From Sporomusa acidovorans (lineage in GTDB: Bacteria > Bacillota > Negativicutes > Sporomusales > Sporomusaceae): a DNA stretch of 64,000 nt. The position numbers were made by a program, and so were the translations under genes. Numbering within the stretch: position 1 is the stretch's first letter; the number at the start of each line of letters is the position of its first letter. The stretch is taken from assembly GCF_900101845.1 (NCBI RefSeq), contig NZ_FNAM01000008.1:1-64000 (forward strand), read 5' to 3'. Below, piece by piece: positions 1 to 64,000 of this stretch. A model generated the notes under the pieces. The model was not told the DNA's origin. It made no database searches and saw only the letters and a program-made list of their open reading frames with translations.

Positions 1-242
<242 letters not shown>

Positions 243-537
243 AAAGCAGTATTTAGGAAGTTAGATGCACTACATCTAACTAAGCGACTACATCGACGCT
301 AAAGCGCCGTGTATCTGCTTATGTTCGATGCATTAGCAGTCGAACCTCAGCTATCTTATGAAGCCATTTGTTGGCTCTTAAATCAAGAAATTATTTATTG
401 ACGTTGAATTATCATAAATGATAATTCAACCGCACATCTGGCTTTTTGATGCATTACTTACATTGTTCAGTTTTCAGGGAACATCGTCGTTCGCTGACGA
501 CTTATATATATTACCACACGACTTTTCATTGTGTCAA
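243..537 (-). promoter_or_regulatory. rRNA operon promoter and leader
   Basis: On the minus strand a -35 TTGACA (532-537) and a -10 TAATAT (508-513) lie 18 bases apart. The leader holds CCTGAAAACTGAACA (about 461-477), which resembles the boxA-type sequence commonly found upstream of Firmicutes rRNA genes. It also holds a perfect 26-base inverted repeat at 404-429 that may be an RNase III processing stem. No gene is seen in this stretch; the short plus-strand frame at 99-302 is antisense to rRNA. Confidence 0.75.
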
Positions 538-610
538 TATATCTTCATCTGGTAATTTTTTGAATAATATAATTCGCTGAACCCCATATCTAATGAATTC
601 TTATAATACC

Positions 611-634
611 TTAAAGCGGCAAGCGCCGCTTTAA
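611..634 (-). terminator. Hairpin after the chemoreceptor gene
   Basis: An inverted repeat AAAGCGGC/GCCGCTTT with a four-base loop lies 20 bases past the chemoreceptor stop codon. The following T-tract is weak, so termination efficiency is uncertain. Confidence 0.55.
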
Positions 635-653
635 AATATTATAAAGTGTTATA

Positions 654-2378
654 TCAGACTACAAATTGCTCCACCGATTTTTCTAATTCATTCGCCATTG
701 CGCTTGTCTCTTCTGCACTAGCCGCCACTGTCTGTAAGGCGGAAGATTGTTCTTGATCGGATGCCAGCACTTCCCCACTATGCGCAGCTACTGTTTCAAT
801 CACACTGGAAAGATCGTTGATTAACTTTACAATTTGATCCGAATTGGCAACCTGCTCGGAAGTAACATCGCCAATCTCTTTGGCCTCTTGCGCCATAAGG
901 GTTACTGCCTGCAATATCTTATCAAGAGCCAGTCCCGCCTCATTGACAGTAGTAACTCCACCCTCGACTTCAGTCACATTTTGTGCCATCGCCGCTACAG
1001 CCAGTTCCGTTTTCTCAGTAACTTTTTGAACCAGCGAGGTAATTTCCTGCGCACCCTGATTAGACTGTTCAGCCAGTTGCCGAACTTCCTCTGCCACTAC
1101 CGCGAAACCACGCCCGTGTTCCCCGGCGCGTGCGGCCTCAATTGCGGCATTGAGTGCCAAAAGATTTGTCTGTTTAGCAATACTGGTAATGGTATCAATA
1201 ATCTGCGAAATTTGCTGAGAATATTCACTTAATTCGCTGATAATCTGACTGGATTTTTTCGTTTGCGCGGTAATATTGTCCATCTTACTCACGGATTCGT
1301 TGACTTTTGTCCGGCCATTTTCGGCTGCGGCTAATGTTTCTTGCGAATTATTGCACGTATCATTTGCCTTTTTCTTAGCAATTTGAATTAGACTGGACAA
1401 TTCAACTAATGCCTGTGACGCTTCCAACATAGACTGGTTACCGTTTTCTGCTTCACCAGATAAGCGCTCCATACTCTTAGAAACTGATTCACTTGTGGAT
1501 GTAACTTCTTCAATAGATGCCGCTGTCTGCTCCGAGGCCGCAGCCAGTTGTTCCGAAGCCGAGCGAATTCCGGTAATCATACTGACAAAATGGCTATGCA
1601 TAACACTTAATGAACGCCCTAACTCTCCAATTTCGTCAGAAGAATGAGTCTCAATTGCATCCCGCAAATCTCCTGCCGCATATTTCTTAGTAGCGTCAGT
1701 AAGGACGATTATAGGGTTCCTAATCGTCTTCGTCAAAACTATAGCAATGACCAATCCTAAGATCAGCACAACCAAGCTGACGACAAGAGAAAACAAATTC
1801 ACGTTATCTACTCTATTTTTACTGTCATCAATTAGACTTTTTGCAAGAGCAGCATTATTTTCGGCAAAACCATCGACATCGTTGGTAATTGCTTGATCCA
1901 ATGGTGCCAGCCGTTTAGTCATTTCGTTTAGTTTAATTTCATATTCCCATACCAAAGCGGCATCACCTGCCGTCTTGGCAGTATGATAGGCTTTAACCAA
2001 CGGAATATAATCCTTGGTAATGATTTCTTTATATTGAGTTGTATCATCAATTACATTTTGAACCTCCTGCCGTTTATCTTCTCTCGCCATAGTCAGCAGT
2101 TCTTTTTCATCGGCCACCATGTTTTCAAAACCACTGTCAATTTGTCCCAAGTATGCGGTTTCACCATAAGCGGCATAACCCCGAATGGCTGCTATCGTTG
2201 CCTTATACTGTACTGCAACATCATCGGCCAGCGACATCCGCTTATTCGCTTCATCGATTTTTATTAAATCAGCCTTGGAATGTTGCATATTGATAAAAGA
2301 ACTACAAGCCATAATCAATATAAGTAATAAAATAGTGCCAAAACTCACCGCAAATTTAAAACTCAATTTTGTTTTCAA
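654..2378 (-). CDS. Methyl-accepting chemotaxis protein
   Basis: Transmembrane chemoreceptor that would signal to CheA/CheW. A first membrane helix ([20 protein letters not shown]) is followed by a ~150-residue helical periplasmic domain of the four-helix-bundle type. Next come a second membrane helix ([19 protein letters not shown]), a HAMP linker and a full MCP signalling domain with the hairpin tip [20 protein letters not shown]. The start is taken as TTG at 2378, with AGGGGTGAG just upstream; the open frame extends to 2420 but shows no ribosome site there. It lies ~125 bases downstream of the PAS-PP2C gene on the same strand, so it may be the last gene of that operon. The ligand is unknown. 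Confidence 0.9.
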
Positions 2379-2504
2379 CAAACTCACCCCTAATTCATCC
2401 AACCGCCCATCTATATACAACGTGCTAAAGATTTTTGCTCTTCATACACCAGCCGCCTGCGCCTGCAAACTTCTTTAATGCCGAATATATAGCATGAACA
2501 TAAA

Positions 2505-3554
2505 TTACCGAATTACTATTCCAACCCCTGAAGCATCATCCTTGATTGCTTTGTTAGTTGACAGGCTTTTACACAGTTCATACATGGTTGCAAAGGTATG
2601 TGAACGAGCTATAGGTTGTGCCAGCATTTCAAATAGCCCGTCAGTCAAAAAGAAAAAACTATCGCCTGCGTGAAAGGTTAACACCCCTTCGTCATAGGCC
2701 TCATTTTCGTTAATGCCTAAAAACAGGCCAGGACTCTTTATCACCCTTGCGCCTTTAGTACTTAAGCGGATAAAATGACTGACTCCCGCCGAAGAATATG
2801 TCATTGTCTTATTTTTAAAGTTAAATGCAAACAGTAAGGCGGCCGCAAAGCCACCACAACTAAAAAACGGCATCACTTCATTGTTAATCCAGGCTAATTT
2901 GTCACCAATCGCTATATGTTTCTCGATTGCCTGACGAAAGAGGTAGCGCAGAATCCCCCCTTGGCTGGTGGCGGTGATTCCATGCCCCATCACGTCGAGA
3001 ATAATCCCATAGAGAGTTTGATTGTTATTATCATATTGAATATCATATAAATCACCGCTCAAACCGTGCAGCGGCTGATAAACAGTTTTTAAAGAAAATA
3101 GTTCTGTCTCCAAATCACTTGGCAAGAGCAGTCGTTGAATTTTGCCGGCAACTTCAACTTCCTGACGCATTTTGTCTTCAATAGCCGCATCTCTTACAAG
3201 CGCGGCAATAACCGGCTTGCCATGCATAACCAGGTAGCGGGCACTGATTTCCACTTTAAAAAGAGTACCGTCTCCTTTAACATGATTCGCCGAAAAAACA
3301 TACCCCCGTTTTTCCTGTTCAATCACCATCTCTACTTTTTCACGGACGGTTTCCCGCGACTCATGACTTAAGTCCATAATTGACAGGCCCACGACTTCCT
3401 GAATCCCATAACGATACATGTGCAAGGCCTTGTGGTTCATAAATATAACAGCATCCGTCTTGGCATCCACTAACAATATAGCGTCGTTGATCATATTTAA
3501 TAGATCAAAACGTTGGCAATACTCGCACATCTCCGGCTTTTCCCTAGTACTCAT
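2505..3554 (-). CDS. PAS domain-PP2C (SpoIIE/RsbU-type) serine phosphatase
   Basis: Phosphatase arm of a partner-switching system, predicted to dephosphorylate the STAS antagonist encoded just upstream. Residues ~15-135 form a PAS sensor (NMINDAILLVDAKTDAVIFM). A short linker follows, then a SpoIIE-type PP2C domain with the metal-binding motifs SGDLYDI and DVMGHG and the late motif FFLTDGLFE. The ATG at 3554 is preferred because AAGGGG lies eight bases upstream; an in-frame GTG at 3560 is too close to it. It follows the STAS gene by about 20 bases. The PAS signal is not known. Confidence 0.88.
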   Translation of the reverse strand: MSTREKPEMCEYCQRFDLLNMINDAILLVDAKTDAVIFMNHKALHMYRYGIQEVVGLSIMDLSHESRETVREKVEMVIEQEKRGYVFSANHVKGDGTLFKVEISARYLVMHGKPVIAALVRDAAIEDKMRQEVEVAGKIQRLLLPSDLETELFSLKTVYQPLHGLSGDLYDIQYDNNNQTLYGIILDVMGHGITATSQGGILRYLFRQAIEKHIAIGDKLAWINNEVMPFFSCGGFAAALLFAFNFKNKTMTYSSAGVSHFIRLSTKGARVIKSPGLFLGINENEAYDEGVLTFHAGDSFFFLTDGLFEMLAQPIARSHTFATMYELCKSLSTNKAIKDDASGVGIVIR

Positions 3555-3575
3555 TTCCACATCCCCTTGGGTTGG

Positions 3576-3878
3576 CTACTGCATGTCAAATACTTTATTT
3601 AAACGGGTTAACTCAAATAATTCTTTAACAAAGCCGGTCACGCCACTAATTACCAGGCTGCCGTTGCTTTGCCGTGTCCGCTTGTGTATGGAAACTAATA
3701 CACCAAGCCCGGAGCTGTCAATGTAGTCAACTTTATCCATCTTTATCCAGAAGTGATTTTGCCCTTCTTCCATATATCTGATAAGTTTTTCCCTAAGAAT
3801 TTCTGCGCCTTCAACATACAGTTCTCCTGACAAATTGACGATAACTTGATTATTGACAATACTGGTATCGATTTGCAT
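3576..3878 (-). CDS. STAS-domain anti-sigma factor antagonist
   Basis: A 100-residue single-domain STAS protein of the SpoIIAA/RsbV type. The phosphorylation loop reads YIDSSGLGVL (around residues 52-61), with Ser56 matching the regulatory serine of SpoIIAA. In the usual scheme the unphosphorylated form binds the anti-sigma kinase. It sits between the kinase gene (upstream) and the phosphatase gene (downstream) on the same strand, which is the expected trio. No sigma factor gene is adjacent, so the output could be a distant sigma factor or another partner. Confidence 0.9.
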   Translation of the reverse strand: MQIDTSIVNNQVIVNLSGELYVEGAEILREKLIRYMEEGQNHFWIKMDKVDYIDSSGLGVLVSIHKRTRQSNGSLVISGVTGFVKELFELTRLNKVFDMQ

Positions 3879-3908
3879 GGAATAAACACCCCTTTTCTTT
3901 AATTTTTT

Positions 3909-4304
3909 TCATACGCATCTGACGAGTCTCCCAGTTTTTTTAATTAAAACCACTTCGCTTGGTTCTGAATTAAAGTAATACTGGTCTACGCAATGCCTGA
4001 TAATTTCAATACCTCGTCCGGTTTCCCGCAACCCTTCTTCTCCATTACCATTCACCGGCGTATATCCCTGGCCTTCATCCCGGACGATAACCCGGACTTC
4101 CCCTGGCATACTATTTATTGTTAGCTGTACTTTTTTTGTTTTATCTTGTTTATTGCCATGAAAAATGGCATTATTTACAGCCTCGTTAATCGCAACGAAG
4201 AATGCATCCACACCTGTAGCCAGCATTTCTTTAAGTTTCTTTCGAACAGCTTCACGCAATTGGGCAAATTCCTCCACTGTCGAAAAGCAATACATGCATT
4301 TCAC
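3909..4304 (-). CDS. Anti-sigma factor serine kinase (RsbW/SpoIIAB-like ATPase)
   Basis: A GHKL-type ATPase of ~130 residues. The N-box is FVAINEAVNNAIFHGN, the G1 box VRDEGQGYTP and the G2 box GRGIEIIRHCV. It should phosphorylate the downstream STAS protein and hold a target factor inactive. GTG at 4304 is chosen because GAGGTGA lies four bases upstream; ATG at 4295 is an alternative. It is the first gene of the module, behind a good promoter at 4561-4590 and a ~250-base structured leader. Confidence 0.87.
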   Translation of the reverse strand: MKCMYCFSTVEEFAQLREAVRKKLKEMLATGVDAFFVAINEAVNNAIFHGNKQDKTKKVQLTINSMPGEVRVIVRDEGQGYTPVNGNGEEGLRETGRGIEIIRHCVDQYYFNSEPSEVVLIKKTGRLVRCV

Positions 4305-4460
4305 CCTCTCACCTCTCACATCGTTCTGGTTAATAAACAAATAGAGGCATAAAACAACAAAAGATCCTCTTTTGCAGTTTCATGCCAAATTTATTATATT
4401 AAACAATAACCTTACCTGAAAATCAATTTTACAAGATTTTCAGACTGCTATATAGTACCC

Positions 4461-4543
4461 AATAAAGATTTACCGGCAGGAAGCGGAAGTCAAGCGCCAG
4501 CGGTGGAGCGTTACTAACACCCTGTCAGAAGAAAATCTTTATT
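4461..4543 (-). repeat. Inverted-repeat-bounded element in the kinase leader
   Basis: AATAAAGATTT (4461-4471) and AAATCTTTATT (4533-4543) bound an 83-base GC-richer core with internal pairing potential. The element lies inside the transcript leader of the kinase gene. It resembles neither the cobalamin riboswitches nor any aptamer I recognise. It could be a structured RNA or a small MITE-like repeat. The rest of 4305-4635 shows no gene. Confidence 0.45.
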
Positions 4544-4560
4544 AGACTTCCTATAACCTT

Positions 4561-4590
4561 AGTATAGCCTCGCTATTAAAAGGCTGTCAA
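4561..4590 (-). promoter_or_regulatory. Predicted promoter of the partner-switching operon
   Basis: TTGACA (4585-4590) and TATACT (4561-4566) lie 18 bases apart on the minus strand, ahead of the anti-sigma kinase gene. Confidence 0.65.
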
Positions 4591-4635
4591 TCCAAAATGT
4601 TCCATAATGAGGAATCCTAGCGAAAATTGTCTTGG

Positions 4636-5610
4636 TTATATTGCCATTTTTCTCAAAGTGAGTACTTTTTGCTGCCGAACCAATTTTTGCTCCCATTCAG
4701 CCCTGTTTCTATAGATAAACTCATGCACGAGAAACTCCGGGCGCACAAAATCAATAATGCGCTGAGCGGCTGAGGTAGTAAACGGCCTGTGTTCATCAAT
4801 CTTGAGGACATGATTCATTACCTCTTCCATATCATAGTTATCTTTAAAGTTCTGTACGTTTTGACTGGAACGAACGTACTTTCCCGATAACGACTTGTTT
4901 AAATGAATCCCTTTGACATATTGCGCATAGCTGCCTAAATTTTTGATAGTATTTAGGATATAGCTGACTCCTTCCGCTTCTGTAGTTAAGTCAGGATTGG
5001 TATTCATTAAATGACCGGTATCAAGCATTATCCCAATGTTGCGGTGAGAAACGCCCTCCAGCAGCATAGCTGTCAAATTTGCATCGGTAAGCGTCAAACC
5101 CGGCCACCACAAATTTTCGAATAACAGGGTAATATCCTGAGGAATCTCCGGTGCCAGCGCATTAACGACTTCTATCGTTGCTTCAATCACTTCCCTGCTG
5201 GTTGCACTAAAATTCCAGTTAAATAACTCCGACACCCGGGTATGGCTAACATGCAATACCAGGTATTTTACGCCTGCCTGTTGGGCGGACCGTATATTAT
5301 CACGATAGATAGCCAGCCACGCTTCACGGGTCGGCCCTCCATAGCATTCGTTTATGCTTTCCTGACTGCCAAACTGACGAAGCAGCACTTCCTGGTCACC
5401 GCGCCAAAAGTCCAGCCACCAGGGCCAAAAGCGCAGATGACAGCCCTGCATCCATTCCCGCTTATGAAACTTTGCATCCCAGGGAGAACAAAACATCATT
5501 TCCAATCCGTCCAGATTATACCGTGATAAAAAAGCCTGCAGCCGTTCCGGACTATTCCCAAACAATTCATTATCCGTAGTATAGTTCGATATATTTACAA
5601 GTTGCAGCAT
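4636..5610 (-). CDS. TIM-barrel protein, sugar phosphate isomerase/epimerase family
   Basis: A 324-residue protein with the pattern of the xylose-isomerase-like TIM-barrel superfamily (AP endonuclease 2 type). Visible metal- and phosphate-site motifs are YLVLHVSHTR, LLFENLWWPG, IGIMLDTGHLMNT and GIHLNKS. ATG at 5610 has GAGGAT six bases upstream. It is a single gene, divergent from the ABC transporter at 5719. The true substrate cannot be read from the sequence; nothing ties it firmly to corrinoids beyond proximity. Confidence 0.75.
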   Translation of the reverse strand: MLQLVNISNYTTDNELFGNSPERLQAFLSRYNLDGLEMMFCSPWDAKFHKREWMQGCHLRFWPWWLDFWRGDQEVLLRQFGSQESINECYGGPTREAWLAIYRDNIRSAQQAGVKYLVLHVSHTRVSELFNWNFSATSREVIEATIEVVNALAPEIPQDITLLFENLWWPGLTLTDANLTAMLLEGVSHRNIGIMLDTGHLMNTNPDLTTEAEGVSYILNTIKNLGSYAQYVKGIHLNKSLSGKYVRSSQNVQNFKDNYDMEEVMNHVLKIDEHRPFTTSAAQRIIDFVRPEFLVHEFIYRNRAEWEQKLVRQQKVLTLRKMAI

Positions 5611-5718
5611 ACTAAGATCCTCGCTTAGTTATTTTGTATATCTTACATACTATTCGCATATACATGCCATATCTGCCTTTTATAACACTCTAGCTTCCTA
5701 CTGAGAGGAGAAGTTACT

Positions 5719-7419
5719 TTGGTAAAGCTGGCACTTTCCTATTGGTTGTCGGCCGTAGCGCCAAAAGCATGGATATTATCCCTTTTCCTAGTTTTTTGCA
5801 CAGGCCTGCTTGCTTTTTTAAATATGCAACTCAACAACTGGCAGGTAGACTTCTATAACCATTTGCAACAACATAACCTGTCTGGTTTTTTCCAGGATTT
5901 AGTGCAATTTGTCATAATAACTTCTATTTTAGTTACAACATCAGGCTGGCAGACTCATAGTAAGATGCTGCTGCAAATATGCTGGCGACAGTGGCTAACA
6001 AATACATATATATCTCTCTGGCTCCATAATCAAACTTACTTTCGTATAAAATTCACTGCCACTCCTATCGATAATCCTGACCAACGAATTGAAGAAGACA
6101 TTCAGCTTTTCGTTACCCATTCGCTCGATTTAGCGGTAGGCTTACTGCGCCATTTAGTAACCCTTGTCATATTTTCAGCTGTCCTTTGGAAATTGTCAGG
6201 AGACCTAACCATACTTTTGTTTGGTACACCTTATATAATTCCAGGATATTTAGTTTGGTCGGCCCTGCTTTATTCCGCTTTTGGAACCTGGATAACCGTC
6301 AAAATAGGGCGGCCACTCATGATTCTAAACAATATTCAACAAAGCAACGAGGCGGATTTCCGGTATAAATTAGTGCGAGTCAAAGAATATGCAGAATGCA
6401 TTGCATTATATAGAGGAGCTTGCTGGGAAAAGAACAGCCTGTTCAAGAATTTTTCACGCATTATTGCAACCTACCTTGCTATGATTAAAACAACAAGAAA
6501 TATAACCTGGATATCTTCAGCCTATACGCAGTTGTCTACTGTTTTTGCCTTTTTGATTGCGTCACCCAGATATTTCAATGATGAATTACAACTTGGCCAA
6601 CTCTTTGAAATAGCCGGTGCCTATTGGTATGTTCATTCCGCATTGTCCTATATCATTGAAAGCTTCGGAAAATTTGCCCAATGGCGCGCTGTAACGGATC
6701 GTCTCCGGCTGTTTTACGCTCAACTCAAATCACTGGAACAAATGAATAAAAAAACGTTATCTATTTGTAATCATAACACACTACTAACCAAAGAGCTTTC
6801 TATATTTTCACCAGCCGGCCACATTTTGATAAACAAGCTTTCCCTAGAAGTCACTGCTGGTGACAGCTTGCTTATTACCGGTCCTTCCGGTTGTGGAAAA
6901 AGCACACTGCTGCAGACCCTGGCCGGAATTTGGCCCTATTTCGACGGGCGAATCTCCCTTCCGTCCCACAGCGGTGTACTGTTTCTTCCACAAAAGCCCT
7001 ACCTCCCCGTAGACTCCCTGCGCAATGTTGTTCTCTACCCGCAAAAAGCTGACCTCATTCCGGACACAAAGATAAAAGAAGCGCTCACTATCTGCAAATT
7101 AAACGGCTTGCTCTCACAACTGGACATGGAAGCAGACTGGTCCAAAACCCTTTCGCTCGGTGAACTCCAACGCCTTGCGCTTGTCAGAGCCTTCATCCAT
7201 CAACCTAAATGGCTATTTCTCGATGAAATCACTGCCTGTATTGACGCTGACACAGAAGCACAAATATACCAGGTACTTAGAGAAAAATTACCCCACTCAT
7301 CGTTAATCAGTATTGGCCATAGAGATTCACTAAAAGTTCACCATCGCCGAATTTTAGAGTTAAATGGTACAGGCGACTGGCGTTGCTTTGAACAACCCCA
7401 GGCATCCGCTGCGCTTTAA
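5719..7419 (+). CDS. ABC transporter, fused permease-ATPase of the BacA/SbmA/Rv1819c type
   Basis: Inner-membrane half-transporter of 566 residues. The N-terminal ~330 residues form a membrane domain with the family signature LNNWQVDFYNHLQ. The C-terminal ATPase has Walker A TGPSGCGKST, the family-specific signature LSLGELQRLALVRA and Walker B WLFLDEITA. The start is TTG at 5719, with GAGAGGAG eight bases upstream. Members include E. coli YddA and mycobacterial Rv1819c, the latter a known cobalamin importer. It is the only plus-strand gene in the first 56 kb and converges on the adenosyltransferase gene with a six-base gap. A role in corrinoid uptake is an inference from family and position; no riboswitch precedes it. 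Confidence 0.8.
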   Translation: MVKLALSYWLSAVAPKAWILSLFLVFCTGLLAFLNMQLNNWQVDFYNHLQQHNLSGFFQDLVQFVIITSILVTTSGWQTHSKMLLQICWRQWLTNTYISLWLHNQTYFRIKFTATPIDNPDQRIEEDIQLFVTHSLDLAVGLLRHLVTLVIFSAVLWKLSGDLTILLFGTPYIIPGYLVWSALLYSAFGTWITVKIGRPLMILNNIQQSNEADFRYKLVRVKEYAECIALYRGACWEKNSLFKNFSRIIATYLAMIKTTRNITWISSAYTQLSTVFAFLIASPRYFNDELQLGQLFEIAGAYWYVHSALSYIIESFGKFAQWRAVTDRLRLFYAQLKSLEQMNKKTLSICNHNTLLTKELSIFSPAGHILINKLSLEVTAGDSLLITGPSGCGKSTLLQTLAGIWPYFDGRISLPSHSGVLFLPQKPYLPVDSLRNVVLYPQKADLIPDTKIKEALTICKLNGLLSQLDMEADWSKTLSLGELQRLALVRAFIHQPKWLFLDEITACIDADTEAQIYQVLREKLPHSSLISIGHRDSLKVHHRRILELNGTGDWRCFEQPQASAAL

Positions 7420-7425
7420 TGCTCA

Positions 7426-7959
7426 TCAATACTCTATGCCTTTTTGGGCTTTAATTCCCTGTTTCAGCGGATGTTTTATTTCTTTCATTTCTGTAACCAA
7501 ATCCGCTTTGTCAATAATCTCCTGCCGCGCTTCGCGACCGGTAAGCACCAGATGCAAAGACTCCGGTTTCATTGCCAGCAATTGCAGGACTTCGTCCACT
7601 TGAATCAAGCCGAACATAATTGCATAATTAATTTCATCCAGGATAATCATGTCCCATTTACCGGACATGATTTCAGTTTTTGCATCACGCAACGCATGTT
7701 CGGCTGCTGCTTTGTGGTCAGCCCGGTCATCATCTTTGATGTTTCTTACGAAACCTTCGCCCAATTGGCGGATGACAAAATCAGCCCCCATCCTTTCGGC
7801 TGCCTGCAATTCGCCATACTTCCAATTTCCTTTAATAAATTGCAGAACCAACACCCTAAGTCCCTGCCCCCAGGCCCTGAGCCCCAACCCTAAGGCAGCG
7901 GTCGTCTTTCCTTTGCCATTTCCGGTGTTTACGATAATCAAACCTTTTGTTTCCGGCAT
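7426..7959 (-). CDS. cobA: Cob(I)yrinic acid a,c-diamide / cob(I)alamin adenosyltransferase
   Basis: Transfers the 5'-deoxyadenosyl group of ATP to Co(I) corrinoids in the cytoplasm, making the coenzyme form. The CobA/BtuR/CobO family is recognised by the P-loop GNGKGKTTAA near the N-terminus and by IILDEINYAI and LVLTGREA. Length (177 residues) fits the family. ATG at 7959 is chosen: GAGAGG lies nine bases upstream, and the longer frame to 8052 has no ribosome site. It is the last gene of the riboswitch-1 operon with the nitrogenase-like genes and BtuCD, so imported or modified corrinoid would be adenosylated at once. Confidence 0.93.
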   Translation of the reverse strand: MPETKGLIIVNTGNGKGKTTAALGLGLRAWGQGLRVLVLQFIKGNWKYGELQAAERMGADFVIRQLGEGFVRNIKDDDRADHKAAAEHALRDAKTEIMSGKWDMIILDEINYAIMFGLIQVDEVLQLLAMKPESLHLVLTGREARQEIIDKADLVTEMKEIKHPLKQGIKAQKGIEY

Positions 7960-7993
7960 GTAATTCATCCTCTCTTTCTTGTATTTATTTGTG

Positions 7994-8185
7994 TTATAGC
8001 CAGCATTTTTTTCCGAAGCAAGCCATTTGTCTTGCCTTGAAGCATCCCTCAAGATAAGGCAGAGGCGTTACCGGCAACGCGATATTAGTAAAACAAGGTG
8101 TCTTTTTTCTTATTGGTCCAAAATCATCAACGCTATCTACCGGCCAATTCTTAGGAACATATTGACATTTACTATATTGCCGCAT
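7994..8185 (-). CDS. Small 63-residue protein with five cysteines, unknown function
   Basis: Not recognised. It starts at ATG 8185 behind a strong site (AGGAGGAG) and lies 16 bases after the BtuD stop codon and ~35 bases before cobA, so it is almost certainly translated from the same operon. The sequence is soluble-looking, with no signal peptide or membrane helix. Cysteines are at 7, 31, 48, 56 and 61, and the end reads CFGKKCWL. The cysteines could bind a metal or an Fe-S cluster, or act in redox work with the nitrogenase-like proteins; this is inference only. Confidence 0.7.
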   Translation of the reverse strand: MRQYSKCQYVPKNWPVDSVDDFGPIRKKTPCFTNIALPVTPLPYLEGCFKARQMACFGKKCWL

Positions 8186-8201
8186 TACATACTCCTCCTG
8201 G

Positions 8202-9473
8202 CTAATCAGGCACAGGATAAAAGCCTTCTCCGGCTGCCAACTGCTCTGCAAACTGCTGCGAATTCATGACAACGACCTGCTGCAATTTGAGCAGGTTCCT
8301 GTATACCGTGGTAGCTTTACCGCCGGTATAATCCCGCTCTTCGATGGGCGTATCCTCAATCACAATCAGTTTCCTGGCGACAAAAGCAGCTTCCAGATTA
8401 TCGAAATTCTGCTGTCCATAACATAAATTGCAAAGCACAGTAAAATCAGCCGCAAGAATCTTTTCCCGATTTTCTTTCGCCTGTATTTTTTCAATTTCAC
8501 AAAAAGGCTGGCCAACAATAGCCGCTATACCAAATGCCAACGCTATATCGGCATCGGTGTCCCCTTGTTGGAAAACTCCCCCGCTTAACGTATAGGCACT
8601 TTCGTACAAGAGCCGCAGTATTTTTCCCGCAGAGCCACCGCCGCCAATCACGTGAACCGCTCTCTGCCTTGTGGTCGTACCGGCGGCCTCGTAGGTATGA
8701 ATATCCAGATTACCTGTTACTTTATTGATGAAAACCGCTGAGTGCAAACCATAGGCTTTTTCAAGATTTTCCTTGGTGATCACTTCTTGGGGTTTTCCGT
8801 CCGCCAGCACAGTACCGTCAGCCAGCAGAATCAGCCGGGAACAAAACTTGGCCGCCTGTTTGATATCATGAGCGATAATAAGTACAGTCTTGCCTTCTTG
8901 GCACATAATCCGGCAATAGCGGAATATTTCTTCCTGATATACCAAATCCAGGCTGGCTGTCGGCTCATCCAGAAAGATCAGCGGTGTCTCCTGCGCCAAT
9001 ACCTTGGCCAGCAGAATACGCTGCCGTTCCCCGCCGGATACCTGCTGCACCGGTTTCTCCGCCAACTTATCGACGCCGGTAAACACCATATACTTCTGAG
9101 CGATCGCATAATCCTGTTTCTGCTCGCTTTGCCACCATTTCAGGTAAGGATAGCGTCCGGTCAGTACTACCTCACGGGCCGTAAAACCAAAGCCGACATT
9201 AACTTCCTGCTGCATATACGCGACATGTTGCGCCAATTCTTTTTCGCTCATAGCCAGTATTGGCCGGCCATACATTCTGACTTCGCCGGACGCTACGGCA
9301 CACATACCGCGTAAGCTGCGCAGCAAGGTGCTTTTGCCGACGCCGTTCGGCCCGATAATACCGATAAATTCTCCTGGTTTTGCGGCAAAAGAAATATCGT
9401 GCAGAATGGTTTTGCTCCCTAGAGCAACAGCGATGTTCAAAACTTCCAATGCCACTTGCCCGGCTTTCTTCAT
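8202..9473 (-). CDS. btuD: Corrinoid-type ABC transporter ATPase (BtuD/FecE family) with extra C-terminal domain
   Basis: ATP-binding subunit that should pair with the BtuC-like permease encoded four bases upstream (ATGA overlap). Residues 1-~255 are a standard FecE/BtuD ATPase: Walker A GPNGVGKST, signature VSGGERQR, Walker B LIFLDEPTASLD, H-loop IIAHD. The protein is 423 residues, against ~255 for the usual family. The extra ~160 residues begin with a Rossmann-like VHVIGGGGSAGKILRLLYES and run to the end. That domain is of unknown role; it could bind a nucleotide or corrinoid and couple import to processing. Confidence 0.88.
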   Translation of the reverse strand: MKKAGQVALEVLNIAVALGSKTILHDISFAAKPGEFIGIIGPNGVGKSTLLRSLRGMCAVASGEVRMYGRPILAMSEKELAQHVAYMQQEVNVGFGFTAREVVLTGRYPYLKWWQSEQKQDYAIAQKYMVFTGVDKLAEKPVQQVSGGERQRILLAKVLAQETPLIFLDEPTASLDLVYQEEIFRYCRIMCQEGKTVLIIAHDIKQAAKFCSRLILLADGTVLADGKPQEVITKENLEKAYGLHSAVFINKVTGNLDIHTYEAAGTTTRQRAVHVIGGGGSAGKILRLLYESAYTLSGGVFQQGDTDADIALAFGIAAIVGQPFCEIEKIQAKENREKILAADFTVLCNLCYGQQNFDNLEAAFVARKLIVIEDTPIEERDYTGGKATTVYRNLLKLQQVVVMNSQQFAEQLAAGEGFYPVPD

Positions 9474-10513
9474 GATAACCCGCCCCCTTTCTGAGCCTTA
9501 CGCAACAGGTACAGAAAATAAGGCGCTCCCACTAACGCCGTCATAATCCCAACCCGGATTTCAGAGGGCGGCATTATGATGCGTCCCAGCGTATCGCAGG
9601 CGACCAAAAACAAGCCGCCGGCCAACGCACAGGCAGGCAGCAAGGTGCGGTGTTCGGGCCCGAGCAACAGACGCATAATATGCGGCACGACCAAGCCAAC
9701 GAAGCCAATTGTACCACTGACACATACCGCCGTTGCCGTTGTCACGGCAGCAACAACCAGCAGCAATAACCGAAAAAACGCCACCGAAACTCCCACGGCC
9801 CGTGCTTCCTGTTCGCCTAATGCCAGAATATTGAGGTGCCTGGCCAGTAAACACAGAATAAGAATACCGATTACCACCGGTCCTACCGCCAGATAAACAT
9901 GGTCCCAGCGGCGGTAATCCAGCCCCCCTACCATCCAGAACAAGAATTCCCGTAGCCGGTACTCATTCATAAAGGTCAATATTCCCGAAGTTAATGCTCC
10001 CAGCAGCATGCTTACCGCCACGCCGGCCAGCAACAATACCATGACCGGAATTTTACCATCCCGCATTGCCAGAAAAACCGTCAGCCCGACCGCCAACAGT
10101 GCGCCTGCCAAAGCAAAGAAGGGCATATAAAAAATCCCGCTGGCCGTCACTCCTAAAGCAATCGCGATAACGGCTCCTAACGCTGCGCCGCTTGATACCC
10201 CGATGATTCCCGGATCGGCAAGCGAATTGCCAAATACCCCCTGCATCACGGCCCCGGAGACAGCTAACGCTGCGCCTACCAGGATTCCTACCAAAGTCCT
10301 TGGCATACGTATATGCCAAATAACCGAAACCTGTTCCTGCGTAACAGCTACCCCTTCTGCACCTGTAAGATGCAGCTGTTTCCCAATAACGGCCAAAGCA
10401 GCGGTAACAGGCACATTGATTTGTCCCCAAAGCAACGATAATAAAACAATCATCAATAGCAGCACAAGCATGCAAGCAAAAAAAACTGCTTTATTTTTAA
10501 TCCTGCCTGTCAT
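9470..10513 (-). CDS. btuC: Corrinoid/iron-complex ABC permease (BtuC/FecCD family)
   Basis: Polytopic inner-membrane protein of 347 residues, the normal length for the ten-helix FecCD family. Recognisable blocks are RMPRTLVGILVGAALAVSGAVMQG, typical of the second to third helices, and GTIGFVGLVVPHIMRLLLGP near the C-terminus. ATG at 10513 has GAAGGA upstream. It overlaps the BtuD gene by four bases and follows the second nitrogenase-like subunit by 44 bases. The riboswitch and CobA context favour a corrinoid over heme or siderophore. The binding protein is encoded elsewhere (intact copy at 35745-36728). Confidence 0.9.
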   Translation of the reverse strand: MTGRIKNKAVFFACMLVLLLMIVLLSLLWGQINVPVTAALAVIGKQLHLTGAEGVAVTQEQVSVIWHIRMPRTLVGILVGAALAVSGAVMQGVFGNSLADPGIIGVSSGAALGAVIAIALGVTASGIFYMPFFALAGALLAVGLTVFLAMRDGKIPVMVLLLAGVAVSMLLGALTSGILTFMNEYRLREFLFWMVGGLDYRRWDHVYLAVGPVVIGILILCLLARHLNILALGEQEARAVGVSVAFFRLLLLVVAAVTTATAVCVSGTIGFVGLVVPHIMRLLLGPEHRTLLPACALAGGLFLVACDTLGRIIMPPSEIRVGIMTALVGAPYFLYLLRKAQKGGGLS

Positions 10514-10557
10514 AACATTCAGTCCTTCTTATCTATTATCAGGTACCTTATATCGTA

Positions 10558-11853
10558 TTATCTTCGCTGACAATTCGCAATATGCCGGTTCCAGAGGCTC
10601 TCTGTCAGATAGCATGCCCCACGGAACCCCATTAAAGGCCAGTCACAAAGTTGAACCTCATCATAGACCGGTAAGGCGATATTCAGATAAACTGCATCTG
10701 CCACCGACCGTTGCTGCAATATAGCTCTTTCATTACTGCTCCCTAACAGCAATCCGCCGGTCAGCGCCGTCAATTCCTGCTCAATGAGCTGACTGTCGCC
10801 GGCAGCATCTAAAAAAGCATCGATATATCCCTCGGTGGCAATATGAGCCGGCCGCCGGTCATACGATACTACCGTCAGTCTGCCGGTATCCAGCCATTCA
10901 GTGCGGACAGCCACCGCCATGGCAACCGCAACCGAAGCCGGAGCGGCAATGAGCGTCTTGGCAAACCATAAGTCGCCCCAGATGCGCTGCATTTCCAATT
11001 CGGCAGCCTGTTGTTTGCGTTCCAGTCTTTTAACCTCCTGACTAACCTCGGAAAAATCGCAATCTGTAGGTGTCAGATGCTGTCTAATGGTTTCCAGCCA
11101 GGCAAAAGATCCCTGCAGACCGTAAGGCAACGCTAATGTCACATAGGGCATTCCATATCGTTCCTGTAACATGTTGGCCAAATCCAACCCCAATTCATCA
11201 TGGACAACAATATTGAGCGCTGCTTGGGCCATAGCGGTTATTTCCCCAGTACTGCTGCCTGCGCCCGGGCAGGCCAGCACTTGATAGCCTGCCCGCTTGA
11301 GCATCCGCTCAAGTTCCCGCACATCACTCGCACCCCGGTAATAACCGACCGTACCTCCCAGCAAATTGACAGCATTGGCTTGCACATTTTGGGGCCGGGT
11401 CAGCGCAATCTGATCGAAATAGGCTTTAGCCGCATTACGGTAACCGGCAGCGAAACCGCCCTCCATGCCGCCGCTGTCCATACAGACCACCGGACAAGGT
11501 AAATCAGCTTGCCTGGCAATTCCTGCAATATCATCACCAATCAAACTGACAGAACAACTATTTTCAATGAGTACAACGGCCGGTCTGGTCTGCCGGCGTA
11601 TGATCTGCAAAGTTTCCAGCAGACATTCTTCCGTACCGTAAATCACCGCATGATTATCGGCCTGAGTACAGTAAAACCTAGCGTTAATTTCCGGACACTG
11701 CTTTTGCAAGTAACGCAAGGCATAATAGTAGCACCACATGGGGCCGTTGGCGATTAGCACGGCGTCAGGAATACCGGCAAAAAAGGCGGCGGAACCCGTA
11801 AGCGCGCATGCCTCCGCTAAAAAGCGCGCATCGTTCCACTCTTCATTACACAT
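10558..11853 (-). CDS. Nitrogenase component 1-like protein (NifD/K family), subunit 2
   Basis: Belongs to the NifD/NifK/BchN/BchB/CfbD superfamily. With ATG 11853 as start, three cysteines fall where NifD ligates its P-cluster: Cys16 (ACALTGS), Cys41 (NGPMWCYYY) and Cys100 (NSCSVSLIGDD). No FeMo-cofactor-type ligand pair is apparent. GAGGTGG lies eight bases upstream of the chosen ATG, which overlaps the previous gene by eight bases, implying translational coupling. It is co-transcribed with a NifH-like reductase, another NifD/K-like subunit, BtuC, BtuD and CobA. There are no nifE, nifN or nifB genes, so nitrogen fixation is unlikely. I infer reductive chemistry on a tetrapyrrole. Confidence 0.85.
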   Translation of the reverse strand: MCNEEWNDARFLAEACALTGSAAFFAGIPDAVLIANGPMWCYYYALRYLQKQCPEINARFYCTQADNHAVIYGTEECLLETLQIIRRQTRPAVVLIENSCSVSLIGDDIAGIARQADLPCPVVCMDSGGMEGGFAAGYRNAAKAYFDQIALTRPQNVQANAVNLLGGTVGYYRGASDVRELERMLKRAGYQVLACPGAGSSTGEITAMAQAALNIVVHDELGLDLANMLQERYGMPYVTLALPYGLQGSFAWLETIRQHLTPTDCDFSEVSQEVKRLERKQQAAELEMQRIWGDLWFAKTLIAAPASVAVAMAVAVRTEWLDTGRLTVVSYDRRPAHIATEGYIDAFLDAAGDSQLIEQELTALTGGLLLGSSNERAILQQRSVADAVYLNIALPVYDEVQLCDWPLMGFRGACYLTESLWNRHIANCQRR

Positions 11854-13147
11854 ACAGGATGCCACCTCTTCTCTCATGCCGCTGTGCAAGCTGGACCAAT
11901 TTTGTCATTAAGGTGATGATTCCGCCTACTCCGGCCAGTGGTAAGAGCGGCAGAAAAAGTTGTTTCTTGCGTACATCAGGCAATTCGTGAGTGGTAATAA
12001 CAAAGTCGGCTGCTTCAAATAATACTGCATTGCCTTCTGACCGCGAAAAGCAAAAAATCTCTTTTTGCTGGCGCAGTTCCTGACGCAAATTGCATTCTTG
12101 TTTTTTGGTAAGCATCTCATCTAATACGGCAACACCTATTACAATTATCCCATAAAGAGAGATCAACTCCAACACCCACGCCGGGTCAAAATAAGTCAGG
12201 GGCCGGCCGATGCACAGCACTATTTTCTTGCCTTTCAATAACGGGCCGCATTCGGCTATATGCCTGGTTAACCGCGTTCTTTCCATTTCAACAGCCACTG
12301 CGGCTGCCTGTTCCTGCTGAAGAAACCGGCCAAGCTCTGTCAACCACCCGCTTGTCGCTTGCCAGCCAGTTGGATCATCACCGTCAAAAAACGGTATGCT
12401 TAGCAATTCATCCAATTTCATTCCTAGCTTGCGAATCCATGGATAAGACATTTTTGTACCACTAAGGGGTATCGTCATTGCCGAACACGGCACCCGCTTG
12501 ATATCTTCCAATGATGCGAAAGCCGGGAAATGGCTATGTACTATCAGCCCGAAATAGGCAAACATCCGCTTAAATTCCTGCACATCAGTTCCACTCGGTC
12601 CCCCGCGGTCACCTAATAAAGTAACCGTATGACTCAGCTTGGGCTGCCGGGTCATAAACCGTTCTGCCAACTTTATGCCCGCATGATAAAAACCGGTGTA
12701 ATAATCGCCGTCAAGATAACCGTAGCAAGGCACCGACATAACCGGTAGCCTGAGGTCCGCCTCGGCATCACTGGCGACAGCCGCCGTATCGTCGCCAATT
12801 ACGCCGGCTACACAGGAATTGGCAATCAAAATATACTTAGGTTTGTATCTGCGGGCTGCATACTCAATGCATTTTCTCAGCAGTTCAGCTCCGCCGAAAA
12901 CAGAATGTTCTGCCTGCAGGCCGCTGATGATAAGCGGCGCCGCATACTGTTCGGGACAAAATTGCCGCTCTACCAATGAACGGAAATGCATGCCCAGATC
13001 CATTTCCCTGCCAATATGGCCGCATGCTTTCGGACTATGATAGATGACCACCGCCCCTTCATTATGGGAGACAGCCCGCCAAACCCCCGGCATCGTACAG
13101 CTATATCCCCGCTTGCAAACGGTTGCGGCCTGCTTATTCATCACCAT
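11846..13147 (-). CDS. Nitrogenase component 1-like protein (NifD/K family), subunit 1
   Basis: Second member of the NifD/K superfamily in this operon, about 430 residues. The three P-cluster-position cysteines are all present: Cys17 (GYSCTMPG), Cys42 (SPKACGHIGRE) and Cys112 (NSCVAGVIGDD). The C-terminal part has the second Rossmann-like half (KKIVLCIGRPLTYFDP). The start overlaps the NifH-like stop; ATG 13147 or 13141 and TTG 13153 are all possible, and none has a strong ribosome site, which suggests coupling. A heteromeric D/K-like pair resembles DPOR (BchN/BchB) more than the CfbD homodimer. Substrate unknown. Confidence 0.85.
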   Translation of the reverse strand: MVMNKQAATVCKRGYSCTMPGVWRAVSHNEGAVVIYHSPKACGHIGREMDLGMHFRSLVERQFCPEQYAAPLIISGLQAEHSVFGGAELLRKCIEYAARRYKPKYILIANSCVAGVIGDDTAAVASDAEADLRLPVMSVPCYGYLDGDYYTGFYHAGIKLAERFMTRQPKLSHTVTLLGDRGGPSGTDVQEFKRMFAYFGLIVHSHFPAFASLEDIKRVPCSAMTIPLSGTKMSYPWIRKLGMKLDELLSIPFFDGDDPTGWQATSGWLTELGRFLQQEQAAAVAVEMERTRLTRHIAECGPLLKGKKIVLCIGRPLTYFDPAWVLELISLYGIIVIGVAVLDEMLTKKQECNLRQELRQQKEIFCFSRSEGNAVLFEAADFVITTHELPDVRKKQLFLPLLPLAGVGGIITLMTKLVQLAQRHERRGGILYV

Positions 13148-13949
13148 AGGCAAGCACTAACTCTTCTAAATCTTCAAAAGCCAGGGGGGTTGGCACAGTT
13201 AATTCCTGATTTTCACAAATAAAATTGGCTAACTGCCGATAAACCGCGGCTTGCGGCGCAGTTGACGCAAATTCTATTACCGTCTTACGATGAATTTCGG
13301 CCTTATTGACAGTGCGGTCCCGGGGAATATAGGCAACCAGCCTGGTATTTAACCGTTCGGCAAATTGCTGCAGCAGGGCTTGTTCATTAGCAAGCCCGCG
13401 GCTGTTGCCAATAATACCGCCAAGCCGTACCGGTCCCCGCGCGGCATAGCGGGCCACTCCCTTGGCAATATTATTGGCAGCATAAAGAGACATAAGCTCG
13501 CCGGAGGAAACAATATAGATATCGGTTGCGTAACCTTCCCGTATGGGTACGGCAAAACCGCCGCACACCACATCTCCCAGTACATCATACAGGACAATGG
13601 CTTCCTCAGGCAAAGCCTGCAAGGCTTTCAGCTTTTCCAGCGCCACAATAATGCCGCGGCCGGCGCAGCCTACCCCCGGTTCAGGCCCTCCCGCCTCCAC
13701 GCAATGTACACCACCAAAACCGGTATGCACAATTTGCTCGGGTTTTACCTCTTCGCCGTATTTTTTCACCATATCAAGAACCGTTTGCTTGCAAACCCGC
13801 CCTAATAAGAGCCGCGTTGAATCATTCTTGGGATCACAACCAATTTGGCAGACCTGATAGCCGTTTTCCGCCAACGCTGCCGATACATTGGCGGCAGTCG
13901 TAGACTTGCCAATACCGCCCTTACCGTAAAAGGCAATCTTTTTTTGCAT
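13134..13949 (-). CDS. Nitrogenase iron protein-like reductase (NifH/BchL/CfbC family)
   Basis: ATP-dependent [4Fe-4S] reductase of 271 residues. The P-loop is GKGGIGKST (9-17). The two cluster cysteines are Cys95 in GVGCAGRG and Cys129 in DVVCGGFAVP, both in the right context. The switch region YDVLGDVVCGG is intact. ATG 13949 follows GGAGAGG. It should donate electrons to the two component 1-like subunits encoded directly downstream with overlapping ends. All residues needed for activity appear present. Placement under a cobalamin riboswitch with BtuCD and CobA, not with nif genes, is the remarkable point. Confidence 0.92.
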   Translation of the reverse strand: MQKKIAFYGKGGIGKSTTAANVSAALAENGYQVCQIGCDPKNDSTRLLLGRVCKQTVLDMVKKYGEEVKPEQIVHTGFGGVHCVEAGGPEPGVGCAGRGIIVALEKLKALQALPEEAIVLYDVLGDVVCGGFAVPIREGYATDIYIVSSGELMSLYAANNIAKGVARYAARGPVRLGGIIGNSRGLANEQALLQQFAERLNTRLVAYIPRDRTVNKAEIHRKTVIEFASTAPQAAVYRQLANFICENQELTVPTPLAFEDLEELVLAYGDE

Positions 13950-14015
13950 AATTTCTTAGCCTCTCCTATTTATATACTATTATGCTACTAAACCTATGCT
14001 TGCTTTACTTTATCC

Positions 14016-14636
14016 TTATGGCTCAACCCCCAACTTTTTCAGCATATTTTTTGCCACCGTTATGGCTTCCCGCGTCTGTTTTTCAACCGGAACATTAGCC
14101 AGTAAGCTTTTATAAGCTTGAATAGCCTCATCCGGGCGATCCAGCTTTTGATAGCATACCCCTTTCACTAAATATGCGCCCGCATGCTTAGGCTGTACGA
14201 CAATTACCTGATCCAAATCATTAATTCCAAGCTCATACTGCCCCAGATAGTAATAACATATCCCCCGCCGGAAATGGGCGTCGATATTGCCGGGAGCCAT
14301 TTCTATAATCTTGGTATAATCAGCCGCCGCCGCATCATACTGCTTAGTTTCAGAATAAACTCTTCCCCGTACCGCATAGGCCTGTATATTTTGGGGATCC
14401 AATTGAATCGCCTGCGCATAATCGGCAATGGCCAAGGTAAACTGCTTGTCCTCTTCATAGGCTTTCCCCCTCTCTATATAGGCTGTAACCGCATGGGGAT
14501 CAGCCGCAATCGACCGGGTGCAAGCCGCGATACGTTCTTGGTTAATTTCGGCTTCCGCTTTCTTGCCGGCGGCAAACCCCAGGGATAGATTGGCCGTTAC
14601 CAATACAAACAGAACTAACACTACTAGTCTTTTCAA
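14016..14636 (-). CDS. Exported TPR-repeat protein
   Basis: First gene of the riboswitch-1 operon. A signal peptide (LVVLVLFVLVTANLSLGFAAG) is followed by about five tetratricopeptide repeats, for example AYIERGKAYEEDKQFTLAIADYAQAIQLDP-like units across residues ~45-180. It probably acts as an extracytoplasmic scaffold; the partner is not visible. TTG at 14636 is chosen as start, since CAGGTG lies six bases upstream; the open frame extends to 14669 without a ribosome site. It precedes the NifH-like gene by 66 bases. Confidence 0.8.
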   Translation of the reverse strand: MKRLVVLVLFVLVTANLSLGFAAGKKAEAEINQERIAACTRSIAADPHAVTAYIERGKAYEEDKQFTLAIADYAQAIQLDPQNIQAYAVRGRVYSETKQYDAAAADYTKIIEMAPGNIDAHFRRGICYYYLGQYELGINDLDQVIVVQPKHAGAYLVKGVCYQKLDRPDEAIQAYKSLLANVPVEKQTREAITVAKNMLKKLGVEP

Positions 14637-14742
14637 TAAAAACACCTGCCTTTTTCTTGCTATATACAACGTGCCAAAAACATCCTCTATGCTAAAATAA
14701 CGCTTGTGCCAAGCCCTTCAGGACGGCAGAAGCCTAATATTT

Positions 14743-14795
14743 TTCTTATCCCCTAGGTTAAATAATGAATCTTATACTTTCTGATGGGGTAAGAA
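14743..14795 (-). repeat. Inverted repeat in the operon leader
   Basis: TTCTTATCCCC (14743-14753) pairs with GGGGTAAGAA (14786-14795), allowing a long-looped stem between the terminators and the first gene. Its role is unknown. Confidence 0.4.
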
Positions 14796-14826
14796 ATTCC
14801 CGACTGCTTACGCAACCGGGAGAATT
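14795..14826 (-). terminator. Second (B-type) hairpin of riboswitch 1
   Basis: The stem AATTC-CCCG/CGGG-AATT, with TTGC/GCAG continuing inside, lies just after the A-type terminator. The run of Ts is poor, so it may be a pause or antisense stem rather than a full terminator. Similar CTCCCG...CGGGAG stems follow riboswitches 2 and 4. Confidence 0.4.
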
Positions 14827-14840
14827 CCTCAGTATAAACC

Positions 14841-14870
14841 AAATAAAAACTCCTGGTCCATGACCAGGAG
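14841..14870 (-). terminator. Riboswitch 1 expression-platform terminator
   Basis: The hairpin CTCCTGGTC/GACCAGGAG is followed on the minus strand by TTTTTATTT, lying between the aptamer and the TPR gene. This is the expected B12-induced terminator. Confidence 0.8.
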
Positions 14871-14929
14871 TAAATTCAGTCAAAAAGCACACTTACTGGG
14901 AATAAGCTCCACCATAAGCTAATGCATCT

Positions 14930-15127
14930 GTAATCTCCTCCCCATCACTCGTGGGTAAAGCGGCGATCTTAAACAGGCAGTTCTCCTGGCTCTGGATCAT
15001 AGTTTTCCCAAACCTTCCCAGGACTCTTGTCCCAGTGGCATATCCTTGGGTTCACTCCCCATTACAGTGGCGGGACCGCGCCGGCTTTTAACCGATCTTC
15101 CCTATTAAGCCCCTTAGGGCACCTGTC
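14930..15127 (-). promoter_or_regulatory. Cobalamin riboswitch 1 (nitrogenase-like/BtuCD/CobA operon)
   Basis: On the minus strand the aptamer runs from CAGGTGCC near 15127 to TTACAG near 14932. It contains the B12-box core GCCACTGTAATGGGGAGTG, the segment CGGCGCGGTCCCGCCACTG, and the downstream arm GCCAGGAGAACTGCCTGTTT. It is more than 90% identical by eye to riboswitch 2. Binding of a corrinoid should favour the terminator at 14841-14870 and shut off the operon. Confidence 0.93.
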
Positions 15128-15163
15128 TTACTTTTATGAAATTGATGAACCGTATTTAAGTTT

Positions 15164-15192
15164 AAATTATCATTAATTACCTATTTTGTCAA
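15164..15192 (-). promoter_or_regulatory. Promoter of the riboswitch 1 operon
   Basis: TTGACA (15187-15192) and TAATTT (15164-15169) lie 17 bases apart on the minus strand, ~40 bases before the aptamer. Confidence 0.75.
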
Positions 15193-15226
15193 TATTTTAT
15201 TTGATTGGATAGGCATGCCGACCAGC

Positions 15227-17137
15227 TTAAAATACCGCTTTTACCCCTACGACATAGTTTCGCCCGCCGCAAGGATACGTGCTATTAGCGGCATAATTGT
15301 TATAATACTTGTCAAAAATGTTATTAACGGTAAGAAAAGCCGTATATTCCTTGCTGAATTTCCAGTTAATATCCGCATCCCATACCCAGTAGCTTTTCTC
15401 AATATAGTTATAATATTTAGGGTTTATCCGGTCAAAGGCAGCGGTCCCCTTGATATCGACGCTAAGCTTTTCATCCACGTAAGACGCCCCAATATTCCAG
15501 GTCTTTTTAGGAACATTAGGATCGCGCGCATAGTCCGCGCTACCGGTTTTATTTTGGACATCCATATAGGTAAAGCCGACAAAGCCTTTGAGTGTAGAAG
15601 TCAACTGCTTGCTTACCTGCAGTTCAATCCCATCGGCTTTTTGTTTATCAACATTGGACGGTACCCAATGCGAATTATAAACATCGGTGCCAATATCCTG
15701 CCAATTAATGGCATCTGTTAGTTGCCGTTTAAAATATGAAATTTTTCCTTCGGTAGTATCGTCAAATTTATGATTGATACCAAACTCCATATTCCAGCCG
15801 GTTTCCGGTTTTAAATCCGGATTGCCGTCATAGATATCGGTATAGGTTTTTGAATTATATGTATATTGTTCTACCTTATGCGGCCAGTACAAATCATCAA
15901 ACCGCGGCGCATGGAAGACCTTTCCCCAGGATGCATAATACGTGGTTTTGTCGCTGGCTTTATAATTGGCCGCCATATGCGGCGTCGACCGCTCGCCGTA
16001 CACACCATTATCATCATAACGGAACCCGGGAGTTACACTAAATTTTTGAGAAATGTCCCATTTATCCTGCAGGTAAATTCCCTTTACCGTATTATCCTTA
16101 CTGCCATAGGCTGAACTCTGGATTTCATCCTTGCGCCAGTCGATTCCTGATGATAACAGATGCTTGTCGCTTAGTTTTGTATTAACCTGATAGTTGAAGC
16201 CTTTAATCCGTACATCATGATCATCACTGACATTAAACCGGTGGGAAGCATTCTGGTACACCTTGAGTTGATAATCCGTATTGGTCGAAGTTTTTTCCTT
16301 GTAGGTAATATCCCAGTTATGCTGCTTGGTGGTATTATAACCATCGACAGCACTCCCGTCGTCGTCAACCTTAAAATATTCATAGGCCACGGTCAAATCA
16401 CCATTGCCCAGCTTATCGTCCACTCTAAAGGTATACGCGTTTTGGTCAACCCCTGTATAATTCACTGTTTTCCCGCTGCCATCGGTATAATTGCCTACAT
16501 GTTTTTTGTCGGCGCTGAAAAACCAGCTAAAATCGCCGTCTTTTCCCTGATTCGTCATGGCATAATTGCGGCTGTTCCAGTTTCCGCCTGAAGTCGTAAC
16601 TGTAGTCTTATTGTCTGTGCCTTTTTTCGTGATGATATTAATCACGCCGCCAACTGCGTCCGCACCATACAAGGCCGAGCGGCCGCCTTTAACGATTTCA
16701 ATCCGGTCAATATTTTCTATACCGACTAAACTTGTCAAATTTGTTGTTGCTGTACCAAAACCGCCAATGCCGTTAGGCATATTCATACGCCGGCCGTCAA
16801 TCATAACCACAACCTGCTCGCTGCCGTTAATAAAAGGAGCGCTGATACTGCCCGGCCTGCCATATGTCCCAATATTCACCCCGGGAATATGCCGCAATAT
16901 CTCGCCTAAATTCCGGTAGTTTCCTTTTTCAATTTCCTCGCCGGTAATTACCGTTACATTGGCTGCCGTCTCCGATGCTTTCACCGGCATACGGTTAGCG
17001 GTAACCACCACTTGATCAAACGAAAATTCCTGGTCCTCAGCCTGAACAACAGCGGGGAACTGGCATAATACCGCGCTTGCCACCATTGCATACAGCAGGC
17101 TTCTCCTGGATTTTTTCACTGTCCTGTACCTAATCAT
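15227..17137 (-). CDS. TonB-dependent outer-membrane receptor, BtuB-like
   Basis: Outer-membrane gated barrel for a corrinoid or related complex. A signal peptide (LLYAMVASAVLCQFPAVVQA) is followed by a TonB-box-like FDQVVVTANRMP. Then comes a plug domain (EIEKGNYRNLGEILRHIPGV to VGGVINIITKKG) and a ~480-residue barrel ending in YVVGVKAVF, with the terminal aromatic typical of BAM substrates. ATG 17137 follows GGGGGTAGG. It is the main product downstream of riboswitch 2, after a chimeric pseudogene whose last bases overlap it. Confidence 0.9.
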   Translation of the reverse strand: MIRYRTVKKSRRSLLYAMVASAVLCQFPAVVQAEDQEFSFDQVVVTANRMPVKASETAANVTVITGEEIEKGNYRNLGEILRHIPGVNIGTYGRPGSISAPFINGSEQVVVMIDGRRMNMPNGIGGFGTATTNLTSLVGIENIDRIEIVKGGRSALYGADAVGGVINIITKKGTDNKTTVTTSGGNWNSRNYAMTNQGKDGDFSWFFSADKKHVGNYTDGSGKTVNYTGVDQNAYTFRVDDKLGNGDLTVAYEYFKVDDDGSAVDGYNTTKQHNWDITYKEKTSTNTDYQLKVYQNASHRFNVSDDHDVRIKGFNYQVNTKLSDKHLLSSGIDWRKDEIQSSAYGSKDNTVKGIYLQDKWDISQKFSVTPGFRYDDNGVYGERSTPHMAANYKASDKTTYYASWGKVFHAPRFDDLYWPHKVEQYTYNSKTYTDIYDGNPDLKPETGWNMEFGINHKFDDTTEGKISYFKRQLTDAINWQDIGTDVYNSHWVPSNVDKQKADGIELQVSKQLTSTLKGFVGFTYMDVQNKTGSADYARDPNVPKKTWNIGASYVDEKLSVDIKGTAAFDRINPKYYNYIEKSYWVWDADINWKFSKEYTAFLTVNNIFDKYYNNYAANSTYPCGGRNYVVGVKAVF

Positions 17138-17733
17138 TTTCCTACCCCCAAATTTATTAAAATTAAGCCGGCACACATGTCCCGGTAAAAAGAAAAACCG
17201 AAACCGTTCTCTGTTAAATCAGCATCCTGTTTGGCAAAATACTGGTTGAGCGCCGGCATTTGAAAAGACTTGCCAATATTGGTATACCAGGAAGTACTGT
17301 CATTTATTTTATAAAGGGTCTGGATTTGCGGCAAAAAGACATTTTGCCTTGTCGCATAATCATCAATAAAATGCCCCCGCAGCCCCAGGGTTGTACTAAA
17401 GTCAGGCGTCATGGCATAGGTATACGCACCATATATGGCCAGACTATTGCGCAGGGCATTTTTACGAATAGCCGCCGTATCTGTGGAAGGATCATTATAA
17501 TGTTCAAGTTCCACCAATATCTCATCTAGGCTATAGGCTAAGGACACGATACGTTTTGGATTCTTCGCCAGCATCATGGTACAGCCGCTATCATCCGTTA
17601 TCGCATAACCGTCTTCGCTATGCGGTGTTTTCCCGGTGACCGGCCTGGCCCGGCACCCGGCAAGCAGTAGGCAGATCCCCACAAAAACTACCAAACACCC
17701 TAACAGCTTCCGGCTTTCGCTAAGCAGCCTCAC
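17134..17733 (-). pseudogene. Chimeric remnant: BtuF N-terminus joined to a TonB-receptor barrel fragment
   Basis: The first ~65 residues are a BtuF-like lipoprotein: signal with lipobox LLLAGC, then a domain start MMLAKNPKRIVSLAYSLDEILVEL that matches the intact BtuF (QKPQKIVSLLSSTDEILMGL). At about 17515 the frame switches, without a stop codon, into barrel sequence of a TonB-dependent receptor (FSTTLGLRGHFIDDYATRQN, then WYTNIGKSFQMPALNQYF). It then ends in unrelated residues before the next receptor gene. It therefore joins pieces of two genes in frame. GTG 17733 follows AGGAGGTG. The product, if made, would be a lipoprotein of unlikely function. It lies directly behind riboswitch 2. Confidence 0.85.
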
Positions 17734-17825
17734 TATACAGTTCACACCTCCTTTCCGGACCATCTAAGTACAAAATAACACAAGCATAGCCACACTATGA
17801 GCAAACATGATGGCAGCGAAGATAT

Positions 17826-17860
17826 AACAAAACCTCCCGACTGCAAACAGCGGGAGGTTT
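17826..17860 (-). terminator. Second (B-type) terminator of riboswitch 2
   Basis: A strong stem AAACCTCCCG/CGGGAGGTTT with an inner CTG/CAG is followed by TTTTGTT on the minus strand. It lies between the A-type terminator and the chimeric gene. Confidence 0.7.
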
Positions 17861-17876
17861 ATCGACCACAAAACCA

Positions 17877-17906
17877 AATAAAAACTCCTGGTCAATGACC
17901 AGGAGT
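17877..17906 (-). terminator. Riboswitch 2 expression-platform terminator
   Basis: ACTCCTGGTC/GACCAGGAGT followed by a long T-rich run on the minus strand. It is nearly identical to the terminator of riboswitch 1. Confidence 0.8.
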
Positions 17907-17967
17907 AAATTCAGCTAATTAACGCACTTGCTTAATTACGGTTACCCGTCCAAACAAGCAAATGCAA

Positions 17968-18166
17968 CTGTAATCTCCTCCCCATCACTCGTGGGTTAAA
18001 ACGGCGATCTTAAACAGGCAGTTCTCCTGGCTCTGGATCATAGCTTTCCCAAACCTTCCCAAGACTTTCGTCCCAGTGGCATTATCCTTGGGTTCACTCC
18101 CCATTACAGTGGCGGGACCGCGCCGGTATTGCACCGGTCTTCCCTATTAAGCCCCTAAGGGCACCT
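17968..18166 (-). promoter_or_regulatory. Cobalamin riboswitch 2 (chimera and TonB receptor)
   Basis: A full aptamer on the minus strand, from CAGGTGCCCTTAGGGGCTTA near 18166 to TTACAG near 17970. It has the core GCCACTGTAATGGGGAGTG and the arm AGCCAGGAGAACTGCC. A near duplicate of riboswitch 1. Confidence 0.93.
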
Positions 18167-18191
18167 GATTCGGCTATATTCATTTTTATTC

Positions 18192-18221
18192 ATTTTACCA
18201 TTATTTTCCCTGGATTGTCAA
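18192..18221 (-). promoter_or_regulatory. Promoter of riboswitch 2 transcript
   Basis: TTGACA (18216-18221) and TAAAAT (18192-18197) lie 18 bases apart on the minus strand, just past the end of the cobN remnant. Confidence 0.7.
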
Positions 18222-18237
18222 ATAATTCTTGCAGGTT

Positions 18238-21200
18238 CTAACCGTCACAGCGTTCCTCAAGCTCTCCTTCAATGGAAAGATAAATATTCTGCAACTCTTT
18301 GACCATTTCCTCTGTCGTATTCCACATACCGCGCTGCTGCGCTTCCAGCAATGATTCGGCAATTCTCTGCAGCGCCCAGGGATTAACGTCCCGCATCCAT
18401 TCCCGCATGGCCGGATCAAGCGCATATTTTTGGGCATATTGCTCATACATCCAGTCTTCCATAACCTCACTGGTCGCATCCCACTGATAGCTATGCGCTA
18501 CATAGTTCGCCAAATCCGCCGCACCTTTGTAGCCATGTTTCTTCATCCCTTCGATAAACTTCGGATTCATCGCCTCGCCGCGGAACAAGCGCTTAATTTC
18601 AGCCTGCAGGCTGCGCATAATCACATGGCTTTTATCCGTGCTGTCGCCGCAATAAGAACGCGGCGCTTTTCCCCGGATACTGCGTACCGCAGCAATCATG
18701 CCGCCATGATACGAGTTAAAGTCATCAGAATTCAGGATGCTGATCTCCCGGTTATCCTCATTATGAATGGTCGCGTCGATTGTGCTTAGGCGCCGTTTAA
18801 ACAACTCCGGCAGATATTTCCCTTGTTCCTGTTGTCCGTACACATGCGCGCCCCAGCGTATATAAACTTTTGCCAAATCGTCAACCGTTTTCCAATTTTT
18901 TTCTTCCAATACATTGGCTACACCGGCGCCATAGCCCCCCGGCGGACAACCAAACAGCCGATACTCTGCCTGCTTTCTTGCTTCTTGCACACTAAGCCCC
19001 GTTTTCTCGAGATAAAGAGTATCTTCCATTGCATGCTTACGCACATAGTTCATCTCCGGGCTCTCCTCAAGCCCGGCCGCCATGTGAACTGCTTGATCCA
19101 TCCAGGCAACCGCACAGGGCATACTGTCCCTCAGCAGGCCGCTGAGCCGTCCGGTAACGTCAATTCTCGGCCGCTGCAGTTCGTCAAGCGGCATAATCTC
19201 CAAACCGACGACCCGGCCCGCTGCCTTTCTGCCAAACCGGCCGGATACCCAGCAGATACAAAAATTGCCCGATGCATTCGCCATGCGTCCGCATATTGGC
19301 GCCGGCCCAAAGAATGATCCCGATTGACTCAGGATAGCGTCCCTCAGCCGCAATATAATCATGAATCACCGCATCGGCCATTTTTTTGCCTGTCTCCCAG
19401 GTGACCCTGGACGACAGCATCCGCGGATCAATACCATAAAAATTTCGCCCTGTCGGCAACACATCCGCCCGGCCGCTTGTTGGCGCACCGGCCGGTGACG
19501 GCTCGATAAACTCACCGGCCAGCGCCTTAAGGGTATTGGTCATTTCCTGTACGGTTTTGCCAAGATTAGGCGCAATATCGGTGCAGATATAGCGGCATAT
19601 CGTGCGCATATCAGCCTGCAAATCCATGGCCATTTGTCCGTAGTCACGCAGCTTACATACATCTTCTACCGCCTCTTCCGCAAAATCCCGCTCCATCAGT
19701 GTTTCTATAATTTCCGCACTGGCCGCGCGTATACGGTCTGCCAGAGTGCCGCAGGTAATATTTTTCCCTTCTACAAGTTGTGCACTGTTCTCCAAGAGTT
19801 CATAATAATTATAGCCGTCCTTTTTGGCCAGCAGCCGGGCCAGGGAAGGCACCTGGCCGTTCTCAAGCCGGGTTAGCGCCAGCAGATATTCCCGCAATAC
19901 TTCGCCCTGCGGTGGACTACCGAGGATATGCAGGCCAACGCGGATCTGCATGTTCTTGATATCGGTCACATACGCATGAATTCTGCCAACATAGGCGCTG
20001 AACTCTTCATCATCCCCTTGAGCAATATCCTGATCCAAATGCGCCACCACAACTTTTTTCCGTATCAAGTCAATGGCACTTTCGGCTTTTTCCGGCTGAT
20101 TAATCTGGAGCTGGCAATACTCATCAACCAGCTTTTCTAATTCCTCCAGTTCGTCATACGTACCGGCATTGCTCATGGGCGGTGTCAGATAATCAATCAG
20201 ACAGGCTGCCCCGCGCCGCTTAGCCTGTACGCCTTCACCGACAATGGTAACAATATACGGATAAATATTCGGCAGGTCGCCAAGCGCAATATCCGGATAG
20301 CAATCCCGTGACAGGCCGGTCCCTTTGCCCGGCAGCCATTCCAGAGAGCCATGCGTCCCGACATGAACAACGGCATCTGCCTGCCAGATATCCCGCAGCC
20401 AATAATAATAAGCCAAATAATAATGAGTCGGCGCTGCATCAGACGAGTGATAAATTTTGCCCGGATCTTCGCCAAAACCGCGCGGCGGCTGAACAGTAAT
20501 CAAAATATTATCATGACATCAATACAGGTCTTACCGTCTTTCATAAAGTACTTACGGATTGCTTCCTCCAATCCCGGCGCACCCAGCTCAGAATTGGCAA
20601 TGCCATCGCTAAACACGGCAATCACATTAAAGCCCTGCCGCTCACATTCCTCAATCACTGCCTTGGGGTAGGCAAGGTTATCCATCAGCCATTCATTGCG
20701 ATAAAACAAGAAGCCAATGGTTAGGCGACTTGGCCGGCAAAAGGCCAGTGCATATTCCGCCAAATCGGTATAGGCCTGTCCAGCCCGCGGATGATAAATG
20801 CCATGCCATAGCTGCGGCATTGGCGGCTCAAAATCACCTGCAGCCTGGGTAAACCGTTGAAACAGCCACAGCCATAAATTTTTATAATTTTCCAGACCGC
20901 CATAAGTTTCATACTGCTCCAGGCAGTGATGGTCGTCAGCGTTAAATCCCGCAGAATCCTGTTCGTCAGCCTCATCACCGGCGGTAATTTTATAGAGTAT
21001 GTTATGTTGCCGAAAAAAACGGCGGGCTTCCCGGAAAAACGGCGCGTCAATTCCCAGCCCCATCCATTTGACGATGACAACCTTGGCGCCGGTCAGCTTA
21101 TTGGCCCATTCCTCATCCCAGACAGTTTCCTTCTCAATAATATAAATTTCCCCTTCACCCGGAAACCGCCCTTCCTCCTCAGCCATTTGTTTCGCTCTGG

Positions 21201-21249
21201 CCAAGGTATAACGAAGATCGGTATTAACGATAAAAATAATTTTCCCCAT
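18238..21249 (-). pseudogene. cobN: cobN-like metal chelatase large subunit, disrupted
   Basis: CobN/BchH-type chelatase subunits insert metal into tetrapyrroles with ATPase partners. Three frames are needed here. The N-terminal piece (21249-~20508) ends at GKTCIDVMI and stops. The middle piece (from ~20510) begins NILITVQPPRGFGEDPGKIY and carries VVHVGTHGSLEWLPGK. The last piece, from ~19228, contains LEIMPLDELQRPRIDVTGR and runs to 18238. The conserved block that normally lies before VQPPRGFGEDP (roughly 250 residues) is missing, so the first break is a deletion with frameshift. The second break is one extra base in an A-run (TTT on plus at 19226-19228); removing it restores PVWQKAAGRVVGLE. 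About 990 residues remain of ~1250. It follows the exported CbiZ gene. Confidence 0.88.
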
Positions 21250-21398
21250 CACAATCAACTCCCGCTAATTCCATGCCACTACCCGGCTGCAATTTTCTCC
21301 CACAAAAAAGCACCGGTATCCTGATAAGCTTTCCGGCCTTGAGAAAAATCCCAGCATCCCGGATCTAATGCGAATTACCTCACGGGTTAGAAAATCTA

Positions 21399-22562
21399 TC
21401 ATTTCGCGGCATCGATCCTGGCCGCTAAAATTTTTACGATTAGGGAGGACCAAGCCTGAATACTTGGTGCCAGTTCCGAAGAAGACGGGACAGACGGTGA
21501 AACCCGGTATTTACCGGCTGTCAATACAAGCAGATCATTGCCTGCCTGGATTAATTCGTCGCCGCTCAACAATCGCCATTGAAATTGATCCAATAAGTGA
21601 ACATACAGAGATGTGCCGGTTACCAGCGCCGGCTCCTTGTCCAGCTGCTCGAGAAACGCTAAAAACTGCTGCCTGTCAATCATTCCGTAAGCATGCAAAT
21701 ATTCCTGATACAGCGTTTCCTGCGTAACGCCGTAACGATTCATACGCCGCAGCACACTATGCTGCTTCTGAGGGGACAATCCGGTCTGCCGCAACAAAGC
21801 TTCCTTTACTGCCTGTTTCACTGTGCAGCCGATCAGTTCACCTAATTTAGAATGTTTTCCTGAATCCTCCAAGTATAGTGATGACCCCGGATTAGTAATA
21901 ATCATAGTTTGATCTGTTCCCGAACCGGTGGCCAGCCCACTCGAATATTTGCTGCCGGCCATCAGTTCCTGTAAGGCGGCTGTTTTGGCCTCCGTACAGG
22001 TTACCAGCGCCCGGGCCATTGTAGCCGGGGGAATATCGGCGTCAATAACCAGCATTATGTTAATTGTTCCCGGCTTATGCAAAGTTGTTTTTTCCCCGGG
22101 ATTAAAGTAAGTTGCCGGATCACCGGCCCGGCCGCCGTTGCCTTCCACCCCGCCCGTAACGATGGCTGTCACGGTAAGTGTTTTATAACTCTCGGTCTGA
22201 ATAGCGACATTGTCCATAGAAGCGGCCGTACCCATGCCGGTTACCCTGCCGGGATCAAGCCCCAAAGACCTTGCCACATCCTGGAGGTAACCCAGATAAG
22301 TAGTTGCATCTACGCCGGCAGCCCCTTTCATGTCGTGATTAAAAACGGCGCTCAGATGTTTCTGATATCCTCCGTTTAACAAAGATGTACTCAACACATC
22401 TCTGGGATTGGTAAAATTGACAAAAATACTGGTGTCCTGCCGGTAAACCGCGTCACCGGTCGATAATGTATAGATTTTTACCCGCTCGCTGGCGAGGCAG
22501 GGAATAATACTGCAGCACACAATAATAGCCAGCAATATTCCTACTCTCATATACCGTTTCAT
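21399..22562 (-). CDS. cbiZ: Exported adenosylcobinamide amidohydrolase (CbiZ family)
   Basis: CbiZ cleaves the aminopropanol/nucleotide-loop amide of corrinoids, allowing remodelling to a preferred cobamide. Family blocks are [45 protein letters not shown] and [16 protein letters not shown], with [10 protein letters not shown]. Unusually, ATG 22562 (AAAGGAGAG six bases upstream) opens a clear signal peptide, VGILLAIIVCCSIIPCLAS, so the enzyme should act outside the cytoplasmic membrane. A ~150-residue C-terminal extension is shared with the cytosolic paralogue at 32626-33780. It lies 13 bases after cbiK, in the same operon. Known CbiZ proteins are cytoplasmic as far as I am aware. Confidence 0.88.
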   Translation of the reverse strand: MKRYMRVGILLAIIVCCSIIPCLASERVKIYTLSTGDAVYRQDTSIFVNFTNPRDVLSTSLLNGGYQKHLSAVFNHDMKGAAGVDATTYLGYLQDVARSLGLDPGRVTGMGTAASMDNVAIQTESYKTLTVTAIVTGGVEGNGGRAGDPATYFNPGEKTTLHKPGTINIMLVIDADIPPATMARALVTCTEAKTAALQELMAGSKYSSGLATGSGTDQTMIITNPGSSLYLEDSGKHSKLGELIGCTVKQAVKEALLRQTGLSPQKQHSVLRRMNRYGVTQETLYQEYLHAYGMIDRQQFLAFLEQLDKEPALVTGTSLYVHLLDQFQWRLLSGDELIQAGNDLLVLTAGKYRVSPSVPSSSELAPSIQAWSSLIVKILAARIDAAK

Positions 22563-22575
22563 TTGCAACTCTCCT

Positions 22576-23424
22576 TTAAATGATATGTCCATGCGGCGGA
22601 TGGTCGATGGCGGCTTGGAGATGGGCTACATAAATATCCTGAAAAGCTTTATTTTCACCTAAACCACGGAAATATACGTCAACCTCAAAACCGGCTGCCA
22701 ATAACTGAGATTTGGCAGAATCCTCAGCCTCACCCGCCATGTCCTTAGCTGCATGGTCGCCGGCTACCAGCAAAAACGGCATCAGCGTAACCTTTTTTAC
22801 CTGTTTTTGTTTGAGCTTGCCGATAATTCTGTCCAAAGACGGATAGCCTTCTACCGTATAAATATAAGTATTCGCAAGTCCGGCATCTTCCAATTTTAAC
22901 TGAAACACGCCATAGGCGGCATTAGCCGGATGCATTCCGCCGTGCCCCATAAGTACAACAGCACTCGCCGGCTCGAACTCCGGCAACTGGGATGCTAACG
23001 CTTTTATGGCAATTTCATAGTCATCAGGATGATTGTCCTGTCCCATGGCATAGAGCAGCGGACGGCTTAACCGGATTTTTTCAAACGCCCTGTCTTTGGC
23101 ATGGGCATATTGGTTAACCATTCTTCGGATCTTATCATATTCTGCCCCAGGCACAATATGCAGCGGCTGGATATACACCTCCTGAAACCCGTCGGTCCGC
23201 AAGCGTTCCAAGGCTTGAACTTCATTATCAGTCCGAACCCCATCCCTCTTCGCCAACAGACTGATAACGGTACGGGAAGTAAAGGCCCGTCGTACCTCAT
23301 AGTCGGGAAAAGCTTCACGAATGCGGTTTTCCACGCTTTCAATATTCAGCTTCAATGTTTCCGGATAAGACGTGCCAAAACTAACGACGACGATGGCTTT
23401 CTTTTTCGCAGTTTGTGCTTGCAT
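22576..23424 (-). CDS. cbiK: Sirohydrochlorin cobaltochelatase CbiK, cytoplasmic
   Basis: Class II chelatase that inserts Co2+ into sirohydrochlorin without ATP. The metal-site residues align with Salmonella CbiK His145/Glu175/His207: His161 (LMGHGGMHPAN), Glu192 (TVEGYPSL) and His224 (VAGDHAAKDMAG), with the same spacing. There is no signal peptide. ATG 23424 is taken as start; TTG 23427 is one codon upstream, and the nearest GAGG is 9-12 bases away. Only a 5' scrap of a cobalamin riboswitch remains upstream (23478-23505), so control of this operon by B12 appears to be lost. Confidence 0.9.
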   Translation of the reverse strand: MQAQTAKKKAIVVVSFGTSYPETLKLNIESVENRIREAFPDYEVRRAFTSRTVISLLAKRDGVRTDNEVQALERLRTDGFQEVYIQPLHIVPGAEYDKIRRMVNQYAHAKDRAFEKIRLSRPLLYAMGQDNHPDDYEIAIKALASQLPEFEPASAVVLMGHGGMHPANAAYGVFQLKLEDAGLANTYIYTVEGYPSLDRIIGKLKQKQVKKVTLMPFLLVAGDHAAKDMAGEAEDSAKSQLLAAGFEVDVYFRGLGENKAFQDIYVAHLQAAIDHPPHGHII

Positions 23425-23477
23425 CAAACGATATCGCCTCATTTCTTTCAATATTAATTTTCGAACCGTTCTTTTCT

Positions 23478-23505
23478 AAGCCCCTAAGGGCATCTGACTC
23501 GATAA
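23478..23505 (-). promoter_or_regulatory. Remnant of a cobalamin riboswitch (5' end only)
   Basis: Minus-strand CAGATGCCCTTAGGGGCTTA matches the first ~25 bases of riboswitches 1 and 2. The aptamer core, B12 box and terminator are absent; the sequence passes directly into the cbiK start region. TTGACA at 23568-23573 could be the old -35. Confidence 0.8.
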
Positions 23506-23587
23506 TACTGCGCACTTTCGGAAAGTCTAACCAAACATAGAGTACTTGCCGGGATTATTAATATATTTGTCAAACCTACCTGCAGGA

Positions 23588-24958
23588 TCAAATAATGCTG
23601 ATCCTTTTCCAGTGACCGCCAAGAAACCGATTTGTTACTAAAACCGCCATAATTATGCTATATCCTGTTAATGCAATCCACAGCCAAATCATTGAGAATT
23701 CTGCCCAAACACAGAGTATAAACGGCAGAATGACATAAAACAGAAACGGAACAGTTGCGTAAATTAGCATCATAAATTTGGTATCGCCCATTGACTGCAG
23801 CACACTGCCTATCGTTAAATAAACGGTATCAAACACCAGCCATACGGATGTCAGCCTCACCAACGGAATCGTTGCCGCATTTATATAGCGAATATTGCCT
23901 TGCCCCTGTTCGTCGGTAAAAATCGAAATCAAAAACTCGGGAAATAAATTATATAACCCAATAATGAAAAAATTAAAACAGATCCCGATTACCATTCCTT
24001 TTTTCATCACTGCCGTAATATTGTCCAGTCTTTTGGCCCCTCTCTCCTGACCGGCAATAATACCGACTGCCGTAGTGATGCCGATAATCGGCAATATCGA
24101 AATTGCTTCAATGGAAAAAGCAATATTGGCACAGGTTAAGGTGAATTCACCTGTTTTGCCGATAATAAGCAACAGAAAACTGAAATATCCTGTTTCAACG
24201 AAAGCCTGCACCCCGGCAAACGAGCCGAATTTCAACAACTTATAAAGCAATTTTCTATCAAATCCGTACGTGCTTAACGTCTTATACTTATGTTTAAAAG
24301 TATTTTTGTTTAACAGAAATGCATACAAAACAAGGCCAATTGTGCAACTTATCATTGTTGCCAATCCCGCTCCGGCTATTCCCCTCGCGGTTAAACCGCA
24401 ATTACCGAAAATCAACAGCCAGTCCAGTACCATATTTATAACGTTCGTGGCAACACCCACATACATGATGATTTTGGTATCGCCAATACCACGATAAAAA
24501 CCGGAAAATGCCGCAGAAAAAATTTGGATACAATTCGCCAGTATAATCAGATAAAAATATTCAACTTCGTATTTTACTAGTTCACCGTCATGCCCCATGA
24601 TTCGAAAGATATCGGCGGCAACAACAGATAGCAGGCCTAGCAATACCAAAAAAAACATACTCAGATACACGCCCTGCCACATAGCGGCTGAACAGTCGCT
24701 ATATCTGCGGGCACCGTAGTATTGTGCTATAAGTACTGAAACGTAACTTACGGCACCCGTAAAAATACAGGAAATCGCCGTAGCCAAAGAGCCGGCCGGC
24801 ATCATGGCGGCAAACTGAGTAAGATTATAGTGCGCTACAAAGGTCCGATCGACAAAAATCATGATATTTACTGAAAGCATGGAAAGTACTACCGGATATG
24901 TAATTGTAAGAATATTCCTAAAAGAAATCATAGGTATCTCTTTACTTGTTTCGCTCAC
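23588..24958 (-). CDS. MATE-family efflux transporter
   Basis: Multidrug and toxic compound extrusion protein with about twelve membrane helices and ~456 residues, the usual length. Typical features are the N-terminal ITYPVVLSMLSVNIMIFVDR, the paired halves, and AGAGLATMISCTIGLVLY near the middle. GTG 24958 is preferred because GGGGGAT lies five bases upstream; the frame is open to 25036. It is the gene upstream of the truncated riboswitch and cbiK, on the same strand. The substrate is unknown, and there is no direct link to corrinoids. Confidence 0.85.
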   Translation of the reverse strand: MSETSKEIPMISFRNILTITYPVVLSMLSVNIMIFVDRTFVAHYNLTQFAAMMPAGSLATAISCIFTGAVSYVSVLIAQYYGARRYSDCSAAMWQGVYLSMFFLVLLGLLSVVAADIFRIMGHDGELVKYEVEYFYLIILANCIQIFSAAFSGFYRGIGDTKIIMYVGVATNVINMVLDWLLIFGNCGLTARGIAGAGLATMISCTIGLVLYAFLLNKNTFKHKYKTLSTYGFDRKLLYKLLKFGSFAGVQAFVETGYFSFLLLIIGKTGEFTLTCANIAFSIEAISILPIIGITTAVGIIAGQERGAKRLDNITAVMKKGMVIGICFNFFIIGLYNLFPEFLISIFTDEQGQGNIRYINAATIPLVRLTSVWLVFDTVYLTIGSVLQSMGDTKFMMLIYATVPFLFYVILPFILCVWAEFSMIWLWIALTGYSIIMAVLVTNRFLGGHWKRISII

Positions 24959-25135
24959 TTTATCCCCCATTAAGTCACAACAAAAGCAAAAAGCAATTAT
25001 ACAATTTATTACTATATTTTTTCGGCACAACACCAAAAGACCCTTTATAGCTGCAAGCTTCGAAGGTTATTATTTCCCGGTCCCTCACTCAATTCAAATG
25101 TAATAAAGCTGCAAAATAACAAAAAGTATATCGCT

Positions 25136-26968
25136 TTAAAAACTTAATTTGTAACCTAATAAGAAATTGCAGGGTGCAACATAATAATCGGTAGCACCCG
25201 AATAGACAATATCGTCACGATCCAAAACATTGTTTACGCTAAGAAAAATATCACTATTTTTCGTCAAACTGTAGTTTACGTTCAAGTTTGTTAGCAAATA
25301 TGGCTTCACATCGTTTCCATCAGAAGCCCTTTCCCCTAGATAAGTTGCATTCAAACTGGTACGCCATTTATCTTTTTGATAAGTTGCGCCGCCGGTCACT
25401 TGCAGACGTGCATAATCACGTATCCAGCCACTGGATATGCCAGCGTCTATAGTCTTGGTCCGCGGGTTACCGTAACTTACTCCCCAATTATAGGTCCAGC
25501 CACTGTTGCCGGTAATATCACAGGAAAGTTCAATACCCGTATTTTTCAGATCTTCATTGTCATAGACAAAATCGTCTTTTGCCGAATCCCATTCTGCGGT
25601 AATGTTATCTTTGATAGAATAATTGAATAAAGCAACTCGCCAGCGATGATCATTCGTATTCTTTTTCCAACCTATCTCATAGTGCATCCCTGTTTGCGGT
25701 TTTAAATCTGCTCCTTCTTTTGTGCTATAAATCTGATGCAAATACGGCATTTTATAGGATTGTCCAATGTTCAAATACAAATTTTCTTCTTTTCCTAATT
25801 TATGAATAATTTGTCCTTGCCCACTGAAATTTGTATTATTGTAATTTTGGGGAGCACCGGTTGTCCACGACTCACGTGCACTTATAATCATTGTATTCCG
25901 TTCGTTAAGCGGCTTTTCATACTGCGCATATGCCGAAAAATTATTTCTGGACTGTTCGCTTTCACCGGAAGGTGTATATTCTTCATCTTGGTAGGAAGTG
26001 CCGAATAATAGCTTTGCATCCCCGATATTCCAGTCTTTTTGCAGATCAAAGCCCAGATTATCATTTTTTTCCTTATCTTTGCTTACTTTGCCGGATTTTA
26101 AGGTTACTGCATTTTTCATTCTAGTCCGGTCAACATAATACAAGGTTGCCTTCATATGCTCATCCGCATAATTTAATTGAGCGTTATTGCGCTCAACATC
26201 TTGCCGAGTATCTGTTGTTTTCGTAATATAATGATATTTCGAATCTATGCGATTATAAAATAAACTCAGCTTATCATCAAACCGGTAATTTAAACTAACG
26301 TTATTATTCTCCGGACCTTTCCATGTTTTGCCGTCACTGGCAACATGCTCTCTGGTTCCCCATTTGGAATATTGATAGCCTATTCCTAATTTTCCGGCTT
26401 GCAGACTTACGCTGTGATCTTGCTGATTAAAATTGCCAAAAGATGATTTGACATAATTTTCTCTTTCTTTTTTCGTAATAATATTAATAACGCCGCCAGT
26501 TGCCTCGCTGCCATAAAGGACCGAACCGCCGCCCCGGATTACTTCTACTCTCTCAACATTTTCTACCGGAATATCACTTAAATCATAAGTTCCTCGTATG
26601 TTAATCGGTGTTCCATTAACCAACACAAGCGTTCCATTCCCCACGCCCCGAATTACTAATTTACTTGTCATATTTCCCATAGAAGATCCAGCTGTTCCAT
26701 AGCCCTGCACCTCTATACCAGTTGTATACTTTAATGCTTCATACAGATTTACCGCCCCGGTGTTTTTTAAATCTTCCGTCGTATAAATATCAGTCGATGC
26801 CGCAACATCTACATCTTTTTTTTCGTACCTTTGTGCTGTTACAATTATTTGATCTAAGTCAAAATCCTGCGGGGAATTTTCAGCAGTTGCAGCACTTGCC
26901 ACGCCACTCAAGCCAACACCTGCAATCAGCATAGTCGCGAAAACAGTTTTACCTAACTTCTTTTGCAT
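25136..26968 (-). CDS. TonB-dependent outer-membrane receptor
   Basis: A 610-residue receptor with signal peptide (TVFATMLIAGVGLSGVASA), TonB-box-like DLDQIIVTAQRYEKK and a plug ending GSEATGGVINIITKK. The barrel ends in FLLGYKLSF with terminal Phe. ATG 26968 follows AAGGAG. It is the last gene of the long minus-strand cluster that begins with BtuF and also encodes TonB, ExbD, ExbB and an ABC exporter; there is a 54-base gap from the exporter permease. The context suggests a corrinoid or tetrapyrrole ligand, but the sequence alone cannot name it. Confidence 0.9.
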   Translation of the reverse strand: MQKKLGKTVFATMLIAGVGLSGVASAATAENSPQDFDLDQIIVTAQRYEKKDVDVAASTDIYTTEDLKNTGAVNLYEALKYTTGIEVQGYGTAGSSMGNMTSKLVIRGVGNGTLVLVNGTPINIRGTYDLSDIPVENVERVEVIRGGGSVLYGSEATGGVINIITKKERENYVKSSFGNFNQQDHSVSLQAGKLGIGYQYSKWGTREHVASDGKTWKGPENNNVSLNYRFDDKLSLFYNRIDSKYHYITKTTDTRQDVERNNAQLNYADEHMKATLYYVDRTRMKNAVTLKSGKVSKDKEKNDNLGFDLQKDWNIGDAKLLFGTSYQDEEYTPSGESEQSRNNFSAYAQYEKPLNERNTMIISARESWTTGAPQNYNNTNFSGQGQIIHKLGKEENLYLNIGQSYKMPYLHQIYSTKEGADLKPQTGMHYEIGWKKNTNDHRWRVALFNYSIKDNITAEWDSAKDDFVYDNEDLKNTGIELSCDITGNSGWTYNWGVSYGNPRTKTIDAGISSGWIRDYARLQVTGGATYQKDKWRTSLNATYLGERASDGNDVKPYLLTNLNVNYSLTKNSDIFLSVNNVLDRDDIVYSGATDYYVAPCNFLLGYKLSF

Positions 26969-27022
26969 TATAAATCTCGCTCCTTTTTAAATTTACTATT
27001 ACTAAAGGCAAATCCCCTCTGA

Positions 27023-27763
27023 TTACTCGCGCACCTTTTCCATGGTCCAGACACTGATAGCCAGCAGCACGCCGATATACACCAGCATAACCAGCCAGGA
27101 CATGCCCGACGCCTCACCGCCGCTGCCGATGGCTCTGAGGGCATGACTGGCATGAGTCAGCGGCAGCAGCTCCAGTACCCACCGGACCATGACCGGCAAT
27201 TTGTCAATGCTGAAGAAAGTAGCGCAAAGAAACGACATTGGCAGCAGCACATAGGTACTGAAATTCCCCATATCTTCATGGGAATTAATCAGCATCGCCG
27301 CCACAAATCCCAGGCTGGAAAAGACCAAACAATTTAAGATAATGGCAAGCCAAAATAGCATATTTATTTGAAATTTAGCTCCAAACGCATAAGACAAAAG
27401 AATAATAATGGCAGAGGAAATCATACCGCGCAAGGCTCCTGCCAATACCTTGCCGGTGATAAAAGCAATAGAACTAATCGGGGCAACTAAATATTCCTCC
27501 AGCGTTTTATGATATAACCGGCTCATATTAAGCGGCGAGGCGACTGAGTTAAAGCTAATATTCATAGAATTGAGCGCCAAAATGCCCGGCACAATATAAT
27601 CCAGATAATTGCCCTGGCTGACCTGTACACTCCGGCCTACACCCCAGCCAAAAGCCACCAAGTATAAAACCGGCGTGATCATGCGGGAAAAGATAAAAGT
27701 TCCCAGCCGCCGCTGCAGCACAATCCAGTCCCGCCAAAACACCGTTGCCATATCCTGTAACAT
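27023..27763 (-). CDS. ABC-2 type transporter permease
   Basis: Six-helix ABC-2 permease of 246 residues, DrrB/NodJ-like: VFWRDWIVLQRRLGTFIFSRMITPVLYLVAFGWG at the start and FVAAMLINSHEDMGNFSTYVLLPMSFLCATFFSI later. Start and upstream stop overlap as TAATG with the ATPase gene, so the two proteins form one exporter. These systems export lipids, drugs or small molecules. Why it sits between tonB and a TonB receptor is unclear; export of a corrinoid-scavenging or toxic tetrapyrrole compound is speculation. Confidence 0.85.
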   Translation of the reverse strand: MLQDMATVFWRDWIVLQRRLGTFIFSRMITPVLYLVAFGWGVGRSVQVSQGNYLDYIVPGILALNSMNISFNSVASPLNMSRLYHKTLEEYLVAPISSIAFITGKVLAGALRGMISSAIIILLSYAFGAKFQINMLFWLAIILNCLVFSSLGFVAAMLINSHEDMGNFSTYVLLPMSFLCATFFSIDKLPVMVRWVLELLPLTHASHALRAIGSGGEASGMSWLVMLVYIGVLLAISVWTMEKVRE

Positions 27764-28602
27764 TAGCCAGCCACCTTTCTGCCAGTCAACTCCACAAATA
27801 CATCTTCCAGATTGGAACGCCTAATAGTAGTTGTCATCGTCAATTTTCCCGCAAACGCAGCCGCTTCTTCCCGGGTGTGAAAAAACTTGGTTTGGCGGCC
27901 TTCATCAATATTCCACTCCACCACATACACACCTAAACGCCGACATAAGGCCGAGGGACTGTTAAGGGCAATCAGCCTGCCTTTTTCCAGAATGGCCACT
28001 CTGCCGCATAAAAACTCGGCTTCCTCGATGTAATGGGTTGTCAGCAGGACGGTCAGCTTGTCACCCGCCATGCGTCTGATTAAATCCCATAACCGTCGCC
28101 GAACCTGAGGGTCAAGGCCGACTGTCGGTTCATCAAGAAACAATACTTGCGGCTCATGTAACAGCGCCCTGGCAATCATCAGCCGCCGCTTCATACCGCC
28201 GGAAAGGTTCTGTACCTTATCATCGGCCCGCTCGGCCAGTTCAACATATGCCAAGAGTTCACCTATACGCTGCTGGCGTTTTTTCTCCGGGATATGCTGC
28301 AGCCTGCCATGCAGTTCCAGGTTTTCCTGGGCAGTCAAATCGGTATCCAGATTAAAATGCTGCGGTACAATGCCAATTATCTGCTTGATTTTTTGCTCAT
28401 CCTGCGGCAATTGCCAGCCATTAATATTTAGCGTACCGGCGGTAGGGCGGGTTAGCATGGTTAACATCCTGATCGTTGTCGTTTTGCCTGCTCCGTTTGG
28501 TCCCAATAGGCCAAAAATTTCTCCTTGCCCAATATTCAGCGAAATTCCATCAACCGCGGTACGTTCACCAAATTTTTTGACCAAATTGCTTATTTGAATC
28601 AT
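27763..28602 (-). CDS. ABC-2 type exporter ATPase (DrrA/NodI-like)
   Basis: A 279-residue ATPase: Walker A GPNGAGKTT, signature LSGGMKRRLMIARALLHEP, Walker B VLFLDEPTVGLDP, H-loop LLTTHYIEEAE. The C-terminal extension (IEEAEFLCGRVAILEKGRLIALNSPSAL onward) is typical of CcmA/DrrA-type exporters. ATG 28602 follows AAGAGG. It is translationally coupled to the permease gene and follows tonB by 64 bases. Confidence 0.9.
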   Translation of the reverse strand: MIQISNLVKKFGERTAVDGISLNIGQGEIFGLLGPNGAGKTTTIRMLTMLTRPTAGTLNINGWQLPQDEQKIKQIIGIVPQHFNLDTDLTAQENLELHGRLQHIPEKKRQQRIGELLAYVELAERADDKVQNLSGGMKRRLMIARALLHEPQVLFLDEPTVGLDPQVRRRLWDLIRRMAGDKLTVLLTTHYIEEAEFLCGRVAILEKGRLIALNSPSALCRRLGVYVVEWNIDEGRQTKFFHTREEAAAFAGKLTMTTTIRRSNLEDVFVELTGRKVAG

Positions 28603-28666
28603 GTTACAAACCTCTTACCCATTAAAATTGTTCAGATTTTCGTACAGATGGAATCCCCCTATAAGA

Positions 28667-29497
28667 TCACGAACTAAGTTCAAAATTTATCGGCACTTTA
28701 ACTGTACAAGCAATTTTTTGTCCGGTTTCCCTCACCTTAGCCGGCACAAACCGCCAACGCTGAACGGCTTCCACAGCAGCCTCATCCAAAAGGTCTGAGC
28801 CGCTGCTGCTGATGACACTCACCTCACCGGCACGTCCATTCTCCAAAACTTCCACTCTAATCACTACCGTGCCTTCAATGCCTGCCTGGCGTGCTGCTTC
28901 CGGATACGGCGGTTTCCGTTGCGAGAGAATGCTGGGGCGAATAATGTCCGAGCCTGAACCTGAGCCTGTGCCTGAACCTGAGCCTGTGCCTGAACCTGAG
29001 CCTGTGCCTGAACCTGAACCTGAGCCCGAGCCTGAGCCTGAGCCTAAATCCGAACCTGCGCCTGTGCCGTAGCCGCCTGACGACGATTCCCCGGCGCCAC
29101 TTGCGGCGTTACCGGCCGGGACAATAGCGCTGGTGTCAACAGACTCGAGCGACATGCTACTGACAGCCACTACCGCCTCTACAGCCGCAGGTTCCGCCAT
29201 CGCTGCCTGCGAAAACGGCTGGGCAACTTGCTGCATAACTGGCAGTGCTGCCGGCTGCTGCGGCTGGTTTGCCGGTGCCGCACTGCTTGCCGCCCCCTGG
29301 TCAGGTAAGGATGCTCCCCCTCCCCCCTGCGGACTATCCGGCTCATTTGACAATTCCAGCTCAATTAAGGTTTCCGGCAGCTCCACAGGCACCAAAGCCT
29401 TACTCACCATCCAGCCTGCACCTGCTAACACAATAACATGCAGTATAACCGAAACAATCCAGGCTTTTTGCCAGCGTGAACCTCCCTCCCGCTTCAT
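28667..29497 (-). CDS. tonB: TonB energy transducer with Gly-Ser linker
   Basis: Periplasm-spanning protein that drives the TonB receptors. An N-terminal membrane helix ([20 protein letters not shown]) is followed by a long low-complexity region. The C-terminal TonB domain ([26 protein letters not shown], then [16 protein letters not shown]) is complete. Instead of the usual Pro-Glu/Pro-Lys spacer, residues ~150-190 are (GS)n with GT interruptions. Its ATG overlaps the ExbD stop (TAATG). It forms a unit with exbD and exbB and is in a B12-controlled cluster, so it probably serves the corrinoid receptors. Confidence 0.93.
28951..29046 (-). repeat. Short tandem repeat coding the TonB Gly-Ser linker
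   Basis: Units of GAGCCTGTGCCTGAACCT type (18 bases, built from 6-base steps) are repeated on the plus strand. Read in the tonB frame they code for Gly-Ser/Gly-Thr. The opposite strand would code Pro-Glu-Pro-Val, the composition of a classic TonB spacer. Confidence 0.85.
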
Positions 29498-29907
29498 TAT
29501 TTATCCTTCCTTTCCGTCGCAATAGCCACCCGGTGCGCCCCCGCCAGTTTCAATTCATCAAGAACAGCCACAACCTTGCCATATTCCGCCATTTTGTCGG
29601 ATCGCAATACGAAAACCACATCGTTTTGTTTGCCAAGCTCCATTTGTACCCGCTTCTTTACCAGTTCCAGCGGCACATCCTCCTGATCAAACATAATCCT
29701 GCCGTCTTTCGTAACAATAACAGCCACACTGCGCGGCCTCTCGCTCTGCGCCGAAGCCGCCTGCGGCAAATTAACGGGAATAATCTGCTGATCAACCATA
29801 TAGAGGGTACTCATAATAAAAAATACCAACAAAAAGAAAATAATATCAATCATCGGAATAATCATTAGCTTAGGCTGGTGTTCTGACCGCAAGTTACGCA
29901 ATTTCAT
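29497..29907 (-). CDS. exbD: ExbD/TolR biopolymer transport protein
   Basis: A 136-residue single-pass protein with the key membrane aspartate: KLMIIPMIDIIFFLLVFFIM (Asp21). The periplasmic domain includes VTKDGRIMFDQEDVPLELV and FVLRSDKMAEYGKVVAVLDEL. ATG 29907 overlaps the ExbB end by 14 bases. It works with ExbB and TonB to pass proton-motive force to the outer membrane. Confidence 0.93.
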   Translation of the reverse strand: MKLRNLRSEHQPKLMIIPMIDIIFFLLVFFIMSTLYMVDQQIIPVNLPQAASAQSERPRSVAVIVTKDGRIMFDQEDVPLELVKKRVQMELGKQNDVVFVLRSDKMAEYGKVVAVLDELKLAGAHRVAIATERKDK

Positions 29908-30529
29908 GATCTTGCTCCTGTTTGACGTGCCCGATAATCACCAGACAGGTCTGCTCAATCTGAGTAATAAACTGGTCCAACCGGTGATTAAAATAACTGT
30001 AAACAACCATCGACAAAGTGGCTACACACAAACCGGAGGCGGTCGCGACAAGCGCCTCGCCCACGCCGCCGGTTATGGCCTGCGGCTGACCGGCTTTGAT
30101 ATTCATGACACTGAACGAGCTAATCATCCCGACAACGGTTCCCAGGAGACCTAACAGCGGCGCAATCGTAACGATCGTATCCAAGTGACTTAAATTGGCC
30201 CGCAAATTGGCAACAGCCAACGATGCTTCTCCTTCAAGGACACTTTCCATATTCCGGCAGCCGCACCGCCAATAACCAATGCCCTTAGCAGCCACCATGG
30301 CGGCAACGCCTTGGGTTTTACAGCATAACTCACCGGCTGCCGGCCAATTGCTCTGTTCCAGCAAAAGCGTCAGCTGCCCAATAAACTTGTGCATATCGGT
30401 GTTCATTTTTCTAAAGTATAAAAAACGCTCCACGCCAATTGATACCACTATCAAAGAACAGGCCAGAATCAGGTACATGACCGGCCCGCCTTTATGAAAC
30501 ACACTAAAACATTCCGCTATAAAGCTCAT
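29894..30529 (-). CDS. exbB: ExbB/TolQ proton channel subunit
   Basis: Three-helix MotA/TolQ/ExbB family protein, ~211 residues. Landmarks are GGPVMYLILACSLIVVSIGVERFLYF, the second-helix TIVTIAPLLGLLGTVVGMISSF and the third-helix GGVGEALVATASGLCVATLSMVVYSYF. ATG 30529 is preceded by GGAGGAG. It follows the chlD part with a 32-base gap and overlaps exbD. Standard partner of ExbD and TonB. Confidence 0.92.
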   Translation of the reverse strand: MSFIAECFSVFHKGGPVMYLILACSLIVVSIGVERFLYFRKMNTDMHKFIGQLTLLLEQSNWPAAGELCCKTQGVAAMVAAKGIGYWRCGCRNMESVLEGEASLAVANLRANLSHLDTIVTIAPLLGLLGTVVGMISSFSVMNIKAGQPQAITGGVGEALVATASGLCVATLSMVVYSYFNHRLDQFITQIEQTCLVIIGHVKQEQDHEIA

Positions 30530-30561
30530 TTCTTCTCCTCCGTATTCCAGCATGCACATTG

Positions 30562-32636
30562 CTAAGACAAATTCTTAACAATATACATAATGTTCTGTTC
30601 CGATAATTCCTGCAGGCTGTAGTAGGCAGAACCCATCTTCCTGGCCACATTCCGTGCCAGACCCAGCTTAACAAAATCCCGCTCGGTATCAATGACCACA
30701 CTCTGTACGCCTACCCGATTGATTTTTTCCGCTGCTTTCAAGGCTTCGTCCATTCCGCCACCACCGCCGGTGACGGCAGCATTGGCCCGTCCATCGGTAA
30801 CAAGTACCAATACCGGCTTCATTTCCCGGTCTTTTTGCCGACGAGAGGCCAGCACTTTTAGAGCTGTTGACAATCCTGCCGCCAGCGGCGTTTTTCCGCC
30901 TGTCGGCAGGCGGCGCAGACATTTTTGCGCCAGATCGACACTGCGGGTAATGGGCAACAGCACCTCGGCGGTATGCCGCCGGAAAGCAATCAAGCCTACC
31001 TGGTCCCGCTTCTGATAGGCATCCTGCAGCATGGAGCACACGGCCCCCTTGACAGCCCGCATCCGCTCACGCGCCCCCATGGAGCCACTGGCATCCACAA
31101 CGAAGAGGAAGGTGCTGCCGATTCGCTTTTCACGGATTTTTTGCCGCAAATCTTCCTGCTCAATAGCAATGGCGCATTTGTTTCTCTTACGAAATCTCTG
31201 ATAAAGCACAGCCGCCCGTAAAGTAGCGTCAAAGGCTAAATCGGTCACCGGCCCATGTGGGATAGCGGAACGCACATAACGTCCCTGCTTACTATCAGTC
31301 CGAGTTAAACTGCGTTTGCCGCTGCCGCGGCGCTCCTGGCGATCCTGCGCCAACGATAAGTCTATGGAAATAAAGGGAAAAGTTGTGTCAATATCCGCCA
31401 CTTTTTCCCGATCGCTGCCCTGATTTTCCGGCTGCCCGCCAGACAGTTCGTCCTGTTTCTCCGGTTTTTCCTGCTCCTGCCGCTCTCCTGGCGGAGGTGG
31501 CTGATTATTGTGCTGATCATCAAAAGAATCATCAGGCGGTCGTTCCTGGTTTTGCTCTTGCTCCGGCGATTCGGACGGAAAAGGCTGTTCCTCCTGACGC
31601 CTGCGCTGCGGCAGTACATAACCGGCGGCTTCATCGAGATCTGCCGGCAGCAAATAAGTGCGCCCGGCAAGGGCCGCAATACCCCGGGCAGCTTCCAGCA
31701 AGAACAGTTCCGCCCGGTGACCTGCCGAATGGGCTTTGGCACACATTTGAGCGGCAAGCAGCATCATGGGTTCAGAGATAGCAATACCGGGCAACTGCTT
31801 TTTAGCAGCCGCCACCTGCCGGCTGATTGATGCCGTAGCCGCCGCATAACGCCGCACAAACTCTTCCGGGTTCGCTTCATAGTCAAGAATACGCCGCATA
31901 ATTTCTGCCCGTACGGCCGCGTCCTGTTCGCTGCTGACAGCGGCATATAAACCAAACCGGTCCAAGTCCTGCGGTGACAGGGCTCCCTCTTCCGGATTCA
32001 TAGTACCGATGAGAATACAGGCGGCTTCCTGCACACAGGAAATTCCTTCGCGTTCCACCTGCTGCTGCCCGGTGGCCGCCGCATCTAAGAGCGCTCCTAA
32101 AAAATCGCGGCGCAATAAATTCACTTCATCAATATAGAGGATATGCTTATGAGCCCTGGCAAGTATGCCTGGCAAAAAGCGGCGCTCGCCGCATTCTACG
32201 GCATACTGCATATCAAAATATTACGGTTCGCCTGGGCCAAAATGCCGGGGTCAAATTTCTTTTCCCCTTGTTTAATGGCATGTTCGATGTCCAGTGTGCC
32301 AACCACCCGGTCCTCTGTCGCGCTGACAGGCAGTTCTACCACTCGCATTTTGACTGTCTGCACCGGCAAACCATTTTCCTGTCCCGCCTTGTCCCGGCAA
32401 TTGTCGCATAAATGGCCGCTATCGGCCGGATCGCAATGAAACGGACAGTTTTTACTTACCGCCATGGCCGGCAATAAATCAGCCAGTGCTCTAACAGCCG
32501 TAGATTTAGCAGTACCTTTTTCCCCTTTGATCAATACCCCGCCCAACAATGGATTAATTACATTTAAAATAAGTGCCAGCTTCATGTCCTCTTGTCCGAC
32601 AATAGCAGTAAACGGATACACAGCCTTATGCTTCAC
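30562..32636 (-). pseudogene. Mg-chelatase-type ChlI/ChlD ATPase pair, collapsed into a frameshifted fusion
   Basis: The first ~140 residues (GTG 32636 to ~32215) are ChlI/Bch[19 protein letters not shown], Walker [43 protein letters not shown]. The frame then stops (ICSMP). The other frame starts [34 protein letters not shown], so the PGILA block appears twice. From there it is ChlD-like: rest of an AAA domain, a Pro/Gln/Glu-rich linker, and a VWA domain with the MIDAS motif FVVDASGSMGARERM. The simplest reading is a deletion that joined the middle of chlI to the homologous middle of chlD, out of frame. Such ATPases partner CobN-type chelatases; the cobN here is also broken. Confidence 0.85.
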
Positions 32637-33780
32637 CTTCGCTCAACTCCCCGTTGGCTTCCCGGCATTTTGCTCTAAGAATATTGATCAGCAAAATTGT
32701 CCAGAATTTTAAACAAGCCTCTACGCTTGCCTCGGCGATAACCGGCGCTTCCACCCCAAATTTGCCGGCTGCCGCCCTAAGCAGTTCATTGCCGGCCTGC
32801 CGCACTTCCACAGCGGATAATAGCTTCCACTGGAATTCATCTAAAAGATGTATATACAAAGCTGCATAAGTTACAACATAACCGTCTCGATCGACCTGAT
32901 AAAGTACATCCATAAATTTAGGCTTACTAACCGCCTTAGCGTTACCGCCGGCATAAGCCTGCCACAAACTTTCTTCCACAATACCGTACCGTTTAAACCG
33001 GCGCAGCATACTGTGCTGCTGCCGCGGCGACAATTTAGTCTGCTTACATAAGGCCTCTTTAACTGCCGGCAGCACCGTCCGGCCGATCAGTTCCCCCAGC
33101 TTCGAGTGCTTGCCGGCGCTTTCCAGATAGAGCGACGAAGCAGGATTGGCAATCACAATGGTCTGGTCGGTGCCTGAACCGGTAGCCAAACCTGTCGAGT
33201 AATGGCTGCCAACCATCAATTCCTGCAATGCCGCTGTCTTCGCCTCCGTACAGGTAACCATAGCCCGGTTCAAAATTCCCGGCGGCAAATCGGCGTCAAT
33301 GACCAGCATAATATTTATGGTGCCGGGTTTTTCCACCGCGCTTTTGTCGATAGGCTGAAAATAATCGGTCGGATCACCGACCCGTCCGCCATTAACCTCC
33401 ACGCCGCCGGTGACAATGGCCGTTACCGTCAGATTCTCATAGCACTCCGTATATATCGCCACATTTTCCATAGAAGCCGCCGTGCCCATGCCGGCAGTTG
33501 TCGCCGGGTCAAGCCCGATTTCCTCGGCAATCAGCCGCATATGCTCCTGGTAAGTAGGCGCGCGCATCGTACAAGCCATGCCGGCACCGGGATTGCAGTC
33601 ATTGTTAAATACCGCTGTCAAATCCTCCCGGTAACCGCCGTTGACAACAGCCGTACTGCTTACCTTGCGCGGTTGTTCAAACGGAATCACGATGCTTTTA
33701 TAATACCGGTAAACCGAATCACCGGTTGCTAAGGTGCATAATTTCAATGCTTGCTCCCTCCCCTGTATCCACAAATTCAT
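32626..33780 (-). CDS. cbiZ: Adenosylcobinamide amidohydrolase CbiZ, cytoplasmic
   Basis: Opens the nucleotide loop of imported pseudo- or other cobamides to give cobyric acid for rebuilding. Blocks: [75 protein letters not shown] and [16 protein letters not shown] 33780 follows GAGGA six bases upstream; the longer frame has no ribosome site. There is no signal peptide, unlike the paralogue at 21399-22562, though the ~150-residue C-terminal extension is shared. It overlaps the chlI start by 11 bases, in the BtuF operon. Confidence 0.92.
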
Positions 33781-33805
33781 GTCTAATCCTCTTTTCGCTT
33801 TGCAA

Positions 33806-34579
33806 TTATATTGGCAATACGGCAAACTGACCCGGGCCGACGCACTCTTTGGCAAAATCCCAGTCAAATACAAGAACCGCCGGCTTGCCGGCATAGGCCA
33901 GCCGCATTTCTCCGGAAACGACTACCGCGCTTTGCGCATGGGTAAAATCCAGTCGCTCCTGCTTGCCTGTCTGATTACACACCCATAGCGCACGCCCGCT
34001 GGCCCTTGAAGCCCTTTTCCAGGCGTTTTCCGGCGGGCCGCCGCAGCCATTGGGCGGCCAGGCGGCAGGAACAACCAGGATCTCGGCGCCTTTACCGGCC
34101 AATTCAACGGCATTTTCTGCATACCAGGAGTCGGCGCAAATCAGAATGCCAGCCGTTCTGTCCCCGCATTTTACCGGCTCCAGCATTTCTCCTTTTGCCG
34201 CCCAGCCTTCGGAAACGCCCTTATGGGCTTGTTTTTTCCGGTGACGGCCAATTACAGTGCCATCAGGGCCAATCACCAGGCAGCTGTTATAATGCTTGCC
34301 TGTCACCGCATCCCGCTCGGCACAGCCTAAGAATACCGTCAGCCGGTGTTTAGCTGCCGATTTTAGAATAGGCTCAATCTTTGCTGAGGGCTGAACCGGC
34401 ACTTCAATGAGCTTGCTTTCCCGCTCACAAGCAAAAAAATATCCCTGCACCGCCGTTTCCGGTGTAACAACCCAGCTGGCTCCCGCTGCCGCCGCCACGC
34501 CAATACCCTCGCTTAGAATCTCCAGATTGTGGCTTTCCGGACCGCCACTAACATCTACATGCAGCAACGCAACTCTCAT
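33806..34579 (-). CDS. Carbon-nitrogen hydrolase (nitrilase superfamily)
   Basis: A 257-residue amidase-type member of the nitrilase superfamily. The catalytic triad is visible: Glu41 (VVTPETAVQGYF), Lys115 or Lys116 (GRHRKKQAHKG) and Cys148 (GILICADSWYAE). No signal peptide. It overlaps the radical-SAM gene by 32 bases and precedes cbiZ by 25 bases. Members hydrolyse amides or nitriles. With BtuF and CbiZ on either side, an amide on a corrinoid side chain or on a product of the radical-SAM protein is a reasonable guess but not shown. Confidence 0.85.
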   Translation of the reverse strand: MRVALLHVDVSGGPESHNLEILSEGIGVAAAAGASWVVTPETAVQGYFFACERESKLIEVPVQPSAKIEPILKSAAKHRLTVFLGCAERDAVTGKHYNSCLVIGPDGTVIGRHRKKQAHKGVSEGWAAKGEMLEPVKCGDRTAGILICADSWYAENAVELAGKGAEILVVPAAWPPNGCGGPPENAWKRASRASGRALWVCNQTGKQERLDFTHAQSAVVVSGEMRLAYAGKPAVLVFDWDFAKECVGPGQFAVLPI

Positions 34580-35624
34580 CTATTTTTCTCCCCTGCCCTT
34601 CATGCTTTAGATACCATTCAATTGCCACCTGTTTTAAGGCGCATTCGGCGGCATAACCCTGACTGCCGCAGCCTGCTCCGTACCAACGGGCAAAACAGGC
34701 ACCGCCGCACAGTGAAAAAGAGGGACATCGCCGGCAAAAACTCATTTCATTGGAAATTAATGCCGCTACTTTTTGCTGTCTGGCAGTATCCAGCCCTGTT
34801 TTCACATGCCCCAGGTAAAAATCCGGCTGACCCGCCAGCGAAGCACAGGCATATAAACTGCCGCCTGCATCAACAAAAACCGCCTCGCCATTCATTGCGT
34901 GGCAGTGGCCAAACCCCTGCATTCGATTGTTCGCCAGTTTATCTACCCGCTCAATCTGAGAAAACAGAATAGTTCTGTCGGTCTTTTCCGCCAGATCTTT
35001 TCCTGTCTGAAACGCTTCTTCCACCCCCTGCCATACAGCCTCGGACGAAGGTGCCGCCATCCCGGCGCCCCTTCCTTGAGCGCGCAACAGATCAAAGCCA
35101 ATCCGCCGGATATTTCCCAGGTAATAGGCCATTTCCACCAGGCCGCTCAACTTAGCTGCATTTTCCCGGGTAACAACACAGGTAATGCCGGCGGCCATAC
35201 CTTGTTCCGCCAGCTTGCAGACACCGTTAAGAATCTGGCTGCAAGTTCCCCGGCCATCCGGCAGGCAACGCTGCCGGTCATTACTGTCCAAGCGTCCGTC
35301 AAGACTGATCCCGATGCCTACCTGGCCGGCTTTCAAGACGGCGGCCATTTCTCTGGTCAGCAGTGACGCATTGGTCTGCAGCTGCATAATAACAGGCAGG
35401 CCATTTTCCCGTACATAGCGAATCACTGCCTGCAGAACCGGAAAATTAAGCAAAGGCTCACCGCCGCTAAACTGCAGGGCAAAAGGCTGCCCGTCGGCCG
35501 CCGTCAATTCCAGGGCAGCAATGGCAGTGGCAGTATTCATGGTTTCTGCGGGATGTTCGGCATAACAATATTTGCAGGCAAAATTACACTGTCCGGTCAA
35601 ACCCAAAATCAACATACTCAACAT
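34548..35624 (-). CDS. Radical SAM protein with SPASM-like C-terminus
   Basis: A 358-residue protein with the [4Fe-4S]-SAM motif Cys13-x3-Cys17-x2-Cys20 (GQCNFACKYCYAE), the SAM-binding FSGGEPLL and the ISLDG strand typical of the anSME/peptide-maturase subgroup. The C-terminus has a cysteine-rich SPASM region (CRRCPSFSLCGGACF, then CGSQGYAAEC) that would hold extra Fe-S clusters. The start region is not certain (ATG 35624 or 35615). It sits between btuF and the nitrilase gene. No precursor peptide is obvious nearby. A role in modifying a corrinoid, or a protein in this pathway, is open. Confidence 0.87.
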   Translation of the reverse strand: MLSMLILGLTGQCNFACKYCYAEHPAETMNTATAIAALELTAADGQPFALQFSGGEPLLNFPVLQAVIRYVRENGLPVIMQLQTNASLLTREMAAVLKAGQVGIGISLDGRLDSNDRQRCLPDGRGTCSQILNGVCKLAEQGMAAGITCVVTRENAAKLSGLVEMAYYLGNIRRIGFDLLRAQGRGAGMAAPSSEAVWQGVEEAFQTGKDLAEKTDRTILFSQIERVDKLANNRMQGFGHCHAMNGEAVFVDAGGSLYACASLAGQPDFYLGHVKTGLDTARQQKVAALISNEMSFCRRCPSFSLCGGACFARWYGAGCGSQGYAAECALKQVAIEWYLKHEGQGRKIDESCVAACRC

Positions 35625-35744
35625 ACGTTTTGTCCATCACTCCGTTCTTTCACTCACGACAATCAACATTCGTTTCCGGCAATACGCGCCCCCAAATGCT
35701 TAGTCTCCCAGTTTCCCTCTATAATAAAAAGAAAAAACTTAGTT

Positions 35745-36728
35745 TTATTCATCCTTAACATAATCCGGATAAGCAACCCTGGCTACATCCCATACACCTT
35801 GCACAATATACTGCGATGTGCAAACCAAATGACTATCAGGCACCGAAATCAGCTTGTGCCGGCGAATGGCTTTTACCCCTTGAAGAGCCGGGTCTTCCTG
35901 TAACTCAACGGCCAGTTTTTGCAGATCGGTTTTGCCGGCATAGTCCCAAAGAGGGAGCAAAATTATATCAGGATTAACGGCAACAAGCTGTTCTTTCGTT
36001 AAACTGTCATTCATCTCCAAACCGGCAGCAGCCGCACCGTTCACCACACCGGCATGCCGGCAGATATCGTCAAAGGTACTGCCTTTGCCATCGCTTCCCC
36101 CCATTACGGTATACCGGATGATCACCTGCCGTTTGTCGTCAGGAACCTGTTTTACCTGCCCGGCAATTTGCGCCAGTTGTTGATCCATTTCGGCTACCAG
36201 ACGGCTGCCGGCCTCGTCCTCACCAACCACCTGGGCGATAGCCATAATCGCTTGTTTGATCTCAGCAATGCTGGTCGGCATTTTATAGACATACACGGGC
36301 ATCCCCGTCTCCCGCAGTGTTTGTATTAATTCGGGCGGCTGCCAATCAGAAATAATCACCAGATCAGGCTGCAGGGCAATAACACTTTCGGCATTAGCCC
36401 GTATTTTTCGCGAAACAGCTTTCGCCTGCCCGCTAATATTGGAAATACCGCTGTCATCAGCCAGATAGGTTAAGGCGGCAATGCGCTCCGGCGCTACCAA
36501 ACCCATAAGGATTTCATCCGTGCTGCTTAACAGGGACACAATTTTTTGCGGTTTCTGCGGCAGGGTAAGCACATAACCCGTACTGTCTGTAAATTGGCCG
36601 CTGCTGACCGGCGGTTGATTGGGAACCTGACTTTTCCCGGCACAGCCGCCGGCAAAAGCTACCAGCAATCCCAAAAATACAATGATACCCGTTCGTATGG
36701 CGGAATATTTAACGAACCTTGCTGACAT
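35745..36728 (-). CDS. btuF: Periplasmic corrinoid-binding lipoprotein, BtuF-like
   Basis: Substrate-binding protein of the FecB/BtuF fold. A lipoprotein signal ends in lipobox AGGC. The first lobe begins LPQKPQKIVSLLSSTDEILMGL, then VIALQPDLVIISDWQPPELI. A long helix linker follows, then the second lobe (YTVMGGSDGKGSTFDDICRHAGVVN, NPDIILLPLWDYAG). ATG 36728 has AAGGAG nine bases upstream; ATG 36737 would be too close. First gene after riboswitch 3. As the only intact BtuF here, it probably delivers to BtuC/BtuD encoded in the riboswitch 1 operon. Confidence 0.9.
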   Translation of the reverse strand: MSARFVKYSAIRTGIIVFLGLLVAFAGGCAGKSQVPNQPPVSSGQFTDSTGYVLTLPQKPQKIVSLLSSTDEILMGLVAPERIAALTYLADDSGISNISGQAKAVSRKIRANAESVIALQPDLVIISDWQPPELIQTLRETGMPVYVYKMPTSIAEIKQAIMAIAQVVGEDEAGSRLVAEMDQQLAQIAGQVKQVPDDKRQVIIRYTVMGGSDGKGSTFDDICRHAGVVNGAAAAGLEMNDSLTKEQLVAVNPDIILLPLWDYAGKTDLQKLAVELQEDPALQGVKAIRRHKLISVPDSHLVCTSQYIVQGVWDVARVAYPDYVKDE

Positions 36729-36761
36729 CGTTTCCATCTCCTTAAGTCGTGTGTAGTTAAA

Positions 36762-36797
36762 TAAAAATAGACCTCCCTTATCGTGAAGGAAGGTCTA
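36762..36797 (-). terminator. Riboswitch 3 terminator
   Basis: Minus-strand stem AGACCTTCC/GGGAGGTCT followed by ATTTTTATTT, between the aptamer and btuF. Confidence 0.75.
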
Positions 36798-36829
36798 CCG
36801 GCTGCAAATTTGACAAAACCTGTGCCTGC

Positions 36830-37026
36830 TATAATCCCCTCCCCATACCTCGTGGGTAAAAACGGTGACTGTTAGCTAGGCAGTTCTCCTGACTCCGGTT
36901 CATGGCTTACTCAAACCTTCCCAGAAAAAAATCTTCCAGTGGCATCTCTTGAGTATGCTCCCCATTACAGTGGCGGGACCGCGCCGGTCTTTCACCGGTC
37001 TTCCCTATTAAGCCTGTCGGCGCCTA
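36830..37026 (-). promoter_or_regulatory. Cobalamin riboswitch 3 (btuF operon)
   Basis: Full aptamer on the minus strand with GGCGCGGTCCCGCCACTG, the B12 box GCCACTGTAATGGGGAGC and the 3' arm AGTCAGGAGAACTGCCTAGC. A TTGACA lies upstream at 37045-37050 but has no good -10, so its own promoter is doubtful. Confidence 0.92.
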
Positions 37027-37048
37027 GCTCTGTCGCTATGTTATTGTC

Positions 37049-37086
37049 AAAAAACTCCCGGACGCCGAAGCAGCCGGGAGTTTTTT
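37049..37086. terminator. Strong bidirectional terminator between riboswitches 4 and 3
   Basis: A 10-base-pair stem ACTCCCGGCT/GCCGGGAGT (imperfect) is flanked by A5 on one side and T6 on the other, so it should stop transcription from either side. Confidence 0.8.
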
Positions 37087-37100
37087 CTACAGTAGGCTAA

Positions 37101-37131
37101 TAAAAATCTCCTGATATAAAAATACCAGGAG
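37101..37131 (-). terminator. Riboswitch 4 expression-platform terminator
   Basis: Minus-strand CTCCTGGTAT/ATATCAGGAG followed by ATTTTTATT; the A-type stem shared with riboswitches 1, 2, 8 and 9. Confidence 0.75.
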
Positions 37132-37147
37132 TGAATTCAGCCACTTG

Positions 37148-37349
37148 CTGTAATCCCCTCCCCATACCGCGTGGGTCAAAAAACGGTGATTGTCAGCTAG
37201 GCAGTTCTCCTGACTCCGGATCGTCGCTCGCTTAAACCTTCCCAAGACCTGTTGTCCCAGTGGTATATCTTAAGCTTGCTCCCCGTTACAGTGGCGGGAC
37301 CGCGCCGGCTTTTAACCGGTCTTCCCTATTAAGCCCTAATTGGCACCTA
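37148..37349 (-). promoter_or_regulatory. Cobalamin riboswitch 4 (apparently without its own gene)
   Basis: Full aptamer on the minus strand: GTCCCGCCACTGTAACGGGG core, GTCAGGAGAACTGCCTAGC arm, and the 5' segment GTGCCAATTAGGGCTTAAT. It is followed by two terminators and then by riboswitch 3, with no reading frame between. Confidence 0.92.
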
Positions 37350-37385
37350 ACTCAAAAATATAAATTTACTAGTATTGTAATTTTT

Positions 37386-37414
37386 ATACTACAGAAAAAC
37401 CATGATCTTGTCAA
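37386..37414 (-). promoter_or_regulatory. Promoter of riboswitch 4
   Basis: TTGACA (37409-37414) and TAGTAT (37386-37391) lie 17 bases apart on the minus strand. Confidence 0.65.
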
Positions 37415-37492
37415 TACATAAAATCCTACTATTTGCCAGCACGGGGGAGCATTCCGTTGCTTATGCATCTATATAATTCCCACAAAGAGTTC

Positions 37493-38053
37493 CTATATAC
37501 CGTTTTGTTGATACCAATTTGCTTTGCCCCGCAACGTATTGCCGCCGCTCATCCATTTGTCGCCATTTTTTAGGATTGCCAGGTCCCAGCGTTCGCAAGT
37601 CGTCGCCGGACCATACCCGTCAAGGTCGGCTGCCTCCGCGTGCGTCATAACATGGTCAGCATCAATAGGAATGTCCAGAACGTCAGCGATTACCGCAATC
37701 ACCATGGACATACTTTCAATCTGCGCATCTGTCGGCGGCTCACCGCCTAAATCGTTTACCGTGGCAAAAGCGCCACACGCCAGCACAATGCCAACCGCTC
37801 CGCTATTTCGGCGCCAAGTATGGGATAGCACGGCGGATAAATCATCGGTCGTGGCATACATACTGCCATCCTCATCAATACTGATATGATAATCGTCATA
37901 ATGCTGGTGATAATGGCCGGCGGACCAGTGCAGGTATAAAGTTGCCTCCCGCTCCAACGCCTGAGCCGCCTGCGAAATTTTCTTCCTGGCGGCAATCGCT
38001 AACTGTCTTACTTCGGCAAGCGTTATCCGCCGCCCTGGCACTATTTTACTCAT
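37493..38053 (-). CDS. Putative N-acetylmuramoyl-L-alanine amidase (amidase_2/PGRP-like)
   Basis: A 186-residue protein with the pattern of the amidase_2 fold: LYLHWSAGHYHQHYDDYHISIDEDGSMY near the N-terminal half, NSGAVGIVLACGAFAT in the centre and VMTHAEAADLDGYGP later. The histidines in HWSAGH and MTHAEA are plausible zinc ligands. No signal peptide is seen, so it may act on imported muropeptides or be released by other means. ATG 38053 follows AGGGAG. It resembles phage or spore lytic amidases, but no phage structural genes are nearby. Confidence 0.7.
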   Translation of the reverse strand: MSKIVPGRRITLAEVRQLAIAARKKISQAAQALEREATLYLHWSAGHYHQHYDDYHISIDEDGSMYATTDDLSAVLSHTWRRNSGAVGIVLACGAFATVNDLGGEPPTDAQIESMSMVIAVIADVLDIPIDADHVMTHAEAADLDGYGPATTCERWDLAILKNGDKWMSGGNTLRGKANWYQQNGI

Positions 38054-38097
38054 AATTTACTCCCTCTGCACGCTGTCGTTTCAATAACCATAAAACA

Positions 38098-38141
38098 ATT
38101 TGAAGGGTTAACGTGCTTATCGCCCGTCAAGCCCTTCAAAT
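38098..38141 (-). terminator. Hairpin downstream of the 38.2-39.1 kb gene
   Basis: AATTTGAAGGG and CCCTTCAAATT form an 11-base-pair stem with a ~22-base loop; the minus-strand 3' flank is TGTTTTATGG. Confidence 0.5.
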
Positions 38142-38204
38142 TCTTTAAACAGTCAGCCTTGCAGTTCATCGCCAACCCTGGTCCCCGGATAACGGACAAC
38201 TACA

Positions 38205-39085
38205 TCACTGGATTTCAGCATTCATGACCAGAGCAATAATCTGATCGGCAATGGCCGCCTCATTCAAATCTTTATTTGCCAAAAATGGCGAAATTCGCCG
38301 CGAAACCGTATCAGGATCAAGTGCCAGCACCCTGTCATTCAACCACTGTGGATTTTCGCAGGCCTTGCTGCCCGGTTTGCTTTGAAAAGCTATCCGTTCT
38401 TCATACTCCGCTTTCAATGCGGCTGCCACCCGGGTTTTATCCACATAGGTCAGATCATCGGACTTAAAGACTGCCAGCATGACTGTTTTCAGGACAGCAT
38501 CGCCGTCAGATTTGTTGGTCATGCCCTTTTCAATCGCCGTATCCATAAGACTGCCATAGTCGTCAAAATACCGGAAATCATCCCGGTACAAAGCCGCTTC
38601 GATCAGGAACAGCATATAATCGTAACCGGTAAGCGGTTTAGCCGATTGCAAATCATCCCCAAACTGCAGCTGAAAATTTTTTACAAATAATTTTTCCGTT
38701 TTAAACGTAGCCGCATCGGCGGCAATAACAGCAAAATAGCCGTTTTTCAGCGATAATACGGCACCAGGTTGGTTAAAGAATAATTGAGTTCTATCCCTTT
38801 CCCCAGAGAATTGCCGTCAAGATTTAGCGCGAGCGGCCCGGCAAGGTAGGGTAATTCCTGCGCCGCATTGGAGCCAAACTGCAGCTGCACGCTGGAAGAG
38901 ACTACCGGGACATAACTGCGGAACAGTTTACGGTCGTCTTTTAAGAACATGTCCGCCAGCCGCAGGCGGAAATAATGCTGCCCCTCCTTAAATTCAATGG
39001 TCTCTATATCGGCCGGGCCAGGAGTAAACACAGAATGTCTCGCTTCCGTTTTTATTAAATTGTTAAACCAATCAAGAATACTCAT
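38205..39085 (-). pseudogene. Hypothetical protein, single-base frameshift
   Basis: Not recognised. The N-terminal part from ATG 39085 (MSILDWFNNLIKTEARHS) runs to a stop at 38747. The next frame continues at once as AVLSLKNGYFAVIAADAATF and joins the open frame ending at 38205. Adding one G at about 38762 (GTGCCG to GTGGCCG) fuses them into ~290 residues. The middle has strand-like FVKNFQLQFGDD repeats of the N-terminal VVSSSVQLQFGSN. No signal peptide. It sits between the protease and amidase genes. Whether the frameshift is real or a sequencing error cannot be told from the window. Confidence 0.65.
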
Positions 39086-39110
39086 GTTTCTACGGCCCTT
39101 CTTTCCTATA

Positions 39111-40006
39111 TTAAATACCAAATTGATCTGCTTCCAGCCATTCCATCGTCAGCAGCGACCAAAAATCACTCGCCAGCTTATTCAGAACATACGCGTACGG
39201 CAGCCAGCCATAGCCCGCCTCGCCCCAGGCACTGCCCCAGGAATTGCGGATCAAGAGAGCGCCGCTAGTTTCCTGGTTGTACCTGGTATTTTTGATGACG
39301 ACAGCATCATCATAGCCCACGGCAGCCACCGCGTGCCCCCACTCAGCCTGTTCGACCGCGCCGGGGTAGGGAATGCCGCCGGCCACATCCGACTCGGCAA
39401 ACGAAGGAAAGCCGTAAAAACCGAGCATCGCCGGAATACTGGCAGCCAGATATTTTTTCACGCTTGCCAACACTTCCGCCGGGGTTTTAGCGCCGCCGGC
39501 CGCGTCGTGGCAAAAATACTGCAGAGCCTCATAGTTGTCGTCACGGCGTAGACGAAAGAGGCCGGCTCCCTGTCAAACGCTGGCGCCTTGTCGGTATAGG
39601 GCCAGTATTTTTCCGGCGGCACGCCGCACAAGGCCAGCGCGCCCATCGTATCCCGGATATACGTTCCCTGATCGCCGGTTACGCCCTGGAGATTACGCGC
39701 ATTTTTATAAATAAACAGGCGGGAAGCGGTAATGCTCCGGGAATAAGAACGGTTTTCAAAATACTCGATAATGCCTACCGCCGCGTGGGCGGTGCAGGCA
39801 CCCAGTTCCCCCTGGTCCTGCACCGGTGAGCACCACTGCCGCAGATCCACTTGCTGCGGTAGCGGGACCGTATCGTCGATCCCCAGCTTTTGCAGCGCGA
39901 CCGCCAGTTTCGGGTGGGCCTCGTCATAGTCGCGCAGATCAGGCAGCGGCGGCCGCCAGCCGGTCCCCAGCCGCCTGTTGTCAGGCAGTATTACCCGCAG
40001 ATTCAT
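39111..40006 (-). pseudogene. Papain-like (C1 family) cysteine protease, frameshifted
   Basis: The catalytic residues are all encoded, but in two frames. The Cys region is PVQDQGELGACTAHAAVGIIEY in the first frame (ATG 40006). The His region EWGHAVAAVGYDDAVV and the Asn region IRNSWGSAWGEAGYGW are in the second, ending at 39111. Between them the second frame reads DDNYEALQYFCHDAAGGAKTP, so the break lies at about 39537-39550. With the shift repaired the protein would be ~298 residues. There is no signal peptide or clear propeptide. Bacterial C1 proteases of this type are sporadic; the neighbouring genes are also frameshifted. Confidence 0.8.
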
Positions 40007-40096
40007 GGGATTGCCTCCTTATCACCACATTTTATCAGAATTTTTTTCCTTTCCGTTTTTCCAGGCGTTGCATATTTGGCGGTGTAAATGTATAAT

Positions 40097-40130
40097 ATAA
40101 AAAGGCTGACGTGCTCGACACACGCCAGCC
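40097..40130 (-). terminator. Terminator of the toxin mRNA
   Basis: A GGCTGGCGTG/CACGTCAGCC stem followed by TTTTTATATT on the minus strand, ~75 bases past the toxin stop codon. Confidence 0.8.
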
Positions 40131-40205
40131 TGCCAGGCTGCCTAACCGGTAACGGTTAGCCCAGCTAACGGTATCAAGAAATAACCGCATCCTTGGCCGG
40201 GGCGG

Positions 40206-40280
40206 TTATTTCCGGTTTATAATGAGCACAATCAGTGACGCAAATGCTATCATGAGATACATTGCCTCAAAGATTGACAT
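40206..40280 (-). CDS. Putative holin-like type I toxin (Fst/TxpA-like small membrane peptide)
   Basis: A 24-residue hydrophobic peptide, MSIFEAMYLMIAFASLIVLI followed by INRK. It matches the form of the Hol_Tox/TxpA-type toxins of Firmicutes: short N-terminal polar start with FEAM-LMI-FA-LI, one membrane helix and a positively charged tail. ATG 40280 has AAGGAGGTGG upstream, and that site is locked in a hairpin (40290-40312), as in known type I toxins. An antisense RNA probably acts as antitoxin (see 40230-40432). Too short for routine gene calling. Confidence 0.82.
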   Translation of the reverse strand: MSIFEAMYLMIAFASLIVLIINRK

Positions 40281-40289
40281 CCCTACCAC

Positions 40290-40312
40290 CTCCTTCCCGA
40301 AAAAGGAAGGAG
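40290..40312 (-). promoter_or_regulatory. Hairpin hiding the toxin ribosome binding site
   Basis: CTCCTTCC on the 5' side pairs exactly with GGAAGGAG, the ribosome site of the toxin, leaving a seven-base loop. Such sequestration is common in type I toxin mRNAs. Confidence 0.75.
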
Positions 40313-40341
40313 CTAACCGTCGCAGCTCAGCCTGTATTACT

Positions 40342-40347
40342 ATTATA
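40342..40347 (-). promoter_or_regulatory. Toxin promoter (extended -10)
   Basis: Minus-strand TGTGATATAAT contains an extended TG motif and a perfect TATAAT; the -35 is poor. It would give a ~55-base leader. Confidence 0.6.
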
Positions 40348-40403
40348 TCACATTTTCCAATTAAAGGAAGTTATTCCTTTTCCGGCTTGCCCGCCGGAGC
40401 AGA

Positions 40404-40432
40404 CCGCCCTCACAGGATGAGGGCGGCTTTTT
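40404..40432 (+). terminator. Plus-strand terminator
   Basis: CCGCCCT/AGGGCGG stem followed by TTTTT on the plus strand. No plus-strand protein gene precedes it, which supports the antisense RNA call. Confidence 0.8.
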
Positions 40433-40486
40433 GCTCTGCTCTTGGCTGGGCATAGCGCTAAACCACATTCCAATGACTAGGCAACG

Positions 40487-41661
40487 CTATTTTTTCACCG
40501 CGAGTTTTTCCGCCAGTTCGCGGGCCAGACGGATATGGGAAGCGAGAGATTTGGCCACATGCGCCGGCCGCGCTGCACTGGCAGCAGTCAACGAGGTGTC
40601 GGGCGCAATGAAGCAGGCCGAATTGAGCGCGGTATAGCCGGTGCTGCCCGCCAGATTGCTGGTGCTGAAGCTGGTCGGCGTCGCGCCGGTGGTTGTCGGC
40701 AGCGAACCGTAGACGTCAATGCTGTTGCCCTTGATATACCAGAGCCGCGTCGGCGAGGCTTCGGCTTGACCCCCATAAGTAGCCCGCATTATTGATGCTC
40801 ACCGCTTCTGTCCAGTTGCCGGCGATGCCAGGTTGGCCACCGTGCTGTGATAAATTTTTCCTACCAGTTTGGCATAGCTGCTGTCGTAATAGCCCAGCAG
40901 GATATAGGCGTTGCTGCCGTTGGCAATCGAAATATCGCGGAAATCGCCGCTCATCCCGGTAGCCAGCGATACGTTGGCAGCAGTCATGCTATTGTTGCTG
41001 CCAATGGTGACAATGCTCAGGCAGGTGGCGGTGTTGTAGTTGCCGCCATTTTGCATGCCGCCCAGCGCGCAGATATACAGTTTATTCTCATACAGTTCCA
41101 ACGTAAAGGCATTCTTGCCGACCCGTACATAGCTCTTATATGTTAAAATGCCGTCATCTTCGTCTATTTCGTATTGGACCACATAGCTGTCGTCATAGGT
41201 GGAATATCCACCGCTGGGATTGCAGGTGTACAGCGCATAAAGATACCCGTTATAGACCGCCAGCCCTTCGCCGTGATAAGATGCCCCCGTTACTGCCAGG
41301 GAAGACAGGAAATCATAGCTGGCCGTTTGGCTGTAACTATTACTCATATCGACAAGCGCAATTTTGGCCAAATCATAGCCGGTAGCATAGAGATAGCTGC
41401 CGGAGGTTGCCACCGCGTGCAGATTAGCCACGGCCGACCAGGTCTGGCTGGCCAGCGGGCTGGTCCAGGTCCCCTGCGGAGCGATGATCTGGTTGGCTTT
41501 TAGATCAGTCGTGCTATACGTATACTGCCGCAGTACCAGACGGCTGTTAAGGCCCTGGAAGAAGTTGAAGAAGGCGGCGTCGCTGTTTTCCACTCCCTGT
41601 TTTTTATTTTTCGGCTATTTTCTGCTTGGTCTTCCCGTGCCGCGTAACCTAGCCAGCCCAT
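40487..41661 (-). pseudogene. Beta-propeller-like protein, three single-base frameshifts
   Basis: The gene lies 31 bases after the TonB receptor stop and starts at ATG 41661 (AAAGGGGGTGAGG upstream) as MGWLGYAAREDQAENSRK. It needs one extra A in a run at 41600-41605 to join VENSDAAFFNFFQGLNSRLV. The main open part (to 40799) has repeated ATSGSYLYATGYDLAKIALVD and NGYLYALYTC-like blades. One missing G at ~40820 and one extra G at 40770-40774 are needed to reach ASPTRLWYIKGNSIDVYG and the end at 40487. All three sites are homopolymers, so degeneration or sequencing error are both possible. No signal peptide in the visible start. Function unknown. Confidence 0.72.
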
Positions 41662-41692
41662 TGGCCTCACCCCCTTTACAGGCTGTCCCTGT

Positions 41693-44449
41693 TTAAAAAT
41701 TGTACTGCAGTGTCGTGTAATAGGTACGCCCCTGATAGGGGTACTCCATGTTATAAATGTAATTTCCATTCCAGCCCCCTTTGACTTTCGGGCCAGCATT
41801 GCAGAGGTCGTCGACGCCCACGACCAGTTCCACATCTTTGCGGAATTTATGCTTGACCCCCAGGCCTACCGTTGTCAGCGACTCTATGGCGTCATTGTCG
41901 TAGGTACTGTAGGAGGTATACATTTTTCCGACATATTTGACTTCGCCGAAGATAGAGTTCCTATTGTCCGGCCGGTAGGTCAGCCGCGCCGAACCTTCCC
42001 AGTCCGGCGTATAGCTGGTATGGATGTCATAGTAGGTATTGTCGCCGGTGGCGGAGGTATCACGGCGTTTGGCTTTGGTGTCCATATAGGTGGCCGCCAG
42101 ATTCAGATCCCATTTCGCCCAGCTCAGGTTGGTCTGCAGTTCCAGCCCGCGGACCCGTCCTTCGGCGCTGTTGCTGTAGCACCAGTAGTCGTAGCCGTAG
42201 CGCCAGAGCTGCAGCAAATTTTTGGCATTGCGGCCGAAATAAGTCAGTTGAATATTGCTGTCCGCCCCCAGCAGGCGGTTATTCCAAATGGCGGTCACGT
42301 CCCACTGCTTGCCTTCCTCCGGCAGCGGGAAGGACGATACCAAGCTGCCATTCTTGTAGATTGCCGGTGCCGGCAGGATGCCAGCGCCGTCGCCGGCGAT
42401 CTCATAGAGATTGAGCAGGCGGTAGTAACTGCCGCCGGTGGCCCGCAAGGTCAGGTGGTCGTTGACCTTTTTTTTCAGGGCCAGCTGCCAGGTCGTTTTG
42501 CCGGAGGTCTGCTCGATCTCCTTGTTCCACTGGTGCTGCGCGTCATAGTCCAGCGGGTTGGAGCCGTAGGTGGTGCTGGAGTTGTAGCGGATACTCGGGG
42601 TCAACCACAGATCGCCGGTGTCGTTCAGGGTAATGGTGTCCTGGAGCTGCAGGTTCCAAAGTTCCTGGGTATAGTAGGTGCGGTACCGCACCGGGTCGGG
42701 ATTGGTGCCGTCGGTTACCAGCGAACCGCGCACATGCATGCTCTCCTTGGAGTAGCTGAGTAGGAACTCCAGCAGATGGCGGTCACCGGCTTTATATGTC
42801 CCGTCAATGCTGCCGCCCCAGCGCTGGGAGTCAAACTCGCTCCATTTGCGGAAAGGTGTCTTCCAATAATAATCTACAGAATCATAAACGGAAGGATAGC
42901 TGCGATAACTTTTAGTGGAATCCAGATAATTAACCGACCAGCCCCATTCCAGCTTGCCCACCGTATCCCGGCGCCCAAGCTGCAGTTCCTTGGTAATGAT
43001 TTTTTGCTTCTTCTCCATGTTAATAATTCTGGTATCTTCGGCATCTACATACGCCTCGTTATGACTACTATCTGGCGTCAGCGGATTGGGCAGATGACGG
43101 TCGATCTCCTTCCAGGTGGCCTTGGCCGTCCAGTGATCGTCCTGCCATTTGATGATAGCGTCGGTGTTTTTGTAGTCGTTGTACTTGCGGTAGCGTGTCC
43201 CGTCGCCCAACTGGTCTTTTTTGGCCTGATCGGCAGCTTTTTGCTTTAACCATCCTTGATAATCTGTGCTTGTAGAAGAATCTACCGAGTTAACTATCTT
43301 TGTCGTTTTGGTCTCCGCTTTGGTAGCATTACCGGAATACTTTGTATAGTAATAATCATAAACAGTTTCATAAAGGTTGGTCTTACCATCCCCATCATCA
43401 TCTCCATACGCCCACGTCTTCCATGCATCAAGATTTGCTGCATAATAAGACGCTTGGGCATTGGTCAGAATGCCATAGCCCGAAGATGTATTTCCAACAC
43501 TGTCTGTCCACGTAGACCCAAATTTAAGGATCGACTGAGTATGCCAAAGGGCCATGGTTGTGTCCATCAGCGCCATATCCTTATCCAGGTCAGCCACCGC
43601 CAACGAACTCGAGTAGTTCGTATAGGGGAAATCACCGTCGCTTTGCTCCCGGTTGACGCCCACCATCAGACTGCCCTTGCCCAGCGGGGCGTCGACTTCC
43701 AGGCTGCCCTTGTAGCCGCCGTAAGAGCTTTTGCCGACCGAGGCGCTGATGTCTGATTTGGTCGGGCGTTTGGTCACGATGTTGATAACACCGCCCATGA
43801 AGGTGCCGCCAAACCGCGCCGGGATATAGCCGCGGTACACCTCAATGCGTTCAACGTTCTTAATCGGAATGGTGGAGATATCGGCGGCCGCATCGCCGCC
43901 CAGCGTGAACAGCACGCCGTCGACGAACACCCCGACCTGAGCGGCCGTCGAGCCGCGGACGCTGACGGTGGTGTACTGCCCTTTGCCGTTAACTTCCCGG
44001 ACATGGACGCCCGGTACAGTTTTTAAGAGTTCGGCCAGGGATTTCTGTTCGCCGCGGTAATCCGACGGCCGGATGACAGTCACCGTCCCCGGCGACAGTT
44101 TGGACTCCCAGTCCGGCCGCGGCGCCTCGACCGTCAGCGCCGGCAGGTCATATTCCCCGGCCCCTGCCTTGTCACTGCCGGCCGCATCGCCTGCTGCCGC
44201 CTTGGCTTGTCCGCCTTCCGGCGTTTTTGCGGCTTCACCTGCCGCCGGCGCCGCTTTACTGTCCGGTGCAGTTTTCTGCGTTGCCTGCACCGGCTCGCTG
44301 CCGCCTGCCCCTGCGGCTTCGCCGGCCGTTTGCACAGACTCGTCGCCGGCCGCATACGCCAGGCTGTCAAGCTGCTGCGCGGTGCCCAGCGACAGCGCAC
44401 AGGCGACACTCACCGCCAGGGCTTTCTTCTTTAACCTCCATGACCTCAC
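41693..44449 (-). CDS. Large TonB-dependent outer-membrane receptor (918 residues)
   Basis: A signal peptide (LAVSVACALSLGTAQQLDSL) is followed by an ~80-residue Ala/Gly/Pro-rich stretch that is rare in such receptors. Then come the TonB-box-like DLPALTVEAPRPDWES, the plug (LAELLKTVPGVHVREVNGKGQYTTVSVRG to GGVINIVTKRP) and a long barrel ending TYYTTLQYNF. GTG 44449 follows AGGAGAGG. Controlled by riboswitch 5, so a corrinoid or cobalt-related ligand is likely. The barrel includes the acidic segment GDDDGDGKTNLYE, which looks like a calcium-binding EF-hand-type loop. The gene is GC-richer than its neighbours. Confidence 0.9.
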   Translation of the reverse strand: MRSWRLKKKALAVSVACALSLGTAQQLDSLAYAAGDESVQTAGEAAGAGGSEPVQATQKTAPDSKAAPAAGEAAKTPEGGQAKAAAGDAAGSDKAGAGEYDLPALTVEAPRPDWESKLSPGTVTVIRPSDYRGEQKSLAELLKTVPGVHVREVNGKGQYTTVSVRGSTAAQVGVFVDGVLFTLGGDAAADISTIPIKNVERIEVYRGYIPARFGGTFMGGVINIVTKRPTKSDISASVGKSSYGGYKGSLEVDAPLGKGSLMVGVNREQSDGDFPYTNYSSSLAVADLDKDMALMDTTMALWHTQSILKFGSTWTDSVGNTSSGYGILTNAQASYYAANLDAWKTWAYGDDDGDGKTNLYETVYDYYYTKYSGNATKAETKTTKIVNSVDSSTSTDYQGWLKQKAADQAKKDQLGDGTRYRKYNDYKNTDAIIKWQDDHWTAKATWKEIDRHLPNPLTPDSSHNEAYVDAEDTRIINMEKKQKIITKELQLGRRDTVGKLEWGWSVNYLDSTKSYRSYPSVYDSVDYYWKTPFRKWSEFDSQRWGGSIDGTYKAGDRHLLEFLLSYSKESMHVRGSLVTDGTNPDPVRYRTYYTQELWNLQLQDTITLNDTGDLWLTPSIRYNSSTTYGSNPLDYDAQHQWNKEIEQTSGKTTWQLALKKKVNDHLTLRATGGSYYRLLNLYEIAGDGAGILPAPAIYKNGSLVSSFPLPEEGKQWDVTAIWNNRLLGADSNIQLTYFGRNAKNLLQLWRYGYDYWCYSNSAEGRVRGLELQTNLSWAKWDLNLAATYMDTKAKRRDTSATGDNTYYDIHTSYTPDWEGSARLTYRPDNRNSIFGEVKYVGKMYTSYSTYDNDAIESLTTVGLGVKHKFRKDVELVVGVDDLCNAGPKVKGGWNGNYIYNMEYPYQGRTYYTTLQYNF

Positions 44450-44509
44450 TACAAAACCTCTCCTTTTTCAACTGTATGAAGTTTTTCAGCTTCATACATA
44501 ACATAATAA

Positions 44510-44532
44510 GAAAAACTCCCTTGCGGGAGTTG
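44510..44532 (-). terminator. Riboswitch 5 terminator
   Basis: AACTCCC/GGGAGTT with a four-base loop, followed on the minus strand by TTTTTCTTATT. Confidence 0.75.
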
Positions 44533-44574
44533 ATCCGGTTACGTCAGCGACCTCATACCCTAGCCGGCCGTTTG

Positions 44575-44796
44575 CCGCAATCCCCTCCCTATCGCTCGTA
44601 GGTCTATTGTAACGGTGATTGTCGTACAGGCAGTTCTCCTGGCTCCGGTTCATTGCTTGGCCAAGCCTTCCCGGGATTTCTATCCCAGTGGCAAGTACAG
44701 TCTTTTCGGCCGTACTTTGGCTTTGCTCCCCATTACAGTGGCGGGACCGCGCCGGCATTGCACCGGTCTTCTCTGTTAGGCCCTTGCGGGCACCTG
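44575..44796 (-). promoter_or_regulatory. Cobalamin riboswitch 5 (918-residue TonB receptor)
   Basis: Full aptamer on the minus strand with GGTCCCGCCACTGTAATGGG, an enlarged variable arm around 44690-44720 (AAAGTACGGCCGAAAAGACT on minus), and the arm AGCCAGGAGAACTGCCTGTA. The rest of 44450-44874 shows only a TATGAAG stem (44474-44496) and no gene. Confidence 0.92.
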
Positions 44797-44874
44797 TACC
44801 CGATATGCTGTTTTCCCGTGTTTCCGTATTTCCGCATAAATTAGTTTCCGCTCGCGTCGGCGCAGTGGCCGGAG

Positions 44875-45396
44875 CTATTGGTTTCTGTCATAGTTTTGCG
44901 CAATGTAGTACATCGATTCCGCAAAGGTCTTAGGCGTAACAGCAACAAAACTGGCGGTTTTTTTGGTGTCTTCCAGCACGATTCCCCGTTCGCTCACTAC
45001 CTTGGTCGCGGTTACCGCATACCGTTTAGCTTTTAGTTGAAAAACCATCTCCATTTCGCTGGCGGCGACCTTATCATCTTTGCCGAGTTTTTCTTTATAT
45101 CTTTCGTTTAGCTTGTCAATGATTTTCGGATCGGCAAAAATGGTTCTTACCAGGACATGCACCAGGTTTTTATCGGTTTCATCGACGTGCAGCGATTGAT
45201 TGTCAAACAAGTACAGGCCAATGTCATTGGCGAATACTCCGGACCAGCGCTGCCGTTCCAGTTCTTCCGCTGTTGGTTTCGGCCGAACGCTAAGTTCCCA
45301 GTCCAGCGGAGATTTTTCCGCCTGTTCGGCGGCCCAAACAGGAATACCGGGATGTAACATACACCATAGGAGTGCTAGTAGTAATAAGTTCTTCAT
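44875..45396 (-). CDS. Exported protein of unknown function
   Basis: Not recognised. ATG 45396 (AAGGAGC upstream) opens a signal peptide, LLLLALLWCMLHPGIPVWA. The mature ~150 residues are soluble and charged: DIGLYLFDNQSLHVDETDKNLVHVLVRTIF, then a helical IIDKLNERYKEKLGKDDKVAASEMEM, and YAVTATKVVSERG near the end. It resembles small surface or periplasmic proteins of diderm Firmicutes. It lies upstream of riboswitch 5 and behind the 22-base palindrome at 45515-45536, a candidate operator of the nearby LuxR regulator. Confidence 0.72.
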   Translation of the reverse strand: MKNLLLLALLWCMLHPGIPVWAAEQAEKSPLDWELSVRPKPTAEELERQRWSGVFANDIGLYLFDNQSLHVDETDKNLVHVLVRTIFADPKIIDKLNERYKEKLGKDDKVAASEMEMVFQLKAKRYAVTATKVVSERGIVLEDTKKTASFVAVTPKTFAESMYYIAQNYDRNQ

Positions 45397-45514
45397 CGCC
45401 AAGCTCCTTCTATAAATTCGTCCTGCGGCAGGCAAACATGCCGTTTTGCCGCTGTTCCTGATAATTCCAAATGTCGCTTATATTTCCATACTATCGCAAA
45501 ATACGACAGCCTAT

Positions 45515-45536
45515 AACTACCTCAAATGAGGTAGTT
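45515..45536. promoter_or_regulatory. Perfect 22-base palindrome, candidate LuxR-type operator
   Basis: AACTACCTCA-AA-TGAGGTAGTT (two arms of ten bases) lies ~120 bases upstream of the exported-protein gene. The core CCTCAAATGAGG recurs at 46987-46998, on the other side of the LuxR gene. Confidence 0.6.
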
Positions 45537-45546
45537 TAACTATTTA

Positions 45547-45747
45547 CTAAGCTTTCTCATTTGTTTTACATTTGGCACCAAATTCCACATACCCCTCCAA
45601 AACTTCTATAATCAATTGTTCCTGTACACCGTCGTCATCAGCCGGACCCTTCTCAATAGCATCGCTGATCATTTGTTTTATCTGGTATTGATGATAGCCA
45701 TAACTCAACAGTTTATTAACCAGCATTTCAATTTGGTCATGTTTCAT
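45547..45747 (-). CDS. Small conserved-looking helical protein
   Basis: A 66-residue protein from ATG 45747 (MKHDQIEMLVNKLLSYGYHQ); ATG 45756 is an alternative. AAGGGG lies 11 bases upstream of the first. It is highly charged and helical, ending EFGAKCKTNEKA, with no membrane segment. Not recognised. It is encoded 73 bases after the LuxR-type regulator on the same strand, so it may be its partner or a co-regulated accessory. Confidence 0.6.
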   Translation of the reverse strand: MKHDQIEMLVNKLLSYGYHQYQIKQMISDAIEKGPADDDGVQEQLIIEVLEGYVEFGAKCKTNEKA

Positions 45748-45828
45748 AACACACATTACCCCTTACTGATTCAAGATTGGTATGTAAAAAACATCGCCTT
45801 GAGTTTATTCAGAATTTTTGACTATGCC

Positions 45829-46362
45829 TCAGGTAAGCGTACTACTATTGTCAAAGTGGCAATATTTGCTGATAAGTTCAGCCCGGGAGCTTGTCCCCGT
45901 TTTGGCAAACAGGTTTCGAATGTGCGATTTTACGGTTTCAAAACCAATGCTCAGCATTTCACTGATTTCTTTATTGGTTTTTCCGGCAGCAACCGCCCGC
46001 AGAATTTCTTTTTCCCGTAATGTAAGCACTACTTTGTTTCTTGACGCAAGCTGCTCATCCACTCGATAGTCAAAAACTATCATAATAAAGCTTTGCTCTG
46101 CTGAATAAAACGAAAAACAGGTAAAATTAATGACTGCCGGTTGCCGGCTTAACGTACCGCTATAATTAGATAAACTTGTTTCCTTGGCCATAGCTTTAAA
46201 ATGCCGGCAAACGCCTTTTAGCTGCTTGTACAAGCCTGTGACGCTGTTGCCAAGCAACTGTTTGGCCTTATTATTCGCGTAAATAATTTCAAATCTGCAG
46301 TTAAAAATACAAAACCCTTGCTTAGCCTGATCAAAAATCTCCCAATATTTTGACCAATACAT
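45829..46362 (-). CDS. PAS-LuxR family transcription regulator
   Basis: A 177-residue regulator. Residues ~5-100 are a PAS-like sensor (FDQAKQGFCIFNCRFEIIYANNKAKQLLG). Residues ~112-170 are a LuxR helix-turn-helix: LTLREKEILRAVAAGKTNKEISEMLSIGFETVKSHIRNLFAK. There is no receiver domain, so it likely senses a small molecule or redox state directly. It is flanked by two CCTCAAATGAGG palindromes (45515-45536 and 46987-46998) that may be its sites. It lies downstream of riboswitch 6, so its level may fall when B12 is plentiful. Confidence 0.88.
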   Translation of the reverse strand: MYWSKYWEIFDQAKQGFCIFNCRFEIIYANNKAKQLLGNSVTGLYKQLKGVCRHFKAMAKETSLSNYSGTLSRQPAVINFTCFSFYSAEQSFIMIVFDYRVDEQLASRNKVVLTLREKEILRAVAAGKTNKEISEMLSIGFETVKSHIRNLFAKTGTSSRAELISKYCHFDNSSTLT

Positions 46363-46585
46363 CTTTTCCCTTACCTTCAGTCTTTGTCGTTTAGAATTAC
46401 CACCATTCCGCTAACGGGTGGATAAAGATCTGCAAACGGATAGATTTCATAACTTCAAAAAGGTTACTGTTTCCAGGTACCTAAGATAACTTACACCATG
46501 TGAAGATCCCTCCTTTTGTACTGATCAAAACTGTGTCACCTCCATATTAAGTTTGAAAGCCAGTTGTCCTATGCGGCTATTAGAT
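46363..46585 (-). other. Intergenic leader between riboswitch 6 terminator and the LuxR gene
   Basis: No clear gene. Minus-strand TATGGAGGTGACACAG precedes a TTG that opens a 15-codon frame (ISTKGGIFTWCKLS); a second AAAGGAGGGATC lies further down before ATG-GTG-stop. These could be a leader peptide or the decayed start of a lost gene. A longer fragment reading YEIYPFADLYPPVSGMVVIL ends just before the LuxR start and may be a remnant. Confidence 0.35.
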
Positions 46586-46616
46586 GAAAAAAGCTCCCGT
46601 TTCAACGACGGGAGCA
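46586..46616 (-). terminator. Riboswitch 6 terminator
   Basis: GCTCCCGT/ACGGGAGC stem followed by TTTTTTCATC on the minus strand. Confidence 0.8.
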
Positions 46617-46664
46617 GCCTCAGTATCAACTGTCACTAGGGTTAACCCCTACTTACAGTTTTCA

Positions 46665-46884
46665 TAATCTCCTCCCCATCATTCGTAGGTCACACGGCGA
46701 TTGTCAGACAGGCAGTTCTCCTGGCTCCGGATCACAGCTCACCCGCGTCTTCCCAAAGCTATGCTTCAGTGACATGTATGCGGATTTACTCCCCGTTACA
46801 GTGGCGGGACCGCGCCGGCATCACACCGGTCTTCCCTATTAAGCCCTCAGGTTGTCAGCATCACAACTTTCAACAGGCACCTAT
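46665..46884 (-). promoter_or_regulatory. Cobalamin riboswitch 6 (LuxR regulator)
   Basis: Full aptamer on the minus strand: GGTCCCGCCACTGTAACGGG core, CAGGAGAACTGCCTGTCTGA arm, and an enlarged 5' arm with GTTGAAAGTTGTGATGCTGA. The first gene downstream is the PAS-LuxR regulator, an uncommon riboswitch target. Confidence 0.9.
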
Positions 46885-46986
46885 CCCTGCAATATTCTCT
46901 TTTTTGAACTGTTACATTAAATTCCATAGTTAAACTTTAAAAGTTTCTTACTACCAGATTAATCCATTTGAATCGAAACGTAAATC

Positions 46987-46998
46987 CCTCAAATGAGG
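46987..46998. promoter_or_regulatory. Second CCTCAAATGAGG palindrome
   Basis: The same core as 45515-45536, ~100 bases upstream of riboswitch 6 and just after the WD40-like gene. A third, weaker half-like match (ACCTGAGGGGT) is at 47021-47031. Confidence 0.5.
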
Positions 46999-47051
46999 TA
47001 TTTTTCAAAAAATTCTACACCTGAGGGGTTTTTACAGTAATTATTTTATAT

Positions 47052-48485
47052 TTAATGCAATACTTTTGTTTCCGCTTTTGCCAGCAAAATCAGCTTATAC
47101 TCGCCGATGACCTGCCCGTCATCCAGTTGCAGGGGCGCTTCGACAGCCGCCGCATAGCGGCCGTCGGCACTGATGGCAGCGGCAACACAGGGACCTGCGG
47201 TAGCAGCATAATCGACAAGACGTGTCTCGGGGATTGTCACAATATATAATCCGTGTACTGACGGGTCTTTGGAACGGACATTTCTGCCCACCGCTAAGGC
47301 TGCCAGCTTGTTGCCGGCGGCGATTTCCTCAATCATACCGCCAAACTTATAGTTATTCATTAGCTTGCCCTGCAGGTCGAATACAAACAGGCTGTTGGAG
47401 TTGGGGTGTTCGACCGGTGTCGGCAGTTGCCAGTTGGCCCGGTTGTAGGTATTGCCTGTTGTAAAAACGGCATACTCCCCGATCATTCGGCTGTAATTAC
47501 CGGTGGCGTTAATATATACGCCGCCAATTTTTTGCGGCTGGCTGATACTGCGCCGCCATAATTCCTCTCCCCGCTCCCCGTCAAACAAAAAACAGCGTCC
47601 GTCGCTGGCAATAGCGGCGGCATACCGACCGTCAGGCATCATATCCGGACTTGTGCGCATCGTGACATTCTGATAGGGCGGAACTATGTCCACATAGTTA
47701 CTCCATAGTACGTTTTCCAGCTTACCGTCCAGGCAATATAAGTTCCGGTCATAGGTATATTTCACCGCATCGAAATTAGCTGCCGCAAAAGCAATTTTTT
47801 GACCCGCCGCATCCACAGCGATCCAGCTCACCCAGGCATCAAAATTGTGATCGCCGGGAAAAATTTCTATCCGTTCCCCGGCAGGCGTAAATTTGTAAAT
47901 GCGCCCCACATACTCGTTACGTCCGTCCGCATGTTTAATATACCGCTGCGCCACAGCGTAAATCATCCCGGCAGCGTCTGTCCGGACAGCAACGACTCCG
48001 GGATAGGTTTTTTCTTTAATGTCAACCCCCAGTTCAACCGCACTGGACTGACGCCATTGCACGTGGCCGTCTTTGCTGTTCAGACTGATCAGGCAGCCCT
48101 GCTGGCTGGTTTCACCAACAAGCAGCGAACGTCCGTCCGGTGAAAATTCCAAGGCAGCCAACTTGCCCAGTCCCATATTTTTACGCCAGACAAGCTTTCC
48201 CTTAGTATCATAAAGCAACACTTCCCCGGTTTCCGAACCGACAGCCAGAAACCGCCCATCTGGCGAAAAGCGGATAAAGCCTTTATTAAAACCCATCCGC
48301 TGATAATTATATACCTCGATCTGCCCTAATACGGTTTCCATTACTTTGACATAAGCACCTGTTTGCGTGCCGCTGGGTTTGCCGGCGAAGCCGGCCTGGC
48401 TGTTCATGCCAAAAATATATACAGCTAAAGCGCCAAGCGTACCAATGAACAATAGGGCGATCCCTGTCGTAATTAGCTTTTTCAT
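47052..48485 (-). CDS. Membrane-anchored beta-propeller (WD40/PQQ-like) protein
   Basis: A 477-residue protein with an N-terminal membrane anchor or signal (LITTGIALLFIGTLGALAVYIFG). About seven blades follow, with motifs such as IRFSPDGRFLAVGSETGEVLLYDTKGKLVW and LEFSPDGRSLLVGETSQQGCL, which are WD40- and PQQ-like. It lies four bases after the EcfT gene, so it is co-translated with the ECF transporter. Placed outside the membrane, it might scaffold or present substrate to the transporter. No catalytic motif is seen. Confidence 0.78.
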   Translation of the reverse strand: MKKLITTGIALLFIGTLGALAVYIFGMNSQAGFAGKPSGTQTGAYVKVMETVLGQIEVYNYQRMGFNKGFIRFSPDGRFLAVGSETGEVLLYDTKGKLVWRKNMGLGKLAALEFSPDGRSLLVGETSQQGCLISLNSKDGHVQWRQSSAVELGVDIKEKTYPGVVAVRTDAAGMIYAVAQRYIKHADGRNEYVGRIYKFTPAGERIEIFPGDHNFDAWVSWIAVDAAGQKIAFAAANFDAVKYTYDRNLYCLDGKLENVLWSNYVDIVPPYQNVTMRTSPDMMPDGRYAAAIASDGRCFLFDGERGEELWRRSISQPQKIGGVYINATGNYSRMIGEYAVFTTGNTYNRANWQLPTPVEHPNSNSLFVFDLQGKLMNNYKFGGMIEEIAAGNKLAALAVGRNVRSKDPSVHGLYIVTIPETRLVDYAATAGPCVAAAISADGRYAAAVEAPLQLDDGQVIGEYKLILLAKAETKVLH

Positions 48486-48488
48486 ACC

Positions 48489-49376
48489 TTACAGCCACAC
48501 TTTCATCCAGTCATATAGCTTGCGCCAGGAAGGCAGATAGAAAAGACCGTTAAACTGCAATACATCCACGGTTTTAAGCAAAATAATTCCGATTATTATC
48601 AATAACAGACCATAGCAGAGAAACCGCTCCCCCAGCGGCCATGCCGGCAACGCCACTTGTGGCACTTCCCGGCCAAAACCACGACTTTCAACCGAGGAAG
48701 CCAGCGTTGCCGCCCGGCGCAGCGTCCGTGCCAAAATAGGAAACAAGGTTTGAAAAGCGGTTTGCAGCAGGCGCCGGGGGGACACGGTTCGAAGAGGGTT
48801 AAATCCTCTTAATCGCTGAGCCGTCAGCACCACAGCCGTCTCTTGAAAAATAACAGGCAAAAACCTGAGGCCGGTGACCAGCATAAAACCTAATTCATAA
48901 GGAAAACGCCAAGCCAGCAGGCTGCGCAGCAGCTGCCTAGGGTCCGATGTCCAGTTAATCAACAGCCCCAAGGTTAGCGTGGTACCTGAACGCAACGCCT
49001 GCACAGCGCCATATTCCAGTCCCTCCCGGTAGATGTATACCCCGCCGGTCAATGCGCCAATAACCGGTGTTGCCGGTGGCAGCAAGCAGGCAATCACCGT
49101 GCGCGGCTCCCTGCTGTAAAATAACGCCTGGCTTGCCATCGAACCCCAGATGCCAAGCAGGATAAACACCATAAGAATACGCCATCTGGCAAGGGAAGAC
49201 CGGGCAAACGCATGCAACAAAAGAGCCAGGCAAAATAACAAAAAGAGCGACTGCGGACTATCCACCACTAAAACCGCGGCTGCGAGCAGAACAAGCAGCA
49301 CCATTTTTGTCCGGACGTCAATTTTATGAAGCAAAGTCTGTCCGGGGGAAGCCTCCCAGACATTTCTGTCGTACAT
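48489..49376 (-). CDS. ecfT: ECF transporter transmembrane component (EcfT/CbiQ-like)
   Basis: A 295-residue T component. The two coupling-helix signatures are recognisable as AQRLRGFNPL and ESRGFGRE, preceded by five or so membrane helices (MVLLVLLAAAVLVVDSPQSLFLLF). ATG 49376 overlaps the EcfA gene by 53 bases, indicating translational coupling. It links the ATPases to the S component encoded upstream. The operon is behind the truncated riboswitch 7, so a cobalt or corrinoid-related substrate is likely but not proved. Confidence 0.9.
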   Translation of the reverse strand: MYDRNVWEASPGQTLLHKIDVRTKMVLLVLLAAAVLVVDSPQSLFLLFCLALLLHAFARSSLARWRILMVFILLGIWGSMASQALFYSREPRTVIACLLPPATPVIGALTGGVYIYREGLEYGAVQALRSGTTLTLGLLINWTSDPRQLLRSLLAWRFPYELGFMLVTGLRFLPVIFQETAVVLTAQRLRGFNPLRTVSPRRLLQTAFQTLFPILARTLRRAATLASSVESRGFGREVPQVALPAWPLGERFLCYGLLLIIIGIILLKTVDVLQFNGLFYLPSWRKLYDWMKVWL

Positions 49377-51045
49377 AGCCTACCACCTCCTCGACAGTAA
49401 GCGCCGTCCCACCGTACAAAGCCTGTGCCGTAAGCAGCGCGGCAGGCGCTTTGAGTCCGGCTGACTCCAGCATAGCCTGATCCTGAAAAACGGCAGCCGG
49501 CACATCATCGGCCACAATCCGTCCCTGCCGCATAACGACAATACGGTCGGCAAACCGTGCGGCCACCTCCGCATCATGAGTACAAAAAACAATGGCGCCG
49601 CCGGCGCTGGTATATTCTTTAAGCAGCTGCGCAATATCTTCAATATGCCCGATATCCTGGCCGGTTGTCGGTTCATCCAACAGCAGAATGGCAGGCTGAC
49701 AGGCCAGTACGGCGGCAATCGCCACCCGCAGCCGCTGACCCCGGCTTAAGGCCAAAGGAAAATCCGTCTCCAAACCGGTTAGGCCTAATTTTTCCAACAG
49801 CAACTGACAGTATCCGCTCCAACCACAGCTATCTCCCTTGCGCTGCTGCAAACTAAAGCCGATTTCCTCCTGTACGGTATTATTGAATAACATAAAATCC
49901 GGATTTTGTAAAACCATACCGACTGCTGACGACACACCTGTAACCTTTTTCCCCAATACATGGATCTCCCCGGCCGCTGGTTTCAGCAAGCCGCCAATGA
50001 GATGCAGCAATGTCGACTTACCGGCGCCATTACTCCCCATAAGTGCAATAAACTGCCCGGAAAAAACGGTAAAATCAATGTTATTGAGCACCGGTTGCGC
50101 CGGTCTATTATAAAAAAATGAAAGCTGCCGAACAGCAACAGCCGCCTGTCTAAGAGGCTGCTCTTCTGCCGCAGCCTGCTTAGGCAAGGCAGCCGGCAGC
50201 TCATAAGCAGACACACGGTAACGCTGCCGGATGGCAGCCACGGCATCACCGATATCGGCCGAACGGGCTGCAATTCCTAATTGGTGACAAATCATAACAG
50301 GCTGCGGCAGCCTGAGACCGTAGGCGGCAAACAGTTCCGGGCGGCTATAGGCCGCTTCGCGCCCGCCCTGCCAGATAAGCTTCCCGGCCTCCATAATGGC
50401 AACCCTATGGCACAAAGGCAATACCTCATGCAGCCGGTGCTCTACCAGGACAATGGTAATTTCCCGGTCAATGTTGAGCCGTTTCAATACGGCAAGCAGT
50501 TCGCCTGCTCCCTGCGGATCCAGTTGGCTGATGGGTTCGTCCAGAGCCAGCACTTTAGGCTTCGCCGCCAATACAGCCGCTACCGCCAGCCGTTGTTTCT
50601 GGCCGCCTGACAGCGCATGTACGCTCGTCTCAGCTTTATCCAACAAGCCTACCAGTTGCAGTGCTTCCAGGACCTGCGGCTTAGCCTGGACGAAGGGTAT
50701 TCCCATATTTTCCAGAACAAAATTCACTTCATCAAATACAGTTGTTGAGAAGATTTGATCATCCGGGTTTTGAAACACCATACCTACCGTATGGCTCATC
50801 GCCGCCACGGACAGACTGCGCGTAGACTGACCGCAGACAATAATCTCTCCGTCGAGTTCACCACCGCTTTCATGAGGAATCAGCCCATTAAGCATTTTTA
50901 GCAAGGTACTTTTTCCACAGCCTGTCGCCCCTGTGAGCAGCAAAAATTCTCCCGGCAGAATCCGTAGGCTGAACCTATTGACACTGGGAGCATTGCGGTG
51001 CTTATAAGTAAATGAAACATTGCAAAATTCCACCATACTATCCAT
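49324..51045 (-). CDS. ecfA: ECF transporter ATPase, two ABC domains fused (EcfA1-EcfA2)
   Basis: A 573-residue double ATPase. Domain 1 (residues 1-~270): Walker A TGATGCGKST, Q-loop VFQNPDDQIFS, signature LSGGQKQR, Walker B VLALDEPISQLDP. Domain 2 (~300-573): Walker A MGSNGAGKST, Q-loop VLQNPDFMLFN, a weaker signature LSRGQRLR, Walker B ILLLDEPTTG. ATG 51045 lies within the end of the S-component gene. It drives the EcfT/S complex. The altered second signature suggests asymmetric ATP sites. Confidence 0.92.
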   Translation of the reverse strand: MDSMVEFCNVSFTYKHRNAPSVNRFSLRILPGEFLLLTGATGCGKSTLLKMLNGLIPHESGGELDGEIIVCGQSTRSLSVAAMSHTVGMVFQNPDDQIFSTTVFDEVNFVLENMGIPFVQAKPQVLEALQLVGLLDKAETSVHALSGGQKQRLAVAAVLAAKPKVLALDEPISQLDPQGAGELLAVLKRLNIDREITIVLVEHRLHEVLPLCHRVAIMEAGKLIWQGGREAAYSRPELFAAYGLRLPQPVMICHQLGIAARSADIGDAVAAIRQRYRVSAYELPAALPKQAAAEEQPLRQAAVAVRQLSFFYNRPAQPVLNNIDFTVFSGQFIALMGSNGAGKSTLLHLIGGLLKPAAGEIHVLGKKVTGVSSAVGMVLQNPDFMLFNNTVQEEIGFSLQQRKGDSCGWSGYCQLLLEKLGLTGLETDFPLALSRGQRLRVAIAAVLACQPAILLLDEPTTGQDIGHIEDIAQLLKEYTSAGGAIVFCTHDAEVAARFADRIVVMRQGRIVADDVPAAVFQDQAMLESAGLKAPAALLTAQALYGGTALTVEEVVGYVRQKCLGGFPRTDFAS

Positions 51046-51049
51046 TCAA

Positions 51050-52693
51050 TCAGTCCCCTCCCACTCTGGCTAACCGGTTGCCTAAGAACATGCCGCAGAC
51101 AGCGCCAACCGCCGTATAGATAAAGCCGTTTATAACCAGGACCATGCCGATATACCAGGCGGCATAATACAGGCGATACAAAAACGCCATAGCCTGCAAC
51201 CCCACATAGGTCGAGATCATATCAGCCGCGCCACAGCTAACTGCCAAAAGAAGCATCTTGCCCACCGGCAGGCTGTCCTGCTCCCGTTTTTGCAGCCAGC
51301 TATACATGCCGCTGCCATAAATCATGATTTCCAGCAAAAGAGCCTGCAAACTATAGGACAACAGACTGATGGGGGAAACTTGTCCGAAAGCCAGCATACC
51401 TAACAGCATCCGGACAATAGTCATCAATGCCACAACACCCGGACGGGGAATGAGGATAATGAGCGCGACCACCATCATGTAGAGAAATACACCACTAAAT
51501 AAGCCGGTAATCAAAACACTAAACGGCCCCATTACTATATGAAAAAAATCATTTGCTAACGTAGACGGTACCGTTACTATCGCAAACGCCGCCGCACCAA
51601 ACAGTGCGATCGTGACCAGCCAGCGTGTTTTTAACAGTGTCAGCACCTGTCGCAGCCGCCTAACGGCAACAAACAGGCCCGCAAGCACCGCCAATACGGC
51701 TATGCTGACTACGGCCATCGCCCTGTTGTCTTTTTTCACAACAGTAAGCGGTGCTTCATAGACCAGTGTCGACGTTACCCCGTCATGTAACTCTGCCTGC
51801 AGCAGATAGTCCCCGCCGGTCAAATCACGTTCATCCGCATACACTGGAATTTGCAGCCGTTGCCGCTCATCGCCGTTTATGGCCGTAAATACTTCTAAAT
51901 AATTTTTTTGGCTGTCCAGAGCACCGCCGTTAACATCTTCATTGGTCGCACCGGGGGTAAACAGGCCGTTCACCGGTTGATGGCTCACAGCATCCAACAG
52001 TCTGACGGTAACTACTACCAATTTTTGCACACCGGCAGAGTTGGCAATATCCACGCCTAGATGTGTCACCGGATGAATGGCTTCAATCTCCTGATTAGAA
52101 GCCCCCTTGCCTGCCAATAAATTTTTATAATAGTCCCATTGCCTGTCCCTCAGCACCAGGGTATTGCGTCCCATACGTTCATCGGTCTTGCCGTCTTTGT
52201 CCAACGGTAAAACAATACCGGCTATTGTAAGAGCCGCAGCAGCGTTGCCTTTACCTTCTGTCACAGTAACAGGCACCTGTTGTGTAATTGTTCCTGCCGT
52301 GATGGCCGCCTGGTATCTGCCAGGCGGCAAGTCTGCCGCCACCTGCAAGGACAATAAGTCATACCACTGACTGTATCCCCCTGCCAGCAGCACGTTTCTA
52401 GTTAAAACATACCGGTCTGCCGACTGGTTGATTTCCCAGTTTGCCTGAGTACCTGCCGGTTGGAAGCCAGGCGGCAGGCTGATGGTGACGACTGCCTCTT
52501 GGGCGGCGGCGTTGCGATTTTCAATACTGAACAGGGCTGCCGTCGGTGTGCCCGGCGCAACCGAGTCCCTGGCCTTACCCAAATAATAGGGAAACTGGCA
52601 GGAAAACGACAAGCCATCTTTAGCGTGACCGGCAATTGCCACTAAGACCAATAGTACTGCCAGCAAGCCGCTCAGTGCCCTTTTGCTAGGCAA
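51050..52693 (-). CDS. ECF-type S component with a large extracytoplasmic domain
   Basis: TTG 52693 (AGGAGGGG five bases upstream) opens a signal peptide (LLAVLLVLVAIAGHA). About 310 extracytoplasmic residues follow in Ig-like beta domains (FSIENRNAAAQEAVVTISLPPGFQP; VVVTVRLLDAVSHQPVNGLFTPG). A membrane helix comes next (MAVVSIAVLAVLAGLFVAV), then a six-helix domain of the ECF S-component kind (FFHIVMGPFSVLITGLFSGVFLYMMVV to AVGAVCGMFLGNRLARVG). Usual S components have ~180-220 residues and no outer domain. It is followed directly by EcfA and EcfT. The ligand is unknown; B12-riboswitch heritage points to corrinoid or cobalt. Confidence 0.78.
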   Translation of the reverse strand: MPSKRALSGLLAVLLVLVAIAGHAKDGLSFSCQFPYYLGKARDSVAPGTPTAALFSIENRNAAAQEAVVTISLPPGFQPAGTQANWEINQSADRYVLTRNVLLAGGYSQWYDLLSLQVAADLPPGRYQAAITAGTITQQVPVTVTEGKGNAAAALTIAGIVLPLDKDGKTDERMGRNTLVLRDRQWDYYKNLLAGKGASNQEIEAIHPVTHLGVDIANSAGVQKLVVVTVRLLDAVSHQPVNGLFTPGATNEDVNGGALDSQKNYLEVFTAINGDERQRLQIPVYADERDLTGGDYLLQAELHDGVTSTLVYEAPLTVVKKDNRAMAVVSIAVLAVLAGLFVAVRRLRQVLTLLKTRWLVTIALFGAAAFAIVTVPSTLANDFFHIVMGPFSVLITGLFSGVFLYMMVVALIILIPRPGVVALMTIVRMLLGMLAFGQVSPISLLSYSLQALLLEIMIYGSGMYSWLQKREQDSLPVGKMLLLAVSCGAADMISTYVGLQAMAFLYRLYYAAWYIGMVLVINGFIYTAVGAVCGMFLGNRLARVGGD

Positions 52694-52719
52694 GTTCTCC
52701 CCTCCTTTAAAACAAAGAA

Positions 52720-52756
52720 ATAAAAAATGCATCCCCTACTATTAGGAGATGCATTT
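52720..52756 (-). terminator. Riboswitch 7 terminator
   Basis: AAATGCATC/GATGCATTT stem followed by TTTTTTATTT on the minus strand, between the riboswitch fragment and the S-component gene. With the aptamer cut, this terminator may be always on or regulated otherwise. Confidence 0.75.
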
Positions 52757-52828
52757 CGGGTCTGCTATATTTTGCCAAAAACAGTTGCCCTCCGGCCCTT
52801 GGTTTTTAACCATATAACATACAAGCTT

Positions 52829-52918
52829 CAATCCCCTACCCATTTCTCGTGGGTTTAACGGCGACTGTCAGTTAGGCAGTTCTCCGGCTTTGGTTCATGG
52901 CTCGTCCAATCTTTCCTT
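52829..52918 (-). promoter_or_regulatory. Truncated cobalamin riboswitch 7 (3' half only)
   Basis: The minus-strand arm GGAGAACTGCCTAACTGACA and the terminal AAACCCACGAGAAATGGG segment match the 3' halves of the other riboswitches. Homology stops at ~52918, exactly at the stop codon of the exported CbiK gene. The B12 box and the 5' half are missing. Confidence 0.85.
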
Positions 52919-53948
52919 ATTTCATCATATGGTGAACAGCCGGCTGAACGGTCTCAGCTTCCAGTGCATTCCAGGCATCATTAGCCCGCTCAACAAAAAG
53001 TTTACGGACATTTTCATTTTCACCTAACCCATGAATATACGCCGATACATGGAAGCCTGCTTTTTCTAAAATCGATTTATGCGATTCCGGATCTGATCCT
53101 GCCATATCATTATTTGCATGATCACCGGCAACCATCATCATCGGAATCAACGTTACATTTTTAATTCCCTTTGCTTTTAATTGCGGAATGACTGTTTCTA
53201 AACCCGGCCATCCTTCTACTGTATAAATAAAGACATTATTCATACCCATTTCTTGTAAGCGGGCCTGCATAACCGAATAATAAGCATTAGCGGGATGCGG
53301 CGTACCATGATCCATTAATAAAACAGCGTCACGTTTACCGATTCTAGGGAATTCCGTCTTAATTGCCTGTAAAGCTTCCGTAACATCATCAGCTTGGTTT
53401 TCCTGTCCCATCCAATACATCAGGGACGTTCCCATGGTCATTTTTTTAAATTGATGCTTGTATAAATCAAAAATTGCACTGTCATAAGCATATTCCATTC
53501 CCGGAATAATATCTAATGTTGTAAGCGCTATACGCGTATAGCCTTCTGCTTTCAATTGAGCTAAAGCCTCTTCCGGCGTTGGAATTTTTATTCCTTCCTT
53601 TTGCTGAATTCGATCAACAATAATATGGGAAGTAAACGCTAAAACAACTTTCGTATCCGGGTGCGCAGCCTGAATGTCCGCTACAGTTTTTTCAATTGTT
53701 ACCCGGCGTGAATCCGCATATGTCGTACCAAAACTCATCACAACAATAGCATCCTTATTTGCCAGATCCTTCATGCCCGCATTTTCTGATACACGTACGC
53801 CAATTTCTGCTGCCCGTTTGAGCGCCGGCGTCGCGTTTTTCACCTCAGGATTTAGTTGATAAGCCGCATACGTTGTTGCTACATTGGCACCAATAAATGC
53901 GACACATGCCATAGAACCAATGATAATTCTTTTCCATTTTTCTTCCAT
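52917..53948 (-). CDS. Exported (periplasmic) cobaltochelatase-like CbiK
   Basis: A CbiK-family class II chelatase with an N-terminal signal or anchor (IIIGSMACVAFIGANVATTYA). The three metal-site residues are present at family spacing: His214 (LLMDHGTPHPAN), Glu245 (YTVEGWPGL) and His277 (VAGDHANNDMAG). ATG 53948 follows AGGAGGAG. Periplasmic CbiK homologues are known in Desulfovibrio (CbiKP), where a role in metal or heme transport was proposed. The gene is behind riboswitch 8, a degenerate aptamer piece sits between, and its stop codon abuts a cut riboswitch. It is AT-richer than its neighbours, consistent with insertion. Confidence 0.9.
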   Translation of the reverse strand: MEEKWKRIIIGSMACVAFIGANVATTYAAYQLNPEVKNATPALKRAAEIGVRVSENAGMKDLANKDAIVVMSFGTTYADSRRVTIEKTVADIQAAHPDTKVVLAFTSHIIVDRIQQKEGIKIPTPEEALAQLKAEGYTRIALTTLDIIPGMEYAYDSAIFDLYKHQFKKMTMGTSLMYWMGQENQADDVTEALQAIKTEFPRIGKRDAVLLMDHGTPHPANAYYSVMQARLQEMGMNNVFIYTVEGWPGLETVIPQLKAKGIKNVTLIPMMMVAGDHANNDMAGSDPESHKSILEKAGFHVSAYIHGLGENENVRKLFVERANDAWNALEAETVQPAVHHMMK

Positions 53949-53984
53949 TTTATCTCCTCCTAATAAAAATGAGCCAATCTCTTT

Positions 53985-54065
53985 CCTGCGTTCGCAGATA
54001 TAGTATTAGGCAGGTAGTTCTCCCGGCCCGGGGATCTTTCCGCCAAACCTTCCCGCGAACGTTCG
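53985..54065 (-). promoter_or_regulatory. Degenerate cobalamin riboswitch fragment upstream of exported CbiK
   Basis: Minus-strand GGGAAGGTTTGGCGGAAAGATC followed by CGGGAGAACTACCTGCCTAA resembles the 3' half of a cobalamin aptamer, but the B12-box core is absent. It lies ~40 bases before the cbiK ribosome site. It may be a relic or an unusually short variant. Confidence 0.5.
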
Positions 54066-54270
54066 GGTTTACCGTATAAGCAGTGTTCGCTAATCGCTTC
54101 ATTCTGCAAATATATCTGATACAAGCCAGTTGTTTATTATTACATAGGCATCCTCCTCATTTTAAAATTATTATCTATATCAAAAAAATAATTGTAGAAA
54201 AGAAGGGCCAAAATGACCCGCGCCAATGGCGCAATATTCGAAAGGAGCGTAAGAAAAATGTTAGAATATA

Positions 54271-54301
54271 TTAAAACTCCTGACCGTTTAAAGTCAGGAG
54301 T
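54271..54301 (-). terminator. Second terminator of riboswitch 8
   Basis: ACTCCTGAC/GTCAGGAGT stem followed by TTTTAATATATT on the minus strand. Confidence 0.65.
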
Positions 54302-54319
54302 AATAACCCAGTAAGCAAA

Positions 54320-54348
54320 TAAAAATCTCCTGGCAGGTTAACCAGGAG
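54320..54348 (-). terminator. Riboswitch 8 expression-platform terminator
   Basis: CTCCTGGTTAACC/CCAGGAG-type stem followed by ATTTTTATTT on the minus strand. Confidence 0.75.
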
Positions 54349-54375
54349 CGAATTTAGCAAAGTACACAAATACTT

Positions 54376-54576
54376 ACTGTAATCCCCTCCCCATACCTCG
54401 TGGGTAACAAACGGTGATTGTCAGATAGGCAGTTCTCCTGACTTCGGATCGTCGCTTGCTTAAACCTTCCCAAGACCTGTTGTCCCAGTGGCATATCTTA
54501 AGCTTGCTCCCCGTTACAGTGGCGGGACCGCGCCGGCTTTTAACCGGTCTTCCCTATTAAGCCTGTAGGCACCTAT
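54376..54576 (-). promoter_or_regulatory. Cobalamin riboswitch 8 (exported CbiK)
   Basis: Full aptamer on the minus strand with GGTCCCGCCACTGTAACGGG and GTCAGGAGAACTGCCTATCT. Very similar to riboswitches 4 and 9. Between it and cbiK (53949-54375) there are two terminators and the degenerate fragment, but no convincing gene. Confidence 0.92.
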
Positions 54577-54605
54577 CTCATTTATGCAATTTTCCTTACG
54601 TGCTA

Positions 54606-54634
54606 AAGATATCATGTCCGGAAACAATTGTCAA
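54606..54634 (-). promoter_or_regulatory. Promoter of riboswitch 8
   Basis: TTGACA (54629-54634) and TATCTT (54606-54611) lie 17 bases apart on the minus strand; the -35 overlaps the stop codon of the HD-GYP gene. Confidence 0.7.
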
Positions 54635-56175
54635 GCCCTACTTGCCTCATAATACGCTCGCTTATTTTCGTACATCCGCTTATCGGCCTCTTGCATTAAA
54701 CACTCAGCTAAATACGCAACCTCCTCCTGCAGCTTGGCATTTCGTATCGCAACCGCGGTCTGGCTGGCCAGTGCTTCTAAAAGTTCCAGCTTCTCTTTGT
54801 CATCCTCCTTCTGGATGACCTTTTCCACAAATAAAATTCCGAGCAATTCACTCCGATAGATAATCGGAATATACCATTCCGTCCGCTTGTTCTTTGGGTC
54901 ATCTACCGTTACTGTCCGCAGAGTATTGCGCAATTTTTCCGTTGCATTATGGCAGCCTTGTCCCAATATGCCTATTGCTTCCATGCTGCTGTTTTTTGCC
55001 GGCAGCAAATCGATCGTTGCCCTATTGACAACTATGATCCTTTTAATAATTCTTAAAATACCGTCTATCACTTCGCCAATGTTTAAAGCAGATGTGATAA
55101 TTTGTGCTGCCTGATATAAGGCAGCCTGCCGCTCCAGGGCCGCGCTTAAACTACGGGATACTGTTTCTCTTGCAGTGACATCAATAGTAACCAATACGGT
55201 ACCGATAAAACTGCCCTGCTCATCAAACACCCGTGAATATCTATTTTCGATGAATTTGCCATCACGCCCCATAAGCCGGTACCACTCATTGTTTTCACCT
55301 TCACGCAGTTGAAGCAGTTTTCCTTCTAAAATTTTGCGCCGACGAGACGGATAGTTATCCAAAAAATTTTTTCCTAATAACGAGCCTGCCGGCAATTGCC
55401 GCATTTTTTCCGCGTATGAATTGCAAAAAACTACTGTATTATTTTTATCTAAACAAATTATTCCCAAATTGGCGATATTGCGCATATACCGCATAACACC
55501 GCCGGCAGCCAAAACCTGATACATTTCTTCCTGATTAACCGGGATTGTCTTGTCTGTTTTCATCTCGGCCATAATTTTGGGAGGTGCCTGAATAAAGGCG
55601 TCTACCAGTGTTTCATCAAACTGACTGCCTGCCATACGCTTTAACTCAGCCAACGCCTGCTCCCCGTTTCTTAAATACTGATAATTTTGCACCGTTGTCA
55701 TAACATCAAAAGCCTCAGCAACAAAAATGATGCGTGCTGCCAACGGAATCTCCTGTCTTTGTAATCTTTTAGGATAACCGTTTCCATCACAGCGCTCATG
55801 ATGGTGAAGTACTATAGAAGCAAGTTGGCGTAATTCTTTGGAACGCAGCAGCATTTGGTAACCATACACACTATGGCGCTCCATCTCTTCGCGGTCATGC
55901 CGGTTATACACTCCTTGTTTATACAGCACTTTGATCGGCACATTAATTTTACCAATATCATGCAGCATGGCTGCCGCGCCAACATTAAGAATTTCACTTT
56001 CACTACAGCCAATCGCCTTAGCCAGCGAAACAGCATAATGAGCCACTCGCTCGGAATGTTGAAATACGTGGTTGAATTGATGCGATAAAATAGCCAGATA
56101 AAAATTAAAGTCCTCTTGTTCTTTCCACTGTGCCAAAACCGGCTTTAATCCAGCTTTATCCTCCACTTCATTCAC
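54631..56175 (-). CDS. HD-GYP / PAS / GAF signalling protein
   Basis: A 514-residue cytoplasmic protein with domains in unusual order. The HD-GYP domain (residues ~30-215) has HD motif LHDIGK at 71-76, then HHERCDGNGYP (125-135), expected for cyclic-di-GMP hydrolysis. A PAS domain (~235-350, LGIICLDKNNTVVFCNSYAEK) and a GAF domain (~360-490) follow. The last ~25 residues (AECLMQEADKRMYENKRAYY) resemble the final helix of a GGDEF domain, hinting at a lost cyclase. GTG 56175 follows AGGAGGGGA. It is directly behind riboswitch 9, so c-di-GMP levels may respond to B12. Confidence 0.88.
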   Translation of the reverse strand: MNEVEDKAGLKPVLAQWKEQEDFNFYLAILSHQFNHVFQHSERVAHYAVSLAKAIGCSESEILNVGAAAMLHDIGKINVPIKVLYKQGVYNRHDREEMERHSVYGYQMLLRSKELRQLASIVLHHHERCDGNGYPKRLQRQEIPLAARIIFVAEAFDVMTTVQNYQYLRNGEQALAELKRMAGSQFDETLVDAFIQAPPKIMAEMKTDKTIPVNQEEMYQVLAAGGVMRYMRNIANLGIICLDKNNTVVFCNSYAEKMRQLPAGSLLGKNFLDNYPSRRRKILEGKLLQLREGENNEWYRLMGRDGKFIENRYSRVFDEQGSFIGTVLVTIDVTARETVSRSLSAALERQAALYQAAQIITSALNIGEVIDGILRIIKRIIVVNRATIDLLPAKNSSMEAIGILGQGCHNATEKLRNTLRTVTVDDPKNKRTEWYIPIIYRSELLGILFVEKVIQKEDDKEKLELLEALASQTAVAIRNAKLQEEVAYLAECLMQEADKRMYENKRAYYEASRA

Positions 56176-56227
56176 GGTAATCCCCTCCTCCTGCCTTATT
56201 TAGCAATAGTAGCGGTGTACTTGTCGC

Positions 56228-56252
56228 AAAAAAAACGACCTTCAACAGATCG
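56228..56252 (-). terminator. Second terminator of riboswitch 9
   Basis: Short stem CGATC/GGTCG followed by TTTTTTTT on the minus strand, ~50 bases before the HD-GYP start. Confidence 0.55.
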
Positions 56253-56273
56253 GGGAAAGAACACAGCAGGCTA

Positions 56274-56305
56274 ATAAAAAACTCCTGGCAGCAACATACC
56301 AGGAG
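56274..56305 (-). terminator. Riboswitch 9 expression-platform terminator
   Basis: ACTCCTGG/CCAGGAGT stem with TTTTTTATT on the minus strand. Confidence 0.75.
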
Positions 56306-56341
56306 TGAATTAGAAAGCTGACGCAGGAAAACCAAACGTCA

Positions 56342-56544
56342 CTGTAATCCCCTCCCCATACCTCGTGGGTAACAAACGGTGATTGTCAGATAGGCAGTTC
56401 TCCTGGCTACGGATCATTGTTTACTTAAACCTTCCCAGAACCTATTGTTCCAGTGGCATATTTTAAGCTTGCTCCCCGTTACAGTGGCGGGACCGCGCCG
56501 GTATCGCACCGGTCTTCCCTATTAAGCCCCGTAGGGCACCTATC
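56342..56544 (-). promoter_or_regulatory. Cobalamin riboswitch 9 (HD-GYP protein)
   Basis: Full aptamer on the minus strand: AGGTGCCCTACGGGGCTTAA at the 5' side, GGTCCCGCCACTGTAACGGG core, AGCCAGGAGAACTGCCTATC arm. Confidence 0.92.
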
Positions 56545-56569
56545 TCAAATATTCTCTTGTATTAAATTC

Positions 56570-56599
56570 AGTATATCTGCCTCTTAAAAGATTTGTCAA
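56570..56599 (-). promoter_or_regulatory. Promoter of riboswitch 9
   Basis: TTGACA (56594-56599) and TATACT (56570-56575) lie 18 bases apart on the minus strand. Confidence 0.7.
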
Positions 56600-56684
56600 G
56601 TTCAAATAGACTATTTTTTTAGCCTTACACATCCCACCCGCCAACTTCTGCTCAGGGTTTTCACCTTACGATTCCTTGTTCTAA

Positions 56685-56713
56685 TTGACAATCGTGCTGA
56701 AACAATTTATAGT
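56685..56713 (+). promoter_or_regulatory. Promoter of the methyltransferase gene
   Basis: TTGACA (56685-56690) and TATAGT (56708-56713) lie 17 bases apart on the plus strand. The small open frame over this region (56685-56903) is not a gene. Confidence 0.75.
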
Positions 56714-56730
56714 TAAAGTAGTTGTTTTGA

Positions 56731-56798
56731 ATCATGAAGATTCAGCCTTTCGGTATGAAACCCGGGGATATAACCCTTGGACGTTCATGCCTTTTTTT
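56731..56798 (+). promoter_or_regulatory. Structured leader with terminator-like U-run, unknown ligand
   Basis: CATGAA (56733-56738) pairs with TTCATG (56784-56789), enclosing a ~45-base folded region with CCCGGGG and AACCC, and is followed by T7. It lies ~10 bases past the predicted transcription start and ~90 bases before the gene. It looks like an attenuator or riboswitch; I do not recognise the class. Confidence 0.5.
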
Positions 56799-56889
56799 AT
56801 CCGACTGAAAAAATTACTTTTTGATATCCTTACCGATTGGGTACCGGCTAATTCTTTTCCTAACAGCATTTTCAGGAAGGTGACAATAT

Positions 56890-57747
56890 ATGTGCAATAC
56901 TAAATTTTGGACAGATGCCTGGCAGGAAGTAAGAAATACCTCTAATCAAGCACCCAGTTATAGCAACAAGCAAGGCTGGCAGCAATTCTGGAATACGTTT
57001 GCCGAATTGCATGCCTTGCGCAACCGCCAGAGCCGTTCTATTTATAACACCATTGTTGAAGGACTGGTAGCCGACAAGGTGATCAGTCCCTTCAGCACAG
57101 TGCTTGATATTGGCTGCGGACCCGGTACCTATACGCTGCCGCTGGCTTCCAAGGTCAGACAGGTAACCGGACTGGACACAGCCAGCAATATGCTTTCCAT
57201 GTTAAAGACCGAGGCCATCCATGAAGGGCTTACCTGCCGGATTGAGCCGTTAGAGGCAGACTGGCTTGATTTTCCGGCAGAACCTGCCTATGATGTCGTA
57301 TTTGCGGCAAATACAACCGCCATTAACGATTATGACAGTTTAATGAAAATGAATGAAGTGTCCCGCGGTGTCTGCTGCCTGATTGGGTTTGCCGGCACCT
57401 ACCATATCAAGGTTCGCGCTCTCCTGTGGGAACACCTTATGGGAGAACCGCCTGAGCATATGGCCTTCGACATTCAGTATCCTTTTAATATTCTCTACCA
57501 TGAACGCTTTTTGCCAAATATTAAATTTTACAGTTACCGCGAACGTTACCGGGAAACCTTATCCTATATGATTGATTATTACACCGGCTACTTTAAACTA
57601 TTTGGCCTGGAAGGCCCGGAGACAACTGCCAAAATTATCGAGTTTCTCACCAACCGCGCCGTTGAAGATTATTGTACCGAATCCATTAATACCACCATCG
57701 GCGTACTTTGGTGGCGCGCTGACCGCAAGGCGACAATTATTGAATAG
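56890..57747 (+). CDS. Class I SAM-dependent methyltransferase
   Basis: A 285-residue protein with SAM-binding motif I VLDIGCGPGTYTLPLA (around residues 76-90), the acidic loop LDTASNMLSMLK, and motif IV-like AYDVVFAANTTAI. ATG 56890 has AGGAAGGTGA upstream. It is a single gene with its own promoter and structured leader, closed by a terminator at 57771-57799. The acceptor is unknown. Its leader resembles that of the FmdE/ABC operon 2 kb downstream (CATGAAG stem and U-run), so the two may answer to the same signal, possibly a metal. Confidence 0.85.
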   Translation: MCNTKFWTDAWQEVRNTSNQAPSYSNKQGWQQFWNTFAELHALRNRQSRSIYNTIVEGLVADKVISPFSTVLDIGCGPGTYTLPLASKVRQVTGLDTASNMLSMLKTEAIHEGLTCRIEPLEADWLDFPAEPAYDVVFAANTTAINDYDSLMKMNEVSRGVCCLIGFAGTYHIKVRALLWEHLMGEPPEHMAFDIQYPFNILYHERFLPNIKFYSYRERYRETLSYMIDYYTGYFKLFGLEGPETTAKIIEFLTNRAVEDYCTESINTTIGVLWWRADRKATIIE

Positions 57748-57770
57748 CTGACCGATAATACAGTCAAAAT

Positions 57771-57799
57771 AAAAACAACCCCAGGCGGGTTGTTTTTTT
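57771..57799. terminator. Bidirectional terminator between convergent genes
   Basis: AACAACCC/GGGTTGTT stem with A5 on one side and T7 on the other, between the methyltransferase and DUF3842 genes. Confidence 0.85.
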
Positions 57800-57801
57800 G
57801 T

Positions 57802-58224
57802 TTACCAGGATTTTCCTTGAATAAGTTCGCTTACTTTCGCAACCGCTTCTTTAATGGACGTCACCATTGGCCGGCTTTCCAACCCAACAATATCAAAGTG
57901 TTGTTGATTAACCGGAATCAGAACTTTATGCGCGTCGGCGGAAGCTACTGCTTCGGCAATTTTAGGCGTAATTTCACCCATTAATGAATTGGGAATAATA
58001 ATACCAATAGGTCCTACAACCACATCAACCTTCCGAATGGAAACGATCACGGCATTTTCGCCGCTTGCCCCCCGCATAGCCCCGGCCCGCACCATATTAT
58101 TTGTCGCCAGCGCATTAGTCCCCAGCGCAATAATATCTGCCTTTTGGCCTAGCTGTGACGAAAGATGTGTAACCAACTGTACACCAAGACCTCCGCCCAT
58201 CCCATCGATAACTGCGATTAACAT
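57802..58224 (-). CDS. DUF3842 family protein
   Basis: A 140-residue cytoplasmic protein beginning MLIAVIDGMGGGLGVQLVTH, a Rossmann-like nucleotide-binding start, with GTNALATNNMVRAGAMRGASGENAV and VDVVVGPIGIIIPNSLMGEITP. This matches the DUF3842 family of Firmicutes, whose function is unknown. ATG 58224 follows GGAAGGTGG. A possible 42-residue membrane peptide is encoded just upstream on the same strand. Convergent with the methyltransferase gene. Confidence 0.85.
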   Translation of the reverse strand: MLIAVIDGMGGGLGVQLVTHLSSQLGQKADIIALGTNALATNNMVRAGAMRGASGENAVIVSIRKVDVVVGPIGIIIPNSLMGEITPKIAEAVASADAHKVLIPVNQQHFDIVGLESRPMVTSIKEAVAKVSELIQGKSW

Positions 58225-58243
58225 ATTCTTTTACCACCTTCCG

Positions 58244-58372
58244 TTACGCTACAATGGACGATTCAGCTCTATATTCGTCCAATAAGTCCCCAACTCCTGC
58301 AAATCCTTTATTTTCCATGACAAAACGCGGCCTAATCAATGCCAAGACAACAGATCCTAATAGAAAAGCCAT
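58244..58372 (-). CDS. Possible small membrane peptide (42 residues)
   Basis: ATG 58372 opens a frame starting MAFLLGSVVLALIRPRFVME, one membrane helix, with a charged tail GDLLDEYRAESSIVA. It ends 19 bases before the DUF3842 start. The ribosome site is weak (TAGAGCG). The composition looks coding, but there is no family match I can name. Upstream (about 58460-58520) the minus strand has two stable stems, including GGCCGTA/TACGGCC, that may form a structured leader. Confidence 0.45.
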   Translation of the reverse strand: MAFLLGSVVLALIRPRFVMENKGFAGVGDLLDEYRAESSIVA

Positions 58373-58591
58373 GAAAATATCGCTCTACACGAATACCTTC
58401 ATGGCAGTATTTCAACACAGCAATTTTCCATGCTATTCAACTAAGAAAGCTCTGTTCGTAATAGGCCGTATTCCCTACGGCCCAGGCAGCTTCAACTGCC
58501 TTTACTGCCTTGATTGTACCAAAATTCACTTTTATATGTCAATACATAGCCGATATTATTCAAAATATAAGTATTTGCTCAGAAATAGTTG

Positions 58592-58621
58592 TTGACAAGC
58601 ATGCTTCACATACAGGATAAT
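58592..58621 (+). promoter_or_regulatory. Promoter of the FmdE/ABC operon
   Basis: TTGACA (58592-58597) and GATAAT (58616-58621) lie 18 bases apart on the plus strand. The stretch 58373-58745 otherwise holds only this promoter, the leader element at 58656-58710 and minus-strand stems. Confidence 0.65.
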
Positions 58622-58655
58622 AAGAATATAAAATTTAACATATTTTGAAACTAAA

Positions 58656-58710
58656 GGCATGAAGCCGTGTTGGAGACTGCAGTCTCCCGCAGTTCTTTAT
58701 GTCTTTTTTT
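58656..58710 (+). promoter_or_regulatory. Structured leader with U-run before fmdE-like gene
   Basis: GGCATGAAG (58656-58664) pairs with CTTTATGTC (58695-58703), enclosing a GGAGACTGCAGTCTCC palindrome, and T7 follows. It can act as a terminator or as part of a regulated leader. It shares the CATGAAG opening and U-run with the element at 56731-56798. Confidence 0.55.
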
Positions 58711-58745
58711 AATTTATCAAATAAAAATATTGGAGGTATGACCCC

Positions 58746-59354
58746 ATGAACACTCGCCCTGCTGACTATCAAAAAGCTATTGATTTTCACGGACACTGCT
58801 GCCCCGGGTTAACGATTGGCTATCTGGCTGCTAAAGCCGCCCTGGCCCGCCTCAAGGTGGAACGTGCCAACGACGAAGAGCTTGTCACTATTGTCGAATC
58901 AGATGGCTGCGGCATTGATGCTATTCAGGTACTCTTAGGCTGCACCATCGGCAAAGGCAACCTCATCTACAAAGATTACGGCAAACAGGCCTATACGGTC
59001 GGCAACCGCAGCACAGGTGAAGCTGTACGGGTAGTTATGACCGGTGATATGGTACCGCTGACAGCCGAACAGGAAACCATTAAAGCCGCCGTATTCAGCG
59101 GACAAGCCACGCTTGAACAGGAAGAAAGCTGGCAAAAACTCCAGTCCGAACGCACTGCCCGCTTGCTAGCTACACCACTGGAAGAACTTTTCAAAATTCA
59201 GAATGTCGAGCTTAATCTACCGTCAGAGGCTAAAATTTTCAACTCGGTGATCTGCGAATATTGCGGGGAAAAGGTGATGGAAGCCCGCGCCCGTCTGAAA
59301 AACGGCAAAATTGCCTGCCTCGCCTGTACGGAAGAATATACCCGGGGGTGGTAA
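58746..59354 (+). CDS. FmdE family protein
   Basis: A 202-residue protein with the FmdE signature IDFHGHCCPGLTIGYLAAKAAL, followed by VESDGCGIDAIQVLLGCTIGKGNL. The histidine and cysteines of HGHCCPG and SDGCG probably bind metal. The C-terminus has a zinc-ribbon pair CEYCGEK...CLAC. ATG 58746 follows GGAGGT. Despite the name, such proteins occur widely in bacteria without formylmethanofuran dehydrogenase, often beside metal or peptide ABC transporters, as here. Role unknown; metal handling is likely. Confidence 0.88.
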   Translation: MNTRPADYQKAIDFHGHCCPGLTIGYLAAKAALARLKVERANDEELVTIVESDGCGIDAIQVLLGCTIGKGNLIYKDYGKQAYTVGNRSTGEAVRVVMTGDMVPLTAEQETIKAAVFSGQATLEQEESWQKLQSERTARLLATPLEELFKIQNVELNLPSEAKIFNSVICEYCGEKVMEARARLKNGKIACLACTEEYTRGW

Positions 59355-59356
59355 GC

Positions 59357-60955
59357 TTGACCGGCAACAAATGCTTACTTATAGCCTTGCTGGTCATGTC
59401 CCTCACTTTCTCACTGCTTGGCTGCGGGGGATCGCCAACCAGTCCGGCCTCACAGGTCGGGAACCAAGTCTACACCATCGCGGATGCCACCGGTGATTAC
59501 GGCTTTCCTTCCCCGTTTGCCCATTATGCCCGCGGTCCCGGCTATATCCGCATGAGTATGCTTTTTGATACATTAATCTGGAAAGATGCCAACGGCTATA
59601 TCCCGTCACTGGCCGCCAAGTGGGAGTATCGCCCGGACGATAACGCCTATCTTTTTACGTTAGTGGAATCAGCGACCTGGCATGACGGTCAAAAAATCAC
59701 TGCCACCGATGTGGTGTTTACCTTTGACTATCTAAAAAAACATTCTTACCAAACAACCGATACCACAATGGTTAAAACCGTAGAAGCCGTTGACAGCCAA
59801 ACCGTAAAAATTATTCTCTCCCGCCCGTATGCGCCGTTCTTAGAGCAAGTCGCCGGCACTGTCCCCATTTTGCCCAAACATATCTGGCAAAGCATTACCG
59901 ATCCGGCTCAATTCCGTCAGCCGGAAGCGCTTGTTGGTTCCGGCCCGTTTAAGCTGGTTGACTACAATAAAGAACAGGGTTCGTATCTGTACGAAGCCTA
60001 TGATGGCTATTATCAGGGCAAAGCCAAATTTCAGCAGCTAAAATTTATCAAAATGAATGCCGATATGGCGGCAGCCGCGTTAAAACAGCATCAGGTCGAT
60101 ATGGCCCAAATTCCTTTTGAGTTAGCCAAGCCCCTGGAGCAGGCCGGTCTAAAAATCCTGACCATGCCGCATGACTGGATTGCCAAACTGGTTATCAACC
60201 ACCAAAAAGAACCATTTGATAATGTCGACTTCCGGCAAGCCTTAGCCTATGCGATTGATCGTAAGGCACTGATTGAAACCACCTTACGCGGACAAGCGCT
60301 TCCCGGTAATCCTGGCCTTGTCCCCCCTGACAGTCAGTGGTGCAACCCGGCCTTAGCCGCTATGTACCCTTACAGTCCGGACAGCGCGAGGAAACTGCTG
60401 GCCAGACTCGGTTATAGCAAGGCCGGCAGCTATTGGGAAAAAGGCGGACAGCCGCTAGCAGTTGAACTGCTCGTTGCTGCCAAAGCCGGTGCTCCGGGTT
60501 CTCCCGGCGAACGCCAGGGAGAATTCATTAAAGCGCAATTAGAGCAATTGGGTATAAAAGTAAACCTGCAAGCTCTGGAAAGTAAAACTCTCGACAGCCG
60601 CATCAATGAAGGTAATTTTGAACTGGCTTTAAATGGCCACGGCGGATTGGGAGCAGACCCAAATTATCTGACAAACATGATTCTGGGCAAAAGCTTCAGC
60701 AGCGCCCGCTATCATCAGAACCAGCAACTTGCCGGTTTGCTTGCCGACCAGGCTGCTCTTATGGATTACGCCGCCCGCAAACAACGAATCGACGAAATCC
60801 AGAGTATCTTTGCCGCCGATATTCCGGCCATAGCTTTATACTATCCTACCTGGTACTATGCATACAGCAACAGAGCCGATCTGTATTTTACCAAACAAGG
60901 CATCGGCTCGGGCGTTCCTATTCCCTTAAATAAAATGTCATTTATTAACAACTAG
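59357..60955 (+). CDS. Nickel/peptide-type ABC transporter substrate-binding lipoprotein
   Basis: Family 5 extracellular solute-binding protein (NikA/DppA/OppA). TTG 59357, two bases after the FmdE stop and behind GGGGGTGG, opens a lipoprotein signal with lipobox LLGC. Family blocks are LFDTLIWKDANGYIPSLAAKWEYRPDDNAYLFTL, TATDVVFTFDYL and VDFRQALAYAIDRKALIE. Length (~532 residues) is normal. It is followed by two permeases and a double ATPase. Cargo could be a nickel or cobalt chelate or a peptide; the FmdE partner and corrinoid region favour a metal chelate. Confidence 0.9.
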   Translation: MTGNKCLLIALLVMSLTFSLLGCGGSPTSPASQVGNQVYTIADATGDYGFPSPFAHYARGPGYIRMSMLFDTLIWKDANGYIPSLAAKWEYRPDDNAYLFTLVESATWHDGQKITATDVVFTFDYLKKHSYQTTDTTMVKTVEAVDSQTVKIILSRPYAPFLEQVAGTVPILPKHIWQSITDPAQFRQPEALVGSGPFKLVDYNKEQGSYLYEAYDGYYQGKAKFQQLKFIKMNADMAAAALKQHQVDMAQIPFELAKPLEQAGLKILTMPHDWIAKLVINHQKEPFDNVDFRQALAYAIDRKALIETTLRGQALPGNPGLVPPDSQWCNPALAAMYPYSPDSARKLLARLGYSKAGSYWEKGGQPLAVELLVAAKAGAPGSPGERQGEFIKAQLEQLGIKVNLQALESKTLDSRINEGNFELALNGHGGLGADPNYLTNMILGKSFSSARYHQNQQLAGLLADQAALMDYAARKQRIDEIQSIFAADIPAIALYYPTWYYAYSNRADLYFTKQGIGSGVPIPLNKMSFINN

Positions 60956-60963
60956 AGGTTACT

Positions 60964-61971
60964 ATGCAAACCACTAAAACAGCCGTTGACTACGCAATTG
61001 CGTTAACGGCTATTCTCGTTCTTAACTTCCTATTACCCCGGCTGTTGCCGGGCGATCCGCTGCAAGCCATTTACGGGGACGAGGCGTTAATGACCATGAC
61101 ACCCGCGATGCAGGCTGAATTAGTTCACCGGTTTGCCCTTGATCAGACCTGGCAGGAGCAGTTTGTTGCCTATATATTGGCACTCTCGCACGCCGACCTG
61201 GGGTATTCTTATTTTTACCATACTTCTGTCACAAGTGTAATTGCCGGCGTACTCCCCTGGACGCTGCTGCTGGTTGTACTCGCCTTTGCCTTTTCAACAC
61301 TACTGGGCAGCTTGCTGGGTATTGAGTCGGGCTACCGCCGGGGCAGTAAACAAGACGGCTGCCTGCTGGGCATAATGATGTTCTTCAGTGGTTTTCCCGA
61401 CTTTTTTGCCGGCATTGTGCTGTTGCTGATTTTTGGCGTTTCTCTGGCCTGGCTGCCTTTGTCCGGCGCGCTTACCCCCTATAGCGGCTTTACGGGGTTC
61501 AGGTTATTTGTCGACATCGTGCAGCATCTGGTGCTGCCACTTACGGCACTGGTGCTTGTCCGGCTGACTGCTGCTTACCTGTTTTCCCGCAGTGCTATCG
61601 CCGGCCTGATGGGCGAGCCTTTCATCCGGACGGCCCGGGCAAAAGGCTGTCCGGATATTGCCATCCGCTATCGTCACGCGGCGCGCGCGGCATTCCTGCC
61701 AATGGCCGTTGCTGCCGGACTCAGTTTCATTCATGTAGTTGGCGGCGTCCTGTTTATCGAGACAGTTTTTTCCTATCCCGGTCTTGGCTCGTTACTCTAC
61801 AAAGCCGTACTTACCCGTGACTATCCGCTGCTGCAGGGCATTTTACTGCTGGCCGCCATACTCGTTCTGTTTGTTAATTTGGTCACTGACCTGCTGTGTG
61901 TACGGCTCGACCCTCGCACCGCAGCCAAACCGGCAAAAGCAAGGAGCGATAACCATGCATATCCGGTATGA
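60964..61971 (+). CDS. Nickel/peptide-type ABC permease 1 (NikB/DppB-like)
   Basis: A 335-residue permease: VLNFLLPRLLPGDPLQAIYGDEA near the N-terminus, then six helices, with the inner-membrane coupling loop SAIAGLMGEPFIRTARAKGCP and the late FIHVVGGVLFIETVFSYPGLGSLLYKAV. ATG 60964 follows AGAGGT, eight bases after the binding protein stop. It overlaps the next permease by 17 bases. Confidence 0.92.
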   Translation: MQTTKTAVDYAIALTAILVLNFLLPRLLPGDPLQAIYGDEALMTMTPAMQAELVHRFALDQTWQEQFVAYILALSHADLGYSYFYHTSVTSVIAGVLPWTLLLVVLAFAFSTLLGSLLGIESGYRRGSKQDGCLLGIMMFFSGFPDFFAGIVLLLIFGVSLAWLPLSGALTPYSGFTGFRLFVDIVQHLVLPLTALVLVRLTAAYLFSRSAIAGLMGEPFIRTARAKGCPDIAIRYRHAARAAFLPMAVAAGLSFIHVVGGVLFIETVFSYPGLGSLLYKAVLTRDYPLLQGILLLAAILVLFVNLVTDLLCVRLDPRTAAKPAKARSDNHAYPV

Positions 61972-62797
61972 TAGTGCACTGACGGCCAGCCCCTTTGGCC
62001 GCCTGGGATTGTCGCTGCTGTTTATCGCACTTACCGCCGCTTTGTTGGCCCCGCTGCTTGTCAAATACTCTCCCGCTGCTTATACAGGCGACATTTTTCA
62101 TCCTCCCTGTGCCGAATACTGGTTGGGAACTAACGAAGTGGGACAGGATATCTGGGCTCAGCTTATTTATGGCGCCCGGACTTCCCTTACCGTCGCCGGC
62201 GGTACAGCGGTCCTGGCCGTGGCCCTCAGCCTGCTGCTCGGCGGCTTGGCGGCAATCCTGGGATCTCTCGTCGACCGGGTAATTTTGCGCCTGATCGACA
62301 TTTGGCTGGTCCTGCCGCCGGTAATTGTGGTTACTCTGTTTGCCGCCTATCTGCGTCCCAGCGTATTGTTATTAATCACTCTGCTGGCTGCCTTTATGTG
62401 GCCCGGCGGCGCCCGCATTGTGCGGGCACAAACACTGGTTCTAAAAAATAAGGCCAGTTATGCGGCCGCTACTACCTTTGGTGCTCCTAAACGGTACTTA
62501 TTGCGAAAACACATTCTTCCCGACCTCGGACCTACGCTTTCGGCCCTGTTTATTCAATACGCCCGCCGTGCCATTTTTATGGAAGCCGGTCTCTCTTTCC
62601 TGGGAATCAGCGACCCCGGTCTTATCAGTTGGGGAAAAATGATGCAGCAGGCAATGGCCTTCACCTACCTTGACGTGTGGCAGTGGTGGCTGCTACCACC
62701 CGGTTTGGCCGTGTCACTCACTATTGCCGGACTGGCCTTCACCGGGCTGGCACTCGAGACCGTCCTCGACCCCCGGCTGCGTTCAGAAAAGAGGTAA
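61955..62797 (+). CDS. Nickel/peptide-type ABC permease 2 (NikC/DppC-like)
   Basis: A 280-residue permease. Landmarks are FHPPCAEYWLGTNEVGQDIWAQLIYGARTSL, the coupling loop RIVRAQTLVLKNKASYAAATTFGAP, and MEAGLSFLGISDPGLISWGKMM near the end. ATG 61955 follows AAGGAG; the longer open frame upstream is not used. The stop is two bases before the ATPase start. Confidence 0.92.
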   Translation: MHIRYDSALTASPFGRLGLSLLFIALTAALLAPLLVKYSPAAYTGDIFHPPCAEYWLGTNEVGQDIWAQLIYGARTSLTVAGGTAVLAVALSLLLGGLAAILGSLVDRVILRLIDIWLVLPPVIVVTLFAAYLRPSVLLLITLLAAFMWPGGARIVRAQTLVLKNKASYAAATTFGAPKRYLLRKHILPDLGPTLSALFIQYARRAIFMEAGLSFLGISDPGLISWGKMMQQAMAFTYLDVWQWWLLPPGLAVSLTIAGLAFTGLALETVLDPRLRSEKR

Positions 62798-62799
62798 TT

Positions 62800-64000
62800 A
62801 TGGCACAAACAGAGAATATACTTACTATTCAAAACCTGTATGTCAGCTATGGCACAACCAACATCCTAAAGGATATTAACTTAACCGTCAAAGCCGGACA
62901 AACGCTGGCGGTCATTGGTGAATCCGGAGCCGGCAAAAGCTCGCTGGCCCTCGCCATTGCCGGACTTTGCGCCGGCGGCGCTACAGGCACAGTCTGTTTT
63001 AAAAACCAAAATCTGCTTACAGCTTCACAAGAAGAGATGCGCTGCATCAGAGGCAACGATATCTCCCTCGTTTTTCAAAATACCGACAATGCTCTGCACC
63101 CTTTATATACGGCAGTCGAACAAGTAACCGAAGCCATTATGCTGCACCAGGCTATCGACAAGTCTACCGCCGGTCAGTTAGCCCTGGATACTCTGGCCGC
63201 CACCGGCATAACCGGCGAGCTGGCCGGGCTGCGTCCGCATGAATTAAGCGGCGGTCAGCAGCAGCGCGTGCTGATCGCCATGGCACTTGTCAACAATCCC
63301 GAGTTGCTGCTCCTGGACGAACCAACCGCCGCCCTGGACCCATTAACCAAGCAGGAAATTACCGTTCTTTTACAGCAGTCTGCCGCCGGCCGCGCTTGTA
63401 TTCTTATCACCCATGATATTGCCACAGCCGCCGAACTGGCCGACACCGTTGCGGTGCTCTACGGCGGCCGGATCATTGAACTGGGCCCGGCCCGGACAGT
63501 GCTGAAAGACCCGCGCCACCCCTATACCCGCGGTCTCTTAAGAGCCTACCCGAATATGACTACTGTCAAAGACCTGCAAGGAATTCCCGGCAGTATGCAA
63601 CATGATCTTCCCGGCTGCCCGTTTCAGCCCCGCTGCACCCAGAGCCTGCCGGATACCTGCCAGGCTTCCATGCCTGCTCTTACCCTGACTGCCGGACGTA
63701 ACCTCGCCTGCCATCGCGGCGGTATTGTACCGGTGCTGCAAATAACCAACCTGACCAAAGCATGGGATGAACGTCTGGTGGTTCAAAACCTAACCTTCAC
63801 TTTGTACGAAGGAGAAACCCTGACTATTATCGGGGAAAGCGGCTCAGGAAAAACCACACTGGCCAAAACCATCATGGGACTTACGCCTCTTTCGTCCGGT
63901 GAAATCCGCCTCAACGGCAATAAAATCACCGAACGCAAGCTTGATTTTTATCAACAAGTTCAATTGGTCTTTCAGAATCCCAAAGAAGCACTCAGCCACC
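62800..64000 (+). CDS. Nickel/peptide-type ABC ATPase, two domains fused (NikD-NikE/DppD-DppF like), partial
   Basis: The frame from ATG 62800 stays open to the window edge. Domain 1 has Walker A GESGAGKSS, signature LSGGQQQR, Walker B LLLLDEPTAALDP and the oligopeptide-type C-terminal cysteine motif CPFQPRCTQSLPDTC. Domain 2 starts at about residue 310 (LQITNLTKAWDERLVVQNL) with Walker A GESGSGKTT and reaches the Q-loop VFQNPKEALSH. In most operons the two ATPases are separate genes. GAGG precedes the start. Confidence 0.9.
   Translation, partial: MAQTENILTIQNLYVSYGTTNILKDINLTVKAGQTLAVIGESGAGKSSLALAIAGLCAGGATGTVCFKNQNLLTASQEEMRCIRGNDISLVFQNTDNALHPLYTAVEQVTEAIMLHQAIDKSTAGQLALDTLAATGITGELAGLRPHELSGGQQQRVLIAMALVNNPELLLLDEPTAALDPLTKQEITVLLQQSAAGRACILITHDIATAAELADTVAVLYGGRIIELGPARTVLKDPRHPYTRGLLRAYPNMTTVKDLQGIPGSMQHDLPGCPFQPRCTQSLPDTCQASMPALTLTAGRNLACHRGGIVPVLQITNLTKAWDERLVVQNLTFTLYEGETLTIIGESGSGKTTLAKTIMGLTPLSSGEIRLNGNKITERKLDFYQQVQLVFQNPKEALSH

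Follow-up and report, generated by a model that had tools for sequence, protein, structure and literature searches.

The operon and its surroundings

The window analysed here is a stretch of 64,000 nucleotides (positions 1–64,000 of contig NZ_FNAM01000008.1 of Sporomusa acidovorans; Bacillota, Negativicutes), and it contains an operon at 7426–15192 in which three genes of nitrogenase type, here NflH, NflD and NflK, stand beside genes of BtuC, BtuD and CobA type. A preliminary description of this DNA had listed a riboswitch, a terminator, a TPR protein, H and D/K components, BtuC, BtuD and CobA, and all of these are present on the minus strand, as are the other features of the window given below. 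The operon leader carries a cobalamin riboswitch aptamer (14959–15141), which matches the full model of Rfam RF00174 (1–189) with 109.9 bits against a gathering score of 31.5. It is followed by a likely riboswitch-controlled intrinsic terminator (14849–14871), seen in a pattern scan as a 10-pair hairpin with a loop of 3 and a T run; since the scan returned 13 terminator-like sites where 9.9 were expected in shuffles, the case for the terminator at 14871–14849 rests on its own quality and place. The promoter of the preliminary description stands as a consensus match only, there being 15 such matches against 11.6 expected.

The first open reading frame encodes a TPR-repeat protein (14016–14669; Pfam TPR_1, four stretches), which falls outside the gene groups common to at least 4 of 33 related loci. 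Next come NflH, a NifH-like ATP-dependent reductase (13134–13949; PF00142, 361 bits), NflD, a NifD-like subunit (11846–13153; PF00148, 169 bits), and NflK, a BchB-like subunit (10558–11889; PF00148, 184 bits). The BtuC-type ABC permease (9470–10513; PF01032 (FecCD), 328 bits) has vitamin B12 BtuC as its nearest NCBIfam model, at 293.5 bits and under the cut-off of 461, while the BtuD-type ATPase (8202–9473), which has a C-terminal extension, is nearest to NF007082 (corrinoid ABC transporter ATPase), at 306.8 bits and under the cut-off of 537. A small Cys-rich frame (7994–8185), 63 aa from an ATG at 8185 and 85 aa from an upstream TTG in the ORF list, has no family match in Pfam and NCBIfam profile searches. 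The last gene encodes CobA, cob(I)yrinic acid a,c-diamide adenosyltransferase (7426–8052; TIGR00708, 210.9 bits, cut-off 167.75; PF02572, 227 bits). Intergenic gaps are 66 or 44 bp and the remaining junctions are overlaps of 4–59 bp, figures that apply to the ORFs as listed and are affected by some of these beginning at an upstream TTG.

The operon is real, but the same-strand functional unit continues well past 7426–15192, to approximately 36.7 kb, through genes for CobN, CbiZ, CbiK, TonB, ExbB, ChlI/D, radical SAM and BtuF-type proteins. A TonB-dependent receptor (15227–17176; PF00593, 152.9 bits; PF07715, 85.4 bits) is followed by a CobN-type chelatase gene (18238–21258) in three open pieces, which looks broken; an unbroken copy (L145) lies on contig C72 of the same genome. 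Two CobN proteins, L030 (909.0 bits) and L145 (839.5 bits), were tested against TIGR02257, and both pass its cut-off of 822.05. The CobN-type chelatase, the likely main partner of Nfl, is not mentioned in the preliminary description. Further along are CbiZ (21399–22592; PF01955, 205.6 bits), CbiK (22576–23451; NF047852, 259.3 bits, under the cut-off of 400), ChlI/ChlD-type AAA/VWA chelatase motor genes (30562–32624, joined at about 32214), and a group comprising a second CbiZ, a CN-hydrolase, a radical SAM protein and a BtuF-type binding protein (32626–36737), upstream of which Rfam places two tandem cobalamin riboswitches.

Residues, profiles and phylogeny of NflH, NflD and NflK

Alignment places C19, C44 and C114 of NflD, and C28, C53 and C112 of NflK, at P-cluster positions. 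These cysteines, three per subunit as first described, are invariant in alignments of 22 rows each, save for one NflD row with a late start whose first Cys lies outside the row; both proteins thus have the component 1 trait of the nitrogenase superfamily, three cluster cysteines per subunit. NflH keeps five cysteine columns in at least 23 of 24 rows, and the AF2 model of NflD has a pLDDT of 82.4. At column 417 of the D/K alignment, NifD rows have Cys where nine NflD rows have S or G and 12 NflK rows have H or N; we read this column as the probable position of the FeMo-co Cys ligand, in which case NflD would lack the cofactor Cys. At column 149, both BchB rows have D and all 12 NflK rows have C. 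Residue E299 of NflK aligns with Asp274 of BchB, a pairing identical in two alignments, and an acid (E or D) occupies this position in 22 of 22 NflK rows, with Q or A in three rows of a divergent Nfl.

Equivalog profiles place the proteins outside the established enzymes. NflH scored 377.9 bits against the NifH equivalog (cut-off 394.35) and 368.8 against the CfbC model (cut-off 402), while the best Nfl scores against the DPOR equivalogs were 227.6 for BchL (cut-off 345.15), 23.0 for BchN (419.95) and 92.8 for BchB (490.35). Against CfbD, NflD reached 29.7 and NflK 24.2 bits (cut-off 268.4), and it is by profile score only that CfbD is set apart from the two.

The D/K tree was built from eight of the 33 loci L019–L051, the window and three NflK2 rows, with two Mar-like reference clusters (L054, L058) labelled from gene context. 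NflD and NflK each form a clade with 100/100 support, apart from the Mar-like rows, and NflD falls on the NifD/MarD side. In the NflH tree, 14 Nfl rows group at only 82/81 and BchL and BchX sit on very long branches, so that NflH alone does not settle the placement. A further NflD tree of 85 Nfl rows was made by a quick method, with SH-aLRT support only and a midpoint root; it omits L143 and L144, where NflD is partial, and four of its rows, whose loci are cut off or broken, have no context label. The separate branch envisaged in the preliminary description is therefore borne out by the distinct D and K clades, more weakly by H, and a firm placement within Mar, which would have told against it, is not what the D/K tree gives with these Mar-like rows.

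The profile scores and the D/K tree also uphold the view that the system serves neither nitrogen fixation nor chlorophyll synthesis. The earlier statement that nifB/E/N are lacking is true of the operon but not of the genome, where contig C54 bears a separate cluster of nif type, with four PF00148 genes and an adjoining NifH gene; this cluster and the apparent absence of the cofactor Cys argue against nitrogen fixation by NflHDK. Chlorophyll synthesis is rejected since no score reaches the BchLNB level, and membership of Mar or CfbCD on the Cys column, the clade placement and the CfbD and CfbC scores.

Distribution and gene neighbourhood

The neighbourhood is not peculiar to one genome. The Nfl set, defined as A1 matches of at least 404 bits plus three fragments, comprises 87 loci in 75 of 300 genomes of the class, from 28 genera; six ‘mid’ loci (209–279 bits) and Nif-type matches (approximately 141–158 bits) were set apart, and the locus series L019–L051 and L059–L144 come partly from the same genomes. 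Across the phylum, a search at 1e-100 found Nfl in two of 299 genomes, the window's own and one of the same class. Pelotomaculum propionicicum (L028) is a carrier outside the class, and one metagenome-assembled genome with Nfl is labelled Acholeplasmataceae.

A CobN-type chelatase, scored at E 1e-100 or better, occurs in 70 of the 75 Nfl genomes, and renewed search at 1e-5 found none in the other five; these figures are given as plain counts, since Fisher values for the co-occurrence take no account of phylogeny. Where Nfl and CobN share a contig, CobN lies within 15 kb on the same strand at 48 of 57 loci, compared with 0/8 for Nif-type control loci (50 matches in 38 genomes, nine with CobN). 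The recurrent neighbours are BtuF, BtuC, TonB, ChlI/D and CbiZ, which supports the tie to corrinoid uptake genes first proposed. Among 58 fetched island loci, the island label being defined by neighbour genes and the counts conditional on that, CobN-type chelatases occur in 46, ChlI/ChlD genes in 36, CbiZ in 27, CbiK in nine and CobA in five; a role ‘just before adenosylation’, as the preliminary description had it, does not hold as a general rule, given the counts for CobA and CobN. Cobalamin riboswitch matches are found in 22 islands, spread over many families, and 36 have no match to model R1 within the stretch read. Since R1 was built from the eight copies in the window and distant copies may escape it, 14 loci were also searched with Rfam, and the Rfam search of seven island loci found a riboswitch in one.

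Candidate function and relation to known systems

Within the nitrogenase superfamily, several branches have, to our knowledge, no assigned substrate. For the Nfl clade, in its 28 genera, the riboswitches and neighbouring corrinoid genes make corrinoids the probable substrate, as judged from sequence and context; the 28 of 86 loci outside such an island and the many islands without a riboswitch count against this. We tentatively favour, at somewhat short of an even chance, the reading that NflHDK is an ATP-driven reductase of the imported corrinoid ring, which would make the ring ready for CobN-ChlID, a probable partner, to take out or exchange its metal. Judging by gene family, TonB/ExbB and BtuFCD would import the corrinoid and CbiZ would remove its nucleotide loop. 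An NflH dimer would then hydrolyse ATP and pass electrons to a putative Fe-S cluster on the three NflD and three NflK cysteines, which, as there appears to be no FeMo-co-type cofactor site, would reduce the tetrapyrrole directly, as in DPOR, with E299 of NflK as likely proton donor. CobN-ChlID might thereafter remove the metal or insert a new one, in either direction, and metal or ring could re-enter cobamide synthesis. A fuller pathway, in which NflHDK, with a P-cluster-type site but lacking an active-site cofactor, would reduce the corrin ring once cobamides are scavenged, and CobN-ChlID would then extract the cobalt for anaerobes to recycle from foreign B12 analogues into their own, is on balance unlikely. 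We know of no enzyme that reduces a corrin ring, and NflHDK would be the first.

The position of CobA as last gene of this operon could also reflect a reductase centred on cobalt, which takes Co(II)/Co(III) to Co(I) on import, for CobA and for upper-ligand removal, and leaves the ring untouched. Such a role would suit CobA-type enzymes, whose substrates have cobalt as Co(I), a state of very low potential. An activation complex driven by ATP has also been described for the metal centre of F430 (PMC12176620). Even so, we consider this unlikely: the rarity of CobA in islands (5/58, against 46/58 for CobN) weakens a CobA-linked role as a general rule, and pure electron transfer would not call for an acid to be conserved where DPOR has its proton donor. 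We are more doubtful that the substrate is another tetrapyrrole such as heme, which would enter through carriers of TonB/BtuFCD type and lose its metal to the CobN homologue, in the manner of HmuS in Bacteroides, a reading favoured by the 36 islands without an R1 match and the single riboswitch in seven Rfam searches. Members of the FecCD and binding-protein families are used for heme and siderophores as well. HmuS, a CobN homologue, removes iron from heme aided by NADH (PMC12583661), yet the same source reports it as ATP-independent, whereas Nfl-linked CobN is often near ChlI/ChlD motors; CbiZ, CbiK and the spread of riboswitches over many families also point to corrinoids.

A reduction in de novo synthesis of the corrin ring, adjoining uptake genes through shared B12 regulation only, would agree with the presence of its marker CbiC in 69 of 75 Nfl genomes. 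We judge it very improbable, since CbiC occurs in 261 of all 300 genomes, with or without Nfl, lies in this genome on contig C73, outside the island on C49, and genes for uptake and salvage make up most of the recurrent neighbours. Recruitment of a Mar-like reductase of C-S bonds or another small molecule beside B12 genes is scarcely credible, as the column of MarD Cys270 has S/G in the NflD rows and H/N in the NflK rows, and no NifB/NifX-type partner is found in the gene groups common to at least 4 of 33 loci.

If corrinoid ring reduction by NflHDK, the reading we prefer, is correct, B12 chemistry would gain a reaction that is new as far as we know, and the way in which anaerobes of gut and soil deal with B12 analogues they cannot use would have to be seen differently. 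The close linkage of Nfl with CobN-ChlID also suggests what CobN genes may do in organisms that have CbiK as well. Among open-licence PMC papers we found none that links genes for B12 uptake or CobN to an enzyme of nitrogenase type, and none that ties CobN-ChlID or HmuS to a nitrogenase-like reductase; in PMC10418091, the sole passage with ‘nitrogenase-like’ cites the Mar paper.

Compared with known systems, Nfl resembles DPOR (BchL-BchN-BchB) in the acidic residue kept by NflK at the Asp274 proton-donor position of BchB. The fourth cluster ligand of BchB is an Asp, at column 149, where NflK has Cys; BchB is also longer (517–520 aa in two references, against 443 aa for NflK), in the tree NflD lies on the side of NifD/MarD, and the Nfl context is B12. 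A (Cys)3Asp cluster is reported in PMC4157233. By profile and by fold, NflD matches MarHDK most closely, and Mar-like rows also have three plus three cysteines at P-cluster positions, but MarD holds its [Fe8S9C] cluster through Cys270 and His429 (PMC12552129), whereas Nfl appears to lack the cofactor Cys, has NflD and NflK in clades of their own, and has no NifB/NifX or sulphur genes among its recurrent neighbours. Ni-sirohydrochlorin a,c-diamide reductase of the F430 pathway, CfbCD, performs ATP-dependent reduction of a tetrapyrrole ring (PMC7242693), and NflH reaches 368.8 of the 402 bits that the CfbC model requires; Nfl differs in having two different D/K genes, both of which score low against CfbD. 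With Mo-nitrogenase NifHDK, Nfl shares the superfamily and the P-cluster cysteines, but not, it seems, the cofactor Cys, and the nif-type cluster of this genome is elsewhere. The likely partner of Nfl belongs to the CobN-ChlID/HmuS family, in which HmuS shows that a metal can be removed; HmuS is marked by membrane anchors, a Met-rich insertion and a lack of ATPase partners, and unlike it, 36 of 58 Nfl islands include ChlI/ChlD motor genes.

The operon and its same-strand surroundings

The operon encoding the nitrogenase-like reductase Nfl (NifH-like NflH, NifD-like NflD and BchB-like NflK) is part of a larger island of corrinoid and chelatase genes on the same strand. It is preceded by a full cobalamin riboswitch (14959-15141, minus strand, 109.9 bits) with a 10-pair terminator hairpin on its 3' side (14871-14849, minus), after which follow, on the minus strand, genes for a TPR protein, NflH, NflD, NflK, BtuC, an extended BtuD, a small Cys-rich ORF and CobA; as the ORFs are listed, two junctions have gaps (66 and 44 bp) and the rest overlap. 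Upstream on the same strand are a TonB-dependent receptor, pieces of CobN, two CbiZ genes, CbiK, a TonB-B12-like receptor, TonB, ExbB, ChlI/ChlD-type genes, a CN-hydrolase, a radical SAM gene and a BtuF-type binding protein. Eight cobalamin riboswitches occur in the 64 kb, including a tandem pair 5' of the BtuF-type gene (36862-37042 and 37183-37365, minus).

Several of these genes are irregular. CobN lies in three open pieces (18238-21258, minus), lacking approximately residues 249-481 of a related CobN (L030), which may reflect either decay or an assembly fault; contig C72 of the same genome (L145) carries an unbroken CobN together with ChlI/D. ChlI (32214-32624, minus) and ChlD (30562-32217, minus) are apparently joined, the end of the former and the start of the latter being absent. 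Directly behind a cobalamin riboswitch at 18000-18183, a short ORF (17134-17763, minus) looks like the start of a BtuF-like lipoprotein fused to a piece of TonB-receptor barrel.

Elsewhere in the window, an SbmA/BacA-like ABC protein (PF06472, PF05992; 5719-7419, plus) converges with the operon end; mycobacterial BacA has been reported as a cobalamin carrier (PMC10960864). A set comprising a CbiQ-type permease, a double ATPase and a second CbiK (48489-53948, minus), flanked on both sides by riboswitches, is perhaps an ECF importer of cobalt or corrinoid. At the window's edge (1-242, minus) lies part of a 16S rRNA gene, matching the first 148 positions of the model.

Conservation of the neighbourhood

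Around 33 named relatives of NflD, grouping of neighbouring genes recovered BtuF-type proteins at 23 loci, BtuC and CobN at 19 each, CbiZ at 18, ChlI/D at 16, radical SAM at 15, TonB receptors at 14, a TIM-barrel protein at 11, CbiK at 9 and CobA at 5. Among 86 Nfl loci fetched from genomes of the class, 58 lie in islands with same-strand corrinoid or chelatase genes. Since such neighbours define the label, the island contents are conditional upon it: BtuF 49, CobN 46, BtuC and TonB 38 each, ChlI/D 36, CbiZ 27, radical SAM 26, CbiK 9 and CobA 5. The commonest gene within 300 bp of Nfl is BtuF (21 times downstream, 12 upstream); CobN adjoins Nfl this closely at four loci. The radical SAM/SPASM, CN-hydrolase and TIM-barrel proteins are repeated island members (for example, L083 and L029).

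In 300 genomes of Negativicutes, Nfl occurred in 75 (87 loci), CobN in 103 and both in 70. CobN shared a contig with 57 of the 87 Nfl loci and lay within 15 kb at 48 of these, always on the same strand; for 50 control Nif-type loci from the same profile the corresponding figures were eight and none. CobN occurs without Nfl in 33 genomes and Nfl without CobN in only 5 of 75, a one-sided link that fits Nfl working in the pathway of CobN and not the reverse. CbiZ is present in 54 of the 75 Nfl genomes and CbiC in 69; given the latter figure, corrin-ring synthesis is probably also within the capacity of most carriers.

Stand-alone and divergent copies

The other 28 of 86 loci do not qualify as island loci by this definition; four of them are on contigs below 6.3 kb, and at one of these four (L061) a TonB receptor and CN-hydrolase adjoin Nfl. 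Stand-alone NflHDK copies form three derived groups (L101, L111-L114, L116-L118, L121, L123, L125, L129-L140) plus one single locus, and may have a different role. In a quick NflD tree they nest among island copies, which also form the deep branches, suggesting that the island arrangement came first. Of 86 loci, 12 have a riboswitch immediately 5' of NflH. Stand-alone copies gave no match to R1, a model made from the window's eight riboswitches that may miss distant ones, and Rfam found none at seven of them; at seven island loci lacking an R1 match beside NflH, Rfam found one. Riboswitch control is thus confined to some lineages.

A second, divergent Nfl, scoring 209-279 bits at its six loci, shows the island pattern in part. 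L146 carries CbiZ, CobN, NflD, NflK, ChlI, ChlD and NflH on one strand, tightly packed except for one gap of ~390 bp; at none of the other five loci does CobN lie within 15 kb. L147 and L148 have ChlI/D, BtuF-type and TonB genes close by. At three Pelosinus loci (L022 14748-16112, L023 10671-12029, L050 3817-5175) there is a second NflK with no NflD of its own, directly behind its own cobalamin riboswitch. Contig C57 of the genome under study (L003/L004) holds seemingly broken gene fragments: NifH-like ones, of which one contains an in-frame TGA, and a short one resembling NifD/K.

A putative corrinoid pathway

The most economical reading is a pathway in which TonB and BtuFCD would import a corrinoid, CbiZ would take off its loop, NflHDK would reduce it, presumably at the ring, at the expense of ATP, and CobN-ChlID would remove or exchange the metal. 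A CobN relative, HmuS, has been shown to remove the metal from heme with the assistance of NADH (PMC12583661). The main rival, that NflHDK reduces cobalt only, in service of CobA, agrees with the window operon but disagrees with the family, where CobA is seldom nearby; in islands without riboswitches, the substrate may instead be another tetrapyrrole.

We found no report in the open literature that associates either B12 uptake genes or CobN with a nitrogenase-like enzyme. On a bolder reading of the proposed pathway, NflHDK is possibly a corrin-ring reductase; we classify it with the nitrogenase-like reductases, as a new form of these.
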